DNA of 64,000 bases from Paraburkholderia largidicola (GTDB taxonomy: Bacteria > Pseudomonadota > Gammaproteobacteria > Burkholderiales > Burkholderiaceae): positions 744,001-808,000 of the forward strand of contig NZ_AP023176.1 in NCBI RefSeq assembly GCF_013426895.1. Direction: 5' to 3'. A program made the position numbers and the translations under genes. The notes beneath the pieces are model-generated. The model had not been told where the DNA came from and searched no databases. It saw nothing but the letters and a program-made list of their open reading frames with translations. Shown here one piece after another: positions 1-64,000 of the stretch. Within the stretch, counting starts at the first letter, position 1; the number at the start of each line of letters is the position of its first letter.

Positions 1-879
<879 letters not shown>

Positions 880-949
880 GGTGCGATGAAAGATAAGAGC
901 GAGATGCAGCGACGGTTGATCGGATGAGCACGCATCGGGCGCGTCGAAC

Positions 950-2248
950 TCAGGCGGATTCGAGTTCGCGTCCGCGTGTTTCGGGCAGCGTGAGGGCGGC
1001 GATGATCAGCACGCCATAGGCGGCGACGGCAAAAATGCCGATGCTCGTGCCAAGGCCGAACTCTTTCGACAGCGAGCCGATCAACACCGGAAACAGCGCG
1101 CCGATCGCGCGGCCGACGTTGTAGCAGAAGCCCTGTCCCGAACCGCGCACGCGGGTAGGGAAGAGTTCGGTGAGAAACGCGCCCATGCCCGAGAAGATGC
1201 CGGAGGCGAAGAAGCCAAGCGGAAAGCCGAGCCAGAGCATCGACGTGTTCGTCAGCGGCAGCGACGTGTAGGCGAACGCGATGGCCATCGAGCCGACGGC
1301 GAACAGAATGAAATTGGGTTTGCGGCCAATGCGGTCCGTCAGCCACGCGCTCGACAGGTAGCCGATATACGAGCCAACGATGATCATCGCCAGATAGCCG
1401 CCCGTGCCCATCACCGTGAGATGGCGTTCCGTCTTGAGGAAGGTGGGCAGCCACGTGGTGATCGCGTAGTAGCCGCCTTGCGCGCCCGTCGTGAGCAGCG
1501 CGGCGCGCAGTGTCGTGGACAGCAGCTTCGGCGCGAAGATCTCGGTGAAGCGCGGTGTGTCGTGGGTGTCGCGGCGTATTGCCTTCGCCTGCTCGAATAC
1601 TTCGGGTTCCTTGACATACCGGCGAATCACGAGCACGAGAACAGCGGGCACGAGGCCGATCAGGAACAGCGCACGCCACGCGATTTCCGGCGCCATTGCC
1701 GAAAACAGCACGGCGTAGAGCAGGGCGGCCATGCCCCAGCCAAGCGCCCAGCCGGACTGCACGAGGCCTACGGCCTTGCCGCGGTCGCGTGCGCGAATCA
1801 CCTCGCCGATCAGCACGGCGCCCGCAGTCCATTCGCCGCCGAAGCCGAACCCCATCAGTGCGCGCGCGGCGAGCAACTGGCCGTAGTTCTGCGCGAGTCC
1901 GCACAGACCGGTGAAGACGGCGAACCACAACACGGTAAGTTGCAGCGTGCGCACGCGGCCGATGCGGTCCGACAATATGCCCGCGATCCAGCCGCCCAAG
2001 GCCGACGACAGCAGCGTCAGCGTGCCGATGAATCCCGCATCCGCGAGCGTGATGCCCCACGTCGCGACGAGCGTCGGAATCACGAACGAGAGCATCTGCG
2101 TGTCCATGCCGTCGAGCATGTAGCCGACCTTGCAGCTCCAGAACGCGCGCCGTGCACGCGGACCGGCTTCTGCATACCATGAAAGCCGGCTGGCGCCGGG
2201 CGCTTCGCTGGGCTCGTCTGCGATTGCCGTGAGTGTTTTGCTGTCCAT
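950..2248 (-). CDS. MFS transporter, AAHS/sialate-symporter type
   Basis: Twelve-helix major facilitator of 432 residues, inner membrane. The first loop motif [15 protein letters not shown] and the second-half counterpart [15 protein letters not shown] mark the two six-helix halves, and [17 protein letters not shown] is typical of the acid:proton symporter branch. The start is supported by AGGAG seven bases before ATG. It lies 70 bases before the 5-oxoprolinase gene and downstream of a YcsI-like gene on the same strand. From this context I infer import of 5-oxoproline or a related amino acid derivative. The sequence alone does not fix the substrate. Confidence 0.85.
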
Positions 2249-2394
2249 CTGTTGCTCCTGTCGATCGACGCGTGCGGCGCCGCCCGCACGCCTGAAAATG
2301 ATTCAAAGGAATGAGTCAGCCCCTCTGGTCGGCGCGGCCAGATCTCGTTCAACGAATGGGATGCCCAGCGAAGCGGCGCAACGCGCCGCGCTTG

Positions 2395-3168
2395 TCAGAA
2401 CACGGCTAGGGACGCGTTCGTGATATCCGTCATCAGCATGTGGCCCGGTGCGTGGGCGATGGCGACAGGCAGCTTCGCCGCCATCAGCGCGGTCTGCGGG
2501 GTCACGCCGCACGCCCAGTAGACGGGCAGTTCGCCCGCATGGATCGTCACCGCATCGCCGAAGTCGGGGCGCGCGAGATCGGCGATGCCAAGTTCTGCCG
2601 GGTCGCCGATATGGACGGGCGCGCCGTGCACGCCGGGAAAGCGGCTCGTGATCTGCACGGCGCGTATCGCGTCGGGGCCGCGCATCGGGCGCATCGACAC
2701 CACCAGTTCGCCGCCGAATACGCCCGCGCGCCGGTTGGCGAGATGCGTGCGGTACATCGGCACGTTGCGTCCTTCTTCGACGTGGCGCAGCCCGATGCCT
2801 TCGAGCGCGAGCATGTGCTCGAACGAAAACGAGCAGCCGATCGCGAACACGACGAAATCGTCCTGCCAGAGCGCTTCAATGGAGTCGACGCGCTCGCTCA
2901 ACTCGCCGTCGCGATAGACGTTGTAGGCCGGCACGTCGGTGCGGATGTCGATATCGCGGCCGAGCATGGGCACGCGGAAGTCGCCCGGTTCGCCGACGCC
3001 CAGCAGCGGGCAAGGTTTCGGATTCGCATGGCAGAAGCGCAGGAAATCATGGGCGTACGCGGCGGGCAGGATCGCGAGGTTGGCTTGCGCATACTCGCCG
3101 CACTGTCCGGCTGTCGGGCCGCGGAAGTCGCCGTGACGAACGGCCTGGCGGAATTCGGATGGAGTCAT
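2395..3168 (-). CDS. YcsI/DUF1445 family putative hydro-lyase (D-glutamate cyclase-like domain)
   Basis: 257 residues, full length for the DUF1445 family. Recognisable blocks are [19 protein letters not shown] near the N-terminus, [17 protein letters not shown] in the middle and a C-terminal [14 protein letters not shown] followed by [12 protein letters not shown]. The C-terminal domain of animal D-glutamate cyclase belongs to this family and makes 5-oxo-D-proline, and Bacillus ycsI sits next to the pxpABC oxoprolinase genes. Here it heads a strand shared with an MFS carrier and a 5-oxoprolinase, which fits a role in 5-oxoproline formation or clearance. There is no clear Shine-Dalgarno; the start is chosen by family length. 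It is divergent from a LysR regulator. Confidence 0.8.
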
Positions 3169-3251
3169 GGTCGGGCGGGCTTCTGAGTGTTTTCGGTTGG
3201 CGGCGCGCCTCGCATGTCGAATTGCGTACCGTCAGGCAAAGCATAGAAAAG

Positions 3252-3280
3252 AAGAAAATTTGACGCCAACTAGTTTTCTT
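3252..3280. promoter_or_regulatory. Candidate operator in divergent LysR/ycsI region
   Basis: AT-rich inverted repeat in the 191-base gap between the ycsI-like gene and the LysR gene. The arms are AAGAAAA (3252-3258) and TTTTCTT (3274-3280), and the perfect palindrome AACTAGTT lies at 3268-3275. The position and divergent layout fit a LysR site controlling both directions, but no T-N11-A box is clear enough to be sure. The rest of the gap shows nothing else I can support. Confidence 0.4.
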
Positions 3281-3359
3281 TGCTGTCCACGAATAGAATT
3301 TCTTAACGAATCCGCGGGTTTTCCCGAGTCACGTCGCTTTTTTTGAAGCGCTTCGCGCC

Positions 3360-4292
3360 ATGAATACTCGCTTTCTCGAAACCTTCGTCACGCTCGCGAA
3401 ATTGCGCAGCTTTCGCACGACGGCAACGGCGCTGCATGCCACGCCCGCTGCGATTTCGCAGCGTCTGAAGGCGCTCGAAGATGAATTGCAGACCGTGCTG
3501 GTCGATCGCGACAGCCGCGAGTTCCGCCTCACGCCGAACGGCGACTATCTGCTCGGCTACGCGAAAGCCGTGGTCGAGGCGACGCGCCAGTTGCAGGCGG
3601 CCGCCTCCAACGAAGGCGCGATGCGCGGCAAGCTGCGGCTGGGCGTGATCGAGACGGTCGTGCACAGCTGGCTCGCCGACTACATGCGCATGCTCGCCAC
3701 CGACTACCCGCAACTCGAAGTGGATCTCGCGGTGGACGTGAGCGTGGTGCTGCAGCGCCGCCTGATGGCGGGCGAACTCGATCTGATCATTCGCGTGGAA
3801 GGCAGCGATGAGGAATCGGTCGTCTGCGACGCGCTCGCCAATTACCCCGTTCACTGGATCGCGCGCGCGGGTCTGTTGCCCTTGTCTCGCAGCGGGCTCG
3901 CAAAGCGGGTGTTGCGGCATCCCATTCTGACGTTCGGCCGGGGCACCGCGCCGCATCGCGCGCTGGAAGACATCGTCAGCAAGCTCGCGCTCGCGAATGG
4001 CGTACCGCTCGCCGATACCCGCATCACCGGCTCGCCATCGATCTCGGTGATCGTGCAACTGGTACGCGACGGCTTTGGCGTCGCGGCCATTCCGCGTCTT
4101 TTCGTCGACGAACTGATCGCGCGCGGCGAAGTGGTCGAACTGCCGTTGCAACCGTCGCCGCCTTCTATCGTGGTGTCGATGTCGCGCCGCTCGGACGCGC
4201 CGTTGTTCGTGCACGGCGCGGCGAACGCGGCACGCACCGCATGTCACGCGTACTGCGAGCATGGTGACGCGCGGCTGATCGAGCGGCTGTAA
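3360..4292 (+). CDS. LysR-family transcriptional regulator
   Basis: 310 residues with the standard order: winged helix-turn-helix in the first 60 residues (LRSFRTTATALHATPAAISQ then RLKALEDELQTVLVDRD), a linker helix, and a two-lobe effector domain. It is transcribed away from the 5-oxoprolinase set, the usual arrangement for a LysR regulator of the neighbouring operon, so I infer that it controls that set in response to 5-oxoproline or a related compound. It could instead act elsewhere. Confidence 0.88.
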   Translation: MNTRFLETFVTLAKLRSFRTTATALHATPAAISQRLKALEDELQTVLVDRDSREFRLTPNGDYLLGYAKAVVEATRQLQAAASNEGAMRGKLRLGVIETVVHSWLADYMRMLATDYPQLEVDLAVDVSVVLQRRLMAGELDLIIRVEGSDEESVVCDALANYPVHWIARAGLLPLSRSGLAKRVLRHPILTFGRGTAPHRALEDIVSKLALANGVPLADTRITGSPSISVIVQLVRDGFGVAAIPRLFVDELIARGEVVELPLQPSPPSIVVSMSRRSDAPLFVHGAANAARTACHAYCEHGDARLIERL

Positions 4293-4341
4293 TGCGGCGT
4301 TGCCGCGAGCGCGCGGATAGCCGAAGGATTTTTGATCAGCG

Positions 4342-4371
4342 TTGACAACGCAAAATTCGGCGCTTTAGACT
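4342..4371 (+). promoter_or_regulatory. Sigma70 promoter of the ABC-amidase-ANTAR operon
   Basis: TTGACA at 4342-4347 is a perfect -35 box. After 18 bases, TAGACT at 4366-4371 matches four of six -10 positions. A start near 4378 would put both hexaloop hairpins and the terminator that follow inside the leader RNA. The strong -35 suits constitutive initiation with control after initiation. Confidence 0.65.
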
Positions 4372-4381
4372 GCATCCATTC

Positions 4382-4411
4382 CTCGCGGCCTGACAAAGGT
4401 GTCCGCCCGAG
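4382..4411 (+). promoter_or_regulatory. ANTAR target hairpin 1 (P1), leader RNA
   Basis: A stem of CTCG/CGAG, GGC/GCC and GAC/GTC with small bulges closes the hexaloop AAAGGT at 4395-4400. ANTAR proteins bind paired hairpins whose six-base loops carry A at position 1 and G at position 4, and this loop has both. It is followed at once by a second such hairpin and by a terminator. An ANTAR-domain gene lies at the end of the same operon (11413). Confidence 0.7.
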
Positions 4412-4430
4412 GGTCCGGCACAGAAGCCCC
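4412..4430 (+). promoter_or_regulatory. ANTAR target hairpin 2 (P2), overlapping the terminator
   Basis: GGC (4417-4419) and GCC (4426-4428) close the hexaloop ACAGAA at 4420-4425, again with A1 and G4. GG 4412-4413 can extend the stem with CC 4429-4430 across a TCC bulge. The 3' arm is part of the 5' arm of the terminator, so P2 and the terminator cannot form together, as antitermination requires. Confidence 0.7.
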
Positions 4431-4466
4431 CTGACGAACTGCAGGTTCGTCAGGGGGCTTTTTTTT
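4425..4466 (+). terminator. Rho-independent leader terminator (attenuator)
   Basis: A 15-bp perfect stem joins 4425-4439 and 4445-4459, with loop TGCAG. It is followed by eight T residues at 4459-4466. It lies between the promoter and the first gene of the operon (start 4510), so default transcription should stop here. P2 uses the same 5' arm bases. Confidence 0.9.
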
Positions 4467-4509
4467 GTTCGCGTTTTCAGGAGTTCGAACCCATTTCTGG
4501 AGAATCCGC

Positions 4510-5754
4510 ATGTTGCTTAAGCCGTCCGGCTGGATGCGTCTGGCCTTCATTGCAGGACTTGCCGTCACGTCGCTCGTCGCGAATGTCACGGATGCCGCCG
4601 AACCCGTGAAAATAGGCCTGCTCGAAGACGCATCGGGCAACTTCGCGCTCGCGACCATCCCGAAGATTCACGCCACACAGCTCGCCGTCGACGAAATCAA
4701 CGCAAAGGGCGGCATTCTGGGCCGCCCGATCCAGCTGATCGCGTACGACACGCAATCGGACAACACCAAGTTTCAGGAACTCGCGCGGCGTCTGGTGCAG
4801 ACCGACAAGCCGGACGTGATTTTCGGGGCGTTCTCCAGCGCCTCGCGCGAAGCGATTCGCCCCATCATGGATCGCGCGCATCAACTCTACTGGTACGACA
4901 ATCAATACGAGGGCGGTGTGTGCGACACCAATACCTTCGTGACGGGCGCCGTGCCCGAGCAGCAGTTCTCGACGCTGATTCCGTGGATGATGCAGAAGTT
5001 CGGCAAGAAGGTGTACACCATCGCCGCCGACTACAACTTCGGGCAGATCTCCGCCGAATGGGTGCGCAACATCGTGAAGGAGAACGGCGGCACGATGGTG
5101 GGCGAGGAGTTCATCCCGTTGTCGGTATCGCAGTTCGGCCAGACGATCCAGAACATCCAGAAGGCCAAGCCTGATTTTGTCGTGACCTTGCTGGTCGGCG
5201 CGAATCAGGCGTCGTACTACGAGCAGCAGGCGTCGGCGCATCTGAATCTGCCGATGGCGAGTTCGGTGAACGTCGGTCAGGCCTATGAGCACAAGCGCTT
5301 CAAACCGCCGGCATTGAAGGACATGTACGTGACGGCGAACTACGTCGAGGAAGTCGATACGCCCGCCAGCAACGACTTCAAGAAGCGTTTCCACGCGAAG
5401 TTCCCGAACGAGCCGTACATCAATCAGGAAGCCGCCAACGCGTACGACGCGATCTACCTCTACAAGGCGGCCGCCGAAAAGGCGAAGTCCACCAATCAGG
5501 ATGCCGTGCGCAAGGCGCTGGAGAGCGGCGGCATCTGCACGGAAGGCGCGCAGGGCAAGGTCTGCATCGACCCGAAGAGCCATCACGCGAGCCATACGAT
5601 CTTCCTCGTGCATGTGAAGGACGACCACTCCGTCGAGATCCCGAAGGTCTGGGACGACGTGCAGCCGTACTGGCTCGGCAAGGTGGGATGCGATCTGCCG
5701 AACAAGCCGGATCATCGCCAGTACACGCCGTCGAATCTGCCGAAGAAGTCATGA
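4510..5754 (+). CDS. ABC transporter substrate-binding protein, urea/short-chain amide type
   Basis: 414-residue periplasmic binding protein of the Leu/Ile/Val (UrtA/FmdD/AmiC) fold. A Sec signal peptide (MLLKPSGWMRLAFIAGLAV, ending near TDAA) precedes the mature VKIGLLEDASG. UrtA/FmdD-like blocks include FGAFSSASREAIRP, YDNQYEGGVCDTN, and AADYNFGQISAEW. The ATG at 4510 has GGAG seven bases upstream. It is the first gene behind the ANTAR-type leader, followed by two permeases, two ATPases and an FmdA-type amidohydrolase, so the ligand is probably formamide, acetamide, urea or a similar amide. The exact ligand cannot be read from sequence. Confidence 0.88.
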   Translation: MLLKPSGWMRLAFIAGLAVTSLVANVTDAAEPVKIGLLEDASGNFALATIPKIHATQLAVDEINAKGGILGRPIQLIAYDTQSDNTKFQELARRLVQTDKPDVIFGAFSSASREAIRPIMDRAHQLYWYDNQYEGGVCDTNTFVTGAVPEQQFSTLIPWMMQKFGKKVYTIAADYNFGQISAEWVRNIVKENGGTMVGEEFIPLSVSQFGQTIQNIQKAKPDFVVTLLVGANQASYYEQQASAHLNLPMASSVNVGQAYEHKRFKPPALKDMYVTANYVEEVDTPASNDFKKRFHAKFPNEPYINQEAANAYDAIYLYKAAAEKAKSTNQDAVRKALESGGICTEGAQGKVCIDPKSHHASHTIFLVHVKDDHSVEIPKVWDDVQPYWLGKVGCDLPNKPDHRQYTPSNLPKKS

Positions 5755-5814
5755 CCCGAGCGGGCGCGGCCCAGGATTGGAAGGGCGCGCCCGTTCTCTG
5801 AAAGTGGAGCAATC

Positions 5815-6696
5815 ATGGCCACCTTGTCGGTGCTTTATTCGTTGATCTATCAGTTCGGCGACAGCTTTGCGTATCTGGTGCTGGCGGCGCTCGGGCTTGC
5901 GGTGATCTTCGGCATGATGGGCGTCATCAATCTCGCGCATGGCGAGTTCATCATGTGCGGCGCGTATGTCACCATCATCTCGGCCAAGCACGGCGTGCCG
6001 CTGCCGCTCGCGATGCTGCTCGGCGCGCTGGCCGCGGCCCTGGCGGGCGTCGTGATCGAGCGGCTCGTGATTCGTCATCTTTATGACCGCCTGTTCGACT
6101 CCGTCGTCGCGACATGGGCCATCAGCCTGATCGTGCAGCAGACCATGCTGCTGGTCGCGGGTCCGTCGCTCGAAGGGATCGGCACGCCGTTCGGCGCGTT
6201 CTCGCTCGGCGAGTATTCGTTCTCGACGTATCGCGCGGTGCTGCCGGGAATCGCGCTTTGCATTCTGTTCGCGCTTTATCTACTGTTCTTCAAGACCAAC
6301 TACGGCGTCTGTGCGCGCGCGACGATCCAGAATGCCAACATCGCGCAATGCCTCGGCTTGCGCACGGATCGTCTCTACACGCTGACCTTCGCGCTGGGCG
6401 CGGGACTGGCCGGACTCACGGGCGCGCTCTATGCGCCGACGATGACCGCGGTGCCCACGATGGGCAGCAACTTCATCGTGCAGGCGTTCGTCTCGGTGGT
6501 CGTCGGGGGCGCGAATGTGATTGCTGGCACGACGCCCGCGGCGGGCGTGCTGGCGATCATCCAGACCGCGCTCACCGCGTCCTACGGTCAGCTGTTCGGG
6601 CAGATCGGCCTGCTCGTCACGGTGATTGTCGTCATCCGGTTGATGCCGCAAGGGCTCGGCAATCTGTTCATGCGCTTGCGCCGGGAGGAGACGTGA
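5815..6696 (+). CDS. Branched-chain/urea-type ABC permease (LivH/UrtB-like)
   Basis: 293-residue inner-membrane permease with about eight hydrophobic helices. MMGVINLAHGEFIMCGAYV is the classic LivH/UrtB block. The later segment RATIQNANIAQCLGLRTDRL is the cytoplasmic loop thought to contact the ATPases. Its stop codon overlaps the next start (TGATG at 6694-6698), indicating translational coupling. It is the first of two permeases serving the binding protein encoded upstream. Confidence 0.9.
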   Translation: MATLSVLYSLIYQFGDSFAYLVLAALGLAVIFGMMGVINLAHGEFIMCGAYVTIISAKHGVPLPLAMLLGALAAALAGVVIERLVIRHLYDRLFDSVVATWAISLIVQQTMLLVAGPSLEGIGTPFGAFSLGEYSFSTYRAVLPGIALCILFALYLLFFKTNYGVCARATIQNANIAQCLGLRTDRLYTLTFALGAGLAGLTGALYAPTMTAVPTMGSNFIVQAFVSVVVGGANVIAGTTPAAGVLAIIQTALTASYGQLFGQIGLLVTVIVVIRLMPQGLGNLFMRLRREET

Positions 6697-7787
6697 TGCA
6701 ATCGGTGAAGCAATCGTCACTGGCTTCGTCAGGCCCGGCACCGCGCGTGCTGCGCTACGTGCCGTGGGTGGTGGCGCTGTGCCTGCCGCTCGTCGTGGAC
6801 GCGACCACGAGCGGCAATCTCGCCTACTGTCTGCTGTGGGCATTCAGCGCGCTCGGACTTGCCGCGATGTGGGGCTATGGCGGCATCCTGTCGTTCGGGC
6901 AGACCGCGTTCTTCGGGCTGGCGGGCTATAGCTACGGCATCTTCACGCTGAACTTCGGCGACACATGGTTGGATTCGTGGCTCGGCCTCGGCGCGGGTAT
7001 CGTGGTGAGCGTCGTCGTGGCGGCGTTGATCGGCTACATGATTTTCTTCGGACGCATCAAGGGCGTGTTCATCGGCATCGTGACGTTATCCGTGACGCTC
7101 GTGCTCGAAACCTTCATGGCGCAGACGGCGGGGCCGCAATGGGCGATCGGCGAGGCGCGCCTGAACGGCTACAACGGCATGGGCGGCATGCCGCCGCTGA
7201 CGATCCCGTGGCCCGGCGGCCCGCTCACGCTGGAGAACGCAAGCTTCTACTATCTGGTGCTGATCCTGCTGATCGTCGTCTACGCGTTCATGCGCAAGCT
7301 GCTCGACGGCCCCTTCGGTCTCACGCTGATCGCGATTCGCGAGAACCCGCAGCGCGCCGAAATGCTCGGCGTCGATATCCGTCGACATCAGTTGCTGGTG
7401 TTCGTGCTCGGTTGCACACTGGGCGGATTGTCGGGCGCGCTGTACACGATCTGGGGCTCGTACATCACGCCATCGACGATGGGCCTGACGGCCGCGGCGA
7501 TGCCCGTGATCTGGGTAGCGACGTCAGGCAGGAAGAGCATTGGCGGCGCGATCATCGGCACGGCGCTGCTCGTGTGGCTTTCGCAGAATCTCGCGGTCTA
7601 TGGCAGCCAGTACGCGCTGATCCTGATGGGCGCGATATTGCTGGTGGTCGTGCTGGCCGCGCCCGAAGGCTTGTTGCCGTTCATGGCAAGACAGATGCGA
7701 CGCTTCGAGCGTGAGCGCGGCGTGGACAACGCTCGCAACCGTCCGTGTTTCGACGAAACGCTGAAGCAAGAGGAGGGCAAATTGTGA
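6696..7787 (+). CDS. Branched-chain/urea-type ABC permease (LivM/UrtC-like)
   Basis: 363-residue second permease. GGILSFGQTAFFGLAGYSYG and a loop with IRENPQRAEMLGVDIRRHQ are LivM/UrtC hallmarks. The start at 6696 overlaps the stop of the upstream permease. The open frame extends far upstream, but only the part from 6696 is protein-like. A charged tail of about 35 residues follows the last helix. The stop overlaps the GTG start of the ATPase gene. Confidence 0.9.
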   Translation: MQSVKQSSLASSGPAPRVLRYVPWVVALCLPLVVDATTSGNLAYCLLWAFSALGLAAMWGYGGILSFGQTAFFGLAGYSYGIFTLNFGDTWLDSWLGLGAGIVVSVVVAALIGYMIFFGRIKGVFIGIVTLSVTLVLETFMAQTAGPQWAIGEARLNGYNGMGGMPPLTIPWPGGPLTLENASFYYLVLILLIVVYAFMRKLLDGPFGLTLIAIRENPQRAEMLGVDIRRHQLLVFVLGCTLGGLSGALYTIWGSYITPSTMGLTAAAMPVIWVATSGRKSIGGAIIGTALLVWLSQNLAVYGSQYALILMGAILLVVVLAAPEGLLPFMARQMRRFERERGVDNARNRPCFDETLKQEEGKL

Positions 7788-8494
7788 CCGTGCTGCTCGA
7801 AACACGCGCGCTCAGGAAGCACTTCGGCGGCGTGCAGGTGATCAACGGCATCGACTTTCAGATCGACGCGGGCGAGATCCGCTGCGTGATCGGGCCGAAT
7901 GGCGCAGGCAAGAGCACGTTCTTCAAGCTCATTACGGGCGAGCATCGACCGTCCGAAGGCAGCGTGCATTTTCTCGGGCGGGACATGAGTCACGTGCTGC
8001 CGCACGAGCGTATCCGCATGGGAATGAGCATCAAGTTTCAGATACCCGGCGTGTTTCCGGACCTGAGCGTGCGTCAGCATCTGCAACTCTCGCTGCATCG
8101 CGCGAAGGACGACCGGCCTGGCAGTATCGAAGACCTCTTGCAGCGGTTTTTGCTGGAACCTGAAGAGCATGTGCTGGCGCGCAATCTGTCGCACGGCAAG
8201 AAGCAGTGGCTCGAAATCGCGATGGCCGTGTCGTTGCGGCCGAAGCTGCTGTTTCTCGACGAGCCCGTCGCGGGCATGTCGATCGAGGAAACGCATGCGA
8301 CAGGCGAACTCATCAAGCGGCTTTCCGCATCCGGCCTGACGATGATGGTGGTCGAGCACGACATGACCTTCGTCAAACAGATTGCGACGCGCGTGACCGT
8401 GCTGCACGGTGGAAGACTGCTCGCCGACGGCCCGCTCGAAGAGATCCTCGCGCGCGACGACGTCGCGGAGGTGTATCTGGGGAAGAAATCATGA
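7784..8494 (+). CDS. ABC transporter ATPase (LivG/UrtD-like)
   Basis: 236-residue ATPase. Walker A GPNGAGKS is at residues 37-44, Walker B is LLFLDEP and the H-loop is VVEHDM. The signature motif is degenerate (LSHGKKQ in place of LSGGQ), which is common in UrtD/LivG proteins. The GTG start at 7784 has GAGGAGGG upstream and overlaps the permease stop as GTGA. It pairs with the next gene as a heterodimeric ATPase on the cytoplasmic face. Confidence 0.9.
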
Positions 8495-9198
8495 GCGCGC
8501 TTCTCGAAGTCGCAGACGTGGCAGCGGGCTATGGCGGCGGGCGCGTGCTCAACGGCGTGTCGTTCGGCATCGGGCGCGGCGAAATCCTCGCGTTGATCGG
8601 GCGCAACGGCGTCGGCAAGACCACGCTGATGCGTACGCTCATCGGTCTCGTCAAGCTCGACGCGGGCCACATCGTTCTGGACGGTGCGCCCATCGGTCAT
8701 GAAAAGCCCTACGTGCGCGCGCGTAAAGGCATCGGCTACGTGCCGCAGGGCCGCGAAATCTTCGGCGCGCTGACGGTCGCGGAGAACCTGCAGGTCGGCG
8801 CGCAGGCGAACCCGGACAAGGCCGCGCGGATGCGGGACAAAGTAGTCGGCTATTTCCCCATTCTCAAGACACGCTACCGGCAGAAGGCGGGCACGATGAG
8901 CGGCGGGGAACAGCAGCAGCTTGCCATTGCGCGGGCGCTCGTGAGCTCGCCGCAGGTGCTGCTGCTCGACGAGCCATCGGAAGGCATTCAGCCTTCCATC
9001 GTCGATCTGATCGGCGAGACGCTGCTGACCATCGCGCGTGAGACGGGCATCGGCGTAGTGCTGGTCGAGCAGGACATGGGCATGGTCGAACGCATTGCGA
9101 CGCGTTGCTGCGTGATGGACAAAGGTCGCATCGTGGACACGTTGAGCCCGGCGCAACTCGGGGATGAGCAACTGATACGCCAGTATCTGGCACTGTGA
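8491..9198 (+). CDS. ABC transporter ATPase (LivF/UrtE-like)
   Basis: 235-residue ATPase with Walker A GRNGVGKT at 37-44, the canonical MSGGEQQQLAIARAL signature and Walker B VLLLDEPSEG. YVPQGREIFGALTVAENL and SEGIQPSIV are strong UrtE/LivF markers. The ATG overlaps the previous stop (ATGA), so the four transport-core genes are translationally coupled. Confidence 0.92.
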   Translation: MSALLEVADVAAGYGGGRVLNGVSFGIGRGEILALIGRNGVGKTTLMRTLIGLVKLDAGHIVLDGAPIGHEKPYVRARKGIGYVPQGREIFGALTVAENLQVGAQANPDKAARMRDKVVGYFPILKTRYRQKAGTMSGGEQQQLAIARALVSSPQVLLLDEPSEGIQPSIVDLIGETLLTIARETGIGVVLVEQDMGMVERIATRCCVMDKGRIVDTLSPAQLGDEQLIRQYLAL

Positions 9199-9211
9199 CG
9201 GAGAGCAGAAC

Positions 9212-10198
9212 ATGAAATGGCTAGAAGAATCGATCATGATGAAGCGCGGCGTCGGCGCCGATCGCGAACCGGTGGAACATCATTTGACCGAGGAACTGCA
9301 GAAGACCTTCCACTACACCATCGGGCCATATTCGACGCCCGTGCTGCACGTGAAGCCCGGCGATCGCGTGGTGGTGGACACGCGCGACGCGTTCGAAGGC
9401 AAGATCAAAAACGAAACCGATAAGCCTTCGGAAGTGCTGACGGTGCCGTTCCTCAATCCGCAGAACGGGCCCATCATGATCGAGGGCGCGGAGAAGGGCG
9501 ACGTGGTCGCGGTGTACATCGAAAAGATGGCGCCGCGCGGCGACGACCCGCACGGCTTCTGCTGCATGATCCCGAACTTCGGCGGACTGACGGGCACCGA
9601 CTACACGGCGCTGCTCAACGAGCCTTTGCCGGAGGTGGTGCGCAAGATCAAGATCGACGAGGAGAACGTGTACTGGAGCAAGCGCAACACGCTGCCGTAC
9701 AAGCCGCATATCGGCACACTGAGTCTGTCGCCCGAACTCGATTCGATCAATTCGCTCACGCCCGATTCGCACGGCGGTAATATGGACGTGCCCGACATGG
9801 GGCCGGGCAGCATCACCTATCTGCCCGTGCGCTCTCCCGGCGGGCGGCTTTTCATCGGCGATGCGCACGCCTGCCAGGGCGATGGCGAAGTGTGCGGCAC
9901 AGCCGTCGAGTATCAGAGCACGACGACGGTACGGGTCGATCTCATCAAGAAATGGAAGATCGACTGGCCCCGGCTCGAAAACGAGGACGCGCTGATGAGC
10001 ATCGGCAGCGCGCGGCCGCTCGAAGACGCGACGCGTATTGCGTATCGCGAACTCGTGCTGTGGATGGCCGCGGAGTACGGCTTCGACAAGTGGGACGCGT
10101 ATATGATGCTGAGCCAGGTCGGCAAAGTGCGGCTCGGCAATTTTGTCGATCCAAAATATACGGTCGGCGCGATGGTCGCCAAGCACTACCTCAAGTAA
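9212..10198 (+). CDS. fmdA: Acetamidase/formamidase family amidohydrolase
   Basis: 328 residues of the FmdA/AmdA family, cytoplasmic, hydrolysing short aliphatic amides to ammonia and a carboxylic acid. Diagnostic blocks are TIGPYSTPVLHVKPGDRVVV, PIMIEGAEKGDVVAVYIEKM, PHIGTLSLSPE, SHGGNMDVPDMGPGSITYLP and GDAHACQGDGEVCGTAVE. The length is somewhat shorter than the roughly 400-residue formamidases but typical of bacterial members. It lies 13 bases after the importer genes, so uptake and hydrolysis are encoded together. GAGAG precedes the ATG; an in-frame ATG nine codons later is a possible alternative start. Substrate choice (formamide, acetamide or other) is undecided. Confidence 0.9.
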   Translation: MKWLEESIMMKRGVGADREPVEHHLTEELQKTFHYTIGPYSTPVLHVKPGDRVVVDTRDAFEGKIKNETDKPSEVLTVPFLNPQNGPIMIEGAEKGDVVAVYIEKMAPRGDDPHGFCCMIPNFGGLTGTDYTALLNEPLPEVVRKIKIDEENVYWSKRNTLPYKPHIGTLSLSPELDSINSLTPDSHGGNMDVPDMGPGSITYLPVRSPGGRLFIGDAHACQGDGEVCGTAVEYQSTTTVRVDLIKKWKIDWPRLENEDALMSIGSARPLEDATRIAYRELVLWMAAEYGFDKWDAYMMLSQVGKVRLGNFVDPKYTVGAMVAKHYLK

Positions 10199-10208
10199 AA
10201 CGATCTGC

Positions 10209-10230
10209 CGTGCGGGCACTATCCCGCACG
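10209..10230 (+). repeat. Intergenic hairpin between fmdA and the AmiC-like gene
   Basis: Perfect 8-bp arms CGTGCGGG and CCCGCACG with the six-base loop CACTAT, no T tract. The loop lacks the A1/G4 pattern of ANTAR targets. It may protect the upstream mRNA or lower expression of the regulatory genes relative to the enzymes. Confidence 0.6.
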
Positions 10231-10256
10231 CAATCATATGGAGAGCATGTCACGAA

Positions 10257-11411
10257 ATGGCATTGTCCGATCCCATCAGAGTTGGTCTGCTTTGCTCCAC
10301 GAGCGGCTCGACGGCGCTTCTGGAACAGTCGCAATGGCGCGGCGCATGCCTCGCGATGGACGAGATCAACGCGCGCGGCGGCATCGACGGACGCGAACTC
10401 GTTGCCATTCACTACGATCCGGGCTCGGACCCCGCCGTGTTTCGTGAGCTTGCCGAGCGCCTGATCGTGCAGGACGGCGTCAACGTGATCTTCGGCGGCT
10501 ATACGTCCACCAGCCGCAAGGCGATGCTGCCCGTCGTCGAGAAGCACAACCGCCTGCTGATCTATTCGCAGCAATACGAGGGCTTCGAGTACTCGGACAA
10601 CATCATCTATAGCGGTGCGTCGCCGAATCAGAACGGTGTGCAACTCGCCGACTTCATGACGCAGACGTACGGCGCGCGCGTCTATTTCGTCGGGTCACGC
10701 TACGTCTATCCGTACGAATGCAACCGGACCATGCAGGAACTGCTGCTGCAGCATCCGGAAGGGGCGATACTCGGCGAGCGCTATCTCCCCCTCGAAGCGG
10801 ACCGCGAGCAGTTCGCGCAGGTCGTCGCGGATATCGCGCGCAAATCGCCCGACTGGATATTCTGCACGGTGATCGGCGCGACCGTGCCGTATCTTTACGA
10901 GGCCTACGCGCACGCGGGCTTCGACCCCGCGCGGATGCCGATCGGCAGCCTCAATACGTCCGAGACCGAGATTCATGCAATGGAACGCGGCATCGCCGCG
11001 GGACATTTCACGGCGGCGCCTTATTTTCAGAGCGTCGACACGGTCGAGAACCAGCGCGCCGTGCGGCAGCACCAGGCGCGCTTCGGTGTCGATACGCCGA
11101 CCGACATGAACTGGGAAGCCGCTTACTATCAGATGCATATGTTCGCCGAAGCCTGCGGGCGCGCCGGGTCGGACGAAATCGGCAAGATCATGCCGCATCT
11201 GCTCGGTTCCGAATTCGCGGCGCCGCAAGGCAGGGTGCGCATCGATCCCGTCAATCATCACATGGCGCTGTATCCGCGTATCGGCCGCGCGAATGCGGAC
11301 GGCCAGTTCACCGTGCTGCGCGAATCGAAATTCGCCGTCGGACCCGACCCGTATATGACGCGTCAGACGCTCGGGGACTGGGTCACGAAGTTGAGCACAC
11401 GGGACTACTGA
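10257..11411 (+). CDS. AmiC-like cytoplasmic amide-sensing binding protein
   Basis: 384 residues with the same binding-protein fold as the importer's binding protein but no signal peptide: MALSDPIRVGLLCSTSGST begins directly with the mature domain. Blocks FGGYTSTSRKAMLPVVEKHN, YSQQYEGFEYSDN and YSGASPNQN match AmiC of Pseudomonas, the amide-responsive negative partner of the AmiR antiterminator. It is followed two bases after its stop by an ANTAR gene, the same gene order as amiC-amiR. I infer that it holds the ANTAR protein inactive until an amide binds. GGAGAG lies eleven bases before the ATG. Confidence 0.85.
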   Translation: MALSDPIRVGLLCSTSGSTALLEQSQWRGACLAMDEINARGGIDGRELVAIHYDPGSDPAVFRELAERLIVQDGVNVIFGGYTSTSRKAMLPVVEKHNRLLIYSQQYEGFEYSDNIIYSGASPNQNGVQLADFMTQTYGARVYFVGSRYVYPYECNRTMQELLLQHPEGAILGERYLPLEADREQFAQVVADIARKSPDWIFCTVIGATVPYLYEAYAHAGFDPARMPIGSLNTSETEIHAMERGIAAGHFTAAPYFQSVDTVENQRAVRQHQARFGVDTPTDMNWEAAYYQMHMFAEACGRAGSDEIGKIMPHLLGSEFAAPQGRVRIDPVNHHMALYPRIGRANADGQFTVLRESKFAVGPDPYMTRQTLGDWVTKLSTRDY

Positions 11412-11412
11412 C

Positions 11413-12063
11413 GTGAGCGCGCGCATGGGCCGGGACCAACGCAGTCTCACCAGTTCGATTCTGGAGCGTCATCCGCGCGTGGTCGTGTTCCATCCCGACG
11501 ATGACGACGGCCAGACGCTGACGAACCATCTCCGCCGCATGGGTTTTCAGGTCGAGCGTTGCTGGCCGCCGCTGGAGACGCTGCCCGACAGGACGGATCT
11601 GGTGTTCCGTGCGCTGCTGCCCGAGGAGCGCGCGCCGAAAGACGAATGGTCCGGGCCGGATGCGCCGCCCGTCATCTGCGTGGTCGCTTATGAAAATCCG
11701 ACCTTCATCGATCAGGCCATCAAGATGGGATCGGACGGCATCGTCACGACGCCGATCCGCGCGTCGGGCCTGCTGTCGACGGTGGTCATGGCGCTCTATC
11801 ACGCGCGGCGTTCGCGGCAGCACTTGCAACGCATCGCCAGGCTCGAGCAGAAGCTGCTCGACAGCCGGCATCTGCAGGAAGCCAAGGGCATTCTCATGAC
11901 GATGCACAGCGTCAGCGAGAGCGAAGCGTACGACATGCTGCGCGCCCAGGCGATGGAAAAACGTGTGTCGATCGACGACATCTGTCATTCCGTGATCCAG
12001 GCGGGCGAGGTGCTGCAGATCAAGCGCGGGATGATGCCCGAGGATGGGCGCGGCGACGACTGA
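11413..12063 (+). CDS. ANTAR-domain response regulator (AmiR/NasT-like antiterminator)
   Basis: 216 residues in two parts. The first is an N-terminal pseudo-receiver (VVVFHPDDDDGQTLTNHL, residues about 20-125) lacking the usual acidic phosphorylation pocket. The second is a C-terminal ANTAR domain from about residue 144 after a coiled-coil linker, with LLDSRHLQEAKGILMTMHSV and AYDMLRAQAMEKRVSIDDIC. ANTAR domains bind twin hexaloop hairpins in nascent RNA and block terminators. Two such hairpins overlap the terminator in this operon's own leader (4382-4466). GTG start at 11413; the ATG at 11425 is possible. With the AmiC-like protein it forms a closed amide-sensing circuit. Confidence 0.9.
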   Translation: MSARMGRDQRSLTSSILERHPRVVVFHPDDDDGQTLTNHLRRMGFQVERCWPPLETLPDRTDLVFRALLPEERAPKDEWSGPDAPPVICVVAYENPTFIDQAIKMGSDGIVTTPIRASGLLSTVVMALYHARRSRQHLQRIARLEQKLLDSRHLQEAKGILMTMHSVSESEAYDMLRAQAMEKRVSIDDICHSVIQAGEVLQIKRGMMPEDGRGDD

Positions 12064-12096
12064 GTTCAACCGTTGGTTCAACAAGGGGCAACCAGC

Positions 12097-12861
12097 ATGG
12101 ATTTGCAACTGAAGGGACTGAAGGCAATCGTGACGGGCGGGACCAAGGGCATCGGTCTGGCCATTGCGCGCACGCTCGCGCAGGAAGGCGCCGACGTGGC
12201 CATCTGCTCGCGCGACGAAGCCGCTGCGACAGCGACGGCGGGCGCGCTCGCGGAACTGGGCGGCGCGCGTGCTTCGGGCGCGGCCGTGGATGTCGCGGAC
12301 GGCAGCGCGCTGAAGGCGTGGGTCGAACATGTCGCGAAGGACTGGGGCGGGCTGGATATCGTGGTGGCCAACGTCAGCGCGCTCGCTATCGGCAACGATA
12401 TCGAATCGTGGCGCAAGGAGTTCGAAACCGATCTGCTCGGCACGGTCAATCTCGTCGACGCCGCGATGCCCTGGCTCGAGGCGAGCAAGGCGGCGTCGAT
12501 CGTCGCGATCTCCAGCGTGTCGGGACGCGAGATCGATTTCGCAGCCGGCCCCTACGGCGTGTTCAAGGCGGCACTCGTGCACTACATGCAGGGCCTCGCG
12601 AATCAGCTTGCGTCCAAAGGCATTCGCGCGAACACGGTGTCGCCCGGCAACGTCTATTTCGAAGGCGGCGTGTGGGACTGGATCGAGCATAACGATGCGG
12701 CGCTGTTCGAGCGCGCGCTCGCGTTGAATCCCACTGGGCGCATGGCCAGACCGCAGGAGATCGCGAATGCCGTCGCGTTCATCGCGAGTCCGGCGGCGAG
12801 CTTCGTGAGCGGCACCAACTTCGTGGTCGATGGCGCGCTCACGCGCGGCGTGCAGCTTTGA
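12097..12861 (+). CDS. Short-chain dehydrogenase/reductase (SDR)
   Basis: 254-residue classical SDR. Cofactor motif TGGTKGIG is at residues 13-20, the catalytic Ser is in AISSVSG and catalytic YxxxK is Y153/K157 (YGVFK). A C-terminal PQEIANAVAFIASPAASFVSG is typical of the family. AAGGGG lies eight bases before the ATG. It closes the amide operon 33 bases after the ANTAR gene. Its link to amide metabolism is unclear and its substrate cannot be predicted. It ends tail to tail with a MarR gene 15 bases away. Confidence 0.85.
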   Translation: MDLQLKGLKAIVTGGTKGIGLAIARTLAQEGADVAICSRDEAAATATAGALAELGGARASGAAVDVADGSALKAWVEHVAKDWGGLDIVVANVSALAIGNDIESWRKEFETDLLGTVNLVDAAMPWLEASKAASIVAISSVSGREIDFAAGPYGVFKAALVHYMQGLANQLASKGIRANTVSPGNVYFEGGVWDWIEHNDAALFERALALNPTGRMARPQEIANAVAFIASPAASFVSGTNFVVDGALTRGVQL

Positions 12862-12876
12862 CGTGGGCGGGGCGCG

Positions 12877-13311
12877 TCACCGCGGTCCCGACTCCTCGAT
12901 GAACCGTTCGAGCAGACGCTTCAACTGCTTTGCGTTGCGAGGGCCGAGCGCTTCTTCGATGGCGGCATGATGCGCGTCTACGCCCGGTTGCAGGCGGGCG
13001 AGCAGCTTGATGCCCCGGTCCGTGATGAAGATCAGCACCTTGCGGCTGTCGTAATCGTCCGCCGAGCGCAGCACGAGGCCGCGGCTCACCAGCTTGTCGA
13101 CGTTCTTGGTCAGCGCGGGCAGGTTGAGCAGGACCTGAGCGGCGAGTTCGCTCATCGAGTGGCCCGCCTCGTCGGAGACGGCATGCAGAATGCGCCAGTG
13201 CTCTTCGTTGACGCCTTCTTCGGCCGTCAGCTGGGCGAGACTGAGCTTCATCTGCCGATGCGCGGAGGCGATGAGCCAGGCAAGGTAGGAGGAAAGGTCG
13301 GTATCCGGCAT
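12877..13311 (-). CDS. MarR-family transcriptional regulator
   Basis: 144 residues. The winged helix is seen in HWRILHAVSDEAGHSMSELA, VLLNLPALTKNVDKLVSRG and LVLRSADDYDSRKVLIFITD, the last being the MarR wing with D-x-R. The frame is open further upstream but MPDTDLSSYLAWLIASAHRQ is the natural N-terminus. It is divergent from an AmiC-like gene. An imperfect inverted repeat 43 bases upstream of its start resembles the palindrome at the amidase promoter, so it may repress both. Confidence 0.85.
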   Translation of the reverse strand: MPDTDLSSYLAWLIASAHRQMKLSLAQLTAEEGVNEEHWRILHAVSDEAGHSMSELAAQVLLNLPALTKNVDKLVSRGLVLRSADDYDSRKVLIFITDRGIKLLARLQPGVDAHHAAIEEALGPRNAKQLKRLLERFIEESGPR

Positions 13312-13353
13312 GGTAGATGCTTTGTGGAAGACGAATAGCTGGATCTTACGCAA

Positions 13354-13375
13354 ATAAATTTTCTGCGGAAAGTAT
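13354..13375. promoter_or_regulatory. Candidate MarR-type operator upstream of marR
   Basis: Imperfect palindrome centred on TTTCTGCGGAAA. Read on the minus strand it shares TTTCC, three bases, GAAAAT with the palindrome at 14595-14622, 15 of 21 positions by eye. It lies between the divergent MarR and AmiC-like genes. The rest of this 199-base gap shows nothing else I can support. Confidence 0.45.
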
Positions 13376-13510
13376 CGGTGCAAGTGTCCTCTGGCGCGGG
13401 CGCGCGATGGTGCGCGCACGCCATTCGTTGGTGCATCCTGAATCGTTCGAACTCGCCGCGTCGACCGTTTGATGAAGCCGCGTTCCCGTGCTTGCCGCTC
13501 AGGGCAGGAG

Positions 13511-14560
13511 ATGACCATCGCGTTGTGCGTGCCGTTAGGCGGCGCGGCCGGACTTTGGGGGCCTTGCGCGCTCGCCTCGGCGCAGCTCGCCGTCGACGAA
13601 CTGAATGCGTCGTCGGGCATCACGGGCCGCCCCTGCCGGCTGTTGACGATCAATGCGGGCGACGACGCGCGCGAACTCGACGCCGCGTTGACCGACCTCG
13701 TCGATGACGGCGCTATCGATGCGCTCGTCGGCATGCATACGAGCGCCGTGCGCCTCGATCTGCTCAAAGTGGTGGGCGGACAGATTCCGTTCGTCTATAC
13801 GCCGCTCTATGAAGGCGGCGAGCGCACACCCGGCGTCTTCGCAATCGGCGAAACCACGCGGCACCAGCTGCAGCCGGCCATTCACTGGATCAGCACGCAG
13901 CGTCGCCCGAAGCGCTGGTTCTTCGTCGGCAACGACTATGTGTGGCCTCACGCGACCCATCGGCTGGCCCGACGTTACGTACTCGATGCGGGCGCCGAGG
14001 TGGTGGGCGACATGTATCTGCCGTTCGGCGGCGGCGACTATGGCGAGGTGCTCGATGCGATCCGCAAGCGGCGCGCGGATGCCGTGCTGCTGTCCCTGAT
14101 CGGCCAGGACACGATCGACTTCAATCGTGCGTTCGGCGAGGCCGGGCTGGCAGCGCATATCGTGCGGCTGTCGTGCGCGCTCGGCGAAAACGAACTGCTC
14201 GGCATTGGCGCGCGCAACACCGCCGAGCTGTATGTGGCCTCGGGCTATTTCGCTTCGTTGCGCACGGATGCGAACCTCGCATTCAAGGAGCGCTATCGCG
14301 GGCGATACGGCGCGCGTGCACCGACGCTCGACACCTTCGGCCAATCCACCTACGAAGGCATTCATTTCCTCGCGGCGCTGTTCGACGATGCGCGGCGCAG
14401 ACGTCTGTCCGAACAGGCCGGGCTCGCACAACTCGGTATCGCACCGCTTTCCTATCGAAGCGCCCGCGATTCTGCTTATGCAGGCGGCCGTGTGAACCAC
14501 GTTCCGATCTATCTGGCGCGGGCCGAGGGTCATCATTTCGAGGTGCTTTCACCGCTCTAG
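13511..14560 (+). CDS. Second AmiC-like cytoplasmic binding protein
   Basis: 349 residues with the AmiC/UrtA binding fold and no signal peptide (MTIALCVPLGGAAGLWGPCA). Recognisable blocks are ASAQLAVDELNASSGITGRP, VGMHTSAVRLDLLKVVGG and FVGNDYVWPHATHRLARRYV. It is diverged from the first AmiC-like protein and shorter by about 35 residues. ATG 13511 is preferred (AGGG six bases upstream) over ATG 13469. No ANTAR gene follows; the next gene is an amidase with its own promoter. I infer a sensor for the second amide operon, perhaps acting through the shared ANTAR protein or an unknown partner. Confidence 0.75.
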   Translation: MTIALCVPLGGAAGLWGPCALASAQLAVDELNASSGITGRPCRLLTINAGDDARELDAALTDLVDDGAIDALVGMHTSAVRLDLLKVVGGQIPFVYTPLYEGGERTPGVFAIGETTRHQLQPAIHWISTQRRPKRWFFVGNDYVWPHATHRLARRYVLDAGAEVVGDMYLPFGGGDYGEVLDAIRKRRADAVLLSLIGQDTIDFNRAFGEAGLAAHIVRLSCALGENELLGIGARNTAELYVASGYFASLRTDANLAFKERYRGRYGARAPTLDTFGQSTYEGIHFLAALFDDARRRRLSEQAGLAQLGIAPLSYRSARDSAYAGGRVNHVPIYLARAEGHHFEVLSPL

Positions 14561-14594
14561 GCGATGCGTGTTTCGTGCTGAACCGGGTTCCCCG

Positions 14595-14622
14595 CAATTT
14601 AGTTTCCATGGAAAATAAATTG
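14595..14622. promoter_or_regulatory. 28-bp near-perfect palindrome, amidase operator
   Basis: Thirteen of fourteen base pairs match. The perfect core TTTCCATGGAAA is at 14603-14614 and the outer arms are CAATTTA and TAAATTG. It ends one base before the -35 box at 14623, a position where a bound repressor or activator would touch RNA polymerase. The MarR regulator at 12877 is the nearest candidate binder. Confidence 0.75.
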
Positions 14623-14651
14623 TTGACTCGGAAAATATGTGTCCATACCAT
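14623..14651 (+). promoter_or_regulatory. Sigma70 promoter of the amidase operon
   Basis: TTGACT at 14623-14628 and TACCAT at 14646-14651 with a 17-base spacer. The leader of about 108 bases holds two inverted repeats, CGGGAC/GTCCCG (14667-14694) and GCCTGC/GCAGGC (about 14705-14730), but no T tract, so no attenuator is supported. Confidence 0.6.
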
Positions 14652-14765
14652 GGCTCGCAGATCGGGACACCTGCAGGTCGATTCGTCCCGTTCATTACGA
14701 CACGCCTGCATAGCGGCACGACAGCAGGCGGCAGTCCGTTACGAATCCGTTCGAGTGAGGAAGCC

Positions 14766-16283
14766 ATGGCAGTGAAACGTCCCACGCCCGCCCAGCTTGA
14801 CGAAGTCGCCATCAGTCTCGGCATCCATCTGTCCGAAGCGCAGCTTGCTGCCTATCACACGTTGCTGCAGCCAAATTTCGACGCATACGATGTCATCGAC
14901 GCAATGCCCGATTATGTCCCGCGCGTCACTTACCCGCGCACGCCGGGTTATCGTCCATCTGCCGAAGAAAACCGCTATGGCGCCTGGTACGTCAAGAGCG
15001 AAGTGAAGGGCGCGCCCACGGGCAAGCTCGCGGGCAAGACCGTCGCGCTGAAGGACAACGTGTGCCTTGCGGGCGTGCCGATGATGAACGGCGCCTCGAC
15101 ACTCGAAGGCTATGTGCCCGATGTCGACGCCACCATCGTGACGCGTCTGCTCGACGCGGGCGCGACCATCGTCGGCAAGGCCACCTGCGAGTACTTCTGC
15201 TTCTCGGGCGGCTCGCATACGAGCGCGCCGGCGCCCGTGCACAACCCGCGAAAAATGGGCTATTCGGCGGGCGGTTCGTCGTCGGGAAGCGCGGCGCTCG
15301 TGGCCGCTGGCGAAGTCGATCTCGCTATCGGCGGCGATCAGGGCGGCTCCATCCGTATGCCTGCGTCGTATTGCGGGATCTACGGCATGAAGCCCACGCA
15401 TGGGCTGGTTCCCTATACGGGCGTCATGCCGATCGAATTGACGATCGACCACACGGGGCCGATGACAGCCACCGTGACGGATAACGCGCTGATGCTCGAA
15501 GTGCTGGCTGGCCCCGATGGTCTCGATCCGCGTCAGTACGCAGGGCAAACCGCGAAGCCTTATTCGGACCTGATGAAGGAAGGTGTGCGTGGACTGAAAA
15601 TCGGCGTCGTGAAAGAGGGCTTCGGATGGCCGCAATCGCTCGCGGAATCGGATGCCAAGGTACGCGCTGCAGCCGATCATTTTGCCGAACTGGGTGCGAA
15701 GGTCAGCGAAGTATCGATTCCGATGCATCGCGTGGGCCCGTCGATCTGGCTGCCGATCGCCGCCGAAGGCGCCACGCAGCAGATGATGAAGGACAACGGT
15801 CACGGCTTCAACTGGAAGGGCCTTTACGTGACGGGCATGGTGGACTATCACGCCGGCTGGCACGAGCGCGCGGACGAACTGTCGGAAACGCTGAAGATCA
15901 CGATGGTGCTCGGCGAGTACTTCATCCGCCACTATCGCGGGCATTTCTATGCGAAGGCGCAGAACCTGTCGCGCCAGCTCACGGCCGCCTACGACGCCGC
16001 GTTCGCCGACTATGACCTGCTCCTGATGCCGACGCTGCCGCTTACGGCCACACCGCTGCCCAAGCCGGGCGCGAGCGTCGAGGAAGTCGTCACGCGCGCA
16101 TTCGAGATGTTGCCGAACACATGCCCGTTCGATTGCACGGGGCATCCCGCGATGAGCGTGCCATGCGGCACCGTCGACGGCCTGCCCGTGGGCATGATGC
16201 TGATCGGCAAGCATTGGGACGAAGCGACCATTTATCGCGGCGCCTACGCATTCGAACAGTCGATCGACTGGATGAAAGTCTGA
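14766..16283 (+). CDS. Amidase signature family amidase
   Basis: 505-residue amidase that would release ammonia from a carboxamide. The Ser-cisSer-Lys triad is complete: K96 in VALKDNVC, S171 in the GGSSSGSAA loop and S195 in DQGGSIRMPAS, with the 75- and 24-residue spacings of GatA-type enzymes. An N-terminal helical segment of about 60 residues precedes the catalytic domain, as in nitrile-pathway amidases of Rhodococcus and Pseudomonas. GAGGAA precedes the ATG. It heads the second importer operon, behind a palindrome-regulated promoter. The substrate is probably larger or different from that of the fmdA enzyme. Confidence 0.92.
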   Translation: MAVKRPTPAQLDEVAISLGIHLSEAQLAAYHTLLQPNFDAYDVIDAMPDYVPRVTYPRTPGYRPSAEENRYGAWYVKSEVKGAPTGKLAGKTVALKDNVCLAGVPMMNGASTLEGYVPDVDATIVTRLLDAGATIVGKATCEYFCFSGGSHTSAPAPVHNPRKMGYSAGGSSSGSAALVAAGEVDLAIGGDQGGSIRMPASYCGIYGMKPTHGLVPYTGVMPIELTIDHTGPMTATVTDNALMLEVLAGPDGLDPRQYAGQTAKPYSDLMKEGVRGLKIGVVKEGFGWPQSLAESDAKVRAAADHFAELGAKVSEVSIPMHRVGPSIWLPIAAEGATQQMMKDNGHGFNWKGLYVTGMVDYHAGWHERADELSETLKITMVLGEYFIRHYRGHFYAKAQNLSRQLTAAYDAAFADYDLLLMPTLPLTATPLPKPGASVEEVVTRAFEMLPNTCPFDCTGHPAMSVPCGTVDGLPVGMMLIGKHWDEATIYRGAYAFEQSIDWMKV

Positions 16284-16322
16284 TCTTGTGATCCTTCTCG
16301 CGTCTCTTTCCGGAACCCCTCT

Positions 16323-17549
16323 ATGGACCGACGTGCGTTTCTGAAATCGTCTGCGGCATCGGTAGCCGCTGGAATGGCGGGCTCGTTTCCCTTCATCGCC
16401 GAAGCGGCCGACGAGATTCTCGTCGGCGGCATCACGGACCTGTCGGGCGGCCTCGATATCTACGGCAAGCCGATGGCGGACTGCCTCACCATTGCCGTCG
16501 AAGAGTGGAATGCGCAGGGCGGCCTGCTCGGCAAGCAGATCAAGCTACTCAATTACGATCCGCAATCGAGCATGCAGCTCTATACGCAGTTCGCGCAGCA
16601 ATCGGCGCTGAAGGACAAGGTCGCGGTCGTGCACGGCGGCATCACGTCGGCTTCGCGCGAAGTCATGCGCCCTGTGCTGGACCGTTATCGCACGCTCTAT
16701 TTCTACAACACGCAGTATGAAGGCGGCGTGTGCGATCGCAACACGTTCTGCACGGGCGTGACGCCGGGCCAGACCGTCGCGAAGCTGATTCCTTACGCGA
16801 TGAAGCAGTGGGGCAAGAAGGTCTATGTCGTGGCCGCCGACTACAACTACGGCCAGATCACCTCGCAATGGGTGAAGAAATTCGTCCAGGACAACGGCGG
16901 ATCGGTTCAGTCAATCGACTTCTTCCCGCTCGACGTGACCAACTTCGGCTCGACCATCTCGAAGATCGAAGCGGCGAAGCCCGACATGCTCGTGTCGGCG
17001 CTCGTCGGTGGATCGCATATGTCGTTTTACCGGCAATGGGCCGCGGCGGGATTGCACAAGAAGATTCCGCTCGCGTCGACGACGTTCGCGGGCGGTAACG
17101 AGCAGATCGTCCTCTCGCCCGAGGAGTGCGATGGCTTCCTCGTCTCCTACAACTACTTCGAGAACCTCGACAACCCGGTGAACAAGGCGTTCAAGGACCG
17201 TTTTCACAAGCGTTTCGGCGCGAACTATCCGAACATCACCGAACTGGCAATGGGCACCTATCAGGGCTTCAACCTCTGGGCGCAGGGCGTGAAGAAGGCG
17301 GGCACGCTCGACCGCGTGAAGGTGATCGAGGCGCTGGAATCGGGGATCAGCATCGACGCGCCGAGCGGCAAGGTGTCGATCGATCCGGCGACGCATCACT
17401 GCGTGCTCAACGTCAGCATCGCGCAGGTGAAGAGTCACAAGCTCGACATCGTTCAGACGTTCCAGAACCAGCCTCCCGTCGATACGAGCGCGGTGTGCAA
17501 TCTCATCAAGAACCCGCGCGACAACCAGCAATACGTGATCAAGCTTTGA
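16323..17549 (+). CDS. ABC substrate-binding protein with Tat signal, second amide/urea-type system
   Basis: 408 residues. The N-terminus MDRRAFLKSSAASVAAGMAG carries a twin-arginine motif (DRRAFLK), then a cleavage region near FIAEAADE. The mature part shares FYNTQYEGGVCDRNTFCTGV and VAADYNYGQITSQWVKKFVQ with the first binding protein (4510), so the two are paralogues. Unlike that Sec-exported protein it should fold before export. It follows the amidase by 39 bases and serves the permeases downstream. Confidence 0.88.
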   Translation: MDRRAFLKSSAASVAAGMAGSFPFIAEAADEILVGGITDLSGGLDIYGKPMADCLTIAVEEWNAQGGLLGKQIKLLNYDPQSSMQLYTQFAQQSALKDKVAVVHGGITSASREVMRPVLDRYRTLYFYNTQYEGGVCDRNTFCTGVTPGQTVAKLIPYAMKQWGKKVYVVAADYNYGQITSQWVKKFVQDNGGSVQSIDFFPLDVTNFGSTISKIEAAKPDMLVSALVGGSHMSFYRQWAAAGLHKKIPLASTTFAGGNEQIVLSPEECDGFLVSYNYFENLDNPVNKAFKDRFHKRFGANYPNITELAMGTYQGFNLWAQGVKKAGTLDRVKVIEALESGISIDAPSGKVSIDPATHHCVLNVSIAQVKSHKLDIVQTFQNQPPVDTSAVCNLIKNPRDNQQYVIKL

Positions 17550-17583
17550 GGCGCACGCCGCGTCTTCATGGAGAGGAACTACG

Positions 17584-18450
17584 ATGGATCTTGCCGCGAT
17601 CGTTCTGATTCAGGTGCTCTACGCCATTGCGAGCCTCGTCGTGATCTCTTCAGGGCTCGCGGTCATCTTCGGCATGATGAAGGTGATCAATCTCGCGCAC
17701 GGCGAGTTCATGATGCTGGGCGCGTATGCGGCGATCGAGGCGATCCACTTCGGCGTGAATCTGTGGGTTGCGATTCTCGTCGTCGCGCCGCTCGTGGTCG
17801 CGCTGATCGGCGTCGTGCTGGAACGGGTCTTCATCCGGCGGCTATACGGCCGCATGATCGACACGATGCTGGCGACCTGGGGGCTGTCGCTGCTTCTGAT
17901 CGGCGTCGTCACCTCGATTGCGGGCAATACCACGGCGGGCATCTCCGCGCCGCTGGGCAACTTCACGATCGGCGGATATTCGGTGAGCAGTTATACGCTC
18001 GTCATCATCGCGGTTGCCGTGGTGCTCGGTGTCGCGCTGCGCTGGGTGCTGCTGCATACGTCGCTCGGTCTGATCGCGCGCGGCACGATGCAAAATCCGC
18101 AGATGGCCGATGCGCTCGGCATCGCGCCCGGCCGCGTCTATTCGGCCACCTTCGCCATCGGCGCAGCGCTGTCGGGACTTGCGGGCGCGTTGCTCGCGCC
18201 GATGACGGGCGTCGTGCCGACCATGGGCGGCGCGTTTATCGCCAAGGCGTTCATCACCGTGATCGGCGGCGGGCCGGCGATCGTGGCGGGACTGGTCAGT
18301 TCGTCGGTGCTGTTCGGCGCGATCAATCAGGTCGCCACGTTCGCATCGACGCCCGTGCTCGGCGAGGTCGCGCTGCTGGTGGGCGCGATCGTGATGCTGC
18401 GGCTGCTGCCGCGCGGCATCACTGGCCGCTTTTTCAAGGGGGCATTGTGA
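17584..18450 (+). CDS. Branched-chain/urea-type ABC permease, second system (LivH-like)
   Basis: 288-residue permease with about eight helices and the block FGMMKVINLAHGEFMMLGAY. The cytoplasmic loop is IARGTMQNPQMADALGIAPG. GGAG lies upstream of the ATG. It is a paralogue of the 5815 permease. Its stop overlaps the start of the next permease. Confidence 0.9.
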   Translation: MDLAAIVLIQVLYAIASLVVISSGLAVIFGMMKVINLAHGEFMMLGAYAAIEAIHFGVNLWVAILVVAPLVVALIGVVLERVFIRRLYGRMIDTMLATWGLSLLLIGVVTSIAGNTTAGISAPLGNFTIGGYSVSSYTLVIIAVAVVLGVALRWVLLHTSLGLIARGTMQNPQMADALGIAPGRVYSATFAIGAALSGLAGALLAPMTGVVPTMGGAFIAKAFITVIGGGPAIVAGLVSSSVLFGAINQVATFASTPVLGEVALLVGAIVMLRLLPRGITGRFFKGAL

Positions 18451-19571
18451 TGACGCCCGTCAACGCGACCCGCACGATGCCCGTTGCCGATGCGCTGTCG
18501 CGCTTCTCGCGGTCGTGGAAGAGCGCGGCACTCGCGCTGGCCATCGGCTCGATCATGTTGATCGTGCTGCCGCGCGTGCTCGACGACTTTGCGCTCGTGC
18601 AGGCCACCGTCTACGCCGTCATGGCGATACTCGCGCTGAGTCTGGGCTTCGTGTGGGGTTTCGGCGGCATTCTCTGCTTCGGCCAGTCGGCGTTCTTCGG
18701 TCTCGGCGCTTACACGTATGCGATTGCCGTCACCAATATGGGCGACAGCACGGTGCCGTTCATGCTCGCCATCGTGTTGCCCGCCGCCTTTGCAGCGGTG
18801 CTCGGCTATCTGATCTTCTATGGACGACTCTCGGACGTGTACATGGGCGTGATCACGCTCACGGTCACGCTGATTCTCTTCAACCTGGTCAACTCGACGG
18901 CCGGTCCAGAATGGAAGATCGGCACTGCGGCGCTCGGCGGCTTCAACGGCATTCCCAACATCGCGCCGCTGAATACGCCGGGCAATATCGACGATGTGAT
19001 CAGTCCGCGCGGGCTGTTCGAGTTGTCGCTGGCGGCGCTGCTCGGCGTGTATTTTTTGCTGCGCGTACTGCTCGCATTCAAGATGGGGCGGGTGATCGTC
19101 GCGAGCAAGGAGAACGAACAGCGTCTGTTGCTGCTCGGCTACGACTCGCGTGTCTACAAGCTCCTGACCTTCGTGCTGGGCGCGGCGATCGCCGGGTTGT
19201 CGGGCTGCCTCTTCGCGAACTGGGGTGCGTTCACGAGTCCCACGGTATTCGGCCTCGCGCAATCCGCGCAGATCATCATCTGGGTCATCGTGGGCGGGCT
19301 CGGCACGCTCGTCGGGCCCGTGATCGGATGCGTGGCGATCCAGTGGCTCACGACGCAGATCGGCACGCAGCAGACCATCAATTCCAACCTCGTGCTCGGC
19401 GCGATTCTCGTCGTGTTCGTGCTGATGGTGCCGAAGGGCATCGTGCCGACTCTCGGCGAACTGGGCATGCGGCTCTTCGGCGCCGTCCGGCGCACGCGCT
19501 CTTCATCGAATGACGCGCGCAACGTCGCGCCGGACGATACACATAGCTCATCGCGGGAGGAAGCCGCATGA
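18450..19571 (+). CDS. Branched-chain/urea-type ABC permease, second system (LivM-like)
   Basis: 373 residues. FGGILCFGQSAFFGLGAYTY and the loop ASKENEQRLLLLGYDSRVYK identify the LivM/UrtC type. The start overlaps the previous stop (TGATG). The frame is open about 880 bases further upstream but that part is out of frame with the LivH-like gene and not protein-like. A Ser-rich tail of about 30 residues ends the protein, and the stop overlaps the next ATG. Confidence 0.9.
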   Translation: MTPVNATRTMPVADALSRFSRSWKSAALALAIGSIMLIVLPRVLDDFALVQATVYAVMAILALSLGFVWGFGGILCFGQSAFFGLGAYTYAIAVTNMGDSTVPFMLAIVLPAAFAAVLGYLIFYGRLSDVYMGVITLTVTLILFNLVNSTAGPEWKIGTAALGGFNGIPNIAPLNTPGNIDDVISPRGLFELSLAALLGVYFLLRVLLAFKMGRVIVASKENEQRLLLLGYDSRVYKLLTFVLGAAIAGLSGCLFANWGAFTSPTVFGLAQSAQIIIWVIVGGLGTLVGPVIGCVAIQWLTTQIGTQQTINSNLVLGAILVVFVLMVPKGIVPTLGELGMRLFGAVRRTRSSSNDARNVAPDDTHSSSREEAA

Positions 19572-20287
19572 CGCAGCCGCTGCTGGAAACACGCAAGCTC
19601 AACGTCCGTTTCGGCGGCGTGCACGCCACGCGCGACATCGACTTCTCACTCGCCGAGGCGGAGTTGCGCTGTGTGATCGGGCCGAACGGCGCGGGCAAGA
19701 GCACCTTCTTCAAGCTGCTGACGGGTCAGGTCAAGCCGACGTCGGGCGAGATCCTGTTTCGGGGCAAGGACATCACCGCGATGCAACCGCATGAGCCGGC
19801 GCGGCTGGGCATCGGTATCAAGACGCAGGTGCCGAGCCTCTTCAACGGTCTTTCCGTGTGGGACAACGTGTGGCTCGCGGCACGGCGCGTCAATACGCCC
19901 AGGCAGACCGAGCGCGTGACGCGGGAAGTGCTGGAGCGCGTCGGCATGCTTTCGCATCGCGACGCGATCACCGGCTTGCTGGCGCATGGCGAACGTCAGT
20001 GGGTCGAACTGGCCGTCGTGATCGCCGCCGACCCGCCGCTGATTCTGCTCGACGAACCCGCGGCGGGCATGAGCGATGCGGAAGTGGCGCGCACCGCGGA
20101 CCTGATACTCGAGATCAACCGGCGCCATGCCCTCGTCGTGGTGGAACACGATATGAGTTTCATCCGACGCATTGCAAAGAAGGTCACGGTGTTGCATCAA
20201 GGCGCGATCATTCGCGAGGACACGCCCGAGCGCATCATGAGCGATCCGTTCATCCAGCAAATCTATCTCGGCAAGAAGCCGCATTGA
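19568..20287 (+). CDS. ABC ATPase, second system (LivG-like)
   Basis: 239 residues. Walker A GPNGAGKS is at 38-45, Walker B is LILLDEPAAGMSD and the H-loop is VVEHDM. The signature is degenerate (LLAHGERQWVEL), the same deviation as in the first system, which supports common descent of the two operons. Coupled to the permease by an ATGA overlap. Confidence 0.9.
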   Translation: MTQPLLETRKLNVRFGGVHATRDIDFSLAEAELRCVIGPNGAGKSTFFKLLTGQVKPTSGEILFRGKDITAMQPHEPARLGIGIKTQVPSLFNGLSVWDNVWLAARRVNTPRQTERVTREVLERVGMLSHRDAITGLLAHGERQWVELAVVIAADPPLILLDEPAAGMSDAEVARTADLILEINRRHALVVVEHDMSFIRRIAKKVTVLHQGAIIREDTPERIMSDPFIQQIYLGKKPH

Positions 20288-20298
20288 CGGGAGGCGCG

Positions 20299-21003
20299 AT
20301 GCTCGAAGCAAACGGTTTGTGCGCGGGTTACGGCGCCATTCCCGTGCTCTATGGCGTGACGCTGTCCGTCAAGCGCGGCGAAGCCATCGGCATTCTCGGA
20401 CACAACGGCATGGGCAAGACGACCTTGCTGCGCACGCTGATCGGCGCGCTGCCCGCGACGGCGGGCACCATCCGCTTCAATCACGAGGATGTGACCGCGC
20501 TTGCGCCGCACGCGCGCGCGAAACGGGGCATGGCGTATGTCCCGCAGGGGCGCGAGATCTTCCCGACGCTGTCTGCCTACGACAACTTGCGACTCGGCCT
20601 CGTGAAGACAGGCCGCAAGCCCGAGTCGGCAATCGACGCGCTACTCGAGGATTTCCCGCGTCTTCGGCCTCTGCTGGACCGGGCCGGCGGGGCACTCTCT
20701 GGCGGTGAACAACAACTGCTCGCCCTGGCGCGCGCGCTGGCGGGCGAGCCGTCGATGCTGCTGCTCGATGAACCTACGGAAGGCATCCAGCCTTCGATCA
20801 TCGAAGAAATCGCCGAGACGCTCGTGTCGTTGCGCGAAAAGCGCGGCCTGACGATCGTGCTCGTCGAGCAGAACCTCGACTTCATCGCCGCCGTATCGCA
20901 GCGGGTGCTGGTGATCCGGCGCGGGCGCATCGGCGATGAAATTCCCCGCGAGCATCTCACCGACCTCGACAAGGTCAGCGAGTACACGGGGGTGCATGCC
21001 TAG
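20299..21003 (+). CDS. ABC ATPase, second system (LivF-like)
   Basis: 234 residues with Walker A GHNGMGKT at 34-41, the LSGGEQQLLALARAL signature, YVPQGREIFPTLSAYDNLR and TEGIQPSIIEEI. GGGAGG lies four bases before the ATG. It is the last gene of the second importer. Its stop overlaps by four bases with the stop of the convergent GntR gene. Confidence 0.9.
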   Translation: MLEANGLCAGYGAIPVLYGVTLSVKRGEAIGILGHNGMGKTTLLRTLIGALPATAGTIRFNHEDVTALAPHARAKRGMAYVPQGREIFPTLSAYDNLRLGLVKTGRKPESAIDALLEDFPRLRPLLDRAGGALSGGEQQLLALARALAGEPSMLLLDEPTEGIQPSIIEEIAETLVSLREKRGLTIVLVEQNLDFIAAVSQRVLVIRRGRIGDEIPREHLTDLDKVSEYTGVHA

Positions 21004-21755
21004 GCGCTCTTCAATACATCGAGCGCGGCAGCACACGCGCCTTGCAGTTGCTCGCGCATCAGATCCTGAACGTCCGCCGTGCGGTTGACGATCGCATCGC
21101 GAATCCGCACCGCCTGCTCGAACGATGCGCGCATCCGTCCGCCGCGTGACATCGCGATACGCCGCAAGCGGCGCACCGGGCCGATCAGCGCGGCATGGTT
21201 CTGTTGCAGCGTGCGGTTGTCGGCGATCGTCATCACGATCGTATAGAAGCGATCCAGTGCGTCGACATAGCTCGCCGGGTCGTCTGCCTCGACGCTCGCC
21301 TGCATCGCGCGGATCACATCGTCCAGTTGCGCTGCGCCGAGCGCGGTGATGCGCTCCGACGCCAGCTGCACCGCGAGACATTCGAGTGCGGCGCGCACCG
21401 TATAGATCTCTTCGACATCGCGCAGCGACACCGCGCGCACATAAGCGCCTACGCGAGGCAGGATCGTCACCAGCCCTTCGCGTTCCAGTTGCGCGAACGC
21501 TTCGCGCATCGGCGTGCGGCTGACGTTCAGCTGCTTCGCGACCTGTACTTCGGACAGCCGGCTGCCCGGCGCAAGCACCCCTTCGACGATCGCCTCGCGC
21601 AACGCGGGCACGACCACGCCGTCGCTCAACGAATCCCCTGTGGCATCCAGCGTGCGCAGCCGTGCGTGATAGCGCGTGGCGATCGACTCCAGACTGGGCG
21701 CATGGCGCACGGGTGCCGTCGGAGTCTTTTTGGATGCAGTTTTTGCAGTAGGCAT
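21000..21755 (-). CDS. GntR-family regulator, FadR/FCD subgroup
   Basis: 251 residues. The winged HTH is residues about 45-110 (GVLAPGSRLSEVQVAKQL then NVSRTPMREAFAQLEREGLV) and an all-helical FCD effector domain follows (VEEIYTVRAALECLAVQLAS). The start codon at 21753-21755 has GAGG six bases upstream. It is divergent from an enoyl-CoA hydratase gene, with the palindrome CTGTATACAG between them, so it most likely represses the 21812-25579 genes and itself. Confidence 0.88.
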   Translation of the reverse strand: MPTAKTASKKTPTAPVRHAPSLESIATRYHARLRTLDATGDSLSDGVVVPALREAIVEGVLAPGSRLSEVQVAKQLNVSRTPMREAFAQLEREGLVTILPRVGAYVRAVSLRDVEEIYTVRAALECLAVQLASERITALGAAQLDDVIRAMQASVEADDPASYVDALDRFYTIVMTIADNRTLQQNHAALIGPVRRLRRIAMSRGGRMRASFEQAVRIRDAIVNRTADVQDLMREQLQGACAAALDVLKSA

Positions 21756-21781
21756 TGACACCTCGAAATTCTGTGAATACG

Positions 21782-21791
21782 CTGTATACAG
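21782..21791. promoter_or_regulatory. Candidate GntR/FadR-type operator
   Basis: Perfect palindrome CTGTATACAG, with a related half site TTATACA seven bases on, in the 56-base gap between the divergent GntR and enoyl-CoA hydratase genes. FCD regulators commonly bind GTATAC-centred palindromes. The second element ends just before the AGGAGA ribosome site at 21802. Confidence 0.6.
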
Positions 21792-21811
21792 ATTATACAT
21801 CAGGAGACGAC

Positions 21812-22543
21812 ATGGATCGCAGTCCATTGCAGGCCCCCGTTCTGATCGAGCAGACGGGCGACACGCTGACCTTCACCCTGAACCGGCCGGACGCCGGCAA
21901 TGAAGTATCGGGCGCGATGTTCGACGCGATGTCGGCGGCGTTGCGCAGCGAGGCCGTCGAGCCGAAGGCGCGCGTGTTGCGCCTGCGCGCGAACGGCGAC
22001 GTGTTCTGCACGGGCCGCGAGCGGGCGGGGCGGGACGCCGTGTCGATCCGCGCCGAAGTCACGCGGCTGATCGAACTCAAGCGGCTGTTGCGCAACACGT
22101 CGCTGATCTCGATTGCCCAGGTGCAGGGCGATGCGCTCGGCTTCGGTTTCGGGCTGGCCATTCTGTGCGACTTCACGCTGGTTTCGTCGGCGGCGCGGCT
22201 GGGCTTTCCGGAGATGAAAGCCGGCTTGCCGCCCGCCGCGATCATGGCCTATCTGGGCCGCTATGCATTGCCCAAAGCGGTGTTCCCGATGGTGCTGTTC
22301 GGCGACGCCATCACGCCCGAACTTGCCGTGCAGGCGGGCCTCGCCACGCGCGTATGCGAGCCGGCGAGCCTGCATGCCGAAGCGGACACGTTAGCCGAAC
22401 GGATTCTCTCGCTCGACGAAGCGGGCGCAAGGCAATGCAAGGCGTTTTTCCTCGCGGCGCAGGAAAGCAGCGCCGAACACAACTTCCGCAGCGCAACCGA
22501 TATGTTGACCGTCAATGCGTTGCGGCTGATGCAAGGCCGTTGA
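21812..22543 (+). CDS. Enoyl-CoA hydratase/isomerase family protein
   Basis: 243-residue crotonase fold. The oxyanion-hole regions are present: LRANGDVFCTGRERAG and QVQGDALGFGFGLAILCDFT, then the family stretch SAARLGFPEMKAGLPPAAIM. The acidic pair of true hydratases is not evident, so isomerase, hydrolase or lyase activity is possible. AGGAGA lies four bases before ATG 21812. It is the first gene of a set with an MFS carrier and an aldehyde dehydrogenase. Confidence 0.85.
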   Translation: MDRSPLQAPVLIEQTGDTLTFTLNRPDAGNEVSGAMFDAMSAALRSEAVEPKARVLRLRANGDVFCTGRERAGRDAVSIRAEVTRLIELKRLLRNTSLISIAQVQGDALGFGFGLAILCDFTLVSSAARLGFPEMKAGLPPAAIMAYLGRYALPKAVFPMVLFGDAITPELAVQAGLATRVCEPASLHAEADTLAERILSLDEAGARQCKAFFLAAQESSAEHNFRSATDMLTVNALRLMQGR

Positions 22544-22590
22544 GTGCGGTGATGCATCGTTAGCCCGATACAACAGGACGTGCGGACCAG

Positions 22591-22621
22591 GGCGGGCGTC
22601 AGCGAACGAAGACGCCTCGCC
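22591..22621 (+). repeat. Intergenic hairpin upstream of the MFS gene
   Basis: Arms GGCGGGCGTC and GACGCCTCGCC pair with a small bulge across a ten-base loop, no T tract. It lies in the 105-base gap between the hydratase and transporter genes and may tune expression of the latter. Confidence 0.4.
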
Positions 22622-22648
22622 ACACCGGAACGTCGACAGGAGACAGAC

Positions 22649-24049
22649 ATGAACGTCAACGCAGGGCCGCGGCTCGACCGCTTGCCGATGTCGGGATTTC
22701 ATCGGCGCATCATGTGGCTGATCGGCATCGGCATGTTTTTCGATGGTTTCGATATTTACGTTGCGTCGACGGTGCTCGGCGCGACGCTCAAGAGCGGCTT
22801 CTCCACGCTCGGACAGAATGCGCTGTTCGTGTCGCTGACCTTTCTCGGCATGATGCTCGGTTCGCTCTGCACCGGCTTTCTCGGCGACCGCTTCGGGCGG
22901 CGGTTCACCTATCAGGCGAACCTGGCGGTGTTCGGACTGGCGTCGCTCGGCGCGGCGCTTGCGCCGAACATGAGCGTGCTGATCGCGTGCCGCTTCGTCA
23001 TGGGACTCGGGCTTGGCGCGGAAAACGTGGTCGGCTACTCGACGCTGACCGAGTTCGTGCCGCCGCAAAAGCGCGGCAAGCTGCAGGGCCTGATGGCTGT
23101 GTTCGTGGTGTCGGGATTGCCTGTGGCAGGGTTGATCGGCTTGTTGCTGATTCCATCGTTCGGCTGGCGCGCGATGTTCGTGCTCGGTGGACTCGGCGCG
23201 CTCGGCGTCTGGTATGCGCGCAAGGCCTTGCCCGAGTCCCCGCGCTGGCTCGATTCCGTTGGACGTCACGAAGAAGCCGACGCGATCCTGCGACGCATTG
23301 AAACCGAAGTGACGGCTGCGCGAGGTGGTGAGCCGCTGCCGGCTCCCGCCTCCATGAAAGCAGGCACGACCGCGCCGCCGATGCTCACGTTCGGTTCGCT
23401 ATTCAGCGGCGCGATGCTGCAGCGGATGATCGTCGGCTGCGTGACGCTGGTGGTCATCAACACGTTGCTGTACGGCTTCGTCACCTGGCTGCCGACGTTC
23501 TTCGTGCATCAGGGCTTCAGTATCGCGAAGTCGTTCGGTTTTGCGCTCGTGATGTCGCTCGGTGCGCCGATCGGCTCCGCAATCGGTGCGCTCACGGCCG
23601 ATGCGTGGGGCCGCAAGCCGACCATCATCGGCTCGTCGTTCGCGGCGATCCTGTTCGGCGCGATGTACCCGTTCATCACGAGCCCCGTGATTCTGCCCAT
23701 CGTCGGACTGCTGTTGACCATCCCCATCTACGTGCTGGTCGCGCTGCTGTTCGCCGTGTATGTGCCCGAACTCTTTCCGACCGAAGTGCGGCTGCGCGCG
23801 TCGGGTGTGTGCAACACGCTCGGCCGTGGCGCAACCATCGTGACGCCGTTCATCGTGGTGGCGCTGTTTGCGCAGCACGGCATCGTCGGTGTGCTTGCCT
23901 TGATGATCGGCCTGCTCGCCGTGCAGATCGTGGTGGTCGCATGGCTGGGCGTCGAACCGACGGGACAGCGCCTCGAAGATCTTCAGCCGGAAGACACAGT
24001 CACGCGCGACGCGCTTCATGCCGACGCGCACGCTTCGCCTCTCAAGTGA
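22649..24049 (+). CDS. MFS transporter, aromatic/organic acid symporter type
   Basis: 466 residues, twelve helices. The loop motif is TGFLGDRFGRRFTYQANL in the first half and GALTADAWGRKPTIIG in the second. GMFFDGFDIYVASTVLGATL is typical of the acid:proton symporter group and YVPELFPTEVRLRASGVCNT precedes the last helices. AGGAGA lies upstream of the ATG. It probably imports the acid degraded by the flanking hydratase and dehydrogenase; the compound is unknown. Confidence 0.88.
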   Translation: MNVNAGPRLDRLPMSGFHRRIMWLIGIGMFFDGFDIYVASTVLGATLKSGFSTLGQNALFVSLTFLGMMLGSLCTGFLGDRFGRRFTYQANLAVFGLASLGAALAPNMSVLIACRFVMGLGLGAENVVGYSTLTEFVPPQKRGKLQGLMAVFVVSGLPVAGLIGLLLIPSFGWRAMFVLGGLGALGVWYARKALPESPRWLDSVGRHEEADAILRRIETEVTAARGGEPLPAPASMKAGTTAPPMLTFGSLFSGAMLQRMIVGCVTLVVINTLLYGFVTWLPTFFVHQGFSIAKSFGFALVMSLGAPIGSAIGALTADAWGRKPTIIGSSFAAILFGAMYPFITSPVILPIVGLLLTIPIYVLVALLFAVYVPELFPTEVRLRASGVCNTLGRGATIVTPFIVVALFAQHGIVGVLALMIGLLAVQIVVVAWLGVEPTGQRLEDLQPEDTVTRDALHADAHASPLK

Positions 24050-24067
24050 ATAAACAGGAATGACGCA

Positions 24068-25579
24068 ATGGATACGACGAACACCCAGCACTACGACGCA
24101 CAGTTGTTGATCGATGGCGAATGGACGGATGCCGAGGAGAACCGCACGCTCGACATCATGAATCCCGCGACGGGCGAAGTGATCGGCGCACTGGCGGCTG
24201 CGTCGGCGAACGACGTCGACCGCGCGGTGCAGGCGGGGCACCGTGCCTTCGAAGGCGGCGCGTGGCGCGACATGCCGATCCAGCAACGCGCGCGCGTGCT
24301 GAACCGCTTTGCCGATCTGTTCGAAGCGGATCTCGAACAGTTTTACAAGCTGGAGACACTGAACAACGGTCGCCCGATCTCCGAAACGCGTGCGCAGATT
24401 TCGCGCTTGCCGCAGTTCTACCGGTACTTCGCGGCGCTCGCACTCACGCGCCGCAGCGACGTGATTCCCATCGAAGGACCGTACCTGTGCTACACGCAGC
24501 GCGTGCCGCTCGGCGTGGTCGCGCTGATGACGTCGTTCAATCATCCGTTGATGATTCTTTCGAAGAGCCTCGCGCCCGCGCTTGCGACGGGCAATAGCGT
24601 GGTCATCAAGGCATCGGAGCAGACACCGCTTACGACGGTGCGGCTCGTGAGGTTGCTGCAGGAAGCGGGCGTGCCCAGGGGCGTCGTCAATGTGGTGAAC
24701 GGCGAAGGCCGCGAAGCGGGCGCGGCGCTCGCGCGGCATCCGCTGATTCGCAAGGTGGTGTTCACGGGCGGCACGGACGTGGGTCGCACGATCGGCGAGG
24801 CGGCAGCGCGCAATTTCGCACTGACCACGCTGGAACTGGGCGGCAAGGGCGCGGTGATTCTGTTCGACGACTTCGACATCGAGCGCGCGGTGAACGGCGC
24901 GGCGTTCGCGGCTTTCATCGGTGCTGGACAGACCTGCGTGTGCGGCGCGCGCATTCTCGTGCAGAAGTCGATGTACGCGGAGTTTCTCGAACGTTTCCGC
25001 GTCAAGGCGGAAGGCATTCGAGTGGGCGATCCCGCCGATGCGAAGACCCAGCTTGGGCCCGTGATTTCGGACCGTTCGAGGCAGCGCATTCTGGCGATGC
25101 TCGAGCGCGCAAAGGCGGCGGGCGCGAAAGTGCTGACGGGTGGACGCGTGCCGCAAGGATTGACGTCGGGCTACTTTCTCGAGCCGACGGTGATTCACGA
25201 CGCCAGCCCGCAGTCGGAGATTGGCCAGGACGAGGTGTTTGGGCCCGTCACCGTCGTCATGCCGTTCGAAGACGAGGCCGATGCGATCCGTATCGCCAAC
25301 GACACGCAGTTCGGTCTTGCCGCTTCGATCTGGACGCAGGATGTCGCTCGCGCACACCGCGTTGCCGGCAAGCTCGAGTTCGGCATGGTGTGGGTGAACG
25401 ATCATCACCGGCTCGATCCCGCATCGCCATGGGGCGGCTTCAAGAACAGCGGAGTCGGCCGCGAGACGGGCATCGAATCGTTCGATCAGTTCAGTGAACC
25501 GCGCGCGGTGACGATCAATACCAGTGGCAAGACGGTCGACTGGTATGCGGACGATGGTCAATTGAAGCGGTTGAACTAA
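24068..25579 (+). CDS. NAD(P)-dependent aldehyde dehydrogenase
   Basis: 503 residues with all catalytic residues: N158 in TSFNHP, E256 in LELGGKG and C290 in GQTCVCGAR. FTGGTDVGRTIGEAAARNF is the cofactor-binding region and DEVFGPVTVVMPF the C-terminal family motif. The length is standard. It sits 18 bases after the MFS gene. It probably oxidises an aldehyde to the acid in the same pathway. NPWGG is replaced by SPWGG in the C-terminal ALDH block, a normal variant. Confidence 0.9.
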   Translation: MDTTNTQHYDAQLLIDGEWTDAEENRTLDIMNPATGEVIGALAAASANDVDRAVQAGHRAFEGGAWRDMPIQQRARVLNRFADLFEADLEQFYKLETLNNGRPISETRAQISRLPQFYRYFAALALTRRSDVIPIEGPYLCYTQRVPLGVVALMTSFNHPLMILSKSLAPALATGNSVVIKASEQTPLTTVRLVRLLQEAGVPRGVVNVVNGEGREAGAALARHPLIRKVVFTGGTDVGRTIGEAAARNFALTTLELGGKGAVILFDDFDIERAVNGAAFAAFIGAGQTCVCGARILVQKSMYAEFLERFRVKAEGIRVGDPADAKTQLGPVISDRSRQRILAMLERAKAAGAKVLTGGRVPQGLTSGYFLEPTVIHDASPQSEIGQDEVFGPVTVVMPFEDEADAIRIANDTQFGLAASIWTQDVARAHRVAGKLEFGMVWVNDHHRLDPASPWGGFKNSGVGRETGIESFDQFSEPRAVTINTSGKTVDWYADDGQLKRLN

Positions 25580-25590
25580 CCCGGGAGTGG

Positions 25591-25642
25591 GCGGCGGCCG
25601 TCAGTCGCAAACCAGAGACAAAAATCTCGTGACGGCCGCCGC
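25591..25642. repeat. 13-bp inverted repeat downstream of the aldehyde dehydrogenase
   Basis: GCGGCGGCCGTCA at 25591-25603 pairs perfectly with 25630-25642. The 26-base loop holds a nested GAGA/TCTC hairpin with loop CAAAAA. No T tract follows, so it is not a standard terminator, though it may stop or protect the upstream transcript. Confidence 0.55.
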
Positions 25643-25684
25643 AGGCGACGAGTCGAGGTTTGCGTAAGCAACGCTTATAAATAG

Positions 25685-25708
25685 AAAAAGCCCGCCTTTA
25701 CAGCGGGC
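25685..25708 (-). terminator. Rho-independent terminator reading leftward
   Basis: Minus-strand stem GCCCGC/GCGGGC (25703-25708 and 25690-25695) with a seven-base loop, followed on the minus strand by TTTTTC. No minus-strand protein gene lies upstream of it, so it may end a small RNA or antisense transcript. Confidence 0.55.
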
Positions 25709-25761
25709 CGCGAGCACCCCGGTTCGGATAACCTGAATCGACTACGCGTAGCATCGCGCCA

Positions 25762-25794
25762 GGCTCGGCATGTCGTGACATGACATGTCGAGCC
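25762..25794 (+). promoter_or_regulatory. Leader hairpin upstream of the formylglutamate amidohydrolase paralogue
   Basis: Two 13-base arms (25762-25774 and 25782-25794) pair completely in plus-strand RNA, including one G-U pair, around the loop GTGACAT. On the minus strand that pair would be a C-A mismatch, so the structure favours a plus-strand transcript. It ends 27 bases before the start codon at 25822. Confidence 0.45.
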
Positions 25795-25821
25795 AGCCGA
25801 TGCGAACTGAGGGTACTCCAC

Positions 25822-26670
25822 ATGCAGAACATGGCTTTCGGGCAGGTGTATCGAGCCGATTCGCCGATTCTCGTCGCCACGCCGCACACGGGCACGGCCA
25901 TTCCCGATGACTTGCTGCAGCATCCCGCTTGGGTGCCCATCGCCGGCCGTCTCGCGGACCCGGCGGGCATCGCGTTGCAGGCTGCGGCCGGGCGGCATGG
26001 CGCGTCCGTCGTGTCGGCGCTTTATCACCCGTGCGTGATCGACTTCAACATCGCCACCGACACCGGTCCGCTTTCGCCGCGCCTGAACCGCGGTGGGCTC
26101 TGCCGCACGCATACGTCGCGCGGCGAATCGCTGTACGGGGCGGACGGGCAGCTTCCGGAAGCGGAAGTGGAGAGGCGCGTCGACCGATACTGGCGCCCGT
26201 TCCACGCGGCCGTGACGTCCGAACTCGTGCGCCTGCGGCAGATGCATGAAAACGTTCTGCTGCTCGTCACGCATGCGAGTTCGTGGCTCTCGCCGTTTCG
26301 CAATCAGGCAGGCGCATCCGACTGCAACGTCGGCACGAACCAGGGCGCCTCATGCGACAGGCAACTGGTGTCGACGCTGACCGGGATCGTCAAGTCGTGC
26401 GGACATTCGTGGGTCGTGAACGGCAAGGTCGCGGATGTGTTCTGCGCGCAGCGCTACGGCATGCCCGAGAACGGCATTCATGCGATCGAAGTCGAGATAG
26501 CAGGACGCTGGCGCGCCGAACTGGAGATCGACGCGCGCGATACCGTCGACCGGAAGCCTGACGCTGCGATGGACGCCCTGCTCGAAGCGCTGATGAAAAC
26601 GCTTCGGCGTTTGCCGCGGGCCGAAGCGGTATCGGCGGCCGCGTTCGAGGACGCGAATGGACATGCATGA
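25822..26670 (+). CDS. Divergent N-formylglutamate amidohydrolase family protein
   Basis: 282 residues. The fold is recognisable from ILVATPHTGTAIPDDLLQH, VIDFNIATDTGPLSPRLNRG, LCRTHTSRGESLYG and ENGIHAIEVEIAGRW. Compared with the HutG in this window (39351), three active-site blocks are altered: DTDWHLDRL is LADPAGIALQ, WEAHSI is VTHASSW and GHITRAYG is ADVFCAQRYG. Known HutG enzymes hydrolyse N-formylglutamate with a metal, so this protein may use another substrate or have lost activity. GAGGG precedes ATG 25822. A LysR gene follows on the same strand. Confidence 0.75.
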   Translation: MQNMAFGQVYRADSPILVATPHTGTAIPDDLLQHPAWVPIAGRLADPAGIALQAAAGRHGASVVSALYHPCVIDFNIATDTGPLSPRLNRGGLCRTHTSRGESLYGADGQLPEAEVERRVDRYWRPFHAAVTSELVRLRQMHENVLLLVTHASSWLSPFRNQAGASDCNVGTNQGASCDRQLVSTLTGIVKSCGHSWVVNGKVADVFCAQRYGMPENGIHAIEVEIAGRWRAELEIDARDTVDRKPDAAMDALLEALMKTLRRLPRAEAVSAAAFEDANGHA

Positions 26671-26742
26671 CACCGTGCTTGCGACGTCGTGGGCCGGCCG
26701 ATGTATCCATGCTACATTCTTGCAGTCAATGTGCGGCCAGTC

Positions 26743-27744
26743 ATGAGAGAGAGCGGACCAGAACAATATCCCGACTGGGATCTTCTTGCCAGTTGGGTTG
26801 CCGTTGTCGAGTCGGGGTCGATATCCGACGCGGCGAACCGGCTTGCCATTTCGCAGGCAGGCGTGTCGCAACGTATCAAGGCACTCGAAACGATACTGGA
26901 CACCACGCTGCTCGACCGCGCGACGCGCCCCGCGCGTCCCACGGCGGCCGGCCAGCGGTTGTTCGAGCATGCGACGGTGCTGTTGCAGGGCGCGGACCAG
27001 ATGGTCGAAAGCGTGCGCAACGTGACGCGCGCCAAACGTGTCGTGGTCCGGCTAGGCTGCGTCGATTCGTTCGCGGCCACTATCGGTCCCATCATCATCA
27101 AGGCGCTGACGGGCACCTCGCATCTGATCCGTTTATGGTCGGGCATCACGCCTACCCTGGATGGACAGCTCGAAGCGCGCCAACTCGACATGGCCGTCAC
27201 GACGACGAGCCTCTCGCAGGCGCCCGGCATCCGTCGGCAGAAGCTGTTTTCAGAACCGTATGTCGTCGTGTTGCCGCGCAGCTTCGAAGTCGACAGCTTC
27301 ACGACGATCACCGAGTTGAGCCGGCATCTGCAACTCATCCGCTACAGCGCGCGCTCGGTGATCGGGCAGCATATCGATGCCTATCTGGCTTCGAATGGCG
27401 AGAACATCGAGCGCACCTGCGAGTTCGACGCCACCGACCCCATGCTCAGTCTCGTCGCCGCAGGGTTGGGGTTCGCAGTGACCACGCCGCTGTGCCTGTG
27501 GCAATCGCGGCACTACGTGCCGGATGTCCGCGTCATTCCGCTTTCCAGTTTCTCCCGCCATGGACGGCCCTATCAACGGCTAAGCCGGTCGTTCTTCCTC
27601 GCCTATCGCGAGAATGAACTCGGACACTTGCCTTCGGACCTCTACGATCTGCTTCGGCGTGCATTCGAGCGGCAGGTGTCGCGCGACATCGCGAAAGCGC
27701 TGGCGCTCAAACCGGAAGACGTTTGCCTGCCAGACGAGGAGTGA
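26743..27744 (+). CDS. LysR-family transcriptional regulator
   Basis: 333 residues starting MRESGPEQYPDWDLLASWVA. The HTH is SGSISDAANRLAISQAGVSQ followed by RIKALETILDTTLLDR, and the effector domain ends in a longer than usual tail (AFERQVSRDIAKALALKPED). In-frame starts upstream (26689, 26704) would add up to 18 residues. No good ribosome site favours any of them. It follows the amidohydrolase paralogue by 72 bases and may control it or the next operon. Confidence 0.85.
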   Translation: MRESGPEQYPDWDLLASWVAVVESGSISDAANRLAISQAGVSQRIKALETILDTTLLDRATRPARPTAAGQRLFEHATVLLQGADQMVESVRNVTRAKRVVVRLGCVDSFAATIGPIIIKALTGTSHLIRLWSGITPTLDGQLEARQLDMAVTTTSLSQAPGIRRQKLFSEPYVVVLPRSFEVDSFTTITELSRHLQLIRYSARSVIGQHIDAYLASNGENIERTCEFDATDPMLSLVAAGLGFAVTTPLCLWQSRHYVPDVRVIPLSSFSRHGRPYQRLSRSFFLAYRENELGHLPSDLYDLLRRAFERQVSRDIAKALALKPEDVCLPDEE

Positions 27745-27756
27745 GCTACTGCGACG

Positions 27757-28419
27757 CTAGGGGTTCGTGGAAGCGGAACTGCGTGTGTTGCGCTTCCAGA
27801 TCTGGTTCGTCGCGTTGTCGATGAAGCCGTGGAACACGTCGAGCACTTCGTCGATCGAAATGATCGCGGCCACGCGATGCTCGATCCACAGTCCGTGCAC
27901 GAGGCCCATCGCCTGGATCGCGTAAATCGTCGCCATCGTCGGGTCGCAGCCGGCCTGCCTGAGGTCGTGGATGAAGTTCGAGCGCAGCCGCCGCGAGAAG
28001 GCGGCGCACAGGCGCTGCACTTCCTCGTCGTGCGCGGATGAACTCCACATGTGCGGCCACACGTTGGCGACGCCGGGGCTCATCACCTCGTCGCTGAAGC
28101 ACATGTCGGCCGTGAACTTCATGCGCGCGACGGGATCGGCGATGCCTCTGCGTCCCGCCGTCAACTGCTCGCGCACGCGCCAGATCAGATAGACGAAGGT
28201 CTTGTAGACAAGGTTGCCCTTGTTGTCGAAGTGATGGTGAACGAGGCCGACCGATACGCCCGCGTATTCGCTCACCTTGCGGATGGTCAGGTTCTCGAGT
28301 CCAACCTGGCCGACGACTTCCAGTGTCGAATCGATCAGACGCAGACGCATCCCGTCGTACTGGGCGGGATCGTCCTTGCGCATCTCAGGCATCGCTTCGC
28401 GCGCCTTTTCTCCTTGCAT
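27757..28419 (-). CDS. TetR-family regulator, BetI-like
   Basis: 220 residues. The N-terminal HTH is LRLIDSTLEVVGQVGLENLT, IRKVSEYAGVSVGLVHHHFD and NKGNLVYKTF, closest in style to BetI, the choline-responsive repressor. The C-terminal ligand domain has MWSSSAHDEEVQRLCAAFSR and IDEVLDVFHGFIDNATNQIW. The start MQGEKAREAMPEM is preferred because GGAAG lies six bases upstream. It is divergent from the pruA-ABC-putA operon. Three TGAAC-N4-GTTCA sites lie in the gap, so autoregulation and repression of that operon are likely. The ligand may be a betaine-like or quaternary amine compound. Confidence 0.85.
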   Translation of the reverse strand: MQGEKAREAMPEMRKDDPAQYDGMRLRLIDSTLEVVGQVGLENLTIRKVSEYAGVSVGLVHHHFDNKGNLVYKTFVYLIWRVREQLTAGRRGIADPVARMKFTADMCFSDEVMSPGVANVWPHMWSSSAHDEEVQRLCAAFSRRLRSNFIHDLRQAGCDPTMATIYAIQAMGLVHGLWIEHRVAAIISIDEVLDVFHGFIDNATNQIWKRNTRSSASTNP

Positions 28420-28515
28420 GTGCACTTCCATTCGGTGGTGGGATGAGTCGCCACGCTGGCTTTTCCGGCGCTGCGTCCGGCAGCTTACATGGTACTCGGG
28501 GCTCGCAATAAATCC

Positions 28516-28529
28516 TGAACAAACGTTCA
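28516..28529. promoter_or_regulatory. TetR/BetI-type operator 1
   Basis: TGAACAAACGTTCA, a TGAAC-N4-GTTCA palindrome 97 bases upstream of the tetR start codon. First of three such sites in the 606-base gap between tetR and pruA. Confidence 0.65.
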
Positions 28530-28571
28530 CTGGCAGTTTCAGTTTCCTTCAGCCCGCTTGGTCATTCATAT

Positions 28572-28585
28572 TGAACGTATGTTCA
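28572..28585. promoter_or_regulatory. TetR/BetI-type operator 2
   Basis: TGAACGTATGTTCA, same TGAAC-N4-GTTCA pattern. It lies 56 bases from site 1 and upstream of the predicted pruA promoter. Confidence 0.65.
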
Positions 28586-28643
28586 TCAAAAATGGTTGGC
28601 TATCACTAGGTGAATACCCTTAATCCTGCCGGAAGCGGCACCG

Positions 28644-28664
28644 AAACCTTATCTGAAGGTTTTT
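28644..28664 (+). terminator. Weak terminator-like hairpin
   Basis: AAACCTT and AAGGTTT pair around ATCTG and a short T run follows. It overlaps the -35 box at 28663, so it may not act as a terminator. Confidence 0.25.
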
Positions 28665-28690
28665 GATCCGTGCAAATTTCGATATATAGT
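28663..28690 (+). promoter_or_regulatory. Predicted promoter of the pruA-ABC-putA operon
   Basis: TTGATC at 28663-28668 and TATAGT at 28685-28690, 16-base spacer. A start near 28697 would place operator 3 at about +14 to +27, a classic repressor block position. The remaining 300-base leader up to 29026 is AT-richer than its surroundings and holds a weak hairpin CTGAT/ATCAG followed by six T (28771-28798), but no recognised riboswitch. Confidence 0.5.
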
Positions 28691-28710
28691 CCGATCGAGC
28701 TGGATGAAGC

Positions 28711-28724
28711 TGAACATATGTTCA
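28711..28724. promoter_or_regulatory. TetR/BetI-type operator 3
   Basis: TGAACATATGTTCA, extended by one more pair to 16 bp (28710-28725). It is the most symmetrical of the three and sits just after the predicted transcription start. Confidence 0.7.
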
Positions 28725-29025
28725 GTAAAAAGCAAAGATATTAGGAGTGAGCGCGGGAGGCCCGTGCGTTCTGATTGAACTGTCGATCAGCGTTTTTTCG
28801 GAAAGGGCCAGACCGAAGCCGCCGCAAGCGTTCCATAACGGCAACCGATTCAAATCATAAGTTCGGGTTTAGCAACAAGGGGTTCTTTTTGCACCAACTA
28901 CTCTGGACACCAGCTTCTACGGGCGGGTCGAATCGGGCGCAAAGCGTTACCCGATAAGGGAAAACCCCGAATGGCAGTGCACCTCGCCCGCAGCTTTGTT
29001 CAAACGTTCTTCCAAAGGAGCAAGC

Positions 29026-30636
29026 GTGATTTCAGGCCCACAATTTCCGTTGCCGGCAAATGAGCCCGAGGTGCATTTCGGGCAAGGTACGAAGGCAGCA
29101 GCGGCGCTGAGCAAGGCGCTCGAGCAACGCGACGTCGTCGAGATTCCGACGGTGATCGGTGGCAAGCGGTACTTCTCGAACGACGTCGTCGAAGTTCGCG
29201 CGCCGCACGACACGCAGCGTCTGCTGGCCCGCATCCATCGTCCGACGCAGGCGCAGATCGCCGAAGCCATCGCCAGCTCCGCGTCGGTCGCGAAAGACTG
29301 GGCCTCGTTGACGCACGCGAGCCGCGCGACGATTCTTCATCGCGCCGCGGAGATCGTCGCGACGCGTTCGCGGATCAGGATCAACGCGGCAACCATGCTC
29401 GGCCAGAGCAAGACGATCGATCAGGCCGAACCCGACAGCGCGTGCGAACTGATCGATTTTCTGCGCTTCAACGCCTACAACGCGCAGCGCGTGTACGCCG
29501 AGCAGCCGATGTCCGTCCCGACTGCTGTGAACCGCGCCGACTGGCGGCCGCTGGAAGGCTTCGTCTATGCCGTCTCACCGTTCAACTTCACGGCGATCGG
29601 CGCGAACCTGACGACGGCGCCCGCGATCATGGGCAACACAGTGCTGTGGAAGCCGTCGGAAAAGTCGGCGCTCGCGAATTACATCTTCTTCGAAGCGCTC
29701 GAAGAAGCCGGCTTGCCGCCCGGCGTCATCAACTTCGTACCCGGCGACGCCGAGCTGACGACGCGTGTGGCGATGTCGTCGCCGGATCTGGCGGGTATCC
29801 ACTTCACGGGTTCCTCGTCGGTTTTCCAGTCGCTGTGGAAGGGCGTCGCGTCGAAGGTCGACAGCTTCCGCACGATTCCGCGCCTCGTCGGCGAGACGGG
29901 CGGCAAGGATTTCGTGCTTGCGCATGCATCGGCGAATGCGTCGGAAGTCGCGATTGCGCTGATTCGCGGCGCGTTCGAGTACCAGGGGCAGAAGTGCAGT
30001 GCGGCGTCGCGCGCCTATCTTCCGCGCAGTCTGTGGACGGCCGTCAGTCAGGAACTGCGCGACCGTCTCGCCACGTTGAAAGTGGGCGATGTCGCCGATC
30101 CCGCCACGTTCATGGGCGCGGTGATTTCGCAGGCGTCGCATCAGAAGCTGAGCCGCGCGCTCGATGCTGCGAAGGACGATCCCGCCGTCAAGGTCGTCGC
30201 CGGCGGCAAGACGTGGTCGGAGCCCGGCTATTTCGTCGAGCCCACTGTTCTCCAGGTCACCGATCCGAAGCACGCGCTGATGAAGGAAGAACTGTTCGGC
30301 CCGGTGCTGTCCGTCTTCGTCTACGAAGACAGCGCGTGGCAGGAAACGCTCGGACTGATCGACGCCACGAGCCCCTACGCGCTGACGGGTTCTGTCTTCA
30401 GCACCGACCGCTTCGCCTTGCATGAGGCCGAGCGCGTGCTGATCAATGCGGCAGGCAATCTGTACCTGAACGACAAGCCGACGGGCGCGATGATCGGGCA
30501 GCAGCCGTTCGGCGGCGGCCGCGCGAGCGGGACGAACGACAAGGCGGGTTCGTATCTGAACCTGCTGCGCTGGGCGTCGCCGCGCGTCGTCAAGGAAACG
30601 TATCTGCCGCCGCGCGACTGGCAGTTCGGCGCGTAA
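29026..30636 (+). CDS. pruA: L-glutamate gamma-semialdehyde (P5C) dehydrogenase
   Basis: 536 residues, the length and style of group 1 P5C dehydrogenases. It oxidises glutamate semialdehyde to glutamate with NAD. The catalytic residues are complete: Asn in SPFNFTAIGANL, E290 in LVGETGGKDF and C324 in YQGQKCSAASRAYLP. The C-terminal block IGQQPFGGGRASGTNDKAGS is diagnostic. GTG 29026 is chosen because AAAGGAG lies five bases upstream. It is the first gene of an operon that also encodes PutA, whose own dehydrogenase domain has lost these residues (see 35097), so this enzyme probably does the second step of proline oxidation here. Confidence 0.92.
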   Translation: MISGPQFPLPANEPEVHFGQGTKAAAALSKALEQRDVVEIPTVIGGKRYFSNDVVEVRAPHDTQRLLARIHRPTQAQIAEAIASSASVAKDWASLTHASRATILHRAAEIVATRSRIRINAATMLGQSKTIDQAEPDSACELIDFLRFNAYNAQRVYAEQPMSVPTAVNRADWRPLEGFVYAVSPFNFTAIGANLTTAPAIMGNTVLWKPSEKSALANYIFFEALEEAGLPPGVINFVPGDAELTTRVAMSSPDLAGIHFTGSSSVFQSLWKGVASKVDSFRTIPRLVGETGGKDFVLAHASANASEVAIALIRGAFEYQGQKCSAASRAYLPRSLWTAVSQELRDRLATLKVGDVADPATFMGAVISQASHQKLSRALDAAKDDPAVKVVAGGKTWSEPGYFVEPTVLQVTDPKHALMKEELFGPVLSVFVYEDSAWQETLGLIDATSPYALTGSVFSTDRFALHEAERVLINAAGNLYLNDKPTGAMIGQQPFGGGRASGTNDKAGSYLNLLRWASPRVVKETYLPPRDWQFGA

Positions 30637-30667
30637 GTCGCTACCCGGCTTCTCCTGAGGAAACGTG

Positions 30668-31744
30668 ATGTCAACCATTGTCTCTTTCAAGAATGTGCAG
30701 AAGACCTACGACGGCGAAACCCTCGTGGTCAAGAACCTCAACCTGGAGATTCAGGAGGGTGAATTCCTGACGATGCTCGGACCGTCGGGTTCTGGAAAGA
30801 CGACGTGTCTGATGATGCTCGCCGGCTTCGAGACGGCCACGCACGGCGAGATTCTGCTTCAGGGGAGGCCGATCAACCGCATTCCGCCCGAGCGCCGCAA
30901 TATCGGCATGGTTTTTCAGAGCTATGCGCTGTTCCCGCACAAATCCGTCGCGGAGAACCTCGCGTTTCCGCTGAAGGTGCGAAAAGTATCGAAAGACGAG
31001 ATCGCGAAAAAGGTGAAGCGGGCGCTCGCGATGGTCAACATGGAGAAGTTCGCCAACCGCATGCCCGCGCAGTTGTCGGGTGGCCAGCAGCAGCGGATCG
31101 CCGTTGCGCGTGCACTTGTGTTCGAGCCGGCGCTGGTGCTGATGGACGAGCCGCTCGGTGCGCTCGACAAGCAGCTGCGCGAGCAGATGCAGTACGAGAT
31201 CAAGCAGATCCACGAGCAGAGCGGTCTCACGGTCGTGTATGTCACGCATGATCAGGGCGAGGCGATGACGATGTCCGACCGTATCGCGGTGTTCAACAAC
31301 GGCATCATCCAGCAGCTGGCCTCGCCGTCGGCGTTGTATGAACAGCCCGAGAACGCCTTCGTCGCGCGCTTCATCGGCGAAAGCAACGAATTGCTGGGCA
31401 CCGTGTCGACGCTCGAGCGCGAGCACTGCACGATCAGCCTCGACAACGGGCATCGTATCAAGGCGAGCGCGGGCCCCGCGATCCGCGCGTCGGGTCACGC
31501 GAGCATCTCGTTACGCCCGGAGCGTATCTCGATCGGAGACGAGGCGCGCAGGTGCGACAACGTCTTCGAAGGTGGTGTAAAGGATTTGATCTACTACGGT
31601 GATCACCTCCGGGTAGTCATGCAGGTTTGCGGGCGAAACGATTTCATTGTCAAGCTTCCAAATGACGGCGCTGCGCGTCAATTGCGTATCGGCGACTCCG
31701 TACACGTTGGCTGGATGGCTGAAGCATGCCGAGCCTTGCAATAG
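30668..31744 (+). CDS. ABC ATPase, spermidine/putrescine (PotA) type
   Basis: 358 residues. Walker A GPSGSGKT is at 38-45, and QLSGGQQQRIAVARAL, VLMDEPLGALD and VTHDQGEAM follow. A C-terminal TOBE-type regulatory domain starts after about residue 240 (SLRPERISIG). GAGGAA precedes the start; GTG 30665 is an alternative. It energises the importer encoded by the next three genes, located between pruA and putA. Confidence 0.9.
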   Translation: MSTIVSFKNVQKTYDGETLVVKNLNLEIQEGEFLTMLGPSGSGKTTCLMMLAGFETATHGEILLQGRPINRIPPERRNIGMVFQSYALFPHKSVAENLAFPLKVRKVSKDEIAKKVKRALAMVNMEKFANRMPAQLSGGQQQRIAVARALVFEPALVLMDEPLGALDKQLREQMQYEIKQIHEQSGLTVVYVTHDQGEAMTMSDRIAVFNNGIIQQLASPSALYEQPENAFVARFIGESNELLGTVSTLEREHCTISLDNGHRIKASAGPAIRASGHASISLRPERISIGDEARRCDNVFEGGVKDLIYYGDHLRVVMQVCGRNDFIVKLPNDGAARQLRIGDSVHVGWMAEACRALQ

Positions 31745-31802
31745 TGTCAGTCAGGTAAAGCCTCACTGATTTTCTAGACCATTTATCGACGGAGTGAAGC
31801 AG

Positions 31803-32867
31803 ATGAACCCGAAATACGCTTTAGGAATCCTTATCGCATGTGGGTGCGTGAGCACGGCGGCATCGGCGGCTCAGGTGACGTTCACGTCGTGGGGCGGCGC
31901 GTGGCAGGACGCGCAGGAGAGCACGGCCGCGAAGCCGTTCGCGCAGCAGGCGGGGGTCCAGCTCAAGACGGACACCTACAACGGCGGCATCGCGCAGGTC
32001 CGCAGCCAGGTGCAAACCAGCAATGTCACGTGGGACGTCGTGGACATGCAGCTGGCCGACGCGATCCGAGCCTGCGACGAGGGCTTGCTCGAGAAGGTGA
32101 ATCCCGCCACGCTCGCACCGGGCAAGGATGGCACGCCCGCAAAGAGCGATTTCATTGCGGGCGGCCTGTCGGAGTGCCTGGTGGGCAGCATCGCGTGGTC
32201 CACGCTCATCGCCTACAACACCGACAAGTTCAAGGGACATGAGCCGACGAAGATCGCCGACTTCTTCGACCTGAAGAAATACCCCGGCAAGCGCGGTCTG
32301 CGCAAGTCGCCCGAAGGCGCGCTGGAATGGGCGCTGCTCGCCGACGGCGTGCCGCCCGCCGATGTCTACAAGACGCTGTCCACGCCCGCAGGATTGAATC
32401 GCGCGTTCAGGAAGCTCGACACGATCAAGTCGTCGATCGTCTGGTGGGAGACGGGCGCCCAGCCGGCACAGCTTCTCGCGGATGGCGAAGTGACGATGAG
32501 CAGCGCCTACAACGGCCGCATCTACAGCGCGATGATCACCGACAAAAAGCCGTTCGGCTTCCTGTGGGATGGCCAGGTGAAGAACATCGAAGGCTACGCG
32601 ATCGTGAAGGGCTCGAAGAACCTGAAGGCCGCGCAGGACTTCGTGCGTTACGCGACGCAAGCCGATGTACTTGCGAAGCTCGCGCCGCTGACGGCTTATG
32701 GTCCTGCCCGCAAGTCGTCGATTCCGCTGGTCGACGCCAAGGTCTCGCCCTATCTGCCGACGGCACCCGCCAACCAGAAAGGCGCGATCGATGAAGACAC
32801 GGCGTTCTGGGCCGACCATTCGGACGACCTGAACCAGAAGTTCGCGGTCTGGCTGAGCCAGAAGTAA
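31803..32867 (+). CDS. ABC substrate-binding protein, polyamine (PotD) type
   Basis: 354 residues with a Sec signal peptide (MNPKYALGILIACGCVSTA, cleavage near ASAAQ). The mature start VTFTSWGGAWQDAQ and the later IVWWETGAQPAQLLADGEV and SAYNGRIYSAM are typical of the PotD/extracellular solute-binding family 1 group. This family binds polyamines, and relatives bind other small cationic or zwitterionic compounds. The putA/pruA context suggests a proline-like or betaine ligand. Confidence 0.88.
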   Translation: MNPKYALGILIACGCVSTAASAAQVTFTSWGGAWQDAQESTAAKPFAQQAGVQLKTDTYNGGIAQVRSQVQTSNVTWDVVDMQLADAIRACDEGLLEKVNPATLAPGKDGTPAKSDFIAGGLSECLVGSIAWSTLIAYNTDKFKGHEPTKIADFFDLKKYPGKRGLRKSPEGALEWALLADGVPPADVYKTLSTPAGLNRAFRKLDTIKSSIVWWETGAQPAQLLADGEVTMSSAYNGRIYSAMITDKKPFGFLWDGQVKNIEGYAIVKGSKNLKAAQDFVRYATQADVLAKLAPLTAYGPARKSSIPLVDAKVSPYLPTAPANQKGAIDEDTAFWADHSDDLNQKFAVWLSQK

Positions 32868-32918
32868 CTGGAATTCGTGTAGCACTGACGAGGAGGGCGC
32901 GGTATCAGCCGCCGGACC

Positions 32919-34202
32919 ATGATGATTCTTCCCACTGATATTGCCGTACCAGCAGCAGGCGAGCCGGAGCCGAGTCATATCGGCGATTCGAAAAGCCTCA
33001 AGTCGAAACTGCGCAGCGCGGAGCGCGCCGAGCGCACCCGGGCGATGCTGTTGATCGCGCCGCTGCTGGCCTTCCTTCTCGTCACCTTTCTGGTTCCGAT
33101 CGGCAGCCTGTTGATGAAGAGCTTCCGCGACCCGACTATTTCTCAGGAGATGCCCGCCACGGCAGCGCTGCTTCGCGAATGGAACCCCGCTGCCGGAAAG
33201 CTCCCCGGCGAGCATGTCTATGACGCGTTCGGCAAGGATCTGCTCGCCGCGAAGGCCAGTGAGGGCGTGAGCCGCGTGGCGTCGCGCCTCAACTACGACG
33301 AAGCGGGCATGCGCAGTCTCATCATGAAGACGGCGCGCCGTCTCGGCGACAGCGACACGGGGACATGGCATCAACGCCTGTCGGCCATCGATCCGCGCTG
33401 GGACGACATCGGCGCGTGGTCCACGCTCAAGTACGCATCGTCGCCGTGGACACTCGGCTATTACCTGAAGGCATTCGATTTCAAACGCGACAGCGACGGT
33501 TCGATCGTCCGTCAGGCACCCGGCGAGCGGCTGTATGTCGATGTGTTCGTGCGCACCGCATGGGTGAGTCTTGCCGTGAGCGCGCTGTGTCTGCTGTTCG
33601 GATATCCCGTCGCCTACTTTCTGGCGAACATCCCCGCGCGCTACAGCAACCTGTTCATGATCATGGTGCTGTTGCCGTTCTGGACGTCCATTCTGGTTCG
33701 AACCACGGCGTGGGTCGTCGTCCTGCAGACCAACGGCGTGCTCAACGATCTCTTCATCCACCTGGGTCTCACGAAATCAGGCTTTGCGCTGATCTACAAC
33801 CGCTTCGGCGTGCTGGTGGCGATGACGCACATCCTCTTGCCCTACGCGATTCTGTCGTTGTACGCGGTGATGAAAGGCGTGCCGAACATCTACATGAAAG
33901 CAGCGCGCTCGCTCGGCGCGGGCCCGATTCTGTCCTTCTTTCAGGCCTACTTTCCGCAGACGCTGCCGGGCGTGGGCGCAGCCGGCATGCTGACGTTCAT
34001 TCTCGCCGTTGGCTACTACATCACGCCCGCTATCGTCGGCGGGCCGGATGATCAACTCGCGAGCTACTACATCGCGAATCATGTGAACGCGACGCTGAAC
34101 TGGGGGCTGGCCAGCGCGCTCGCCTCCATTCTGCTGGCGGGCGTGCTGCTCGTCTATGCGATCTTCGTCCGGATGACGGGCGGCGGTGTGAAACTGGGGT
34201 AA
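32919..34202 (+). CDS. ABC permease, PotB type, with long periplasmic insert
   Basis: 427 residues. After a 45-residue polar start and a first helix (MLLIAPLLAFLLVTFLVPIG) there is an insert of about 140 residues before the second helix (VSLAVSALCLLFGYPVAYFL), longer than E. coli PotB. The EAA-type loop is KAARSLGAGPILSFFQAYFP. The start is weakly supported. It forms the membrane channel with the next gene. Confidence 0.88.
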   Translation: MMILPTDIAVPAAGEPEPSHIGDSKSLKSKLRSAERAERTRAMLLIAPLLAFLLVTFLVPIGSLLMKSFRDPTISQEMPATAALLREWNPAAGKLPGEHVYDAFGKDLLAAKASEGVSRVASRLNYDEAGMRSLIMKTARRLGDSDTGTWHQRLSAIDPRWDDIGAWSTLKYASSPWTLGYYLKAFDFKRDSDGSIVRQAPGERLYVDVFVRTAWVSLAVSALCLLFGYPVAYFLANIPARYSNLFMIMVLLPFWTSILVRTTAWVVVLQTNGVLNDLFIHLGLTKSGFALIYNRFGVLVAMTHILLPYAILSLYAVMKGVPNIYMKAARSLGAGPILSFFQAYFPQTLPGVGAAGMLTFILAVGYYITPAIVGGPDDQLASYYIANHVNATLNWGLASALASILLAGVLLVYAIFVRMTGGGVKLG

Positions 34203-34206
34203 CGCC

Positions 34207-35040
34207 ATGTTCAACTTTCCCGCATACGTTACGGTCTGGGGACGTCTCGGCCGGTTCGTTCACGTCGGCGTGTCGCTGGCCGTGCTGCTGTTCCTCGTTT
34301 CACCCGTGCTCGTGGTGATGCCGCTGTCGTTCAACTCGCAGCCGTACTTCACCTATCCGATGCAGGGTTTGAGTCTTCGCTGGTATCACGACTTCATCAA
34401 CAGCCCCGACTGGATGCTCGCGCTCAAGAACACGATGATCGTCGGCATCGTGTCGACGCTCATCGCAACCGTGCTCGGCGTGACGGCTTCGCTGGGCCTG
34501 ATGCACCCGCGCCTGAAAGGGAAGGCGCTCATCACGGGCATTCTGGTTTCGCCGATGATCGTGCCGCTCATCATCACGGCCGTGGGCGTGTACTTCGCGT
34601 TCAGCCCACTCGGTCTCACGAATAGCCTGACGGGGCTGATTCTGGCGCACGCCGCGCTTGGCGTGCCGTTCGTGGTGGTGACTGTGACGGCGACGCTCGC
34701 CGGTTTCAACGAAACATTGTCGCGCGCCGGCCGCAGCCTGGGCGCGTCGCCCGTGCGCGTCTTCATGCAGGTGAAGCTTCCCATCATCGCGCCGGGCGTG
34801 GTGTCGGGCGCACTGTTCGCGTTCGCGACTTCGTTCGACGAAATCGTCGTCGCGCTCTTTCTGACGGGCACGGATCAGCGCACAGTGCCGCGGCAAATGT
34901 GGTCGGGCATCCGCGAACAGCTGAGTCCGACGATCCTCGCGGTGGCCACCGTGCTCGTCGTCATCTCGACGCTGCTGCTCATCACGCTGGAACTGTTGCG
35001 CCGCCGGTCCGAGCGTCTGCGTGGCGCCGCCGCGGCGTGA
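34207..35040 (+). CDS. ABC permease, PotC type
   Basis: 277 residues, about six helices. NETLSRAGRSLGASPVRVFM is the EAA loop that docks on the ATPase. It starts four bases after the stop of the PotB-type gene. It is the last importer gene before putA. Confidence 0.9.
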   Translation: MFNFPAYVTVWGRLGRFVHVGVSLAVLLFLVSPVLVVMPLSFNSQPYFTYPMQGLSLRWYHDFINSPDWMLALKNTMIVGIVSTLIATVLGVTASLGLMHPRLKGKALITGILVSPMIVPLIITAVGVYFAFSPLGLTNSLTGLILAHAALGVPFVVVTVTATLAGFNETLSRAGRSLGASPVRVFMQVKLPIIAPGVVSGALFAFATSFDEIVVALFLTGTDQRTVPRQMWSGIREQLSPTILAVATVLVVISTLLLITLELLRRRSERLRGAAAA

Positions 35041-35096
35041 CTGCGACCTATCCCAACCACTCGTTCTGAAGCACGTACTCATCGGGTCATCTCATC

Positions 35097-38000
35097 ATGT
35101 TGTCGGAAATCCAAGCCATGCAGGCCGTCACGACGAACCTCGCCACGCTGCGCCAGCGCATCCGCGACGCAACGGCGTTGCCTGAAGAAGCGGTCGTTCA
35201 GCAATTGATGCAGCAGGCGCGTATGGATGCGCCGGCGCTTGCCGCGACGCAGGCGCTCGCCGGGCGTCTGGCGCAAGGCGTACGCGACGCGCGCATCGAT
35301 GCAGGCGGTGTCGATCTGCTGACGCAGGAGTTTTCGCTCGACAGCCGCGAAGGCATCGCACTGATGTGTCTCGCGGAAGCGATGCTCCGCATCCCCGATA
35401 CGGCGACCCGCAACCAGCTGATTCGCGACAAGATCGTCGATGCGGATTGGCGTGCGCACATTGGCAAGTCGCCGTCGCTGTTCGTCAATGCGACGGCGTG
35501 GGGACTGCTCGTCACGGGCAAGCTGCTGAAGCAGCCGGATGAGAACGCACTGGCGGAAGCACTGACGCGGGTGGTGAGAAAAGGCGGCGAAGCCGTCGTG
35601 CGGGCGGGCGTCGCCTACGCGATGCGGATGCTGGGCAAGCAGTTCGTCACGGGCCAGACCATCGAAGAAGCGATCGGCGTGGCAAAGGGCCGGGAATCGG
35701 GCGGTTACCGTTACTCATACGACATGCTGGGCGAGGCCGCGCTGACCGACGAGGACGCGCAGGCGTATTTCGAATCGTATCGCCATGCAATCGAAGCGAT
35801 CGGCAAGGACGCGAAGGGCAAGGGGCCGATCGACGGGCCTGGCGTCTCGGTGAAGATATCCGGGCTTCACCCGCGCTACGAACTGGCGCAGCGCGAGCGG
35901 GTTCTGATCGAGCTGTATCCGCGCCTCCTGCAACTGGCGCAACTCGCGAAGCAATATGGCATCGGCTTTCACCTCGACCAGGAAGAGTCCGCGCGATTCG
36001 ATCTGACGCTCGAAATGCTGGAGCGTCTGTGCATGGAGCCGACGCTGAAAGGCTGGAATGGCATCGGGATTTCGCTGCAGGCGTACCAGAAGCGCGGCTG
36101 GGCCGTGGCGGAATGGATCATCGCGCTGGCCCGCTCCACGGGGCGGCGCATCAATATCCGGCTGGTCAAGGGGGCTTACTGGGACACTGAAATCAAGCTC
36201 GCTCAAGACGCGGGCGCCGCCGGCTATCCCGTCTTCACCCGCAAGGTTCATTCGGACGTGAGCTACATCGCTTGCGCAAAGGCCTTGCTTGACGCGCCTG
36301 ACGCGATCTTTCCGCAATTTGCCACGCACAACGCCTTCACGGTTGCCGCCGTCCATACGCTGGCGGGGAACAAGGAATACGAATTCCAGTGTCTGCACGG
36401 GATGGGCGAAACGGTCTACGACCAGGTTGTCGGGCCCACGAAGCTCGGCCGTCCGTGCCGGATCTACGCACCCGTTGGACCGCATGCGACGCTGCTCGCT
36501 TACCTCGTGCGGCGGCTGCTCGAAAACGGCGCGAACTCTTCTTTCGTGAACCAGATCGTGGACCCGGCCGTCAGCATCGCGGATATCGTCGAAGACCCGG
36601 TTGCCAGGGCTGCGCGTACGGGCGGCAAACCGCATGCGGGTATCGTTTCGCCTCGCGGCGTGCTGCCGGGCCGGCTCAATGCCGCGCCCATGCAGTTTGC
36701 GGCGTCTTTCTCATTCGACAGGGCGGTTGCGGACATACGCGCGAATCGCATCGTGGCGCAGTCGATCGTGGCGGGCGCGGGCGAGCTTGCATCCGATGCG
36801 ACGGCGCTCGTCTACAGTGCGAGCGACGCATCGGAGGTCATCGGCAGTGTCGCGAGTTGCCGGATCGATGCCGTCGAGCAGGCATGCGCGGCGGCGTCGC
36901 AGGCTGTGACATCGTGGGGACGCACCGCGCCCGATACGCGCGCGGCGATGCTAGAAGACGTTGCGAACGCGCTCGAGAACAACGCCGAACGGCTCGGCGC
37001 ACTGCTCGTGCTGGAAAACGGCGCGACGCTCGCCGAGGCCGTCGACGAAGTCAGAAGTTCAGTGAATCTGTGCCGCCTGTACGCGTATCAGATCTCGTCC
37101 GATACGCGGCTCGCCAGTGCCATGCCGCTTGGCGTCGTAGCGAGCATCACGCCCGCGTCGTCGCCCCTGACGACTTTCGTTGGGCATATTGCGGCCGCGC
37201 TCGCAGCAGGAAATGTCGTTGTGGCGAAGCCATCGTCGGACGCGTCGCTGATTGCCTATGAAGCGGCGCGACTGTTCATGCAATGCGGCATGCCCGAGGG
37301 TGTGTTGCAGATCGTGCTGGGCGATGGCGACGCGGTTGGACGGGCGCTGCTCTCCGATCGGCGCGTAGCAGGAGTGCTTTTTTCGGGTTCACGCGAAACG
37401 GGCCGTGCTGTTTCGATGCAGCTTGCAGCGTTGCCGAAAGCGCCGAAATTGATCGGCGTGTTCGGCGGCGTCAATTCGATGATCGTGGACAGCTCCGCAT
37501 TGCCCGAGCAGGTGATATCCGACGCGATTGTCTCCGCTTTCAGGAACGCCGGACAATCGGCATCGTCGCTGCGTATTTTGTGTCTGCAGGATTCGACAGC
37601 GGACAAGGTGCTGCGCATGCTCAACGGCATGTTGAGCGAGCGCATGACGGGCAACCCGCTGAGCCCCGCAACGGATATCGGACCTGTGGCCACGCGCCGC
37701 GCGCGAGACCGCGCCGAAGCCTACCTTGCACAACTGAAGCAGCGCGGAATGACGGTGGTACGCGGCAAGCTTTCGGGCGATGGCAGCAAGGGAAATCATG
37801 TCGCGCCTGCCATCGTGGATATCGGCGATGTGCGCGCGTTGAGTTCGATCGATCCTGCCGTCGACGGTCCGATCGTTCATGTGCTGCGATACAGGACAGG
37901 CGAGATGGACGCGTTGCTGCGCGCGCTGAATGAACGCGGTTGCGGCGTGCAAGGCTTGCACACGCGCATCAACGAGGCGGCGGGCAAGCTGTTGTCGCTA

Positions 38001-38864
38001 ACCCGGGCCAACAGTGTCTGCATCAATCGCGCGATGCACAGCGCGTTCGTGGGCATGCAACCGTTCGGCGGCGTCGATGCGAGCGGTACGGGTCCGATGG
38101 CAGGCGGTCCGCTGATGCTCGCCGGTCTCACGCGCCAGGCCGCGTTGTCGTTCGAAGCCGCAAGCGGTCCGTTCGCTGCCACGGCGACCGCAGTGAGCGA
38201 AAAGTTCTTCGAGTTTCCGGTCGAAGGTTGGGACGGAAAGCGGATCAGCCGCCAGACGGCTGCGGCGAAAGCCTGGTCGGCACAACTTCATCACCTCGAC
38301 TCGCTGTTCAACCTTGCTTCGTCGCGCGGCGCCAATGCAAAGGATCTCACTACGCTCGGCGATTTCAGAAGCCGCGCGAGTGAACTGCTTGCGGCAATGC
38401 GACCGCTTGGTTTGCCTGCACTGACGGGCGAAGAGAATACGGTTGAGTTGTTGCCTCGCGGACAGGTGTTGTGCGCCGCGGATTCCGTTTCGGCCGTGAT
38501 CGCGCAAGCCAGCTTCGCAGCCGCCTTCGGCAATGAAGTCGTATTGCTGAAATCGCAGATCTCGGACGAAATTGCCAGCACGCTGGGTGCCGGATGCCGG
38601 GTGATCGACGCCGCAGATGCCGCGCGGATTCTGCGTGGCGACGTTCCCGGCGTGCGTCCCGACGTGGTGCTGACGACACCCGGCCAGCACGGTCTCGACA
38701 ACATCCGCAGACTGGCCGCCGAGGCGATGATTGCAGTCGTGATGGCGGACGATACGGGCGGCTACGACTGGACGCAACTGGTACGCGAACGCGTCACGAC
38801 CGTGAACGCGAGTGCCGCCGGCGGCAATACGCAACTGATGGTGATGAGTGAAGATGCGTTCTGA
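35097..38864 (+). CDS. putA: PutA: proline dehydrogenase fused to a degenerate P5C dehydrogenase domain
   Basis: 1255 residues. There is no ribbon-helix-helix at the N-terminus, so this is not a DNA-binding PutA. The FAD-dependent proline dehydrogenase domain (about 190-480) looks intact: VSVKISGLHPRYE near 253, RLVKGAYWDTEIKLAQDAG near 355, FATHNAF near 407 and YLVRRLLENGANSSFVNQI near 470. The aldehyde dehydrogenase domain (about 575-1060) keeps the fold but lacks catalysis. WNFP is ASSP (N to S688), AETGG is GVFGG (E to V788) and GQRCSALR is GQSASSLR (C to A822). A C-terminal domain follows. I infer that it makes P5C and hands it to PruA from the same operon. Confidence 0.92.
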   Translation: MLSEIQAMQAVTTNLATLRQRIRDATALPEEAVVQQLMQQARMDAPALAATQALAGRLAQGVRDARIDAGGVDLLTQEFSLDSREGIALMCLAEAMLRIPDTATRNQLIRDKIVDADWRAHIGKSPSLFVNATAWGLLVTGKLLKQPDENALAEALTRVVRKGGEAVVRAGVAYAMRMLGKQFVTGQTIEEAIGVAKGRESGGYRYSYDMLGEAALTDEDAQAYFESYRHAIEAIGKDAKGKGPIDGPGVSVKISGLHPRYELAQRERVLIELYPRLLQLAQLAKQYGIGFHLDQEESARFDLTLEMLERLCMEPTLKGWNGIGISLQAYQKRGWAVAEWIIALARSTGRRINIRLVKGAYWDTEIKLAQDAGAAGYPVFTRKVHSDVSYIACAKALLDAPDAIFPQFATHNAFTVAAVHTLAGNKEYEFQCLHGMGETVYDQVVGPTKLGRPCRIYAPVGPHATLLAYLVRRLLENGANSSFVNQIVDPAVSIADIVEDPVARAARTGGKPHAGIVSPRGVLPGRLNAAPMQFAASFSFDRAVADIRANRIVAQSIVAGAGELASDATALVYSASDASEVIGSVASCRIDAVEQACAAASQAVTSWGRTAPDTRAAMLEDVANALENNAERLGALLVLENGATLAEAVDEVRSSVNLCRLYAYQISSDTRLASAMPLGVVASITPASSPLTTFVGHIAAALAAGNVVVAKPSSDASLIAYEAARLFMQCGMPEGVLQIVLGDGDAVGRALLSDRRVAGVLFSGSRETGRAVSMQLAALPKAPKLIGVFGGVNSMIVDSSALPEQVISDAIVSAFRNAGQSASSLRILCLQDSTADKVLRMLNGMLSERMTGNPLSPATDIGPVATRRARDRAEAYLAQLKQRGMTVVRGKLSGDGSKGNHVAPAIVDIGDVRALSSIDPAVDGPIVHVLRYRTGEMDALLRALNERGCGVQGLHTRINEAAGKLLSLTRANSVCINRAMHSAFVGMQPFGGVDASGTGPMAGGPLMLAGLTRQAALSFEAASGPFAATATAVSEKFFEFPVEGWDGKRISRQTAAAKAWSAQLHHLDSLFNLASSRGANAKDLTTLGDFRSRASELLAAMRPLGLPALTGEENTVELLPRGQVLCAADSVSAVIAQASFAAAFGNEVVLLKSQISDEIASTLGAGCRVIDAADAARILRGDVPGVRPDVVLTTPGQHGLDNIRRLAAEAMIAVVMADDTGGYDWTQLVRERVTTVNASAAGGNTQLMVMSEDAF

Positions 38865-38888
38865 TCGCACGCGTGACGAGGCGGGCGA

Positions 38889-39284
38889 ATGAGCGTCGCC
38901 GATTCGCGGAAACCACTTGCGGGATTGAAGGCCGCGCCCGGCCGGCGATGGTACGCCATCGCCGCAAGCGACTGGCAGCCAATGAAAATCGGCGATACCG
39001 TGCTGCCCGGCTTCTTCTCGATACCCGTCGCCGACGACGAGCGCGGCAGATGGACCAGCTACTGGATGCGCGTCGAACCCGGTGCGCGCTCGCCCGTGCA
39101 TCGCCATGACACGACGGAACTCATCATGGTGCTCGACGGTGTCTTCACTGACGACGACGGCAGCGACTATCTGCCCGGTCACACCGTGACCTGGCCAGCG
39201 GGTTCGACACACAGCACGACTTCCGCGAGCGGTTGTACCGTTCTCGTCGTCGCTCACGCCGGTTCCAGCATCGCGTCTTCGTGA
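38889..39284 (+). CDS. Small cupin-domain protein
   Basis: 131 residues. One cupin barrel with metal-site motif RSPVHRHDTTELIMVLDGVF and the second motif LPGHTVTWPAGSTHSTTS, like ChrR-type cupins. It follows putA by 24 bases, probably in the same operon. The role is unknown; small cupins in such operons are often ligand sensors or isomerases. Confidence 0.8.
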   Translation: MSVADSRKPLAGLKAAPGRRWYAIAASDWQPMKIGDTVLPGFFSIPVADDERGRWTSYWMRVEPGARSPVHRHDTTELIMVLDGVFTDDDGSDYLPGHTVTWPAGSTHSTTSASGCTVLVVAHAGSSIASS

Positions 39285-39306
39285 CGCGGCTTTCCTCATG
39301 ACGAAC

Positions 39307-39342
39307 GCGCGCGGTTCACGGCGTCACGTGAACCGTGCGCGC
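39307..39342 (+). repeat. Hairpin between the cupin gene and hutG
   Basis: GCGCGCGGTTCACG (39307-39320) pairs with 39327-39342 through one bulged base, loop about six bases. No T tract. It may partly separate expression of hutG from the upstream genes. Confidence 0.45.
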
Positions 39343-39350
39343 CGTCGACA

Positions 39351-40169
39351 ATGGAGTTCATCTTGACCGATACGGCCTTCCGGTTTCGACAAGGCTCGAT
39401 ACCGCTGCTCATTTCCATACCGCATCTCGGAACCGACATCCCGGTCGATGTGCGCGACCAGCTGACAGACGTCGCGCATCAGGTTGCCGATACGGACTGG
39501 CACCTCGACCGGCTATACGGATTTGCGCAACGGCTCGGCGCATCGGTGCTGGGCGCGCGCTATTCGCGCTACGTGATCGACCTGAACCGGCCATCGACGG
39601 GGGAGAGCCTGTATCCCGGCCAGACGACCACGGGCCTTTGCCCGACGGAAACGTTCAGAGGCGAGCCGTTGTACCGCGATAGCGGCGGACCGGGCGCCGA
39701 CGAAATCAGCCGACGACTCGATACCTACTGGCATCCCTATCACGCGAAGCTTCGCGAAGAACTGGACCGGCTCAAGGCTAAATTCGGAACCGTGCTGATA
39801 TGGGAGGCGCATTCGATCGCCAGCGTGTTGCCACGGCTTTTCGACGGCAAATTGCCGGACCTGAACGTCGGGACGAATTCAAGGCAAAGCTGCGATACGC
39901 GCATCGTCGATGCGATTGAAGCGGTGCTGAAGCAGCAGAGGACGTACACGTCGGTGATCGACGGGCGGTTCAAGGGCGGTCACATCACGCGTGCATACGG
40001 CAATCCCGAAGCGGGGATTCACGCCGTCCAGCTGGAAATGTGCCAGTCGGTGTACATGAACGAATCTTCGCCATTCGACTATCGTCCCGAACTTGCCGCG
40101 CAGGCCAGTTCCGTCGTCGAGCGGATGATCTCCGCGGCTTTGGATGCGGCCAGGTCGATACGTACCTGA
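39351..40169 (+). CDS. hutG: N-formylglutamate amidohydrolase
   Basis: 272 residues with all HutG motifs: ISIPHLGTDIP, DTDWHLDRLY, VIDLNRPSTGESLY, LIWEAHSIASVLPRLF, FKGGHITRAYGNP and VQLEMCQSVYM. The reaction is N-formylglutamate plus water to glutamate and formate, with a divalent metal. ATG 39351 is used. TTG 39363, with the ATGGAG stretch just upstream, would give TDTAFRF and is a fair alternative. No other histidine-degradation enzyme is nearby except HutD, so N-formylglutamate may arise here from another route, or the enzyme may act on a related formyl amino acid. Confidence 0.9.
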   Translation: MEFILTDTAFRFRQGSIPLLISIPHLGTDIPVDVRDQLTDVAHQVADTDWHLDRLYGFAQRLGASVLGARYSRYVIDLNRPSTGESLYPGQTTTGLCPTETFRGEPLYRDSGGPGADEISRRLDTYWHPYHAKLREELDRLKAKFGTVLIWEAHSIASVLPRLFDGKLPDLNVGTNSRQSCDTRIVDAIEAVLKQQRTYTSVIDGRFKGGHITRAYGNPEAGIHAVQLEMCQSVYMNESSPFDYRPELAAQASSVVERMISAALDAARSIRT

Positions 40170-40204
40170 AACCATCCATACGAAGCAAACGGCCACCACG
40201 AGAA

Positions 40205-40244
40205 GAAAAAAATGCCGCCTTTGCCGAGATGGCGCAAAGGCGGC
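40205..40244 (-). terminator. Rho-independent terminator of the etf operon
   Basis: 11-bp perfect stem GCCGCCTTTGC (40214-40224) with 40234-40244. On the minus strand it is followed by a run of T (40205-40212). It lies 70 bases past the etfA stop and between the convergent hutG and etfA genes. It serves only the minus strand. Confidence 0.85.
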
Positions 40245-40313
40245 TGAACGCGTCGCTTGCTCCTGGCGATGCAATGCGCCGCTACGCGGCGCTACAACGA
40301 CTGCACGGAACGA

Positions 40314-41243
40314 TCACACCGAGTCCGTCAACTTGGGCACGGCTTCGAAGAGGTCGCCGACCAGTCCATAGTCAGCGACGCCGAAGATGGGCGCATCGGC
40401 ATCCTTGTTGATCGCGACGATCACTTTCGAGTCCTTCATGCCAGCAAGGTGCTGGATCGCCCCCGAAATGCCGACCGCGATGTAAAGCTCGGGCGCGACG
40501 ATCTTGCCCGTCTGTCCCACTTGCAAGTCGTTGGGTGCGTAGCCCGAGTCGACGGCGGCGCGCGACGCGCCGATCGCAGCGCCCAGCTTTTCGGCGAGCG
40601 GATCGAGGATTGCGAAGTTTTCCGCGCTGCCGAGGCCGCGTCCGCCGGAGACGACCACGCGTGCGGCCGTCAGGTCCGGGCGGTCGCTCGCGGCGATTTC
40701 GCGTCGGATGAAGGTCGACAGGCGGGTGTCGGCGACGGCAGGCGCGTTCTCCACGGTGGCGCTGCCGCCTTCGGGTGCGGCTGCTTCGAACGCCGTCGTG
40801 CGGATCGTCGCGACCTTCACGCGGTCGGCGGTTTGGACCGTGGCGATCGCATTGCCCGCATAGATGGGGCGCTGGAAGGTATCGTCTGAATCGATGGCGA
40901 TCACATCCGAGATCTGCGACGCGTCGAGCTTTGCGGCGACGCGTGGCGCGATGTTCTTCCCGGCAGCCGTCGCGGGGAAAAGGATATGCGTGTAGTCGTT
41001 TGCGAGCGCGACGATCTGCGCGGCAAGGTTTTCTGCAAGTCCGTTCGCGAAGTGCGGTGCGTCGACGAGGATCACTTTGTCCACGCCCGCCATCCTGCTT
41101 GCCGCGTCGGCAACGGCTTTTGCACCGCTGCCCGCCACGAGAAGATGAACGCCGTTCGCGAGCCGTTGCGCGGCCGAAACCGTGTGCAACGTGGAGACTT
41201 TCAGTTGCACGTTGTCATGTTCGGCAATAACCAGAGTCGTCAT
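40314..41243 (-). CDS. etfA: Electron transfer flavoprotein, alpha subunit
   Basis: 309 residues. The C-terminal FAD domain carries [38 protein letters not shown] and [20 protein letters not shown]. It holds the FAD that carries electrons from a dehydrogenase to ETF-quinone oxidoreductase. Its ATG follows the etfB stop with no gap. The operon also encodes an FAD oxidoreductase, the likely electron donor. Length and motifs are those of standard (non-bifurcating) EtfA. Confidence 0.94.
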
Positions 41244-41993
41244 TCAGATCACCTTCGCTTCAGATTTCAGTTTTGCGACGAGCGCCGCGACGTCGGGCAC
41301 GATCGCGCCGGCCTGGCGGACAGGCGGCTCGACGACCTTCAGCGTTTTGAGGCGCGGCGCGGGATCGACGCCGAGGTCCGCTGGCTTCACGGTTTCGATC
41401 GGCTTCTTCTTCGCCTTCATGATGTTCGGCAGGGTCACGTAGCGCGGTTCGTTCAGACGCAGGTCCGTGGTCACGATGGCGGGCAGGCGGAGCGAGAGGA
41501 CCTCGAGGCCGCCGTCGACTTCACGCGTCACGGTCGCCGTGTCGCCGTTGATGTCGATGTGGCTCGCGAAGGTAGCCTGCGGCCAGTCCAGCAGTGCGGC
41601 CAGCAGTTGTCCCGTCTGGCCCGCGTCGTCGTCGATTGCCTGCTTGCCGAGAATGACCAGTTGCGGCTGTTCCCTGTCGATCACGGCCTTCAGTAGCTTG
41701 GCGACAGCGAGCGGTTGCAGTTCGACATCCGTTTCGACCAGGATGCCGCGATCCGCGCCGATGGCGAGCGCGGTCCGCAAGGTTTCCTGGCTTTGCGCAA
41801 CGCCGCACGACACCGCGATGACTTCCGTGGCCTGGCCAGTTTCTTTCAGACGGGTTGCTGCTTCCGTTGCGATTTCGTCGAACGGGTTCATCGACATCTT
41901 GACGTTGCCGATATCGACGCCGCTCTGGTCGGACTTCACGCGAACCTTCACGTTGTAGTCGACGACGCGTTTCACTGCCGTAATCACTTTCAT
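41244..41993 (-). CDS. etfB: Electron transfer flavoprotein, beta subunit
   Basis: 249 residues. [38 protein letters not shown] and [20 protein letters not shown] are EtfB hallmarks, the last forming the AMP site. The recognition-loop region ([20 protein letters not shown]) is of the usual type. It lies directly upstream of etfA and 18 bases downstream of hutD. Confidence 0.94.
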
Positions 41994-42011
41994 CTTTTCA
42001 TCCTCAGGAAT

Positions 42012-42611
42012 TCAATCGTTCGTCCGGAGTGCGGCCGGTTCGATGGTCACGAGCACGGGCAAGCCGTTCGATCCTTGCGAGTCGCTGGCGTGGTCATCGG
42101 GCACGAGCCGCAGCGGCCGGCTCAGGTGCCTTGCGACGAGCACATGACCGGGCGCGACAGTGCCGCATGTCATCGTTCCCGGTTCCGAGAAGCTGCAGCC
42201 GCTGCCGGGCGCCACGACGACCACAGCGCAGTCGGGCTGCACGATCACCGGGGCGACGAGTGTGCGCACTCGCGTCCGATAGTGGCCGCTCGCGCTCATC
42301 ACGTTGAGCGCGGTGACGGGTCCGTTGACGAGGCTCGCCATCCACGCCTGGTCGCCGTCGTATTCGACCGCCTCGAACGGCTTGAGCAGGACCACCGACG
42401 CATCGTGTCGAAGCGCCACGCCGCCGCCACGAAGCACGAGCGAGGTGCGCGAGACGCCTGCGAAACGCGAGTAGGGTCCATCCCGCTCGATTTCCGCCAT
42501 GCTGACGCGCCACGCGTCGTCTTGCGCTGCGAAGGTCCGCGTGACGCCTGCACCGTTGCGCCAAGGTTCAAAGGGTATCGATGCGATCGCGCGAATGTCG
42601 ATGGCCGACAT
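42012..42611 (-). CDS. hutD: HutD/Ves family cupin protein
   Basis: 199 residues. FEPWRNGAGVTRTFAAQDD and WRVSMAEIERDGPYSRFAGV followed by SRTSLVLRGGGVAL are the HutD signature. HutD is a double-stranded beta-helix protein normally found in histidine-utilisation operons, where it is thought to act as a governor that binds a pathway intermediate. Here it lies between an FAD oxidoreductase and the ETF genes, which together with hutG hints at N-formylglutamate or a similar metabolite in this pathway. Confidence 0.88.
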   Translation of the reverse strand: MSAIDIRAIASIPFEPWRNGAGVTRTFAAQDDAWRVSMAEIERDGPYSRFAGVSRTSLVLRGGGVALRHDASVVLLKPFEAVEYDGDQAWMASLVNGPVTALNVMSASGHYRTRVRTLVAPVIVQPDCAVVVVAPGSGCSFSEPGTMTCGTVAPGHVLVARHLSRPLRLVPDDHASDSQGSNGLPVLVTIEPAALRTND

Positions 42612-42621
42612 GACCCGTCCG

Positions 42622-43809
42622 TCAGGACACGGCGCCGAGGCCGTATTTGCCCGTCAGCAGATCGCCCGTCGCGAAGCGCTCGATCGAATACGGCTTTAGC
42701 GACACGTCGGTGGCAAGACCGAGCGCTTCCTGCGCGAGCACGCGGCCGACCGTCGGCGAAAGCTTGAAGCCGTGACCCGAGAAACCGTAACCGACGACGA
42801 GACCTTCGATGCCCGGCAGCTTGCCCAGCACCGGGTTCCAGTCGGGCGTCACGTCGTACACGCCCGTCCACGAGGATGCGATGCCGGCCGTTTCGTAGGC
42901 GGGGAAGCGCTCCGCGACCTGCGCGCCGACTTCGACCACATAGTCCATCGGAATGTCGCCTTGCTCGGTCTCGGCGCTGTTCAGCTTTTCGCCGACGACG
43001 CCTTCGCTGACGAGCATCTGGTTGCCGCCGTAGCTGCGGTAATACAGCATGCCCGGCGATGCGAGATCCTTGAAGACGGGCATGGAGAAGGTGTATCTGG
43101 CCGCATCGCATTCGAGTGCGAGCACGGCGTGCCGCTCGGGCATGACGGGGAGATCGTGGCCCGTCCAGCCGGAAAGCTCGGGCGTCCAGATGTTCTGCGT
43201 GCTGATGACCATCGACGTCGCGAAGTCACCGATGCTGGTCGACACGCCCACTACCTTGTGGTTCTCGAACAGGATTCTGTTCACGGATGCGTTCTCGCGT
43301 ATCGTCACGCCGCCACGGCGCGCTGCGCGCGCAAAGCTGGTGGCGACCAGATAGGCGTCGGCGAAGCCCGCCTCGGGCTCGTAGCCGATCAGCGCGGCAT
43401 CGTCGAACTGCGCAATGGGCAGCAGTTCCTTAGCCTGGCGGGTGTTGAGCAGTTCGAGCGGGATGCCTTGCTCTTTCTGCTGATCCAGCGACGCGCGCAA
43501 GGGTTCCAGCTTGTCGCCTTCGCCTGCCACGATCATGTAGCCGCACTTCACCAGACCGCAGGACGCTTCGTCGTCGCCGAGGTACGAGGCGAAATTGTTG
43601 AATACGTCCCAGGACTTGCGGGCAAGCTCGACATTCTCCTTGACGGAGTAGTGCGTCCGCAAAATCCCCGACGACTGGGATGTCGTTCCCGCGCCTATGG
43701 TGCCGCGGTCGAGCACGAGCACATTTTTCGCGCCCAGTTTCGCCAGCTGGAAAGCGACCGAACTGCCGATCACGCCAGCGCCAATCACAACAACGTCATA
43801 TGTATTCAC
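42622..43809 (-). CDS. FAD-dependent oxidoreductase, DAO family (sarcosine/dimethylglycine dehydrogenase-like)
   Basis: 395 residues. The N-terminal Rossmann motif is YDVVVIGAGVIGSSVAFQLA, then LDRGTIGAGTTSQSSGILRT. The C-terminal part GLVVGYGFSGHGFKLSPTVG is typical of the DAO family that includes SoxB and N-methyl amino acid dehydrogenases. GTG 43807-43809 with AAGGGG upstream is the start; the long upstream open frame is not protein-like. The order is this gene, hutD, etfB, etfA, so ETF is the probable electron acceptor. I infer oxidation of a secondary or N-methyl amine such as N-methylproline, feeding PutA, but other amino acids are possible. Confidence 0.88.
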   Translation of the reverse strand: MNTYDVVVIGAGVIGSSVAFQLAKLGAKNVLVLDRGTIGAGTTSQSSGILRTHYSVKENVELARKSWDVFNNFASYLGDDEASCGLVKCGYMIVAGEGDKLEPLRASLDQQKEQGIPLELLNTRQAKELLPIAQFDDAALIGYEPEAGFADAYLVATSFARAARRGGVTIRENASVNRILFENHKVVGVSTSIGDFATSMVISTQNIWTPELSGWTGHDLPVMPERHAVLALECDAARYTFSMPVFKDLASPGMLYYRSYGGNQMLVSEGVVGEKLNSAETEQGDIPMDYVVEVGAQVAERFPAYETAGIASSWTGVYDVTPDWNPVLGKLPGIEGLVVGYGFSGHGFKLSPTVGRVLAQEALGLATDVSLKPYSIERFATGDLLTGKYGLGAVS

Positions 43810-44063
43810 GGGTCCGTTCCCCTTCTTGAGCAAGGCATGGACGCAGTGTGAAGCGCCGGGAGCGTGCGCGCGCCAATATAAGCGGCGGCGATTTTTAGCA
43901 GAAGCGGGCGCGCGATGCCTGGGCGCGCCGGGCCGCCGGGCGGCGTCTGCACGCGGCAAACTCAAGCGGTGATTGAGTGGAGCATCAGCGATGCTTATGT
44001 CTCGCGAATGCGCGAACTGGCCGGCATACGATGGTCTCAACGAACCCGGACACGGCTTTTCTC

Positions 44064-45737
44064 ATGAACACACAGACTCTCATCGAGCAATACGGACCTC
44101 GTGAATCCATGGAGTACGACGTCGTCATCGTCGGCGGTGGACCGGCGGGCTTGTCGGCGGCGATCCGGCTCAAACAGCTGGCGCACGAGCGAGGCGCCGA
44201 AGTCAGCGTGTGCGTGCTGGAGAAGGGCTCCGAAATCGGTGCGCATACGCTTTCGGGCGCCGTCATGGACCCACGCGCGTTGCAGGAACTGCTGCCTGAC
44301 TGGCGCGAACGCGGCGCGCCGCTCGATGTGGCCGTGACGGAAGACCGCTTTCTGTTCCTGTCCGAACGCGGGGCGAAGCAGGTGCCTAACTGGCTTCTTC
44401 CCGATAACTTCAGGAATCACGGCAACTATGTCGTCAGTCTCGGTAACGTTACGCGCTGGCTCGGGCAACAGGCCGAGGAACTGGGCGTCGAGATCTTTGC
44501 CGGTTTCCCGGCGGCGGAAGTGCTGTACGGCGAGCGCGGCGAAGTGAAAGGCGTGGCGACGGGGAACATGGGAATCGGCAGGAACGGCGAACCGACGGAC
44601 AGCTTCCAGCCCGGCATGGAACTGCACGCGAAATACACGCTGTTTGCAGAAGGTGCGCGCGGCCACCTCGGCCGCCAACTGATGGAGCGCTTCAGTCTGT
44701 GCGAGGGCGTCGATCCGCAGGTCTATGGACTGGGCATCAAGGAGCTATGGGAGATCGATCCGAAGATGCACCAGCCGGGGCTCGTCATTCACACAGCGGG
44801 CTGGCCGCTGCAGAGCGACACCTACGGCGGCTCGTTTCTCTATCACCTCGATAACCATCAGGTCGTCGTCGGCTTCGTGGTGGGTCTCGGGTACACGAAC
44901 CCCTACCTGTCACCGTTCGAAGAGTTTCAGCGCTACAAGACGCATCCGGAAATCCGCAGGTTTCTGGAAGGCGGCAAGCGCGTGTCCTATGGCGCGCGAG
45001 CGATCGCAGCAGGCGGCTTGATGTCGCTGCCGAAGCTCGTGTTTCCCGGCGGCGCGCTGATCGGATGCGAGGCGGGCTTTCTCAACGCGTCGCGTATCAA
45101 GGGGAGCCACGCCGCCATCGCGACGGGAAAGATGGCCGCCGAGGCGGCCTTCGACGCGTTGCGCAGCGCACGCCGGAACGACGTGCTAGCCGCCTATCCC
45201 GAAGCGTTCGGGCGGTCCTGGCTCAAGGAAGAACTGCACCGTGCGCGCAATTTCAAGCAATGGATGAGCAAGGGGCTCTACACGGGGACGCTGATGGTCG
45301 GCGTCGAGCAGAAGCTGCTTGGCGGACGCGTGCCGTGGACCTTGCATCACCGTCATTCGGATCACGAAAGGCTGAAACACGCATCCCGATGCAAGGAGAT
45401 CGTCTATCCGAAGCCGGACGGCAAGCTGACTTTCGACCGGCTGTCTTCGGTGTTTCTGTCGAATACGAATCACGAAGAGAATCAGCCGGCGCATCTGACG
45501 CTTCGAGACGCATCGACGCCCGTTCGTGTGAACCTCGACAGGTTTGCCGGGCCGGAGACGCGCTTCTGTCCTGCGGGTGTGTATGAGTTTGCAGCGGATG
45601 CGGACGGCAGGACTTCGCTCGTCATCAATGCGCAGAACTGCGTGCATTGCAAGACGTGCGATATCAAAGATCCGACGCAGAACATCGTATGGGTCACGCC
45701 CGAGGGCGGCGGCGGGCCCAATTATCCGAACATGTGA
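44064..45737 (+). CDS. Electron transfer flavoprotein-ubiquinone oxidoreductase (ETF-QO)
   Basis: 557 residues. The FAD site is YDVVIVGGGPAGLSAAIRLK, then LEKGSEIGAHTLSGAVMDPR; FFLAEGARGHL-type motif is FAEGARGHLGRQL. The C-terminal 4Fe-4S cluster cysteines are in RFCPAGVYE and INAQNCVHCKTCDIKDPTQN. It passes ETF electrons to the quinone pool at the inner membrane. ATG 44064 is chosen by family length and the usual MNTQTLIEQYGPRESMEYD start; ATG 44031 is possible. It is divergent from the FAD oxidoreductase operon, and the 254-base gap should hold both promoters, none of which I can place firmly. Confidence 0.93.
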   Translation: MNTQTLIEQYGPRESMEYDVVIVGGGPAGLSAAIRLKQLAHERGAEVSVCVLEKGSEIGAHTLSGAVMDPRALQELLPDWRERGAPLDVAVTEDRFLFLSERGAKQVPNWLLPDNFRNHGNYVVSLGNVTRWLGQQAEELGVEIFAGFPAAEVLYGERGEVKGVATGNMGIGRNGEPTDSFQPGMELHAKYTLFAEGARGHLGRQLMERFSLCEGVDPQVYGLGIKELWEIDPKMHQPGLVIHTAGWPLQSDTYGGSFLYHLDNHQVVVGFVVGLGYTNPYLSPFEEFQRYKTHPEIRRFLEGGKRVSYGARAIAAGGLMSLPKLVFPGGALIGCEAGFLNASRIKGSHAAIATGKMAAEAAFDALRSARRNDVLAAYPEAFGRSWLKEELHRARNFKQWMSKGLYTGTLMVGVEQKLLGGRVPWTLHHRHSDHERLKHASRCKEIVYPKPDGKLTFDRLSSVFLSNTNHEENQPAHLTLRDASTPVRVNLDRFAGPETRFCPAGVYEFAADADGRTSLVINAQNCVHCKTCDIKDPTQNIVWVTPEGGGGPNYPNM

Positions 45738-45781
45738 ACAGCGATGAGCGAGGTTGTCGAATATCATAGGCGACCGGGACC

Positions 45782-46759
45782 ATGACCACTCGCCCGTTCA
45801 CGTCAACCTCGTCAGACTGCACAATCACAATGAAAGCGGCAACCGATGGCGCGAAAGGATATCGCCGGCTGATTCCTTCGATGACCGCACTGATCGAATT
45901 CGAAGCGGTCGCGAGGCTCAGCAGCTTCACGATCGCGGCCGACGAACTCGGCGTCACCCAGGCCGCCGTCAGCCGTCAGGTACGCATTCTCGAAGAGACG
46001 CTCGGCGTGCAGCTGTTTCATCGCGGCCACCGCTCGATCAGGCTCACGCGCGAAGGCGAGGCGCTGTTTGCCGTCGTCGCGGAATCGATGCAGAAGATTG
46101 CGGGCATCTTCGACCGCCTGTCGAGCGGCAACGAAGAACAGGAACTGGTGCTGGCCACGACGGCCGCCTTCTCGCAGTTCCGCGTCCTGCCGCGGCTTGC
46201 AAGGCTCAAGCAGCTGCAACCCAATCTGAAGCTGAGGCTGACGACGCAGATGTTCACCGCCGATCTGCGTCACAACGAAGTCGACGTCGCGGTTCGCTAT
46301 GGCAACGGGAGTTGGGGCGACGGCACGTCGACATGGCTGTTCGACGAAGAGGTGTTCCCGGTCTGCTCGCCATCGTGGCTGGAGGCGCACGGGACGCCGG
46401 AGTCGCTGGCCGATCTTGCCGGCACGGCGCTCATCGACTATGACTCGACATCCGAAGGCTGGCTCGCGTGGGAAGAGTGGTTTCATGCGCTCGGCGCGCG
46501 GCCGCCGAGACTCCACTACGCGCTTCGCTGCAGCCTCTACACCGACGCGGTGCAGGCAGCGCGACACGGGCAAGGCGTGGCGCTCGGCTGGGGGCAGTTG
46601 CTGCACGATCTGCTGGCGAGCGGAGAACTGGTTCGGCTGGAGGTCGCCTCGTTGAAGGTACGCGATTCGTACTTCGCCGTGGTGCGTCACGGCCGCGCGC
46701 TGACGCCTGCGATTCAGGCACTGATCGATTGGCTAGGCGGTGAGAAGGGGAGTAGTTAG
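45782..46759 (+). CDS. LysR-family regulator, GcvA-like
   Basis: 325 residues. LIPSMTALIEFEAVARLSSF, TIAADELGVTQAAVSRQVRI and LEETLGVQLFHRGHRSIRLT show the HTH of the GcvA subgroup, whose members often regulate glycine or other amino acid use. ARHGQGVALGWGQLLHDLLA is the late effector-domain block. ATG 45830 would shorten it by 16 residues and fit the family better. It lies 44 bases after the ETF-QO gene on the same strand and may control the etf/FAD oxidoreductase set. Confidence 0.87.
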   Translation: MTTRPFTSTSSDCTITMKAATDGAKGYRRLIPSMTALIEFEAVARLSSFTIAADELGVTQAAVSRQVRILEETLGVQLFHRGHRSIRLTREGEALFAVVAESMQKIAGIFDRLSSGNEEQELVLATTAAFSQFRVLPRLARLKQLQPNLKLRLTTQMFTADLRHNEVDVAVRYGNGSWGDGTSTWLFDEEVFPVCSPSWLEAHGTPESLADLAGTALIDYDSTSEGWLAWEEWFHALGARPPRLHYALRCSLYTDAVQAARHGQGVALGWGQLLHDLLASGELVRLEVASLKVRDSYFAVVRHGRALTPAIQALIDWLGGEKGSS

Positions 46760-46850
46760 GCGTGGGCGAACGTCCTTACGGCGAACTTGAAATCCTGCGT
46801 CGACTATCCGGGCCGATCGACCTGCCTACAGCTTTCTACCCGGCACCGCC

Positions 46851-46867
46851 ATTACATGATCATGTAA
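46851..46867. promoter_or_regulatory. Palindrome TTACATGATCATGTAA, copy A of the ATTACATGA motif
   Basis: Perfect 16-bp palindrome at 46852-46867. Its centre is about 55 bases upstream of the start expected from the TATAAT box at 46903, a typical activator position. Related motifs occur at 48138, 53759 and 54573. Confidence 0.7.
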
Positions 46868-46902
46868 CGCTGCCGACACTTCCGGGCACCGATCCCGGCG
46901 GC

Positions 46903-46908
46903 TATAAT
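46903..46908 (+). promoter_or_regulatory. -10 box of the fixJ-like gene
   Basis: Perfect TATAAT with a poor -35 (TTCCGG), as expected for an activator-dependent promoter. It lies 102 bases before the ATG at 47010. Nothing else is supported in the 250-base gap. Confidence 0.5.
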
Positions 46909-47009
46909 TTTCTTCCCGGCACGACCGCGTGAGCGTCGCAACCAGCGGCATCATCGCGGGCCGGCTGTCCGAGGTCAGGGGAGGCGCCTCCTGACAACAG
47001 AGGGGTTCC

Positions 47010-47636
47010 ATGGAATCCGCAGGTGAACTGGTCTATCTGGTCGACGACGACGAACGGGTGCGAGACGCACTCGCTGCGTTGCTGCGCGCGAACGGACGAA
47101 CCGTCCACACGTTCGACTCCGGCAGAGCGTTTCTCGACACACCGCGTCAACAAGCCGTGGCATGTCTGATCCTCGATATGCGAATGCCAGACTTGAACGG
47201 CCTCGAAGTCCAGAAGCTCATCAACGCGGACGCTCATATCCCCGTCATTTTCATCACGGGGCGAGGCGACGTGCCATCCACGGTCCTGGCCATGAAGGGC
47301 GGCGCGGTCGACTTCCTCACCAAGCCCATCGACGAAGACGCGTTGCTCAACGCGGTCGATGCGGCACTCGCCAAAGCCCATGTTCTTCGCGCGGAGGCGG
47401 CCGATACCGCGGCGCTCCACGCGCTCTATCAATCGCTGACACCGCGTGAGCAGGAACTCTTGCCGTTACTCGTCAGCGGTTTGCTCAACAAGCAGGCGGC
47501 GGCCGTGCTTGGCATCACCGAATACACGGTCCAGGTACATCGCGGCCACATCATGAGAAAAATGCAGGCAGATTCGTTCGCCACGCTGGTCAGGCAGGCA
47601 GGCAAGCTGCAGCTCGAAACATCGTCGACACGATAG
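47010..47636 (+). CDS. FixJ/NarL-type response regulator
   Basis: 208 residues. The receiver domain (1-125) has the acidic cluster D12-D14, phospho-acceptor D56 in LILDMRMPDLNG, T83 and K105. The LuxR-type HTH (about 140-200) has LTPREQELLPLLVSGLLNKQ and TEYTVQVHRGHIMRKMQADS. The likely partner kinase is the soluble histidine kinase at 55055. Its promoter carries a 16-bp palindrome, so autoregulation is plausible. Confidence 0.92.
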   Translation: MESAGELVYLVDDDERVRDALAALLRANGRTVHTFDSGRAFLDTPRQQAVACLILDMRMPDLNGLEVQKLINADAHIPVIFITGRGDVPSTVLAMKGGAVDFLTKPIDEDALLNAVDAALAKAHVLRAEAADTAALHALYQSLTPREQELLPLLVSGLLNKQAAAVLGITEYTVQVHRGHIMRKMQADSFATLVRQAGKLQLETSSTR

Positions 47637-47692
47637 TCCAAAGCCTGGCGGCAGCGCCAGTTCGTTGCTGGACTCCATGAGCCGGAAAAATA

Positions 47693-48058
47693 ATGTGCGC
47701 GTCCGCGGTTCGAACCGTTGCCGTGATTGATGATGACCAACGCGTGCTGGTCGCGCTCGCCAACCTGCTCGCTTCTGGCGGGTATGGAACCCGGGTGTAT
47801 CGATCCGCCGTGGATTTCTTTTCCGACGGCTACTCGGGTCTTTTGTGCGTTGTCACCGACCTGGGAATGCGGCCCATCGACGGTATTCAGGTGCTCGATA
47901 GAACAGTCCAGTCGGGCGCGGCCACGCCCGTCATCATCATCACGGGTAAACCGAGCGGGCACGCGGACGACTACTATCTGCAGAGAGGCGCCTTCGGTTT
48001 TTTCCGGAAACCTGTCGATGGCGACGCGCTGCTCGACCTGCTGGATAGCATCGAGTGA
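47693..48058 (+). CDS. Stand-alone receiver-domain protein (FixJ-like receiver)
   Basis: 121 residues, receiver only: D13-D15, D56 in VVTDLGMRPIDG, T and K positions conserved (ITGKPSG, FFRKPVDG). It has no output domain. It lies 56 bases after the FixJ-like gene. It may be a phosphate sink or a shuttle for the same kinase, or a remnant of a second FixJ-like regulator; the clean stop after the receiver favours a genuine single-domain protein. Confidence 0.85.
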   Translation: MCASAVRTVAVIDDDQRVLVALANLLASGGYGTRVYRSAVDFFSDGYSGLLCVVTDLGMRPIDGIQVLDRTVQSGAATPVIIITGKPSGHADDYYLQRGAFGFFRKPVDGDALLDLLDSIE

Positions 48059-48137
48059 ACGCGCCAGGGTTTAAGTAAGCCGTTGGGAAACACAGTCTGC
48101 CGCGCGATTTACATCATTCTTCATTGCGGCGACACTA

Positions 48138-48151
48138 CATATTCATGTAAT
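48138..48151 (-). promoter_or_regulatory. Copy B of the ATTACATGA motif
   Basis: Minus-strand ATTACATGAATATG; the overlapping TACAT-N4-ATGTA (48136-48149) is a palindrome like copy A. It lies 64 bases upstream of the predicted start of the efflux operon at 48215. Confidence 0.6.
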
Positions 48152-48214
48152 GCGCGCGGCTTCATCGCCGCGTTATTGTTGCGAATTCGACGCTTTGCCG
48201 GGGGGCTGCACGCC

Positions 48215-48511
48215 TTGAAACGACACGTTCCATTCGCCAATGACTCACACGCAAAGCGTGCAAGCGGGGCAGCGGCGATCGCCACGGTTCTCGTTTCAGG
48301 ATGCGCGGCTTCGCCATCCATCAGCGTGCTCGGCGCGTACTTTCCGGACTGGCTGTTCTGTCTCGTCGCGGGCGTCGCGCTCACGGTCGTCATCCATCTG
48401 ATTGTCAAACGCCTGCGGGCCGAGCGTCTGTTGTGGCCTGCGGCAGTGGTGTATCCCACGCTCGTTACTTTCCTTTCACTTGCGGTCTGGTTGCTGCTGT
48501 TCCAACATTGA
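48215..48511 (+). CDS. YtcA-family small lipoprotein/membrane protein
   Basis: 98 residues from a TTG start with GGGGG nine bases upstream. A lipobox VLVSGCA is near residue 30, followed by two hydrophobic helices (DWLFCLVAGVALTVVIHLIV and FLSLAVWLLLF). YtcA-type proteins of unknown function precede HlyD/FUSC efflux genes, as here. The frame is open upstream to 48083, but a start there would put 44 non-family residues before the lipoprotein signal. Confidence 0.75.
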   Translation: MKRHVPFANDSHAKRASGAAAIATVLVSGCAASPSISVLGAYFPDWLFCLVAGVALTVVIHLIVKRLRAERLLWPAAVVYPTLVTFLSLAVWLLLFQH

Positions 48512-48526
48512 TCTTCAGGTAATGCC

Positions 48527-49579
48527 ATGGCGACAACTGCCAACCGGACAAAGAAGCGCGCATGGCCGGCCATCATCCTGGTCGTGCTGACGCTGCTATT
48601 GGCGGTCTTCGTGATCCGCCAGCTGGAACGCGCGCCTCGCACCGACGACGCTTATGTCTACGCCGATACGATCGACGTCGTCCCCGAGGTGAACGGCCGT
48701 ATCGTCGAATTGCCCGTGCACGACAACCAGGCGGTGAAGCAGGGCGATCTGCTGTTCCGCATCGATCCGCGTCCCTATGAGGATGCGCTGACGCGGGGCA
48801 AGGCGTCGCTCGTGGCGCTCGACAGGCAGATCGAATTGACCCAGCGCACGGTCAACGCGCAGCAGTACAACGCGGAGTCGGTGCGCGCGGCCGTCGAGCG
48901 AGCACGTGCCGCCGCCGCTCAGGCGTCCGATACGCTGCACCGCATGGAGCCGCTGTTGTCGCACGGTTATGTGTCGGCGGAGGACGTCGACCGTGCGCGC
49001 ACCGCGCAACGCGCCACGCAGGCCGAACTCAGCGCCGCGCAACTGCAGGCACAGCAGGCGGCAGCGGCCGTGAGCGGCGTCGATGCGCTGGTCGCGCAAC
49101 GTGCCGTTGTCACGGCGGAGATCTCGCTTGCTGAATTGAACCTCGAGTATGCGACGGTGCGAGCGCCGTTCGACGGACGCATCGTGTCGTTGAAGACGGC
49201 GACCGGCCAGTTTGCAACCGCGCTCAAACCTGTCTTCACGTTGATCGATACGCGCCACTGGTACGTGGTCGCGAACTTTCGCGAGACGGAACTCAAGGGC
49301 ATCAGGACGGGGACGCCCGCGACGGTCTATCTGATGAGCGATACGGGCCAGCACTTCCGCGGCAGCGTCGATTCGATCAGTTACGGCATCGCGTCCGACG
49401 AAGCCGGACTCGCATTGCCCGGCGGATTGCCGCGCATTCAACGCACGCTTAACTGGGTCCACGTGTCACAGCGGTTCCCCGTCAAGATCCGTGTGGAGAA
49501 TCCGAACCCCGAGCTGTTTCGCGTCGGCACGTCGGCGGTGGCGGTGCTGCAACCGGGTAACGACGGCGAAGGCCATTGA
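48527..49579 (+). CDS. HlyD/EmrA-type membrane fusion protein
   Basis: 350 residues. One N-terminal helix (AIILVVLTLLLAVFVI), then the barrel-sandwich motif VPEVNGRIVELPVHDNQAVK and QGDLLFRIDPRPYEDAL, a coiled-coil hairpin (about 85-200) and the second half-motif VRAPFDGRIVSLKTATGQFA. It bridges the inner-membrane FUSC pump and the outer-membrane factor. It lies 15 bases after the ytcA-like gene. Confidence 0.92.
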   Translation: MATTANRTKKRAWPAIILVVLTLLLAVFVIRQLERAPRTDDAYVYADTIDVVPEVNGRIVELPVHDNQAVKQGDLLFRIDPRPYEDALTRGKASLVALDRQIELTQRTVNAQQYNAESVRAAVERARAAAAQASDTLHRMEPLLSHGYVSAEDVDRARTAQRATQAELSAAQLQAQQAAAAVSGVDALVAQRAVVTAEISLAELNLEYATVRAPFDGRIVSLKTATGQFATALKPVFTLIDTRHWYVVANFRETELKGIRTGTPATVYLMSDTGQHFRGSVDSISYGIASDEAGLALPGGLPRIQRTLNWVHVSQRFPVKIRVENPNPELFRVGTSAVAVLQPGNDGEGH

Positions 49580-49588
49580 GAAGCGCCC

Positions 49589-51697
49589 ATGGCCGCCGCC
49601 GACTACTTGCCCCCGATGCCCGTTCTGCTGCGCGATGCAGGCGATTTCCTGTCGCGCGAGCTAGCGCCTTTTCCCGGGCGGCTCAACGTGATGTTGCGCT
49701 GCATGCTGACCAGCGCAATCGTGATCGTCGCTTCGATGGCGCTCGAAGTGCCGGAGCTGCCGCTGTCCCTGCTGGTGGTGTTTTACGTCACGCAGGCGAA
49801 CGTGGTGGTGACGCGGCTGGTCGGCATCATGTTCATGCTCGGATCGACGCTCGCCATTGGTTTGTCGATCCTGCTGCTGAAATTCACGTTCGATTATCCG
49901 TTGCTGCGCATCGTCGTCGCGAGCGTGGTGTTTTTCGGCAGCGTGTATTTGCTGCGCGTGCTGAAGATCGGCGTGGTGTTTTTCATCGTCGCCATCGTCG
50001 TGATCTATGTGCAGAGCTTCGTGGATCAGACCGATCAGGCCGACCTGCTGATTCGCGCGGTGTTGTGGGTATGGGTCGCCGTCAACTACCCGATCGCGCT
50101 GGCGCTCGTGGTCAATACGCTGCTGCTGCCCGCCGAGCCGCAGTTGCAACTCAAGGCCGAGATCCATCGGCAACTCGCGGCGCTGGACATGCGTCTGACG
50201 CAACTGATCGACGACACCGCGAACGTCACGCCGATCACGCTGCCCGCCGTTCAACGAGGCGCGCTGACCTTGCAAAAGCTGCTGCGGTTCGCGACGATGC
50301 GAGACGCACATTTTCGCGAGCATCAGGCGTCGCAGCTTGCGTGCATCGCGACCGTATCGCGACTCTATCGCGGCGCGAGCGAGTTGCCCGATACATGGCC
50401 GGCGCCGTCGCCGGCGCGGCGTGCGATGTTGTCCGAATTGCGGGCGAACGTCAGGGCGCTCGACGAGGCGGTGATGTCGGGCGAACCCTATCGTCACGTA
50501 AGCACCGCGACACCCGAAGAACACCATGCAGCCGACGCGATTCCCGCCGCAGGCGAGTTGCAGCGCGCACTGCATGCGTACGCGGATCTCATCGCGCGCG
50601 GTCCGGAAGCGGGCAAGCCGGCCGCAGCCGAGCCGATGGTGGCGCCCGATGCATGGACCAATCCCGCGTACCTGCGCTTTTCATTGAAGACGCTGCTCGC
50701 CGTGCTGGCCTGCTACGTGTTCTACAACGCGGTCGACTGGCAGGGCATCCACACGATCATGCTGACCTGCGTGATCGTCGCGCTGCCGAGCCTCGGCGCG
50801 TCGACGCAGCGCGCGCTGCTGCGGCTGACGGGGGCCGCCATCGGCAGTGCGCTGGCGCTGTTCATGGTGGTGTTCGTCATTCCACATCTCGACGATATCG
50901 TCGGCCTGCTGCTGATCACGCTGCCCGTTGCCGCGCTCGGGGCGTGGATATCGGCGGGATCGGAGCGGATCGGCTACGCGGGCATCCAGGTGATATTCAC
51001 GTTCTCGCTTGCTGTTCTCGGGCAGTTCGGCCCGACCACGAATCTCACCGAAATCCGCGACCGGATGGTGGGCATTCTGCTGGGCGTCGGCGTGGCGACC
51101 TTTGTGCAGATGTCGTTCTGGCGGGAAGGCGAGGGCGACGTGTTGCGGCAGAGGCTCGCAGCCATGTTGCGCGCGATCGCCGCACAACTGCGCACGCCCA
51201 GCGCAGACGCAGGGGACGAGTTGCCGTACGCGCAGCGCCAGTTGCAGGCATGGGCGGTATTGGCCGATTGCGAGGCGACGCTCGCACGTGTCGCACTCGA
51301 GCCGGGCTGGCAGGAAGCCGAGCATGCGCAATGGACACTGCGCGCGCAAATCGTGCTCGCGCAGGGACGCGAGATCATGCTGGCGGGCGATGCGCTGCGC
51401 AGTGCGCTGGTGTCGCAAGCGGGTGCTGCGAATCCGCAAACGCTCGCAGCCGTGCGCTCGACGCAGGAGCAGGCCTCTGCCGGACTCAACCAGTACGCGG
51501 ACGCGCTTGCGGCCAGCCCGCCCGACGCCCGCGCGCCGCGACGCAGCGAGGTCGCTGCACAAGCCGTCGAAGCAGCCGACAGGCCGCTCGTCGCCGCAGC
51601 GGACGAGCTGTCGCGGCAAGTCGCGGGCTTGCCGGACTGGCGCGCCGAAGTACAGGACGAGGCGTCCATCGCGGCGCCTTCATCACGGCCCATATGA
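49589..51697 (+). CDS. FUSC-family efflux pump (fusaric acid/aromatic acid exporter type)
   Basis: 702 residues. Two sets of hydrophobic helices (about 30-185 and 360-510) are separated by a cytoplasmic region, the layout of AaeB/FUSC proteins. KTLLAVLACYVFYNAVDWQG starts the second half. A long C-terminal cytoplasmic tail follows. It starts ten bases after the fusion protein stop, and its stop overlaps the outer-membrane factor start. It probably exports aromatic or other weak acids. Confidence 0.9.
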   Translation: MAAADYLPPMPVLLRDAGDFLSRELAPFPGRLNVMLRCMLTSAIVIVASMALEVPELPLSLLVVFYVTQANVVVTRLVGIMFMLGSTLAIGLSILLLKFTFDYPLLRIVVASVVFFGSVYLLRVLKIGVVFFIVAIVVIYVQSFVDQTDQADLLIRAVLWVWVAVNYPIALALVVNTLLLPAEPQLQLKAEIHRQLAALDMRLTQLIDDTANVTPITLPAVQRGALTLQKLLRFATMRDAHFREHQASQLACIATVSRLYRGASELPDTWPAPSPARRAMLSELRANVRALDEAVMSGEPYRHVSTATPEEHHAADAIPAAGELQRALHAYADLIARGPEAGKPAAAEPMVAPDAWTNPAYLRFSLKTLLAVLACYVFYNAVDWQGIHTIMLTCVIVALPSLGASTQRALLRLTGAAIGSALALFMVVFVIPHLDDIVGLLLITLPVAALGAWISAGSERIGYAGIQVIFTFSLAVLGQFGPTTNLTEIRDRMVGILLGVGVATFVQMSFWREGEGDVLRQRLAAMLRAIAAQLRTPSADAGDELPYAQRQLQAWAVLADCEATLARVALEPGWQEAEHAQWTLRAQIVLAQGREIMLAGDALRSALVSQAGAANPQTLAAVRSTQEQASAGLNQYADALAASPPDARAPRRSEVAAQAVEAADRPLVAAADELSRQVAGLPDWRAEVQDEASIAAPSSRPI

Positions 51698-53187
51698 ACA
51701 TGAATCAGCGAACGGCTTTGCGTGATGGGCGGTGGCGTCGACGCGCGGTATGCGTGGCGTGGCTATCGTTCGCGTTGTCGGGATGCGCGCTGATCCACCA
51801 CGACACCACGCCCTATACGGAGATTGCCCCAGAACAGATCAATCTCGCGGACGACATCCATCTCGCGCGCGATGGCTGGCCCGCCGCGCGCTGGTGGACA
51901 CGCTATGGCGATGCGCAGCTCGACGCGCTGATCGATCAGGCGCTCGCCAACGCACCGACGATGGTGATTGCGCGCACGCGCGTCGCGCAGGCCCGATCGG
52001 ATGTCGAGCTGGTCAGCGCGGGGACGGGCTTGCAGGTGGTCGCGCTGGCGTTGCTGGATCGCGAGCATGTCTCCGCAAATGGCTTTCTCGGTCCGTTTGC
52101 ACAGAATGAACCGGCGTTGGGGCTGACGGGTCCGTGGTACACCGAAGGCGTCGTCGGGCTGGGCGCAAGCCTGAATGTCGACCTCTGGGGCAAGCAACGC
52201 GCGCAGGTCGCCGCGTCGCTCGGCGTGAGCAATGCGCGGCTCGCGGAGACATCAGCCGTCGAACTCGAAATCTCGGCGGATGTCGCGCAGCTTTACTACG
52301 GCATTCAAACGACGTATCAGCTCATCGATCTGCTCAACGAACTGCACGAAACAGCCGAGTTCGCAGTGCAGGCGCACGAAGCGCGCGCCGCGCGCGGCCT
52401 CGAAGCGCGCACCTTGCTCGAAGAGGCGCGGGCGCAGCAACTGGCCGTCGAACGGCAGATCGTGTCGGCGCAAGCGCAGATCAAGCAGTTTCGCGAATCG
52501 ATGCGGGCGCTGGTCGGCGCGGGCCCCGACGGGCTGCCCGCCATCGAGCCCGTCGCGCTGCCGCGCTCGCAGGCGGCGTTGCCGCCGGCGCTTTCGTATG
52601 AACTGCTGGCCCGGCGCCCCGATCTGCAGGCGATGCGCTGGTATGTCGAGTCGTCGTTCGACCGGATCGATGCGGCGAAGGCGGCGTTCTATCCGAGCTT
52701 CGACATCAAGGCATTCTTCGGCGTCAATGCCTTGCACCTCGCCGACCTGTTCACGCATGCGAGCCAGCAGATCAATCTGATTCCGGGCCTGTATCTGCCG
52801 ATCTTCGACGGCGGCCGGCTCAACGCGAACCTTGGCGGCGCGCGCGAGGGCAGCAACCTGTTGATCGAGCAGTACAACCAGGCCGTGCTCAACGCGGTGC
52901 GCGACGTCGCGCAGACGGGCAACCGTCTGCAGGCGCTCGATGCGCAGACGGAGTTGCAGAAGCAGCGGATCGAATCGATTGCGTTTGCGAGGGACAGCGT
53001 CGAAGCGCACTATCAACGCGGACTGACGAGCCGGCTCGCGGCGCTCGAGGCGCGCCAGCCGGTGATCGCGGAACAGGTTGCGCTGCTGGAACTCAGGGGG
53101 CAGACGCTCAGTCAGGAGATCGCCTTGACGAAGGCGCTCGGCGGCGGCTATCGCGCTGCGGCGCCCGTCGAACTGAAGCCGCGCTAG
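51694..53187 (+). CDS. Outer-membrane efflux lipoprotein, NodT/OprM type
   Basis: 497 residues. Signal and lipobox are AWLSFALSGCALIHHD. Repeated helical hairpins follow, with NVDLWGKQRAQVAASLG, ALSYELLARRPDLQAMRWYV and LYLPIFDGGRLNANLGGARE as family blocks. ATG 51694 overlaps the FUSC stop (ATGA). The frame is open for some 2 kb upstream through the FUSC gene, but that part is not protein-like. It completes the four-gene efflux operon. Confidence 0.92.
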   Translation: MNMNQRTALRDGRWRRRAVCVAWLSFALSGCALIHHDTTPYTEIAPEQINLADDIHLARDGWPAARWWTRYGDAQLDALIDQALANAPTMVIARTRVAQARSDVELVSAGTGLQVVALALLDREHVSANGFLGPFAQNEPALGLTGPWYTEGVVGLGASLNVDLWGKQRAQVAASLGVSNARLAETSAVELEISADVAQLYYGIQTTYQLIDLLNELHETAEFAVQAHEARAARGLEARTLLEEARAQQLAVERQIVSAQAQIKQFRESMRALVGAGPDGLPAIEPVALPRSQAALPPALSYELLARRPDLQAMRWYVESSFDRIDAAKAAFYPSFDIKAFFGVNALHLADLFTHASQQINLIPGLYLPIFDGGRLNANLGGAREGSNLLIEQYNQAVLNAVRDVAQTGNRLQALDAQTELQKQRIESIAFARDSVEAHYQRGLTSRLAALEARQPVIAEQVALLELRGQTLSQEIALTKALGGGYRAAAPVELKPR

Positions 53188-53220
53188 GTTGCGCGAGGTG
53201 GTCCTTCAAAATGCAAACGG

Positions 53221-53572
53221 CTATCTTGCAGACCGCATCAGCTGGGCATGCGCGACGAGCATGGGAATCAGATAAGCCGGCTGTGCCGGTCTTAACAGAC
53301 GGTAGCCGCGTCCGGGCACAGATTCGAGCAGCCCGCGATGTTCGCCCATCATCTTGCGGATCATGCAGATGTGCACACGAAGATTGTTATCGGCGACGAC
53401 CGTGTGCGGCCAGACCCTGGTCCGTGAGTTTCTCCTTCGTCACCAGCGCGCCATTGGCTTCGATGAGTACGAGCAGTACATCCATCGCTCTGCAGCCAAG
53501 TTCGACAGGCGCACCGTCGACGAACACTTCTCGACGGTCCGGGAACACAGTCAGGTTTTCGATGCGAATCAT
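53221..53572 (-). pseudogene. Frameshifted winged-helix (OmpR/CadC-type) DNA-binding protein
   Basis: Reading from ATG 53572, IRIENLTVFPDRREVFVDG, APVELGCRAMDVLLVLIEAN and GALVTKEKL form the first half of a Trans_reg_C domain, then a stop follows in this frame. One base over, VWPHTVVADNNLRVHICMIR and GLLESVPGRGYRL complete it, ending at TAG 53221. Removing one G from the run at 53415-53417 restores a single 116-residue protein. It is either a recent pseudogene or a sequencing error. The intact form would be a DNA-binding domain without receiver, downstream of the efflux operon on the opposite strand. Confidence 0.8.
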
Positions 53573-53731
53573 GGTGTTGCATATCCGAATGGTTGAGACT
53601 TGCGCGGCTCATCGGCGGCATGTGCGTGCGCGGGCGATCAGATTGATGTGTGCCCGCGCGGTCCCCGGTTGTCCCTGTGTCGCTTCCAGACTCGTAAAGG
53701 ATTCGCCAGGTTCGAAGCGTAAGGCTACCGA

Positions 53732-53762
53732 TAATAGGCGGCAGTCCGAAGGACGCCTATTA
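53732..53762. repeat. Inverted repeat overlapping ATTACATGA copy C
   Basis: TAATAGGCG (53732-53740) and CGCCTATTA (53754-53762) are perfect 9-bp arms, with inner GTCC/GGAC. The right arm runs into motif copy C. It lies in the 249-base gap between the frameshifted regulator and the potassium channel gene. The rest of the gap shows nothing I can support. Confidence 0.5.
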
Positions 53763-53772
53763 CATGAATCTG
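53759..53772 (+). promoter_or_regulatory. Copy C of the ATTACATGA motif
   Basis: ATTACATGAATCTG, matching copies A, B and D at the nine-base core and the final TG. There is no plus-strand gene close downstream; the nearest start is that of the frameshifted regulator, 187 bases away on the minus strand. Confidence 0.5.
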
Positions 53773-53821
53773 GAATCAGCCGGGCCTGGAGAGCAAGGGA
53801 ACAGAAGGGGATCGTGTATGG

Positions 53822-54208
53822 TCAGCGCGGTCGCAGACCGGCTCGTTGAGCCGCAATCTGAATGCCGTAAACCGTGGAGCCCGTTATCACGCCCGTCATC
53901 AGCACGCCGAGCAAACCGAGTAAAACCGCGATGATCCGACCCGGCACGGTGGTCGGCACCACGTCGCCGTAGCCGATGGTCAGCGCAGTGACCGCGCAAA
54001 AATAAAGCGTCTCGCCCAGCGACGAGTGGATGCGCGTAGCCATATTGACGGCGCCGCCGCCGTAGTACATTGCGATCGACAGCGCGAAGAAAAGCACGAC
54101 CATGATGGCCAGAATACTGCGCAGGTGCCAGAGGACCTTTGCGACCTCGGCAACCGCGTCGCGCGGCGAGAGCTGGACGTGAAGATCGTCCTTGATCGGA
54201 TTGTTCAT
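53822..54208 (-). CDS. Small two-helix potassium channel
   Basis: 128 residues. Helix 1 is LAIMVVLFFALSIAMYY, then a pore helix and selectivity filter TIGYGD at 77-82, and helix 2 IIAVLLGLLGVLMTGVITGS. It lacks a regulatory RCK domain, so it resembles KcsA-type minimal channels of the Ion_trans_2 family. It would act as an inner-membrane tetramer. It lies alone between regulatory genes; its promoter region holds the relic at 54331. Confidence 0.88.
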   Translation of the reverse strand: MNNPIKDDLHVQLSPRDAVAEVAKVLWHLRSILAIMVVLFFALSIAMYYGGGAVNMATRIHSSLGETLYFCAVTALTIGYGDVVPTTVPGRIIAVLLGLLGVLMTGVITGSTVYGIQIAAQRAGLRPR

Positions 54209-54330
54209 GTTTCTTGAAACTGTCAGGTTAATGTGAGCGCGCTTCGTGAGAGCGCCAGAAAAAGATACCGCTCTTCGTGCGAAACAGGTTGGCGTTCACG
54301 AGAGCGCAGATGGCGGAAAGCCGCCGTCCA

Positions 54331-54429
54331 TTATTTGAATGGCGGCAGCGTAACGACAAAGATTGCGCCGTAGTCGGGGTTATCGCTGACTGAAATATCG
54401 CCGCTGTGCACTTCGACGATCGAATGGCA
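54331..54429 (-). pseudogene. Relic of a sensor histidine kinase C-terminus
   Basis: Minus-strand codons 54429-54331 read CHSIVEVHSGDISVSDNP then DYGAIFVVTLPPFK and a stop. This matches the end of a HATPase domain; compare CRSIVEAHAGRIWAVRN and FSFTLPI in the kinase at 55055. Upstream of the Cys the frame loses similarity (KRQTSD). Only about 32 residues survive, so a second kinase gene once lay here on the opposite strand. The rest of the 54209-55054 gap holds copy D of the ATTACATGA motif and the element at 54772, with no other gene. Confidence 0.7.
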
Positions 54430-54572
54430 GTCTGAAGTCTGTCTTTTAGGGCTGCGTTCCGATGGAAGTCAGCCCTTCAGGTGTGATCTTCGACGGGCGA
54501 CCATCACTGTCAACAATTGTGTCGGCTCGCAGCGCCACGCATTGATGGTAGTTCGCAGTAGGTTGGCCTGCC

Positions 54573-54586
54573 ATTACATGAAACTG
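54573..54586 (+). promoter_or_regulatory. Copy D of the ATTACATGA motif
   Basis: ATTACATGAAACTG in the gap upstream of the histidine kinase gene. It shares CCATTACATGA with copy A. Confidence 0.5.
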
Positions 54587-54771
54587 GCGTCGCTCCGGAT
54601 CTTCGAACGAGGCCTGGCGCTGGCGTAGACCTTTCTGTGGTCCAACAAGGCCGAGGTCCGGCGCACGATCTGTGGACGCGGGCGCTTCGCTTCAACTGCC
54701 ACACGCCTTTTCCAATCACACGCATGGTGATCGGCGAACGCTTGCCGCCATCCCCCGTCGATTGCGCGCGT

Positions 54772-54789
54772 CTCCCCTATAAGGGGGAT
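54772..54789. promoter_or_regulatory. CTCCCCT-N5-GGGGAT element, copy 1
   Basis: CTCCCCTATAAGGGGGAT, a G/C inverted repeat about 265 bases before the kinase start. A similar element lies upstream of the acyl-CoA ligase gene (63656). Such CCCC-N6-GGGG repeats could be sites for a NarL/LuxR-type regulator. Confidence 0.4.
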
Positions 54790-55054
54790 GGCGGGCCGCG
54801 TTGCGCCGGGAGACCATGGATGCACCGGATGCAGATCGAAGCGTGCCCCTGCGCCGGATGCGCGCCCTTCGATCCCCGCCGGGCGGCTGACTGAGGCTTC
54901 GCCGGGAACGGCTCGTTTCGCGCCACGTGATACGCCGCATCGAACCGCATCCAGGGTATCAGGCGAAACCGTCGGGTGCGAAGCCGTAGATGCCGATGTC
55001 CCGGCGCTGTCTGTTAGTCGAAATCGTGCGCCCGTTACCGATAGACAAACCGCC

Positions 55055-56485
55055 GTGCTAGCCAAAGTACCCAAAATCAGCAATCCCTTGCGAGAAAAGA
55101 CCGCCTCCCTTGCTGCCGATCTGAACGATGTCGTCGAGCGCACGCTCGCGATACTGACACCGCTCGACGGCTATCGGCTGCTGCCGCCAGCCGCCAAAGA
55201 GGATGTGCACGAATCCGTCGCGCTGTCAGCCAAAGTGTGGTTCGAGACGCTGTTGTCGGGCGAACCTCCGTCCGCGCAGCATATGAACGTGTTTCGGGAA
55301 ATCAGCCAGAGAGGTGACGCTCAACGCGTACCGCTGCAGAGTCTGCTTCAGGCGTTGCGCCTCGGGTTGCGGGAAATCTGGAGCACCTACGTCGCGCTGG
55401 GAGAGTTGGACGAGCATATCGGCAAAGAACTTCTGGTCGACGTCTCGCTGTATCTCTTCGATTACTTCGATCTCGTCGCGCAGATCATCGTCCATGCCTA
55501 TCTGGCCGAGCAGTATCGGCAGCCGGGATGGACGGAACTGGCCGTCGCAATCGAGGAGGGCGCGCGCCAATCCGACACCGTGCGGCACCATCTGGTCGCG
55601 CTGCTCGGGCAGTTGTCGGACGAGCCGCATCTGTTGTCGAGGCTCGAGCCCGGCCACACGCGAGAGCAACGCAGCGCGGAAGCGGCCAGTGCGCAAGTGA
55701 TGAAGTTCTTTGGCATCGACGTCGATATCGATGACAGCGCCGAGGTCGCGAAGGCTTTGCGCGACGCGCAGGAAAAGCTTGCGCAGGCGTCGGGGCTCGC
55801 GGCTGTCGCAGAACTGTCCGCCTCGATTGCCCACGAACTCAACCAGCCCCTGCAGGCCGTCGTCGCGCATGGGCGCGCCTGCTTGCGGTGGCTTGCCGCC
55901 ACACCACCCAGGATCGAGGAAGCCAGGCTTTCGGCCGAGCACATTGTCCGCGACGCGAATGCCGCAGCCGATGTGGTAAGCCGCATCCGGGCGCTCTTCA
56001 GGCATGCCGCCCCGCAAAAGGTGGATCTCGACATCAACAAGCTGATCCTTCAGGTATGCACGCTGATGGCCGACGATATCCAGCGCAACGCGATTTCGCT
56101 CGAGACGATACTGTACGAAGACGTGCCGAAGATCAGCGCCGACGCGGTGCAGATCCAGCAGGTGCTCGTGAACCTCGTGCGCAACGCAATCGAAGCGTTG
56201 GCGGCAACCGGGGAACGGCCGAAGCTGCTGATAGTCCGCTCACGTCGCGACGCGGATAGCGTGGTGATCGACGTGGAAGATCGCGGCACGGGGCAGATGG
56301 ACTTCGAGAGAATCTTCGAGCCGTTCTTCACCACGAAGAAAACCGGGATGGGCATGGGCCTGGCGATCTGCCGGTCGATTGTCGAAGCACACGCTGGCCG
56401 GATCTGGGCGGTGCGCAATGTGTCGCGCGGCGTGACCTTCAGCTTTACCCTTCCGATAGCGCATTCGAACGCGACATCACGCTGA
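55055..56485 (+). CDS. Soluble histidine kinase with RsbRD/PucR-like N-terminal domain
   Basis: 476 residues from GTG 55055. The first about 170 residues resemble the RsbRD N-terminal helical domain (VWFETLLSGEPPSAQHMNVF, SLLQALRLGLREIWSTYVAL). A coiled coil follows, then the H-box ELSASIAHELNQPLQAVVAH, N-box VNLVRNAIEALAATGE and G-boxes VEDRGTG and GMGMGLAICRSIVEAHAG. No membrane helix is seen, so it senses a cytoplasmic signal. HPK4-type kinases of this kind pair with FixJ-family regulators; the one at 47010 is the likely partner. The frame is open to ATG 54788, but those 89 codons look non-coding. Confidence 0.85.
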   Translation: MLAKVPKISNPLREKTASLAADLNDVVERTLAILTPLDGYRLLPPAAKEDVHESVALSAKVWFETLLSGEPPSAQHMNVFREISQRGDAQRVPLQSLLQALRLGLREIWSTYVALGELDEHIGKELLVDVSLYLFDYFDLVAQIIVHAYLAEQYRQPGWTELAVAIEEGARQSDTVRHHLVALLGQLSDEPHLLSRLEPGHTREQRSAEAASAQVMKFFGIDVDIDDSAEVAKALRDAQEKLAQASGLAAVAELSASIAHELNQPLQAVVAHGRACLRWLAATPPRIEEARLSAEHIVRDANAAADVVSRIRALFRHAAPQKVDLDINKLILQVCTLMADDIQRNAISLETILYEDVPKISADAVQIQQVLVNLVRNAIEALAATGERPKLLIVRSRRDADSVVIDVEDRGTGQMDFERIFEPFFTTKKTGMGMGLAICRSIVEAHAGRIWAVRNVSRGVTFSFTLPIAHSNATSR

Positions 56486-56634
56486 CATCGTTGCCTGTGC
56501 GGCCCCGGTACGCGTGCTTCGTATGCGATCGTCCAGGCAGATTTCGGAGAAACGCGGGACACTGTGGGTCGTTTCACTGCGAGCCTGGACAATCCGCCGG
56601 GCGAGAGACCGATCTCCCCGACTGATTTGTTCCG

Positions 56635-58680
56635 ATGAATCTTCCTTCGCTGCGCGACTGGATTTTTTCGCTAAAGACCTTTCTTGCAGGGATGCTCGCG
56701 CTTTACATCGCGTTCTGGTACGACCTTCCGAGGCCGTACTGGGCGTTGGCATCCGTCTATATCGTGTCGAACCCGTTCGTCGGCGCAACAAGGTCGAAGG
56801 CGCTGTATCGGGTGATCGGCACCGTGCTCGGCGCGCTCGCTTCCGTCGCCCTCGTGCCGCCTTTCGCGGAGACGCCTTATCTGCTGAGCGCATTGATCGC
56901 GTTGTGGACGGGCGTGTTCGTCTACATTTCGATCTCGACGCGAGCGGCACGCAGCTACGTTTTCCTGCTCGCCAGTTATTCGCTCTCCGTGATTGCGCTA
57001 CCGGCGCTGTCGAACCCGCTGAGCATCTTCGATGTGGCCGTCGCGCGAACGGAAGAGATCACGCTGGGCATCGTTTGCGCGAGCATCGTCGGCAGCGTTG
57101 TTTTTCCGAGCCGGCTCGCGCCGACGCTGATCGAGCGAACCGATTCGTGGTTCCGCGACGCCACGCTTTACGCGAAAGAGTCGCTGGCGGGCCGGGCCGT
57201 GGGAGCGCTCGTTTCGGGAAGCCGCCAGAAGATGGCGACGAGTGTGCGCGGCTTCGAATTTCTGTTGAGCCAGCTGGCCTACGACCACGTCAGCCCGGCA
57301 ATTCTCGCGCGCAGCGAAGAACTGCAAGGCCGGATGCAACTGATACTGCCCATCACCTCGGCACTCGCCGACATCATCGCGGCCGCCCAGAAATCGGAGC
57401 CCGGCGTGCCTGCTGGCCTGAACGAACTGCTGCGCGATACCTGCCGCTGGATGGAGGCGTCGCTTGGCGAAGACCCCGAGCGCGGTGCGCCGCTATTGCG
57501 CACGCGCATCGCGCAACTGGACCCGGCCCGGACCGAATTGACGACCCGGCAGGCGGCGTTGTTGTCCAGCGCGCTCTCGCGCTTGCGGCAAGTGGTGGAT
57601 CTGTGGGCCGATTGCCGCAGCTTGCGCGACATGATCGTCCACGAAAAAGCGACCTGGCGACCACGGTTTCGTCATTGGCGGGTCGGCACGCGTCACGCTT
57701 TTCTCGATCGTGGTCTTGCGTTGTTCTCCGCGAGTTCGGCCGCGCTGGTCATCTTCGTATCTTCGGCCATCTGGATTGCTTCAGGCTGGCAGGACGGTGC
57801 GGCGGCTGTGTCGTTGGGCGCTATCGGTGTCTGCTTTTTCGCCGCGCTCGACGAGCCCGTGCCCATGATGTTGACGTTTCTGAAGTGCGCGACGACGGGC
57901 GTCGTCATTTCAGCGTTCTATCTGTTCGTCGTGTTGCCGAGTGGGCAGGACTTCGGGCTGCTGGTCATCTTCTTCTCCTTTCTGTTCGTGCCGCTCGGCT
58001 TGTTGATGCCACGTCCGAAATGGGCGTTGATATCGACGCTCGTGGCGTTGACGACGGCCACTTTTCTTGGCATCGACAGCGCCTATGACGCCAACATCCT
58101 GAGCTTCCTGAATGCCAATCTCGCGGGCCTGGCCGGTGTGATGTTCGCTTCGGTGATGACGGGTGTGATCCGCCCGTTCGGGACGGATGCGGCGACGGCA
58201 CGGCTGACCCGGTCCAGCTGGCGGGACGTCGTGCTCAGCGCGTCGGCGTTGTCGATCGATCAGCAGCGCGATCTGAACGCGCGCATGCTCGACCGGCTCG
58301 TGCAGCTGATTCCGCGTGTGGCGCCGAGCGAGGACGACAGGCATCCTTCGACGGAAAGCCTGCGCGACATGCGCATTGCGCTCAACACACTCGACCTGCG
58401 CAGACTGTCCGGCAAGTTTTCCGGGGAGTTGCCGGTCGTGCTGAATCGCGTGCTGGATGATGTGCGATCGCACTATGAACGATGCCTCGAATCGGGCGAG
58501 CGGCAAGCCGTACCGTCGTCGCTCACAGTCGACGTCGATGCCGCCATAGCGCGGATTCTCGCAGGCTTTGCGGCCGATCCCGGCGCGCCTGGCTACAAGC
58601 TGCGCAAAGGTGCGCTGCATGCGCTCATCGGACTCAGGCTGTCGCTGTTTCCGGCCACGACATTTGCAGACGCGTCCTGA
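56635..58680 (+). CDS. Second FUSC-family membrane protein
   Basis: 681 residues. The first helical set is about 15-160 (FLAGMLALYIAFWYDLPRPY, YWALASVYIVSNPFVGATRS) and the second about 360-510 (FSASSAALVIFVSSAIWIAS), with long cytoplasmic parts, as in AaeB/FUSC exporters. It lies 150 bases after the histidine kinase on the same strand. Unlike the first FUSC gene it has no fusion protein or outer-membrane factor beside it, so it may borrow those of the 48215 operon or work alone. No clear ribosome site precedes the ATG. Confidence 0.88.
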   Translation: MNLPSLRDWIFSLKTFLAGMLALYIAFWYDLPRPYWALASVYIVSNPFVGATRSKALYRVIGTVLGALASVALVPPFAETPYLLSALIALWTGVFVYISISTRAARSYVFLLASYSLSVIALPALSNPLSIFDVAVARTEEITLGIVCASIVGSVVFPSRLAPTLIERTDSWFRDATLYAKESLAGRAVGALVSGSRQKMATSVRGFEFLLSQLAYDHVSPAILARSEELQGRMQLILPITSALADIIAAAQKSEPGVPAGLNELLRDTCRWMEASLGEDPERGAPLLRTRIAQLDPARTELTTRQAALLSSALSRLRQVVDLWADCRSLRDMIVHEKATWRPRFRHWRVGTRHAFLDRGLALFSASSAALVIFVSSAIWIASGWQDGAAAVSLGAIGVCFFAALDEPVPMMLTFLKCATTGVVISAFYLFVVLPSGQDFGLLVIFFSFLFVPLGLLMPRPKWALISTLVALTTATFLGIDSAYDANILSFLNANLAGLAGVMFASVMTGVIRPFGTDAATARLTRSSWRDVVLSASALSIDQQRDLNARMLDRLVQLIPRVAPSEDDRHPSTESLRDMRIALNTLDLRRLSGKFSGELPVVLNRVLDDVRSHYERCLESGERQAVPSSLTVDVDAAIARILAGFAADPGAPGYKLRKGALHALIGLRLSLFPATTFADAS

Positions 58681-58773
58681 TCGGCAAGCGGTCATTGCAC
58701 CCGTGGTTGCCCCGGATGCGTCGGACGAAAACTCCTTAAGCAGAACGCTCCGCCAAATGTAAATTTTCTGGCA

Positions 58774-58798
58774 GTTGCCCGGATATTTTCCGGGCAAC
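58774..58798 (+). promoter_or_regulatory. Hairpin 1 in the porin upstream region
   Basis: 10-bp perfect stem GTTGCCCGGA/TCCGGGCAAC with loop TATTT. No T tract follows. It is 94 bases after the FUSC stop and may end that mRNA or belong to the porin leader. Confidence 0.5.
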
Positions 58799-58828
58799 GT
58801 ATGGGTGTGGCGCCGGGCGCCGAGTGCA

Positions 58829-58864
58829 GCGGATCAGATGGTACGTAGTCATCGTCTGATCCGC
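58829..58864 (+). promoter_or_regulatory. Hairpin 2 in the porin upstream region
   Basis: Perfect 10-bp arms GCGGATCAGA and TCTGATCCGC, 16-base loop with inner ATG/CAT pairing. It ends 47 bases before the porin start. It could affect porin mRNA stability or act as an operator. Confidence 0.5.
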
Positions 58865-58911
58865 TGATATGTTTGGTTGTACGACATAATCAGAATAGTT
58901 GGAGACGAGGC

Positions 58912-60060
58912 ATGATGAAGGTCAGGAGAATGCTGTCCAAAACCGCTCGGAGAAGCGGGATCGTGGCGGGCGTGATATCGACAGCGACGCTGTGTCCGGT
59001 TCCATCGAACTCACAATCCCTGGTGACGTTTTACGGCGTCGTCGATACGGGCGTTCGCTATACGACTCACGCGGACCCGCAGGGCAATTCGGCCGTTCGG
59101 CTCGCCAACGGCGGCGCGACGGAGAGTGTGTTCGGATTCAAAGGAACGGAAGATCTCGGCGGCGGCAACAAGGCGGTGTTCGAACTCGAAGATCGCTTTT
59201 TTCCGAACAGCGGGGTGATCGATCCGGCGTATCCGTTCTTCAATACGGCGTTCGTCGGCCTGCAATCCAGCACCTATGGCAAGCTGACGATGGGGCGGCA
59301 GATCAATCCCCTGTCTGATGCAGTGTTGAGCGCCTTCATCACCAATCCCTGGTTGCCGACCTTCTATCAGTTTCGCCCGGAAGTCATGATGGCGCAGGGC
59401 GTCTGGACCAGCAACATGGTCAAGTACGCGGCGCGCTGGCAATACCTGACGGCGGAAGTATCGTATGCATTTGGCGGCAATGCGGGTGCGTTCGGCTCGG
59501 GCAGTCAGATCGGCGCATCGCTGATTTTTCTGCCTGGCGCGCCGTTGCGCCTCGCTGCCGGCTACCTCGATTCGCGCGATGCCGTGAACTCGTCGGCGCA
59601 CCTGAAATCGTGGACGGCGGGCGGTTCATATGCATTCGGCGGCACCACGGTGATGGCCGGCTGGGCCGTGAACAGGCAGGATGCGAACTTCGTCGGCAAC
59701 TTCCCGAATGGTCCGTTCAGCGTGCCGGAATTGACAGCGCTCAAATTCAACACGTTCGCGGCGCGCAAGATGTTCTTCGGCGGCATCACGCAACTGGTAG
59801 GCGATTCCACGCATCTGTCGGCGAATGTGTGGCGCACGATCCAGACGGGAAAAACCCAGTCCGCCGACGGCAACACCACGCAGTTCCAGCTGGTCGCGGA
59901 TTACAACCTGTCCAAACGCACGGATACCTATCTGGAAGCCGACTACTCGCTGTATCGCGGCGGCATGGTGGGCGCGCAGTTCCAGGGCATCAGCGCGTTG
60001 AGTTCGGCCTACGGTACGACGCAGCTGGGCATCATGGCCGGATTGCGACATACGTTCTAG
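58912..60060 (+). CDS. Gram-negative porin, Burkholderia type
   Basis: 382 residues. A basic N-terminus and hydrophobic stretch (SGIVAGVISTATLCPVP) form the signal peptide. The mature start SLVTFYGVVDTGVRYTTHA, the GFKGTEDLGGGNKAVFELED block, YGKLTMGRQINP and the terminal GIMAGLRHTF with C-terminal Phe are typical of trimeric beta-barrel porins of Burkholderiales. GGAGACGAGG precedes ATG 58912; 58915 is possible. It probably admits substrates of the neighbouring catabolic genes. Confidence 0.92.
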   Translation: MMKVRRMLSKTARRSGIVAGVISTATLCPVPSNSQSLVTFYGVVDTGVRYTTHADPQGNSAVRLANGGATESVFGFKGTEDLGGGNKAVFELEDRFFPNSGVIDPAYPFFNTAFVGLQSSTYGKLTMGRQINPLSDAVLSAFITNPWLPTFYQFRPEVMMAQGVWTSNMVKYAARWQYLTAEVSYAFGGNAGAFGSGSQIGASLIFLPGAPLRLAAGYLDSRDAVNSSAHLKSWTAGGSYAFGGTTVMAGWAVNRQDANFVGNFPNGPFSVPELTALKFNTFAARKMFFGGITQLVGDSTHLSANVWRTIQTGKTQSADGNTTQFQLVADYNLSKRTDTYLEADYSLYRGGMVGAQFQGISALSSAYGTTQLGIMAGLRHTF

Positions 60061-60085
60061 GCCGCGTGAACCCGTGCAGGCGCGA

Positions 60086-60778
60086 TCAATGGGATTCCTG
60101 AAAGGAGCAAAGCATCTCCTTCGAGATGATTTCGATCCGGCCATACCGGAGGACGATCGCGCCTTGCTCCGCCATCGCCTTGAGTTCCAGCGAGAGCGTT
60201 TGGCGCGTGATGCCGAGCATCATCGCCAGCGTGTCGTGGGAGACGGCGACGTCCGGGCGGCTCTGCGACAGCATGGTCACGTCGCCCGATGCGAGCAGCA
60301 GCAGGCGGCGGGCAATACGGGCACGCGTCGAATGCAGGGTCGCGTCTTCGACCATGCGGTAGAGCCAGTTCATATGGAGGGTCTGCAACTCCGCAATTGC
60401 GCGGAAGAAGGCCTGGTTCTGCATCAACGCGTCGAATGCCTGAGCCCTGACGACGAACAGAGTCGATCGTTCGAGCGCGACGACATCGCGCAGGCGCGGC
60501 TGCCGGCTGGTCATCGAAGTCTGGCCAAACCAGTTGCCCGCCTCGATCACGGCGAGGATCGCTTCCTTGCCGTCTTCGCGCAGCGTGCAGGCCTTCAGCT
60601 TGCCGCACTTGAGGCCGAAGAAGCCATTGGGCGCGTCGCCGCGCCGGAACAGGTATTCACCGGCATGCAGCGTAACGGGTTCGCAATGGCGCATCAGCGC
60701 CTCTTGCGCGGCATGAGGCAAGCCACTGAACCACAGGTTGGTCCGCATTGCGTCGGACGTGTCGGTCATGAGCGCCAT
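60086..60778 (-). CDS. Crp/Fnr-family regulator
   Basis: 230 residues. The cyclic-nucleotide-type domain (about 20-130) has HAGEYLFRRGDAPNGFFGLK, and the C-terminal HTH is VSHDTLAMMLGITRQTLSLE. The Fnr N-terminal cysteine cluster is absent. The glycine-rich phosphate-binding loop of true cAMP receptors (RPD... GE...RAA) is not conserved, so the ligand is unknown. It is convergent with the porin and followed upstream on the same strand by a ketopantoate-reductase-like gene. Confidence 0.88.
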   Translation of the reverse strand: MALMTDTSDAMRTNLWFSGLPHAAQEALMRHCEPVTLHAGEYLFRRGDAPNGFFGLKCGKLKACTLREDGKEAILAVIEAGNWFGQTSMTSRQPRLRDVVALERSTLFVVRAQAFDALMQNQAFFRAIAELQTLHMNWLYRMVEDATLHSTRARIARRLLLLASGDVTMLSQSRPDVAVSHDTLAMMLGITRQTLSLELKAMAEQGAIVLRYGRIEIISKEMLCSFQESH

Positions 60779-60802
60779 GTGAATCGATCAACGCAATGCC
60801 CG

Positions 60803-61852
60803 CTACGCAGGCAAGCGTTCGCTCCCCGCAGTCGCGCCGCGCGAAGCCGCGCGCAGTTCGGCCAATAGCGCATCGCCCGTCCACGCGTGACGTGCATCGC
60901 TTTGCTCGGCTTCGTGCACGAGCTGGCAGAGGCGCGCGTTCACGGGTGCGCTGAGCCCGAGACGATGGGCGAGCTTCACGACTTCGCCGTTGATCCAGTC
61001 GACTTCCGTTGCGCGTCCCGCCGCGAGATCGTCGGACATGGACGAGCGCGCAAGCGGGTCGATGGTCAGCATTGCGCGTGCAACACGGACGAACCACGCA
61101 TCGGGCAAGCCGAGAAAGCGCGGCATCCATGCGGGCGGAACGGGCGTCAGGCGGGCCGGGCGAATGCCGGCGCGCGCGAGCAACGTGAGCGTTTCTTCTT
61201 GCGCCATGCCCAGGCAGCGCCGATACGCGCGTTGCGAGAGTTCTTCTTTCAGCGGACGGTTCGACAGCGCGTTGACGGCGTTGTTGAGGTTGAGCAGCAG
61301 TTTCGCCCACTGTACGGGCAGCATGTCGGCGTGCTGTTGCAGCGGAAGTCCCGCCTTCTCGAAGTCGCTGGTGAACGGGTGCAATGCGGGCGCGCGCCTG
61401 ATCTCCAGTTCGCCGCCCGATCCCTGATGATAAGCACCTGGCCCGCGTTCGATCACATTGAACGGCACCATCCCCGCCAGCACCGTCTGGTTCGGCAAGG
61501 CGGCGCGCAGGATGTCCGCGTTGCCGACGCCGTTCTGAAAGCTGACCACGACGGTTCCGGGGCGCAGCACGCCCGCCAGTTCGGCCGCAACCGTGGGCGT
61601 CGCCGCGGACTTGACGGTCACGAGCACCAGGTCCGCGGCGGCGGCCGTCGTGATGTCCGTCGATACGTCGATACGCTCGGCCGGCACCGACCAGCGGCGC
61701 TCGCCGAACTGCGACAGCGTCAGCCCATGCTCGCGCAACTGGCGGCCGACACGTTCGCGCGCAATGAAGGTGACGTCGCTGCCGCCGGCGAGCAGCCGTC
61801 CGCCGACGTAGCAACCAATGGAACCCGCGCCATAGATACAGATCTTCGCCAT
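60803..61852 (-). CDS. Ketopantoate reductase family protein (PanE/ApbA-like)
   Basis: 349 residues. The NADP site GAGSIGCYVGG is at residues 8-18, then LVTVKSAATPTVAAEL and VVSFQNGVGNADILRAALPN. The C-terminal helical domain has KLLLNLNNAVNALSNRPLKE with the catalytic-type Lys. It is longer than E. coli PanE (303) and sits in a catabolic set, so it may reduce another 2-oxo acid. Start at 61850-61852 with GAAAGG upstream; the open frame extends further. Confidence 0.85.
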   Translation of the reverse strand: MAKICIYGAGSIGCYVGGRLLAGGSDVTFIARERVGRQLREHGLTLSQFGERRWSVPAERIDVSTDITTAAAADLVLVTVKSAATPTVAAELAGVLRPGTVVVSFQNGVGNADILRAALPNQTVLAGMVPFNVIERGPGAYHQGSGGELEIRRAPALHPFTSDFEKAGLPLQQHADMLPVQWAKLLLNLNNAVNALSNRPLKEELSQRAYRRCLGMAQEETLTLLARAGIRPARLTPVPPAWMPRFLGLPDAWFVRVARAMLTIDPLARSSMSDDLAAGRATEVDWINGEVVKLAHRLGLSAPVNARLCQLVHEAEQSDARHAWTGDALLAELRAASRGATAGSERLPA

Positions 61853-61963
61853 GCCTTTCTCGATCGAGCCGCTTTCCGATACTGCCGATGCGCTGGGCGG
61901 CAAGCACGGCTCATCACGTTTCTGCCGCCCGGTTCCCGCATCGGTGCTTTCAATTGCTATGCG

Positions 61964-62731
61964 TCACTCCGCATAGCCGGGATTCTTCCGGTCGAGCCGC
62001 CGCAGCAGTCCCGGCCACACGAGCTGTCCGGCGCTCGCGCCGCGCGTCGCGGCCGTCACCTGATTGCGGATGCCGTCGAGGATCGGCTGCGCGATCGGCA
62101 GGAGCTTGTCGCCGCCTGCCTGCGCGCGGACCTGGATCATGCAGGACGCCTCGAAGAAGTACATCGCGACGAACGCATCGGCAGGCGTCGCGCCGACCGT
62201 CAGCAGACCGTGATTGCGCAGCATCAGATAAGCGTTGCTGCCGAGATCGCGCACGAGCCGGGGCTTTTCTTCCTCGTTGAGCGCGATGCCCTCGTAGTCG
62301 TGATAGCCGAGCGACGCGAGCACCACCAGCGATTGCTGCGACAGCGGCAGCAAGCCCGCTTCCTGTGCCGACACCGCGACGCCGTTGACCGAATGCGTGT
62401 GCATCACGCACAGCGCGTCTTCGCGCGCCGCGTGCACGGCGCTGTGGATGTTGAAGCCGGCGGGATTCACGTCATACGGCGAATCGGAGACCTTGTGGCC
62501 GTGCAGATCGATCTTGACCAGCGACGACGCAGTGATCTCGTCGAACATCATCCCATACGGGTTGATGAGGAAATGATGCTCGGGGCCGGGCACGCGTGCC
62601 GAGATATGCGTGAACACGAGATCGTCCCAGCCGAACAGCGCGACCAGGCGGTAGGCCGCCGCAAGATTGACTCGTGCTTCCCACTCGGCGGGGGACACTG
62701 CGTGCTTCAGGCTGACATCGGGTGAGCTCAC
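61964..62731 (-). CDS. Class II aldolase/adducin family protein
   Basis: 255 residues. The metal site is CVMHTHSVNGVAVS plus the late LRNHGLLTVG; FTHISARVPGPEHHFLINPY is the N-terminal family block. Family members split sugar phosphates or decarboxylate/cleave 2-oxo acids with zinc. It lies 111 bases upstream of the ketopantoate-reductase-like gene on the same strand, suggesting a shared pathway. The substrate is unknown. Confidence 0.87.
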   Translation of the reverse strand: MSSPDVSLKHAVSPAEWEARVNLAAAYRLVALFGWDDLVFTHISARVPGPEHHFLINPYGMMFDEITASSLVKIDLHGHKVSDSPYDVNPAGFNIHSAVHAAREDALCVMHTHSVNGVAVSAQEAGLLPLSQQSLVVLASLGYHDYEGIALNEEEKPRLVRDLGSNAYLMLRNHGLLTVGATPADAFVAMYFFEASCMIQVRAQAGGDKLLPIAQPILDGIRNQVTAATRGASAGQLVWPGLLRRLDRKNPGYAE

Positions 62732-62865
62732 GGCGAGACTCCTTAATCAATGGTTCATATGTCTGAAAACAGCGCGTTCGGCTGCGCTGGCGGCCAATGC
62801 CGTGAACGCATGATGTCGGCAATCCCGCGTAAAATCTGTCGCATAGCCGACACGTCGAGAAGTAC

Positions 62866-63570
62866 ATGGATTCCAGGCTGCTTCACTATCGTCCTCAACT
62901 CGAATCGACGCCCTGGTTTCGTGGCCTGCCCGTCGAACTGCAGGACTATCTGATGAGCCACGCCACGCTGCTGCGGCTCGAAAAAGGGCAACTGCTGTAC
63001 CGGTACGGCGATCCCTCTTACGGCCTGTATGCGGTGCTCGAAGGCGGGCTGTCCATCGGCACGGTCGGCATCGACGGCAAGGAATCCCTGCTCGCGGTGC
63101 TCGGCCCGACTGCATGGGTCGGCGAAATCTCGATGTTCGACGGCTTGCCGCGCCCGCACGATGCGATCGCCGTCAGCCGCGCGCTGTTCATGCATGTACC
63201 CGAAGCCGCACTGCAAAACCTGCTCGACGCCACACCGCGCTACTGGCGCGATTTTGCGCTCCTGATGGCACAGCGCCTGCGGCTGTCGTTCAAGAGCACC
63301 GAATCGCTGGCGCTGCAGCCTGCCGCGCAACGTATCGCCAGCCGCCTGCTGCTGATCGCCGAAGGCTATGACGGCCTGAACGCGGTGCAGAGCAAGATCC
63401 GGCTTTCGCAGGACAGCCTTGCATCGATGGTGTCACTGTCGCGGCAAACTACCAACCAGCTGCTCAAGAGCCTCGAAAGCCAGCAGATCATCAGCCTGAA
63501 ATTCGGCGAAATTCAGATTATCGATATCGACCGGCTGCGAGCGGCCAGCGTCGGCGCGTCGAGACCGTAG
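62866..63570 (+). CDS. Second Crp/Fnr-family regulator
   Basis: 234 residues. Sensor domain with LEKGQLLYRYGDPSYGLYAV and LAVLGPTAWVGEISMFDGLP; the HTH is LSQDSLASMVSLSRQTTNQL. It has no cysteine cluster. It is divergent from the aldolase gene and shares only modest similarity with the 60086 regulator, so it is not a recent duplicate. It may control the aldolase-reductase set or the acyl-CoA ligase downstream. Confidence 0.88.
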   Translation: MDSRLLHYRPQLESTPWFRGLPVELQDYLMSHATLLRLEKGQLLYRYGDPSYGLYAVLEGGLSIGTVGIDGKESLLAVLGPTAWVGEISMFDGLPRPHDAIAVSRALFMHVPEAALQNLLDATPRYWRDFALLMAQRLRLSFKSTESLALQPAAQRIASRLLLIAEGYDGLNAVQSKIRLSQDSLASMVSLSRQTTNQLLKSLESQQIISLKFGEIQIIDIDRLRAASVGASRP

Positions 63571-63655
63571 GCTCTTCGTAAGTAATCAGGCCTTTTTCTA
63601 CCGCTTTCCTGCATTCCCTCCAGACGCAGTGTGCCCCCGCGGCTGCCGTCTGGGA

Positions 63656-63673
63656 CTCCCCTGTTCAGGGGAT
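63656..63673. promoter_or_regulatory. CTCCCCT-N5-GGGGAT element, copy 2
   Basis: CTCCCCTGTTCAGGGGAT, 115 bases before the acyl-CoA ligase start. Its core arms TCCCCTG/CAGGGGA are perfect. It resembles copy 1 at 54772. The remaining 217-base gap shows no gene. Confidence 0.45.
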
Positions 63674-63787
63674 ATTGCATCCCTCCGAACAAACCGATGA
63701 TGGTCTCACTCGCGATGCACCGTGCGCGGCAGGCCTCGATGGACCTGTGCGCGCCCGACCCATCGCCGGACTTGTGAGGAGACAACG

Positions 63788-64000
63788 ATGCAGGACGCCG
63801 GGCACGATTCGACGCCATCCCCCTACGCCTATCCGCTGCTGATCAAACAGTTGCTGCACACGACGTTTGTTCAGGCGCCGGACCAGGAAATCGTCTACCG
63901 CGACCAGTTGCGGATGACCTACACGACGCTGCGCGAGCGCATCGCGCGGCTGGCGAACGGCCTGCACGATCTGGGCGTGCGCTACGGCAAGACGGTCGCC
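63788..64000 (+). CDS. AMP-dependent acyl-CoA synthetase/ligase (partial, N-terminus)
   Basis: First 71 codons only; the frame runs off the right window edge. YAYPLLIKQLLHTTFVQAPD then QEIVYRDQLRMTYTTLRERI and RLANGLHDLGVRYGKTVA match the start of long- and medium-chain fatty acyl-CoA ligases of the ANL superfamily. GAGGAG lies upstream of the ATG. The active-site motifs lie beyond the window, so the substrate cannot be judged. Confidence 0.82.
   Translation, partial: MQDAGHDSTPSPYAYPLLIKQLLHTTFVQAPDQEIVYRDQLRMTYTTLRERIARLANGLHDLGVRYGKTVA

Follow-up and report, generated by a model that had tools for sequence, protein, structure and literature searches.

We conclude that a natural clade of PutA proteins has kept its proline dehydrogenase (PRODH) half together with a second half that is predicted to fold intact and appears catalytically eroded, usually with an intact PruA encoded close by. 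The member described here lies in the window, by which we mean the whole 64,000 nt stretch of Paraburkholderia largidicola DNA that was analyzed. Its features are as follows, in window positions.

35097..38864, + strand: PutA-like protein of 1255 aa without RHH domain (type B layout), with an intact PRODH, an apparently dead aldehyde dehydrogenase domain and a C-terminal domain (open reading frame, Pfam, residue reading)
35307..36566, + strand: alpha domain and PRODH barrel, residues 71-490, with the tested substrate, gate and tunnel residues retained (Pfam, alignment)
36777..38111, + strand: aldehyde dehydrogenase domain, residues 561-1005, with the catalytic and most tested NAD-site residues lost and the fold predicted intact (alignment, prediction)
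37158..37160, + strand: S688 (motif ITPASSPL) replacing the oxyanion-hole Asn (alignment to S. meliloti PutA, direct reading)
37458..37460, + strand: V788 (motif GVFGGVNS) replacing the general-base Glu (same evidence)
37500..37556, + strand: tunnel-lining helix, residues 802-820 (824-842 in S. meliloti PutA), well conserved in the dead family (alignment, conservation)
37560..37562, + strand: A822 (motif GQSASSLR) replacing the catalytic Cys (alignment to S. meliloti PutA, direct reading)
38793..38846, + strand: conserved C-terminal tail, residues 1233-1250, containing NASAAGGNTQLM (conservation)

In the alignment to the solved chain of Sinorhizobium meliloti PutA, S688, V788 and A822 correspond to Asn707, Glu810 and Cys844, which are described as the oxyanion-hole Asn, the hydrolysis Glu and the catalytic Cys (PMC12398946). 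We take the index of the solved chain to run 2 ahead of the numbering of that paper, as the residues named there then land on the right letters. The initial annotation of the locus had named these three replacements and suggested alignment with solved PutA proteins as a check; both the alignment and direct reading place them exactly to the residue. The residues compared were those taken from the literature or from known motifs, and among them W706, F708 and R843 of S. meliloti PutA are also replaced (A687, S689 and S821), as are the Glu and Phe of the EVFGP motif (A921 and D923). These losses of the Trp and Phe neighbours, the Arg preceding the Cys and the EVFGP residues had not been reported in the annotation. 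Lys711 of the KP motif is retained. The protein scored 397.3 with the P5C dehydrogenase domain model TIGR01238, which is under the cut-off of 485.2.

The C792A variant of B. japonicum PutA is reported to have lost GSALDH activity with PRODH activity at the wild-type level (PMC5786444), and C844S to disable the P5C dehydrogenase of S. meliloti PutA (PMC12398946). Because matching single changes abolish activity in solved PutAs, P5C dehydrogenase catalysis by the protein studied here is, by analogy, very unlikely, and the residue losses support the earlier description of this domain as catalytically dead. For this domain, structure prediction gives the fold seen in solved PutA. The predicted fold and the absent catalytic residues agree in suggesting a pseudoenzyme.

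The PRODH N-terminal, Pro_dh-DNA_bdg, Pro_dh and Aldedh domains of Pfam all scored above the gathering threshold. With the PRODH alpha domain, PRODH barrel and Aldedh in a single chain and a PRK11904 score of 1099.8 against a cut-off of 747, the protein belongs to the PutA family. By alignment K253, E213, R300, L433, Y457, R472 and R473 are present, and the substrate and gate set listed for S. meliloti PutA (Lys265, Glu225, Leu449, Tyr473, Arg488, Arg489; PMC12398946) is complete, so that every tested PRODH residue is kept, in line with the conserved motifs noted before. The RHH DNA-binding domain PF21775 was not found by Pfam, which excludes type C (trifunctional) PutA; the C-terminal domain past the catalytic core and the absent RHH give the type B layout, known in bifunctional form from R. 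capsulatus (PMC5293562). Bifunctionality itself did not hold, as among the matches listed none of 68 clusters keeps the Cys, Glu or Asn at its position. The database labels "bifunctional" and "trifunctional" for the proteins of this clade are thus contradicted by their residues.

The initial annotation had called for a survey of the triple loss. We found it to be clade-wide, in at least 68 clusters, with an all-or-none pattern: among the matches listed, all three residues are lost in 68/68 related database clusters (not counting P0121, which has 897 aa and unrelated domains) and kept in 148/148 other PutA rows, with no intermediates. Among 300 aligned rows, 175 have all three residues and 125 have none. 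The protein searches covered at most the 120 best among as many as 8000 relatives scored, and dead PutAs of other origin may lie outside this set. Four clusters (P0045, P0047, P0048, P0049) have an Asn one position later and P0040 has a Cys one position earlier, the other two residues being absent in each.

In the tree the dead rows form one branch with support of 100/100, which speaks against several independent losses within the dead-PutA family. The same tree flags long branches in three active rows (L087, P0191, P0185), none of them adjoining the dead group. A sequencing error or single mutant is ruled out, since P0002 (94% identity) and 66 clusters at greater distance show the same loss. 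Purifying selection acts on the dead half, with dN/dS well below 1 in pairs that share species. For the intact PutA range 6 of 8 pairs were used; the two with G071 were left out because the intact PutA fetched from that genome is one of two copies, so that unlike copies were compared. A decaying pseudogene is ruled out by these values and by the lack of internal stops in 14 genus members.

The genes around the putative PRODH are the following.

27757..28530, - strand: TetR regulator with BetI-type C-terminal domain, divergent from PruA
29026..30636, + strand: PruA, P5C dehydrogenase of the ALDH4A1-like group with N187, E290 and C324 present; open frame from 28996
30665..31744, + strand: ABC transporter ATPase, PotA subfamily
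31794..32867, + strand: substrate-binding protein; the solved chains closest to it carry the labels polyamine, mannopine-type, GABA sensor and agropine binder
32919..34202, + strand: ABC permease, PotB/PotH-like
34207..35040, + strand: ABC permease, PotC-like
38889..39284, + strand: cupin protein after PutA, absent in some relatives
39351..40169, + strand: HutG-type N-formylglutamate deformylase, not seen beside PutA in Leeia L058 and Aromatoleum L080

Position 29026 is the PruA start annotated in the relative L121, and in this frame N187, E290 and C324 are read as had been claimed; the protein also scores above the cut-off of the P5C dehydrogenase model TIGR01236. The order PruA, ABC transporter, dead PutA is conserved from Paraburkholderia to Leeia, and it is a complete PruA that opens this operon, as annotated initially. 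The four transporter genes between PruA and PutA had been omitted there. For 8jv1, the solved chain nearest to the binding protein, no paper was found in the openly licensed literature. PruA is also found in six clusters without the dead PutA and is therefore not tied to it. Elsewhere the genome encodes an ordinary three-domain PutA (C1:3664366-3667407) with the RHH domain (PF21775) and all catalytic motifs, likewise omitted before. This search of the genome used a protein query and not a PRODH family model, and a small distant PRODH could escape it. An intact PutA is also present in 12 genomes of the dead-PutA genus (those with a second PutA fetched, of 14) and in both Leeia genomes. The divided PutA proposed earlier is to be qualified in view of the coexisting intact PutA.

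As judged by entropy in dead and active sets that differ in depth, conservation in the dead half peaks along the PRODH-side tunnel (its strand and helix) and in the C-terminal tail. This points to a dead half that serves its own PRODH domain. Sixteen positions are fixed in the dead clade differently from the active set, 13 of them between residues 96 and 486. Several (A256G, A295Q, D299A, L301F) lie beside K253, D294 and the tunnel roof, and the substrate or its handling may therefore differ.

We consider it probable from the sequence that this is a one-step PutA, which makes P5C for PruA to process further, the dead half serving as wall and lid of the cavity on the PRODH side. It would oxidize proline, or a close analogue imported by the ABC transporter of the operon, and transfer the electrons to the quinones of the membrane; its substrate is an assumption based on the PRODH residues. 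Retention of the dead half would be explained by its fold, which would close the cavity and influence FAD turnover, the release of P5C or association with the membrane. P5C would reach PruA mostly by diffusion and become glutamate. Presumably there was a single loss, which affected a copy of a bifunctional PutA in an ancestor of betaproteobacteria whose operon had or gained PruA; we take the named host genera all to be betaproteobacteria. The intact PutA, beside which a second proline oxidizer has no evident use, counts against a one-step PutA.

The initial annotation suggested instead that the dead domain is a scaffold binding PruA, which also has the aldehyde dehydrogenase fold, and that P5C passes between the proteins without release. 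The conserved operon and the predicted fold of the dead domain are consistent with this, as is the channelling reported in M. tuberculosis, where PRODH and P5CDH are separate enzymes (PMC10537722). However, docking left no trace in two sequence tests, both of them weak: no PruA position has residues that fully separate 14 clusters with the dead PutA from 6 that lack it, and across 25 loci PruA tracks the dead-domain distances no better than the transporter does (partial r 0.17 for PruA, 0.33 for PotA, 0.14 for PotB). In G072 pruA and dead putA are ∼11 kb apart, and the conservation on the PRODH side also argues against docking. Of the initial proposal, the dead P5C dehydrogenase, the intact PRODH and the PruA in the operon are supported; PruA may dock on the dead half, although we regard the scaffold model as unlikely. 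It is doubtful, too, that the enzyme was re-split, with the dead half as passage and landing site handing P5C to PruA, the old internal tunnel as one side of an inter-protein channel, and the clade-fixed changes around residues 293-306, where P5C docks in the tunnel next to the retained Arg300, as retuning for hand-over.

The clade-fixed changes could also mean that the clade oxidizes a proline analogue (e.g., an N-substituted proline or an opine-like compound taken up by the transporter) and lost a P5C half no longer suited to the product. A binding protein nearest to chains labelled GABA, opine and polyamine binders would fit, and the neighbouring DAO, EtfAB, ETF-QO, HutD and HutG genes suggest a wider amine pathway. 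Yet we find this quite unlikely, as the tested proline contacts, including the Tyr of RIYAPVG, are kept in 68/68 clusters among the matches listed, PruA passes TIGR01236, and no HutG or Etf gene adjoins PutA in the Leeia and Aromatoleum loci (a HutG-like match in L059 is ∼8 kb upstream). The RIYAPVG Tyr distinguishes hydroxyproline from proline, and its retention rules out a hydroxyproline specialization through its loss. That the eroded pocket is a sensor for proline, P5C or glutamate and tunes PRODH as a pseudoenzyme domain is highly improbable. Proline is reported to bind the GSAL site of active PutA (PMC5786444), and among the matches listed Lys711 is kept in 60/68 clusters and Ser823 in 47/68, but a single conserved ligand is made less likely by site residues that are variable in the clade or substituted (the Arg before the Cys, the first Phe of the aromatic box, the anchor-loop Ser).

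Tunnel channelling has been studied extensively in PutA, and the two activities of the enzyme have been separated by mutagenesis (PMC5786444, PMC12398946); here a whole natural family appears to separate them. We found no description of a P5CDH-dead PutA in the openly licensed literature. With this family it can be asked what PRODH gains from the aldehyde dehydrogenase half and the C-terminal domain once catalysis is gone, and whether channelling can shift from inside one protein to between two. Judging by the residues, the bifunctional and trifunctional names are wrong on the second activity for the whole clade, and metabolic models would be misled if they credited this gene with the whole conversion of proline to glutamate.

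Compared with known systems, the protein shares domain order, PRODH residues, aldehyde dehydrogenase fold and C-terminal domain with the type B bifunctional PutAs (S. meliloti 5kf6; R. capsulatus), with S. meliloti PutA ranking first among solved structures in sequence comparison and near the top in fold comparison; it differs from them by the missing Cys, Glu and Asn, the eroded NAD site and the PruA in the operon. The type C PutA of the same genome is 48% identical over residues 16-1017, whereas the RHH domain and all catalytic motifs are its own. PruB of M. tuberculosis is not known to have an aldehyde dehydrogenase domain. The PruB/PruA pair likewise has PRODH and P5CDH activity on separate proteins, with PruB described as monofunctional (PMC10537722), whereas here the dead half is retained. 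Human ALDH16A1 is a pseudoenzyme of the aldehyde dehydrogenase family that also lacks the catalytic residues, but it has no PRODH fusion and is reported as a protein-interaction partner (PMC10650815). In the laboratory variants C792A and C844S the catalytic Cys is likewise replaced (by Ala and Ser), and C792A is reported to retain PRODH activity; those changes were made by mutagenesis, whereas the changes seen here are natural, multiple and clade-wide.

The PutA of the window lacks the three catalytic residues of its aldehyde dehydrogenase half, and we call it, together with relatives lacking the same residues, dead PutA.

35097-38864, + strand: open frame of dead PutA, 1255 residues

Its Pfam domains are PRODH (proline dehydrogenase) N-terminal, Pro_dh-DNA_bdg, Pro_dh and Aldedh; an RHH domain was not found with Pfam. 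In aldehyde dehydrogenases NAD is contacted by the EVFGP residues, a Trp and the Lys of the KP motif. Beyond the three catalytic residues, replacements are seen at Trp706 (A687), Phe708 (S689), Arg843 (S821) and at the Glu (A921) and Phe (D923) of EVFGP. The initial annotation had named S688, V788 and A822 as the catalytic replacements, and this was correct, as they stand at Asn707, Glu810 and Cys844 of the solved S. meliloti PutA in our alignment (residue roles and numbers as reported in PMC12398946; the index of the aligned chain appears to run 2 above these numbers). The PRODH contacts tested are unchanged. In the surrounding genome (9.47 Mb, five contigs) a protein search gave a single other match with PRODH and aldehyde dehydrogenase, at C1:3664366-3667407. 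It is 48% identical and has an RHH domain and all catalytic motifs.

The survey of the triple loss that the initial annotation had suggested was run, and all three residues were lost in at least 68 relatives (68 among the best 120 of 7945 in a protein search) and in 125 rows of a 300-row alignment, a redundant set made up of the query, 217 proteins and 82 loci. The other 175 rows had all three and none was intermediate; the Asn was displaced one position late in four rows and the Cys one position early in one (P0040). Among the matches listed from further searches, other proteins were intact at the checked residues with the sole exception of P0121 (897 residues), in which a dead PutA half is fused to unrelated domains of sugar-nucleotide epimerase type; it is perhaps a misassembly and was excluded from the counts. 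A profile built from the most distant dead proteins gave the 68 scores of at least 1479 bits, and 1384 for the next among the matches listed. Named sources are Paraburkholderia, Caballeronia, Burkholderia, Trinickia, Pandoraea, Cupriavidus, Aromatoleum, Azohydromonas, Rhodoferax and Leeia. Dead PutA was found in 14 of 144 genomes of the window's genus; in a 399-genome sample of the order, six passed E 1e-300, three dead (that of the window's own genome and two Leeia-like) and three intact. Of the 31 named loci taken from the genome_contigs collection, 24 proved dead and six intact, while the remaining one was too short for judgement. In a tree of the PRODH columns, one branch with support 100/100 and a long stem on the dead side separated 16 dead rows (thinned) from 20 active rows. 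One genome (G036) carries two PutA copies of identical score, at C1:211851-214901 and C4:32114-35164.

The dead aldehyde dehydrogenase domain is constrained, but less than the active one, since dN/dS was 0.10–0.23 in ten close pairs of the former and 0.03–0.10 in six comparable pairs of the latter; pairs have species in common and are not independent. The same ten pairs gave 0.12–0.26 for the C-terminal domain, 0.00–0.055 for the PRODH region and 0.025–0.10 for PruA, the separate P5C dehydrogenase. Because the thinned dead (39 rows) and active (44 rows) sets differ in depth, we rely on the contrast within each: between PRODH and the NAD-binding region, mean entropy rises from 0.56 to 1.90 in the dead set and from 0.85 to 1.24 in the active set. 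Active-invariant residues were still present in 90% of dead members at 109 of 128 PRODH positions and at 19 of 70 and 44 of 92 positions in the two aldehyde dehydrogenase regions. The twelve most conserved twelve-residue windows of the dead half start at 793–800, covering a strand and the first half of the tunnel helix (824–842 in S. meliloti PutA as reported in PMC12398946), and at 1235–1238, in the C-terminal tail. The entire tunnel helix ranks 30th of 677 windows, and GLHTRINE (953–960) is likewise very conserved. At sixteen positions the dead family has become fixed for a different residue. Of these changes, I293L, A295Q, D299A, L301F, S304T and D306E gather around the loop that forms the roof of the docking site in the tunnel; R300, the Arg of this site, is retained.

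PruA had been placed as the first gene of the operon, and the gene order read bears this out: PruA, a PotA-type ATPase, a binding protein, two permeases, dead PutA, a cupin and HutG, with gaps of 4–66 bases. Two genes of one family flank the operon.

25780-26670: N-formylglutamate amidohydrolase family gene, below the HutG model cut-off
39351-40169: N-formylglutamate amidohydrolase family gene (HutG), passes the HutG model cut-off

All 24 named dead loci (L061–L084) have PotA, PotB and PotC genes upstream of PutA. In 22 of them the fetched flank includes PruA, which in L083 is on the opposite strand; PruA was not seen in the fetched flanks of L078 and L079; in G072, apparently the same genome as L079, it lies about 11 kb upstream of PutA. 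Only 5 of these 24 loci have a binding-protein gene between PotA and PotB; 13 have one at another place in the flank, and none was seen in the flanks of the other 6. Two Leeia loci and one from Aromatoleum (L058, L059, L080) keep PruA, PotA, PotB, PotC and PutA; cupin or Etf matches were absent there. The solved chains nearest in sequence to the window's binding protein carry spermidine/putrescine-binding, MotA, polyamine, GABA sensor and agropine labels. Adjoining the operon, 40314-45737 encodes EtfA, EtfB, a HutD-like protein (42012-42611), a sarcosine-oxidase-like DAO flavoprotein (best solved match 1y56 chain B) and ETF-QO; together these genes look like a putative ETF-linked amine oxidation module.

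PruA is not bound to dead PutA alone, as relatives of at least 83% identity occur in 20 of 144 genus genomes, namely all 14 with dead PutA and six without. Beside PruA these six (L112–L117) have FGase, LysR and EtfAB genes in every case and DAO in five, the sixth stretch stopping at EtfB. In four, a full transporter of the operon's class is present, its ATPase and permeases being about 36–42% identical. L112 additionally carries genes for an FMN-dependent dehydrogenase, a GlcD-like FAD oxidase and a DHDPS-family protein, and L115 an AMP-binding ligase.

P5C dehydrogenase activity of dead PutA is very unlikely, judging from known enzymes: C792A in B. japonicum PutA is reported to leave no such activity (GSALDH) with wild-type PRODH activity (PMC5786444), and C844S to disable the aldehyde dehydrogenase side in S. 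meliloti (PMC12398946). From its sequence, dead PutA should have a working PRODH. The dead half may be retained for a structural role towards PRODH. Such a role is plausible given the R. capsulatus PutA, whose C-terminal domain is reported to help aldehyde dehydrogenase activity and channelling and was modelled near PRODH helices (PMC5293562); the conserved stretches agree with it. That P5C is handed over by PruA docking on the dead half, as proposed in the initial annotation, is the bolder reading. PruB and PruA of M. tuberculosis are reported to channel, although no stable complex had been demonstrated in earlier work (PMC10537722). Two weak tests gave no PruA-specific trace: no position separated 14 PruA clusters with dead PutA from 6 without, and partial correlation was 0.17 for PruA vs. 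0.33 for PotA, 0.14 for PotB and −0.28 for the protein's own PRODH.

The closest plasmid-collection records are from Paraburkholderia sp. 22B1P (99.4%) and Paraburkholderia largidicola F2 (99.3%), the latter from midgut crypts of the bug Physopelta gutta; the F2 record labels dead PutA a trifunctional enzyme. The window protein also scores above the cut-off of PRK11904, the curated NCBIfam model for bifunctional PutA, so that automatic annotation may go on calling it bifunctional. The literature searched contained no description of a PutA family with a dead P5CDH, whereas pseudoenzymes such as ALDH16A1 are already known among the aldehyde dehydrogenases (PMC10650815). We therefore class dead PutA as a member of the PutA family that does not pass the test by which a bifunctional PutA is defined.
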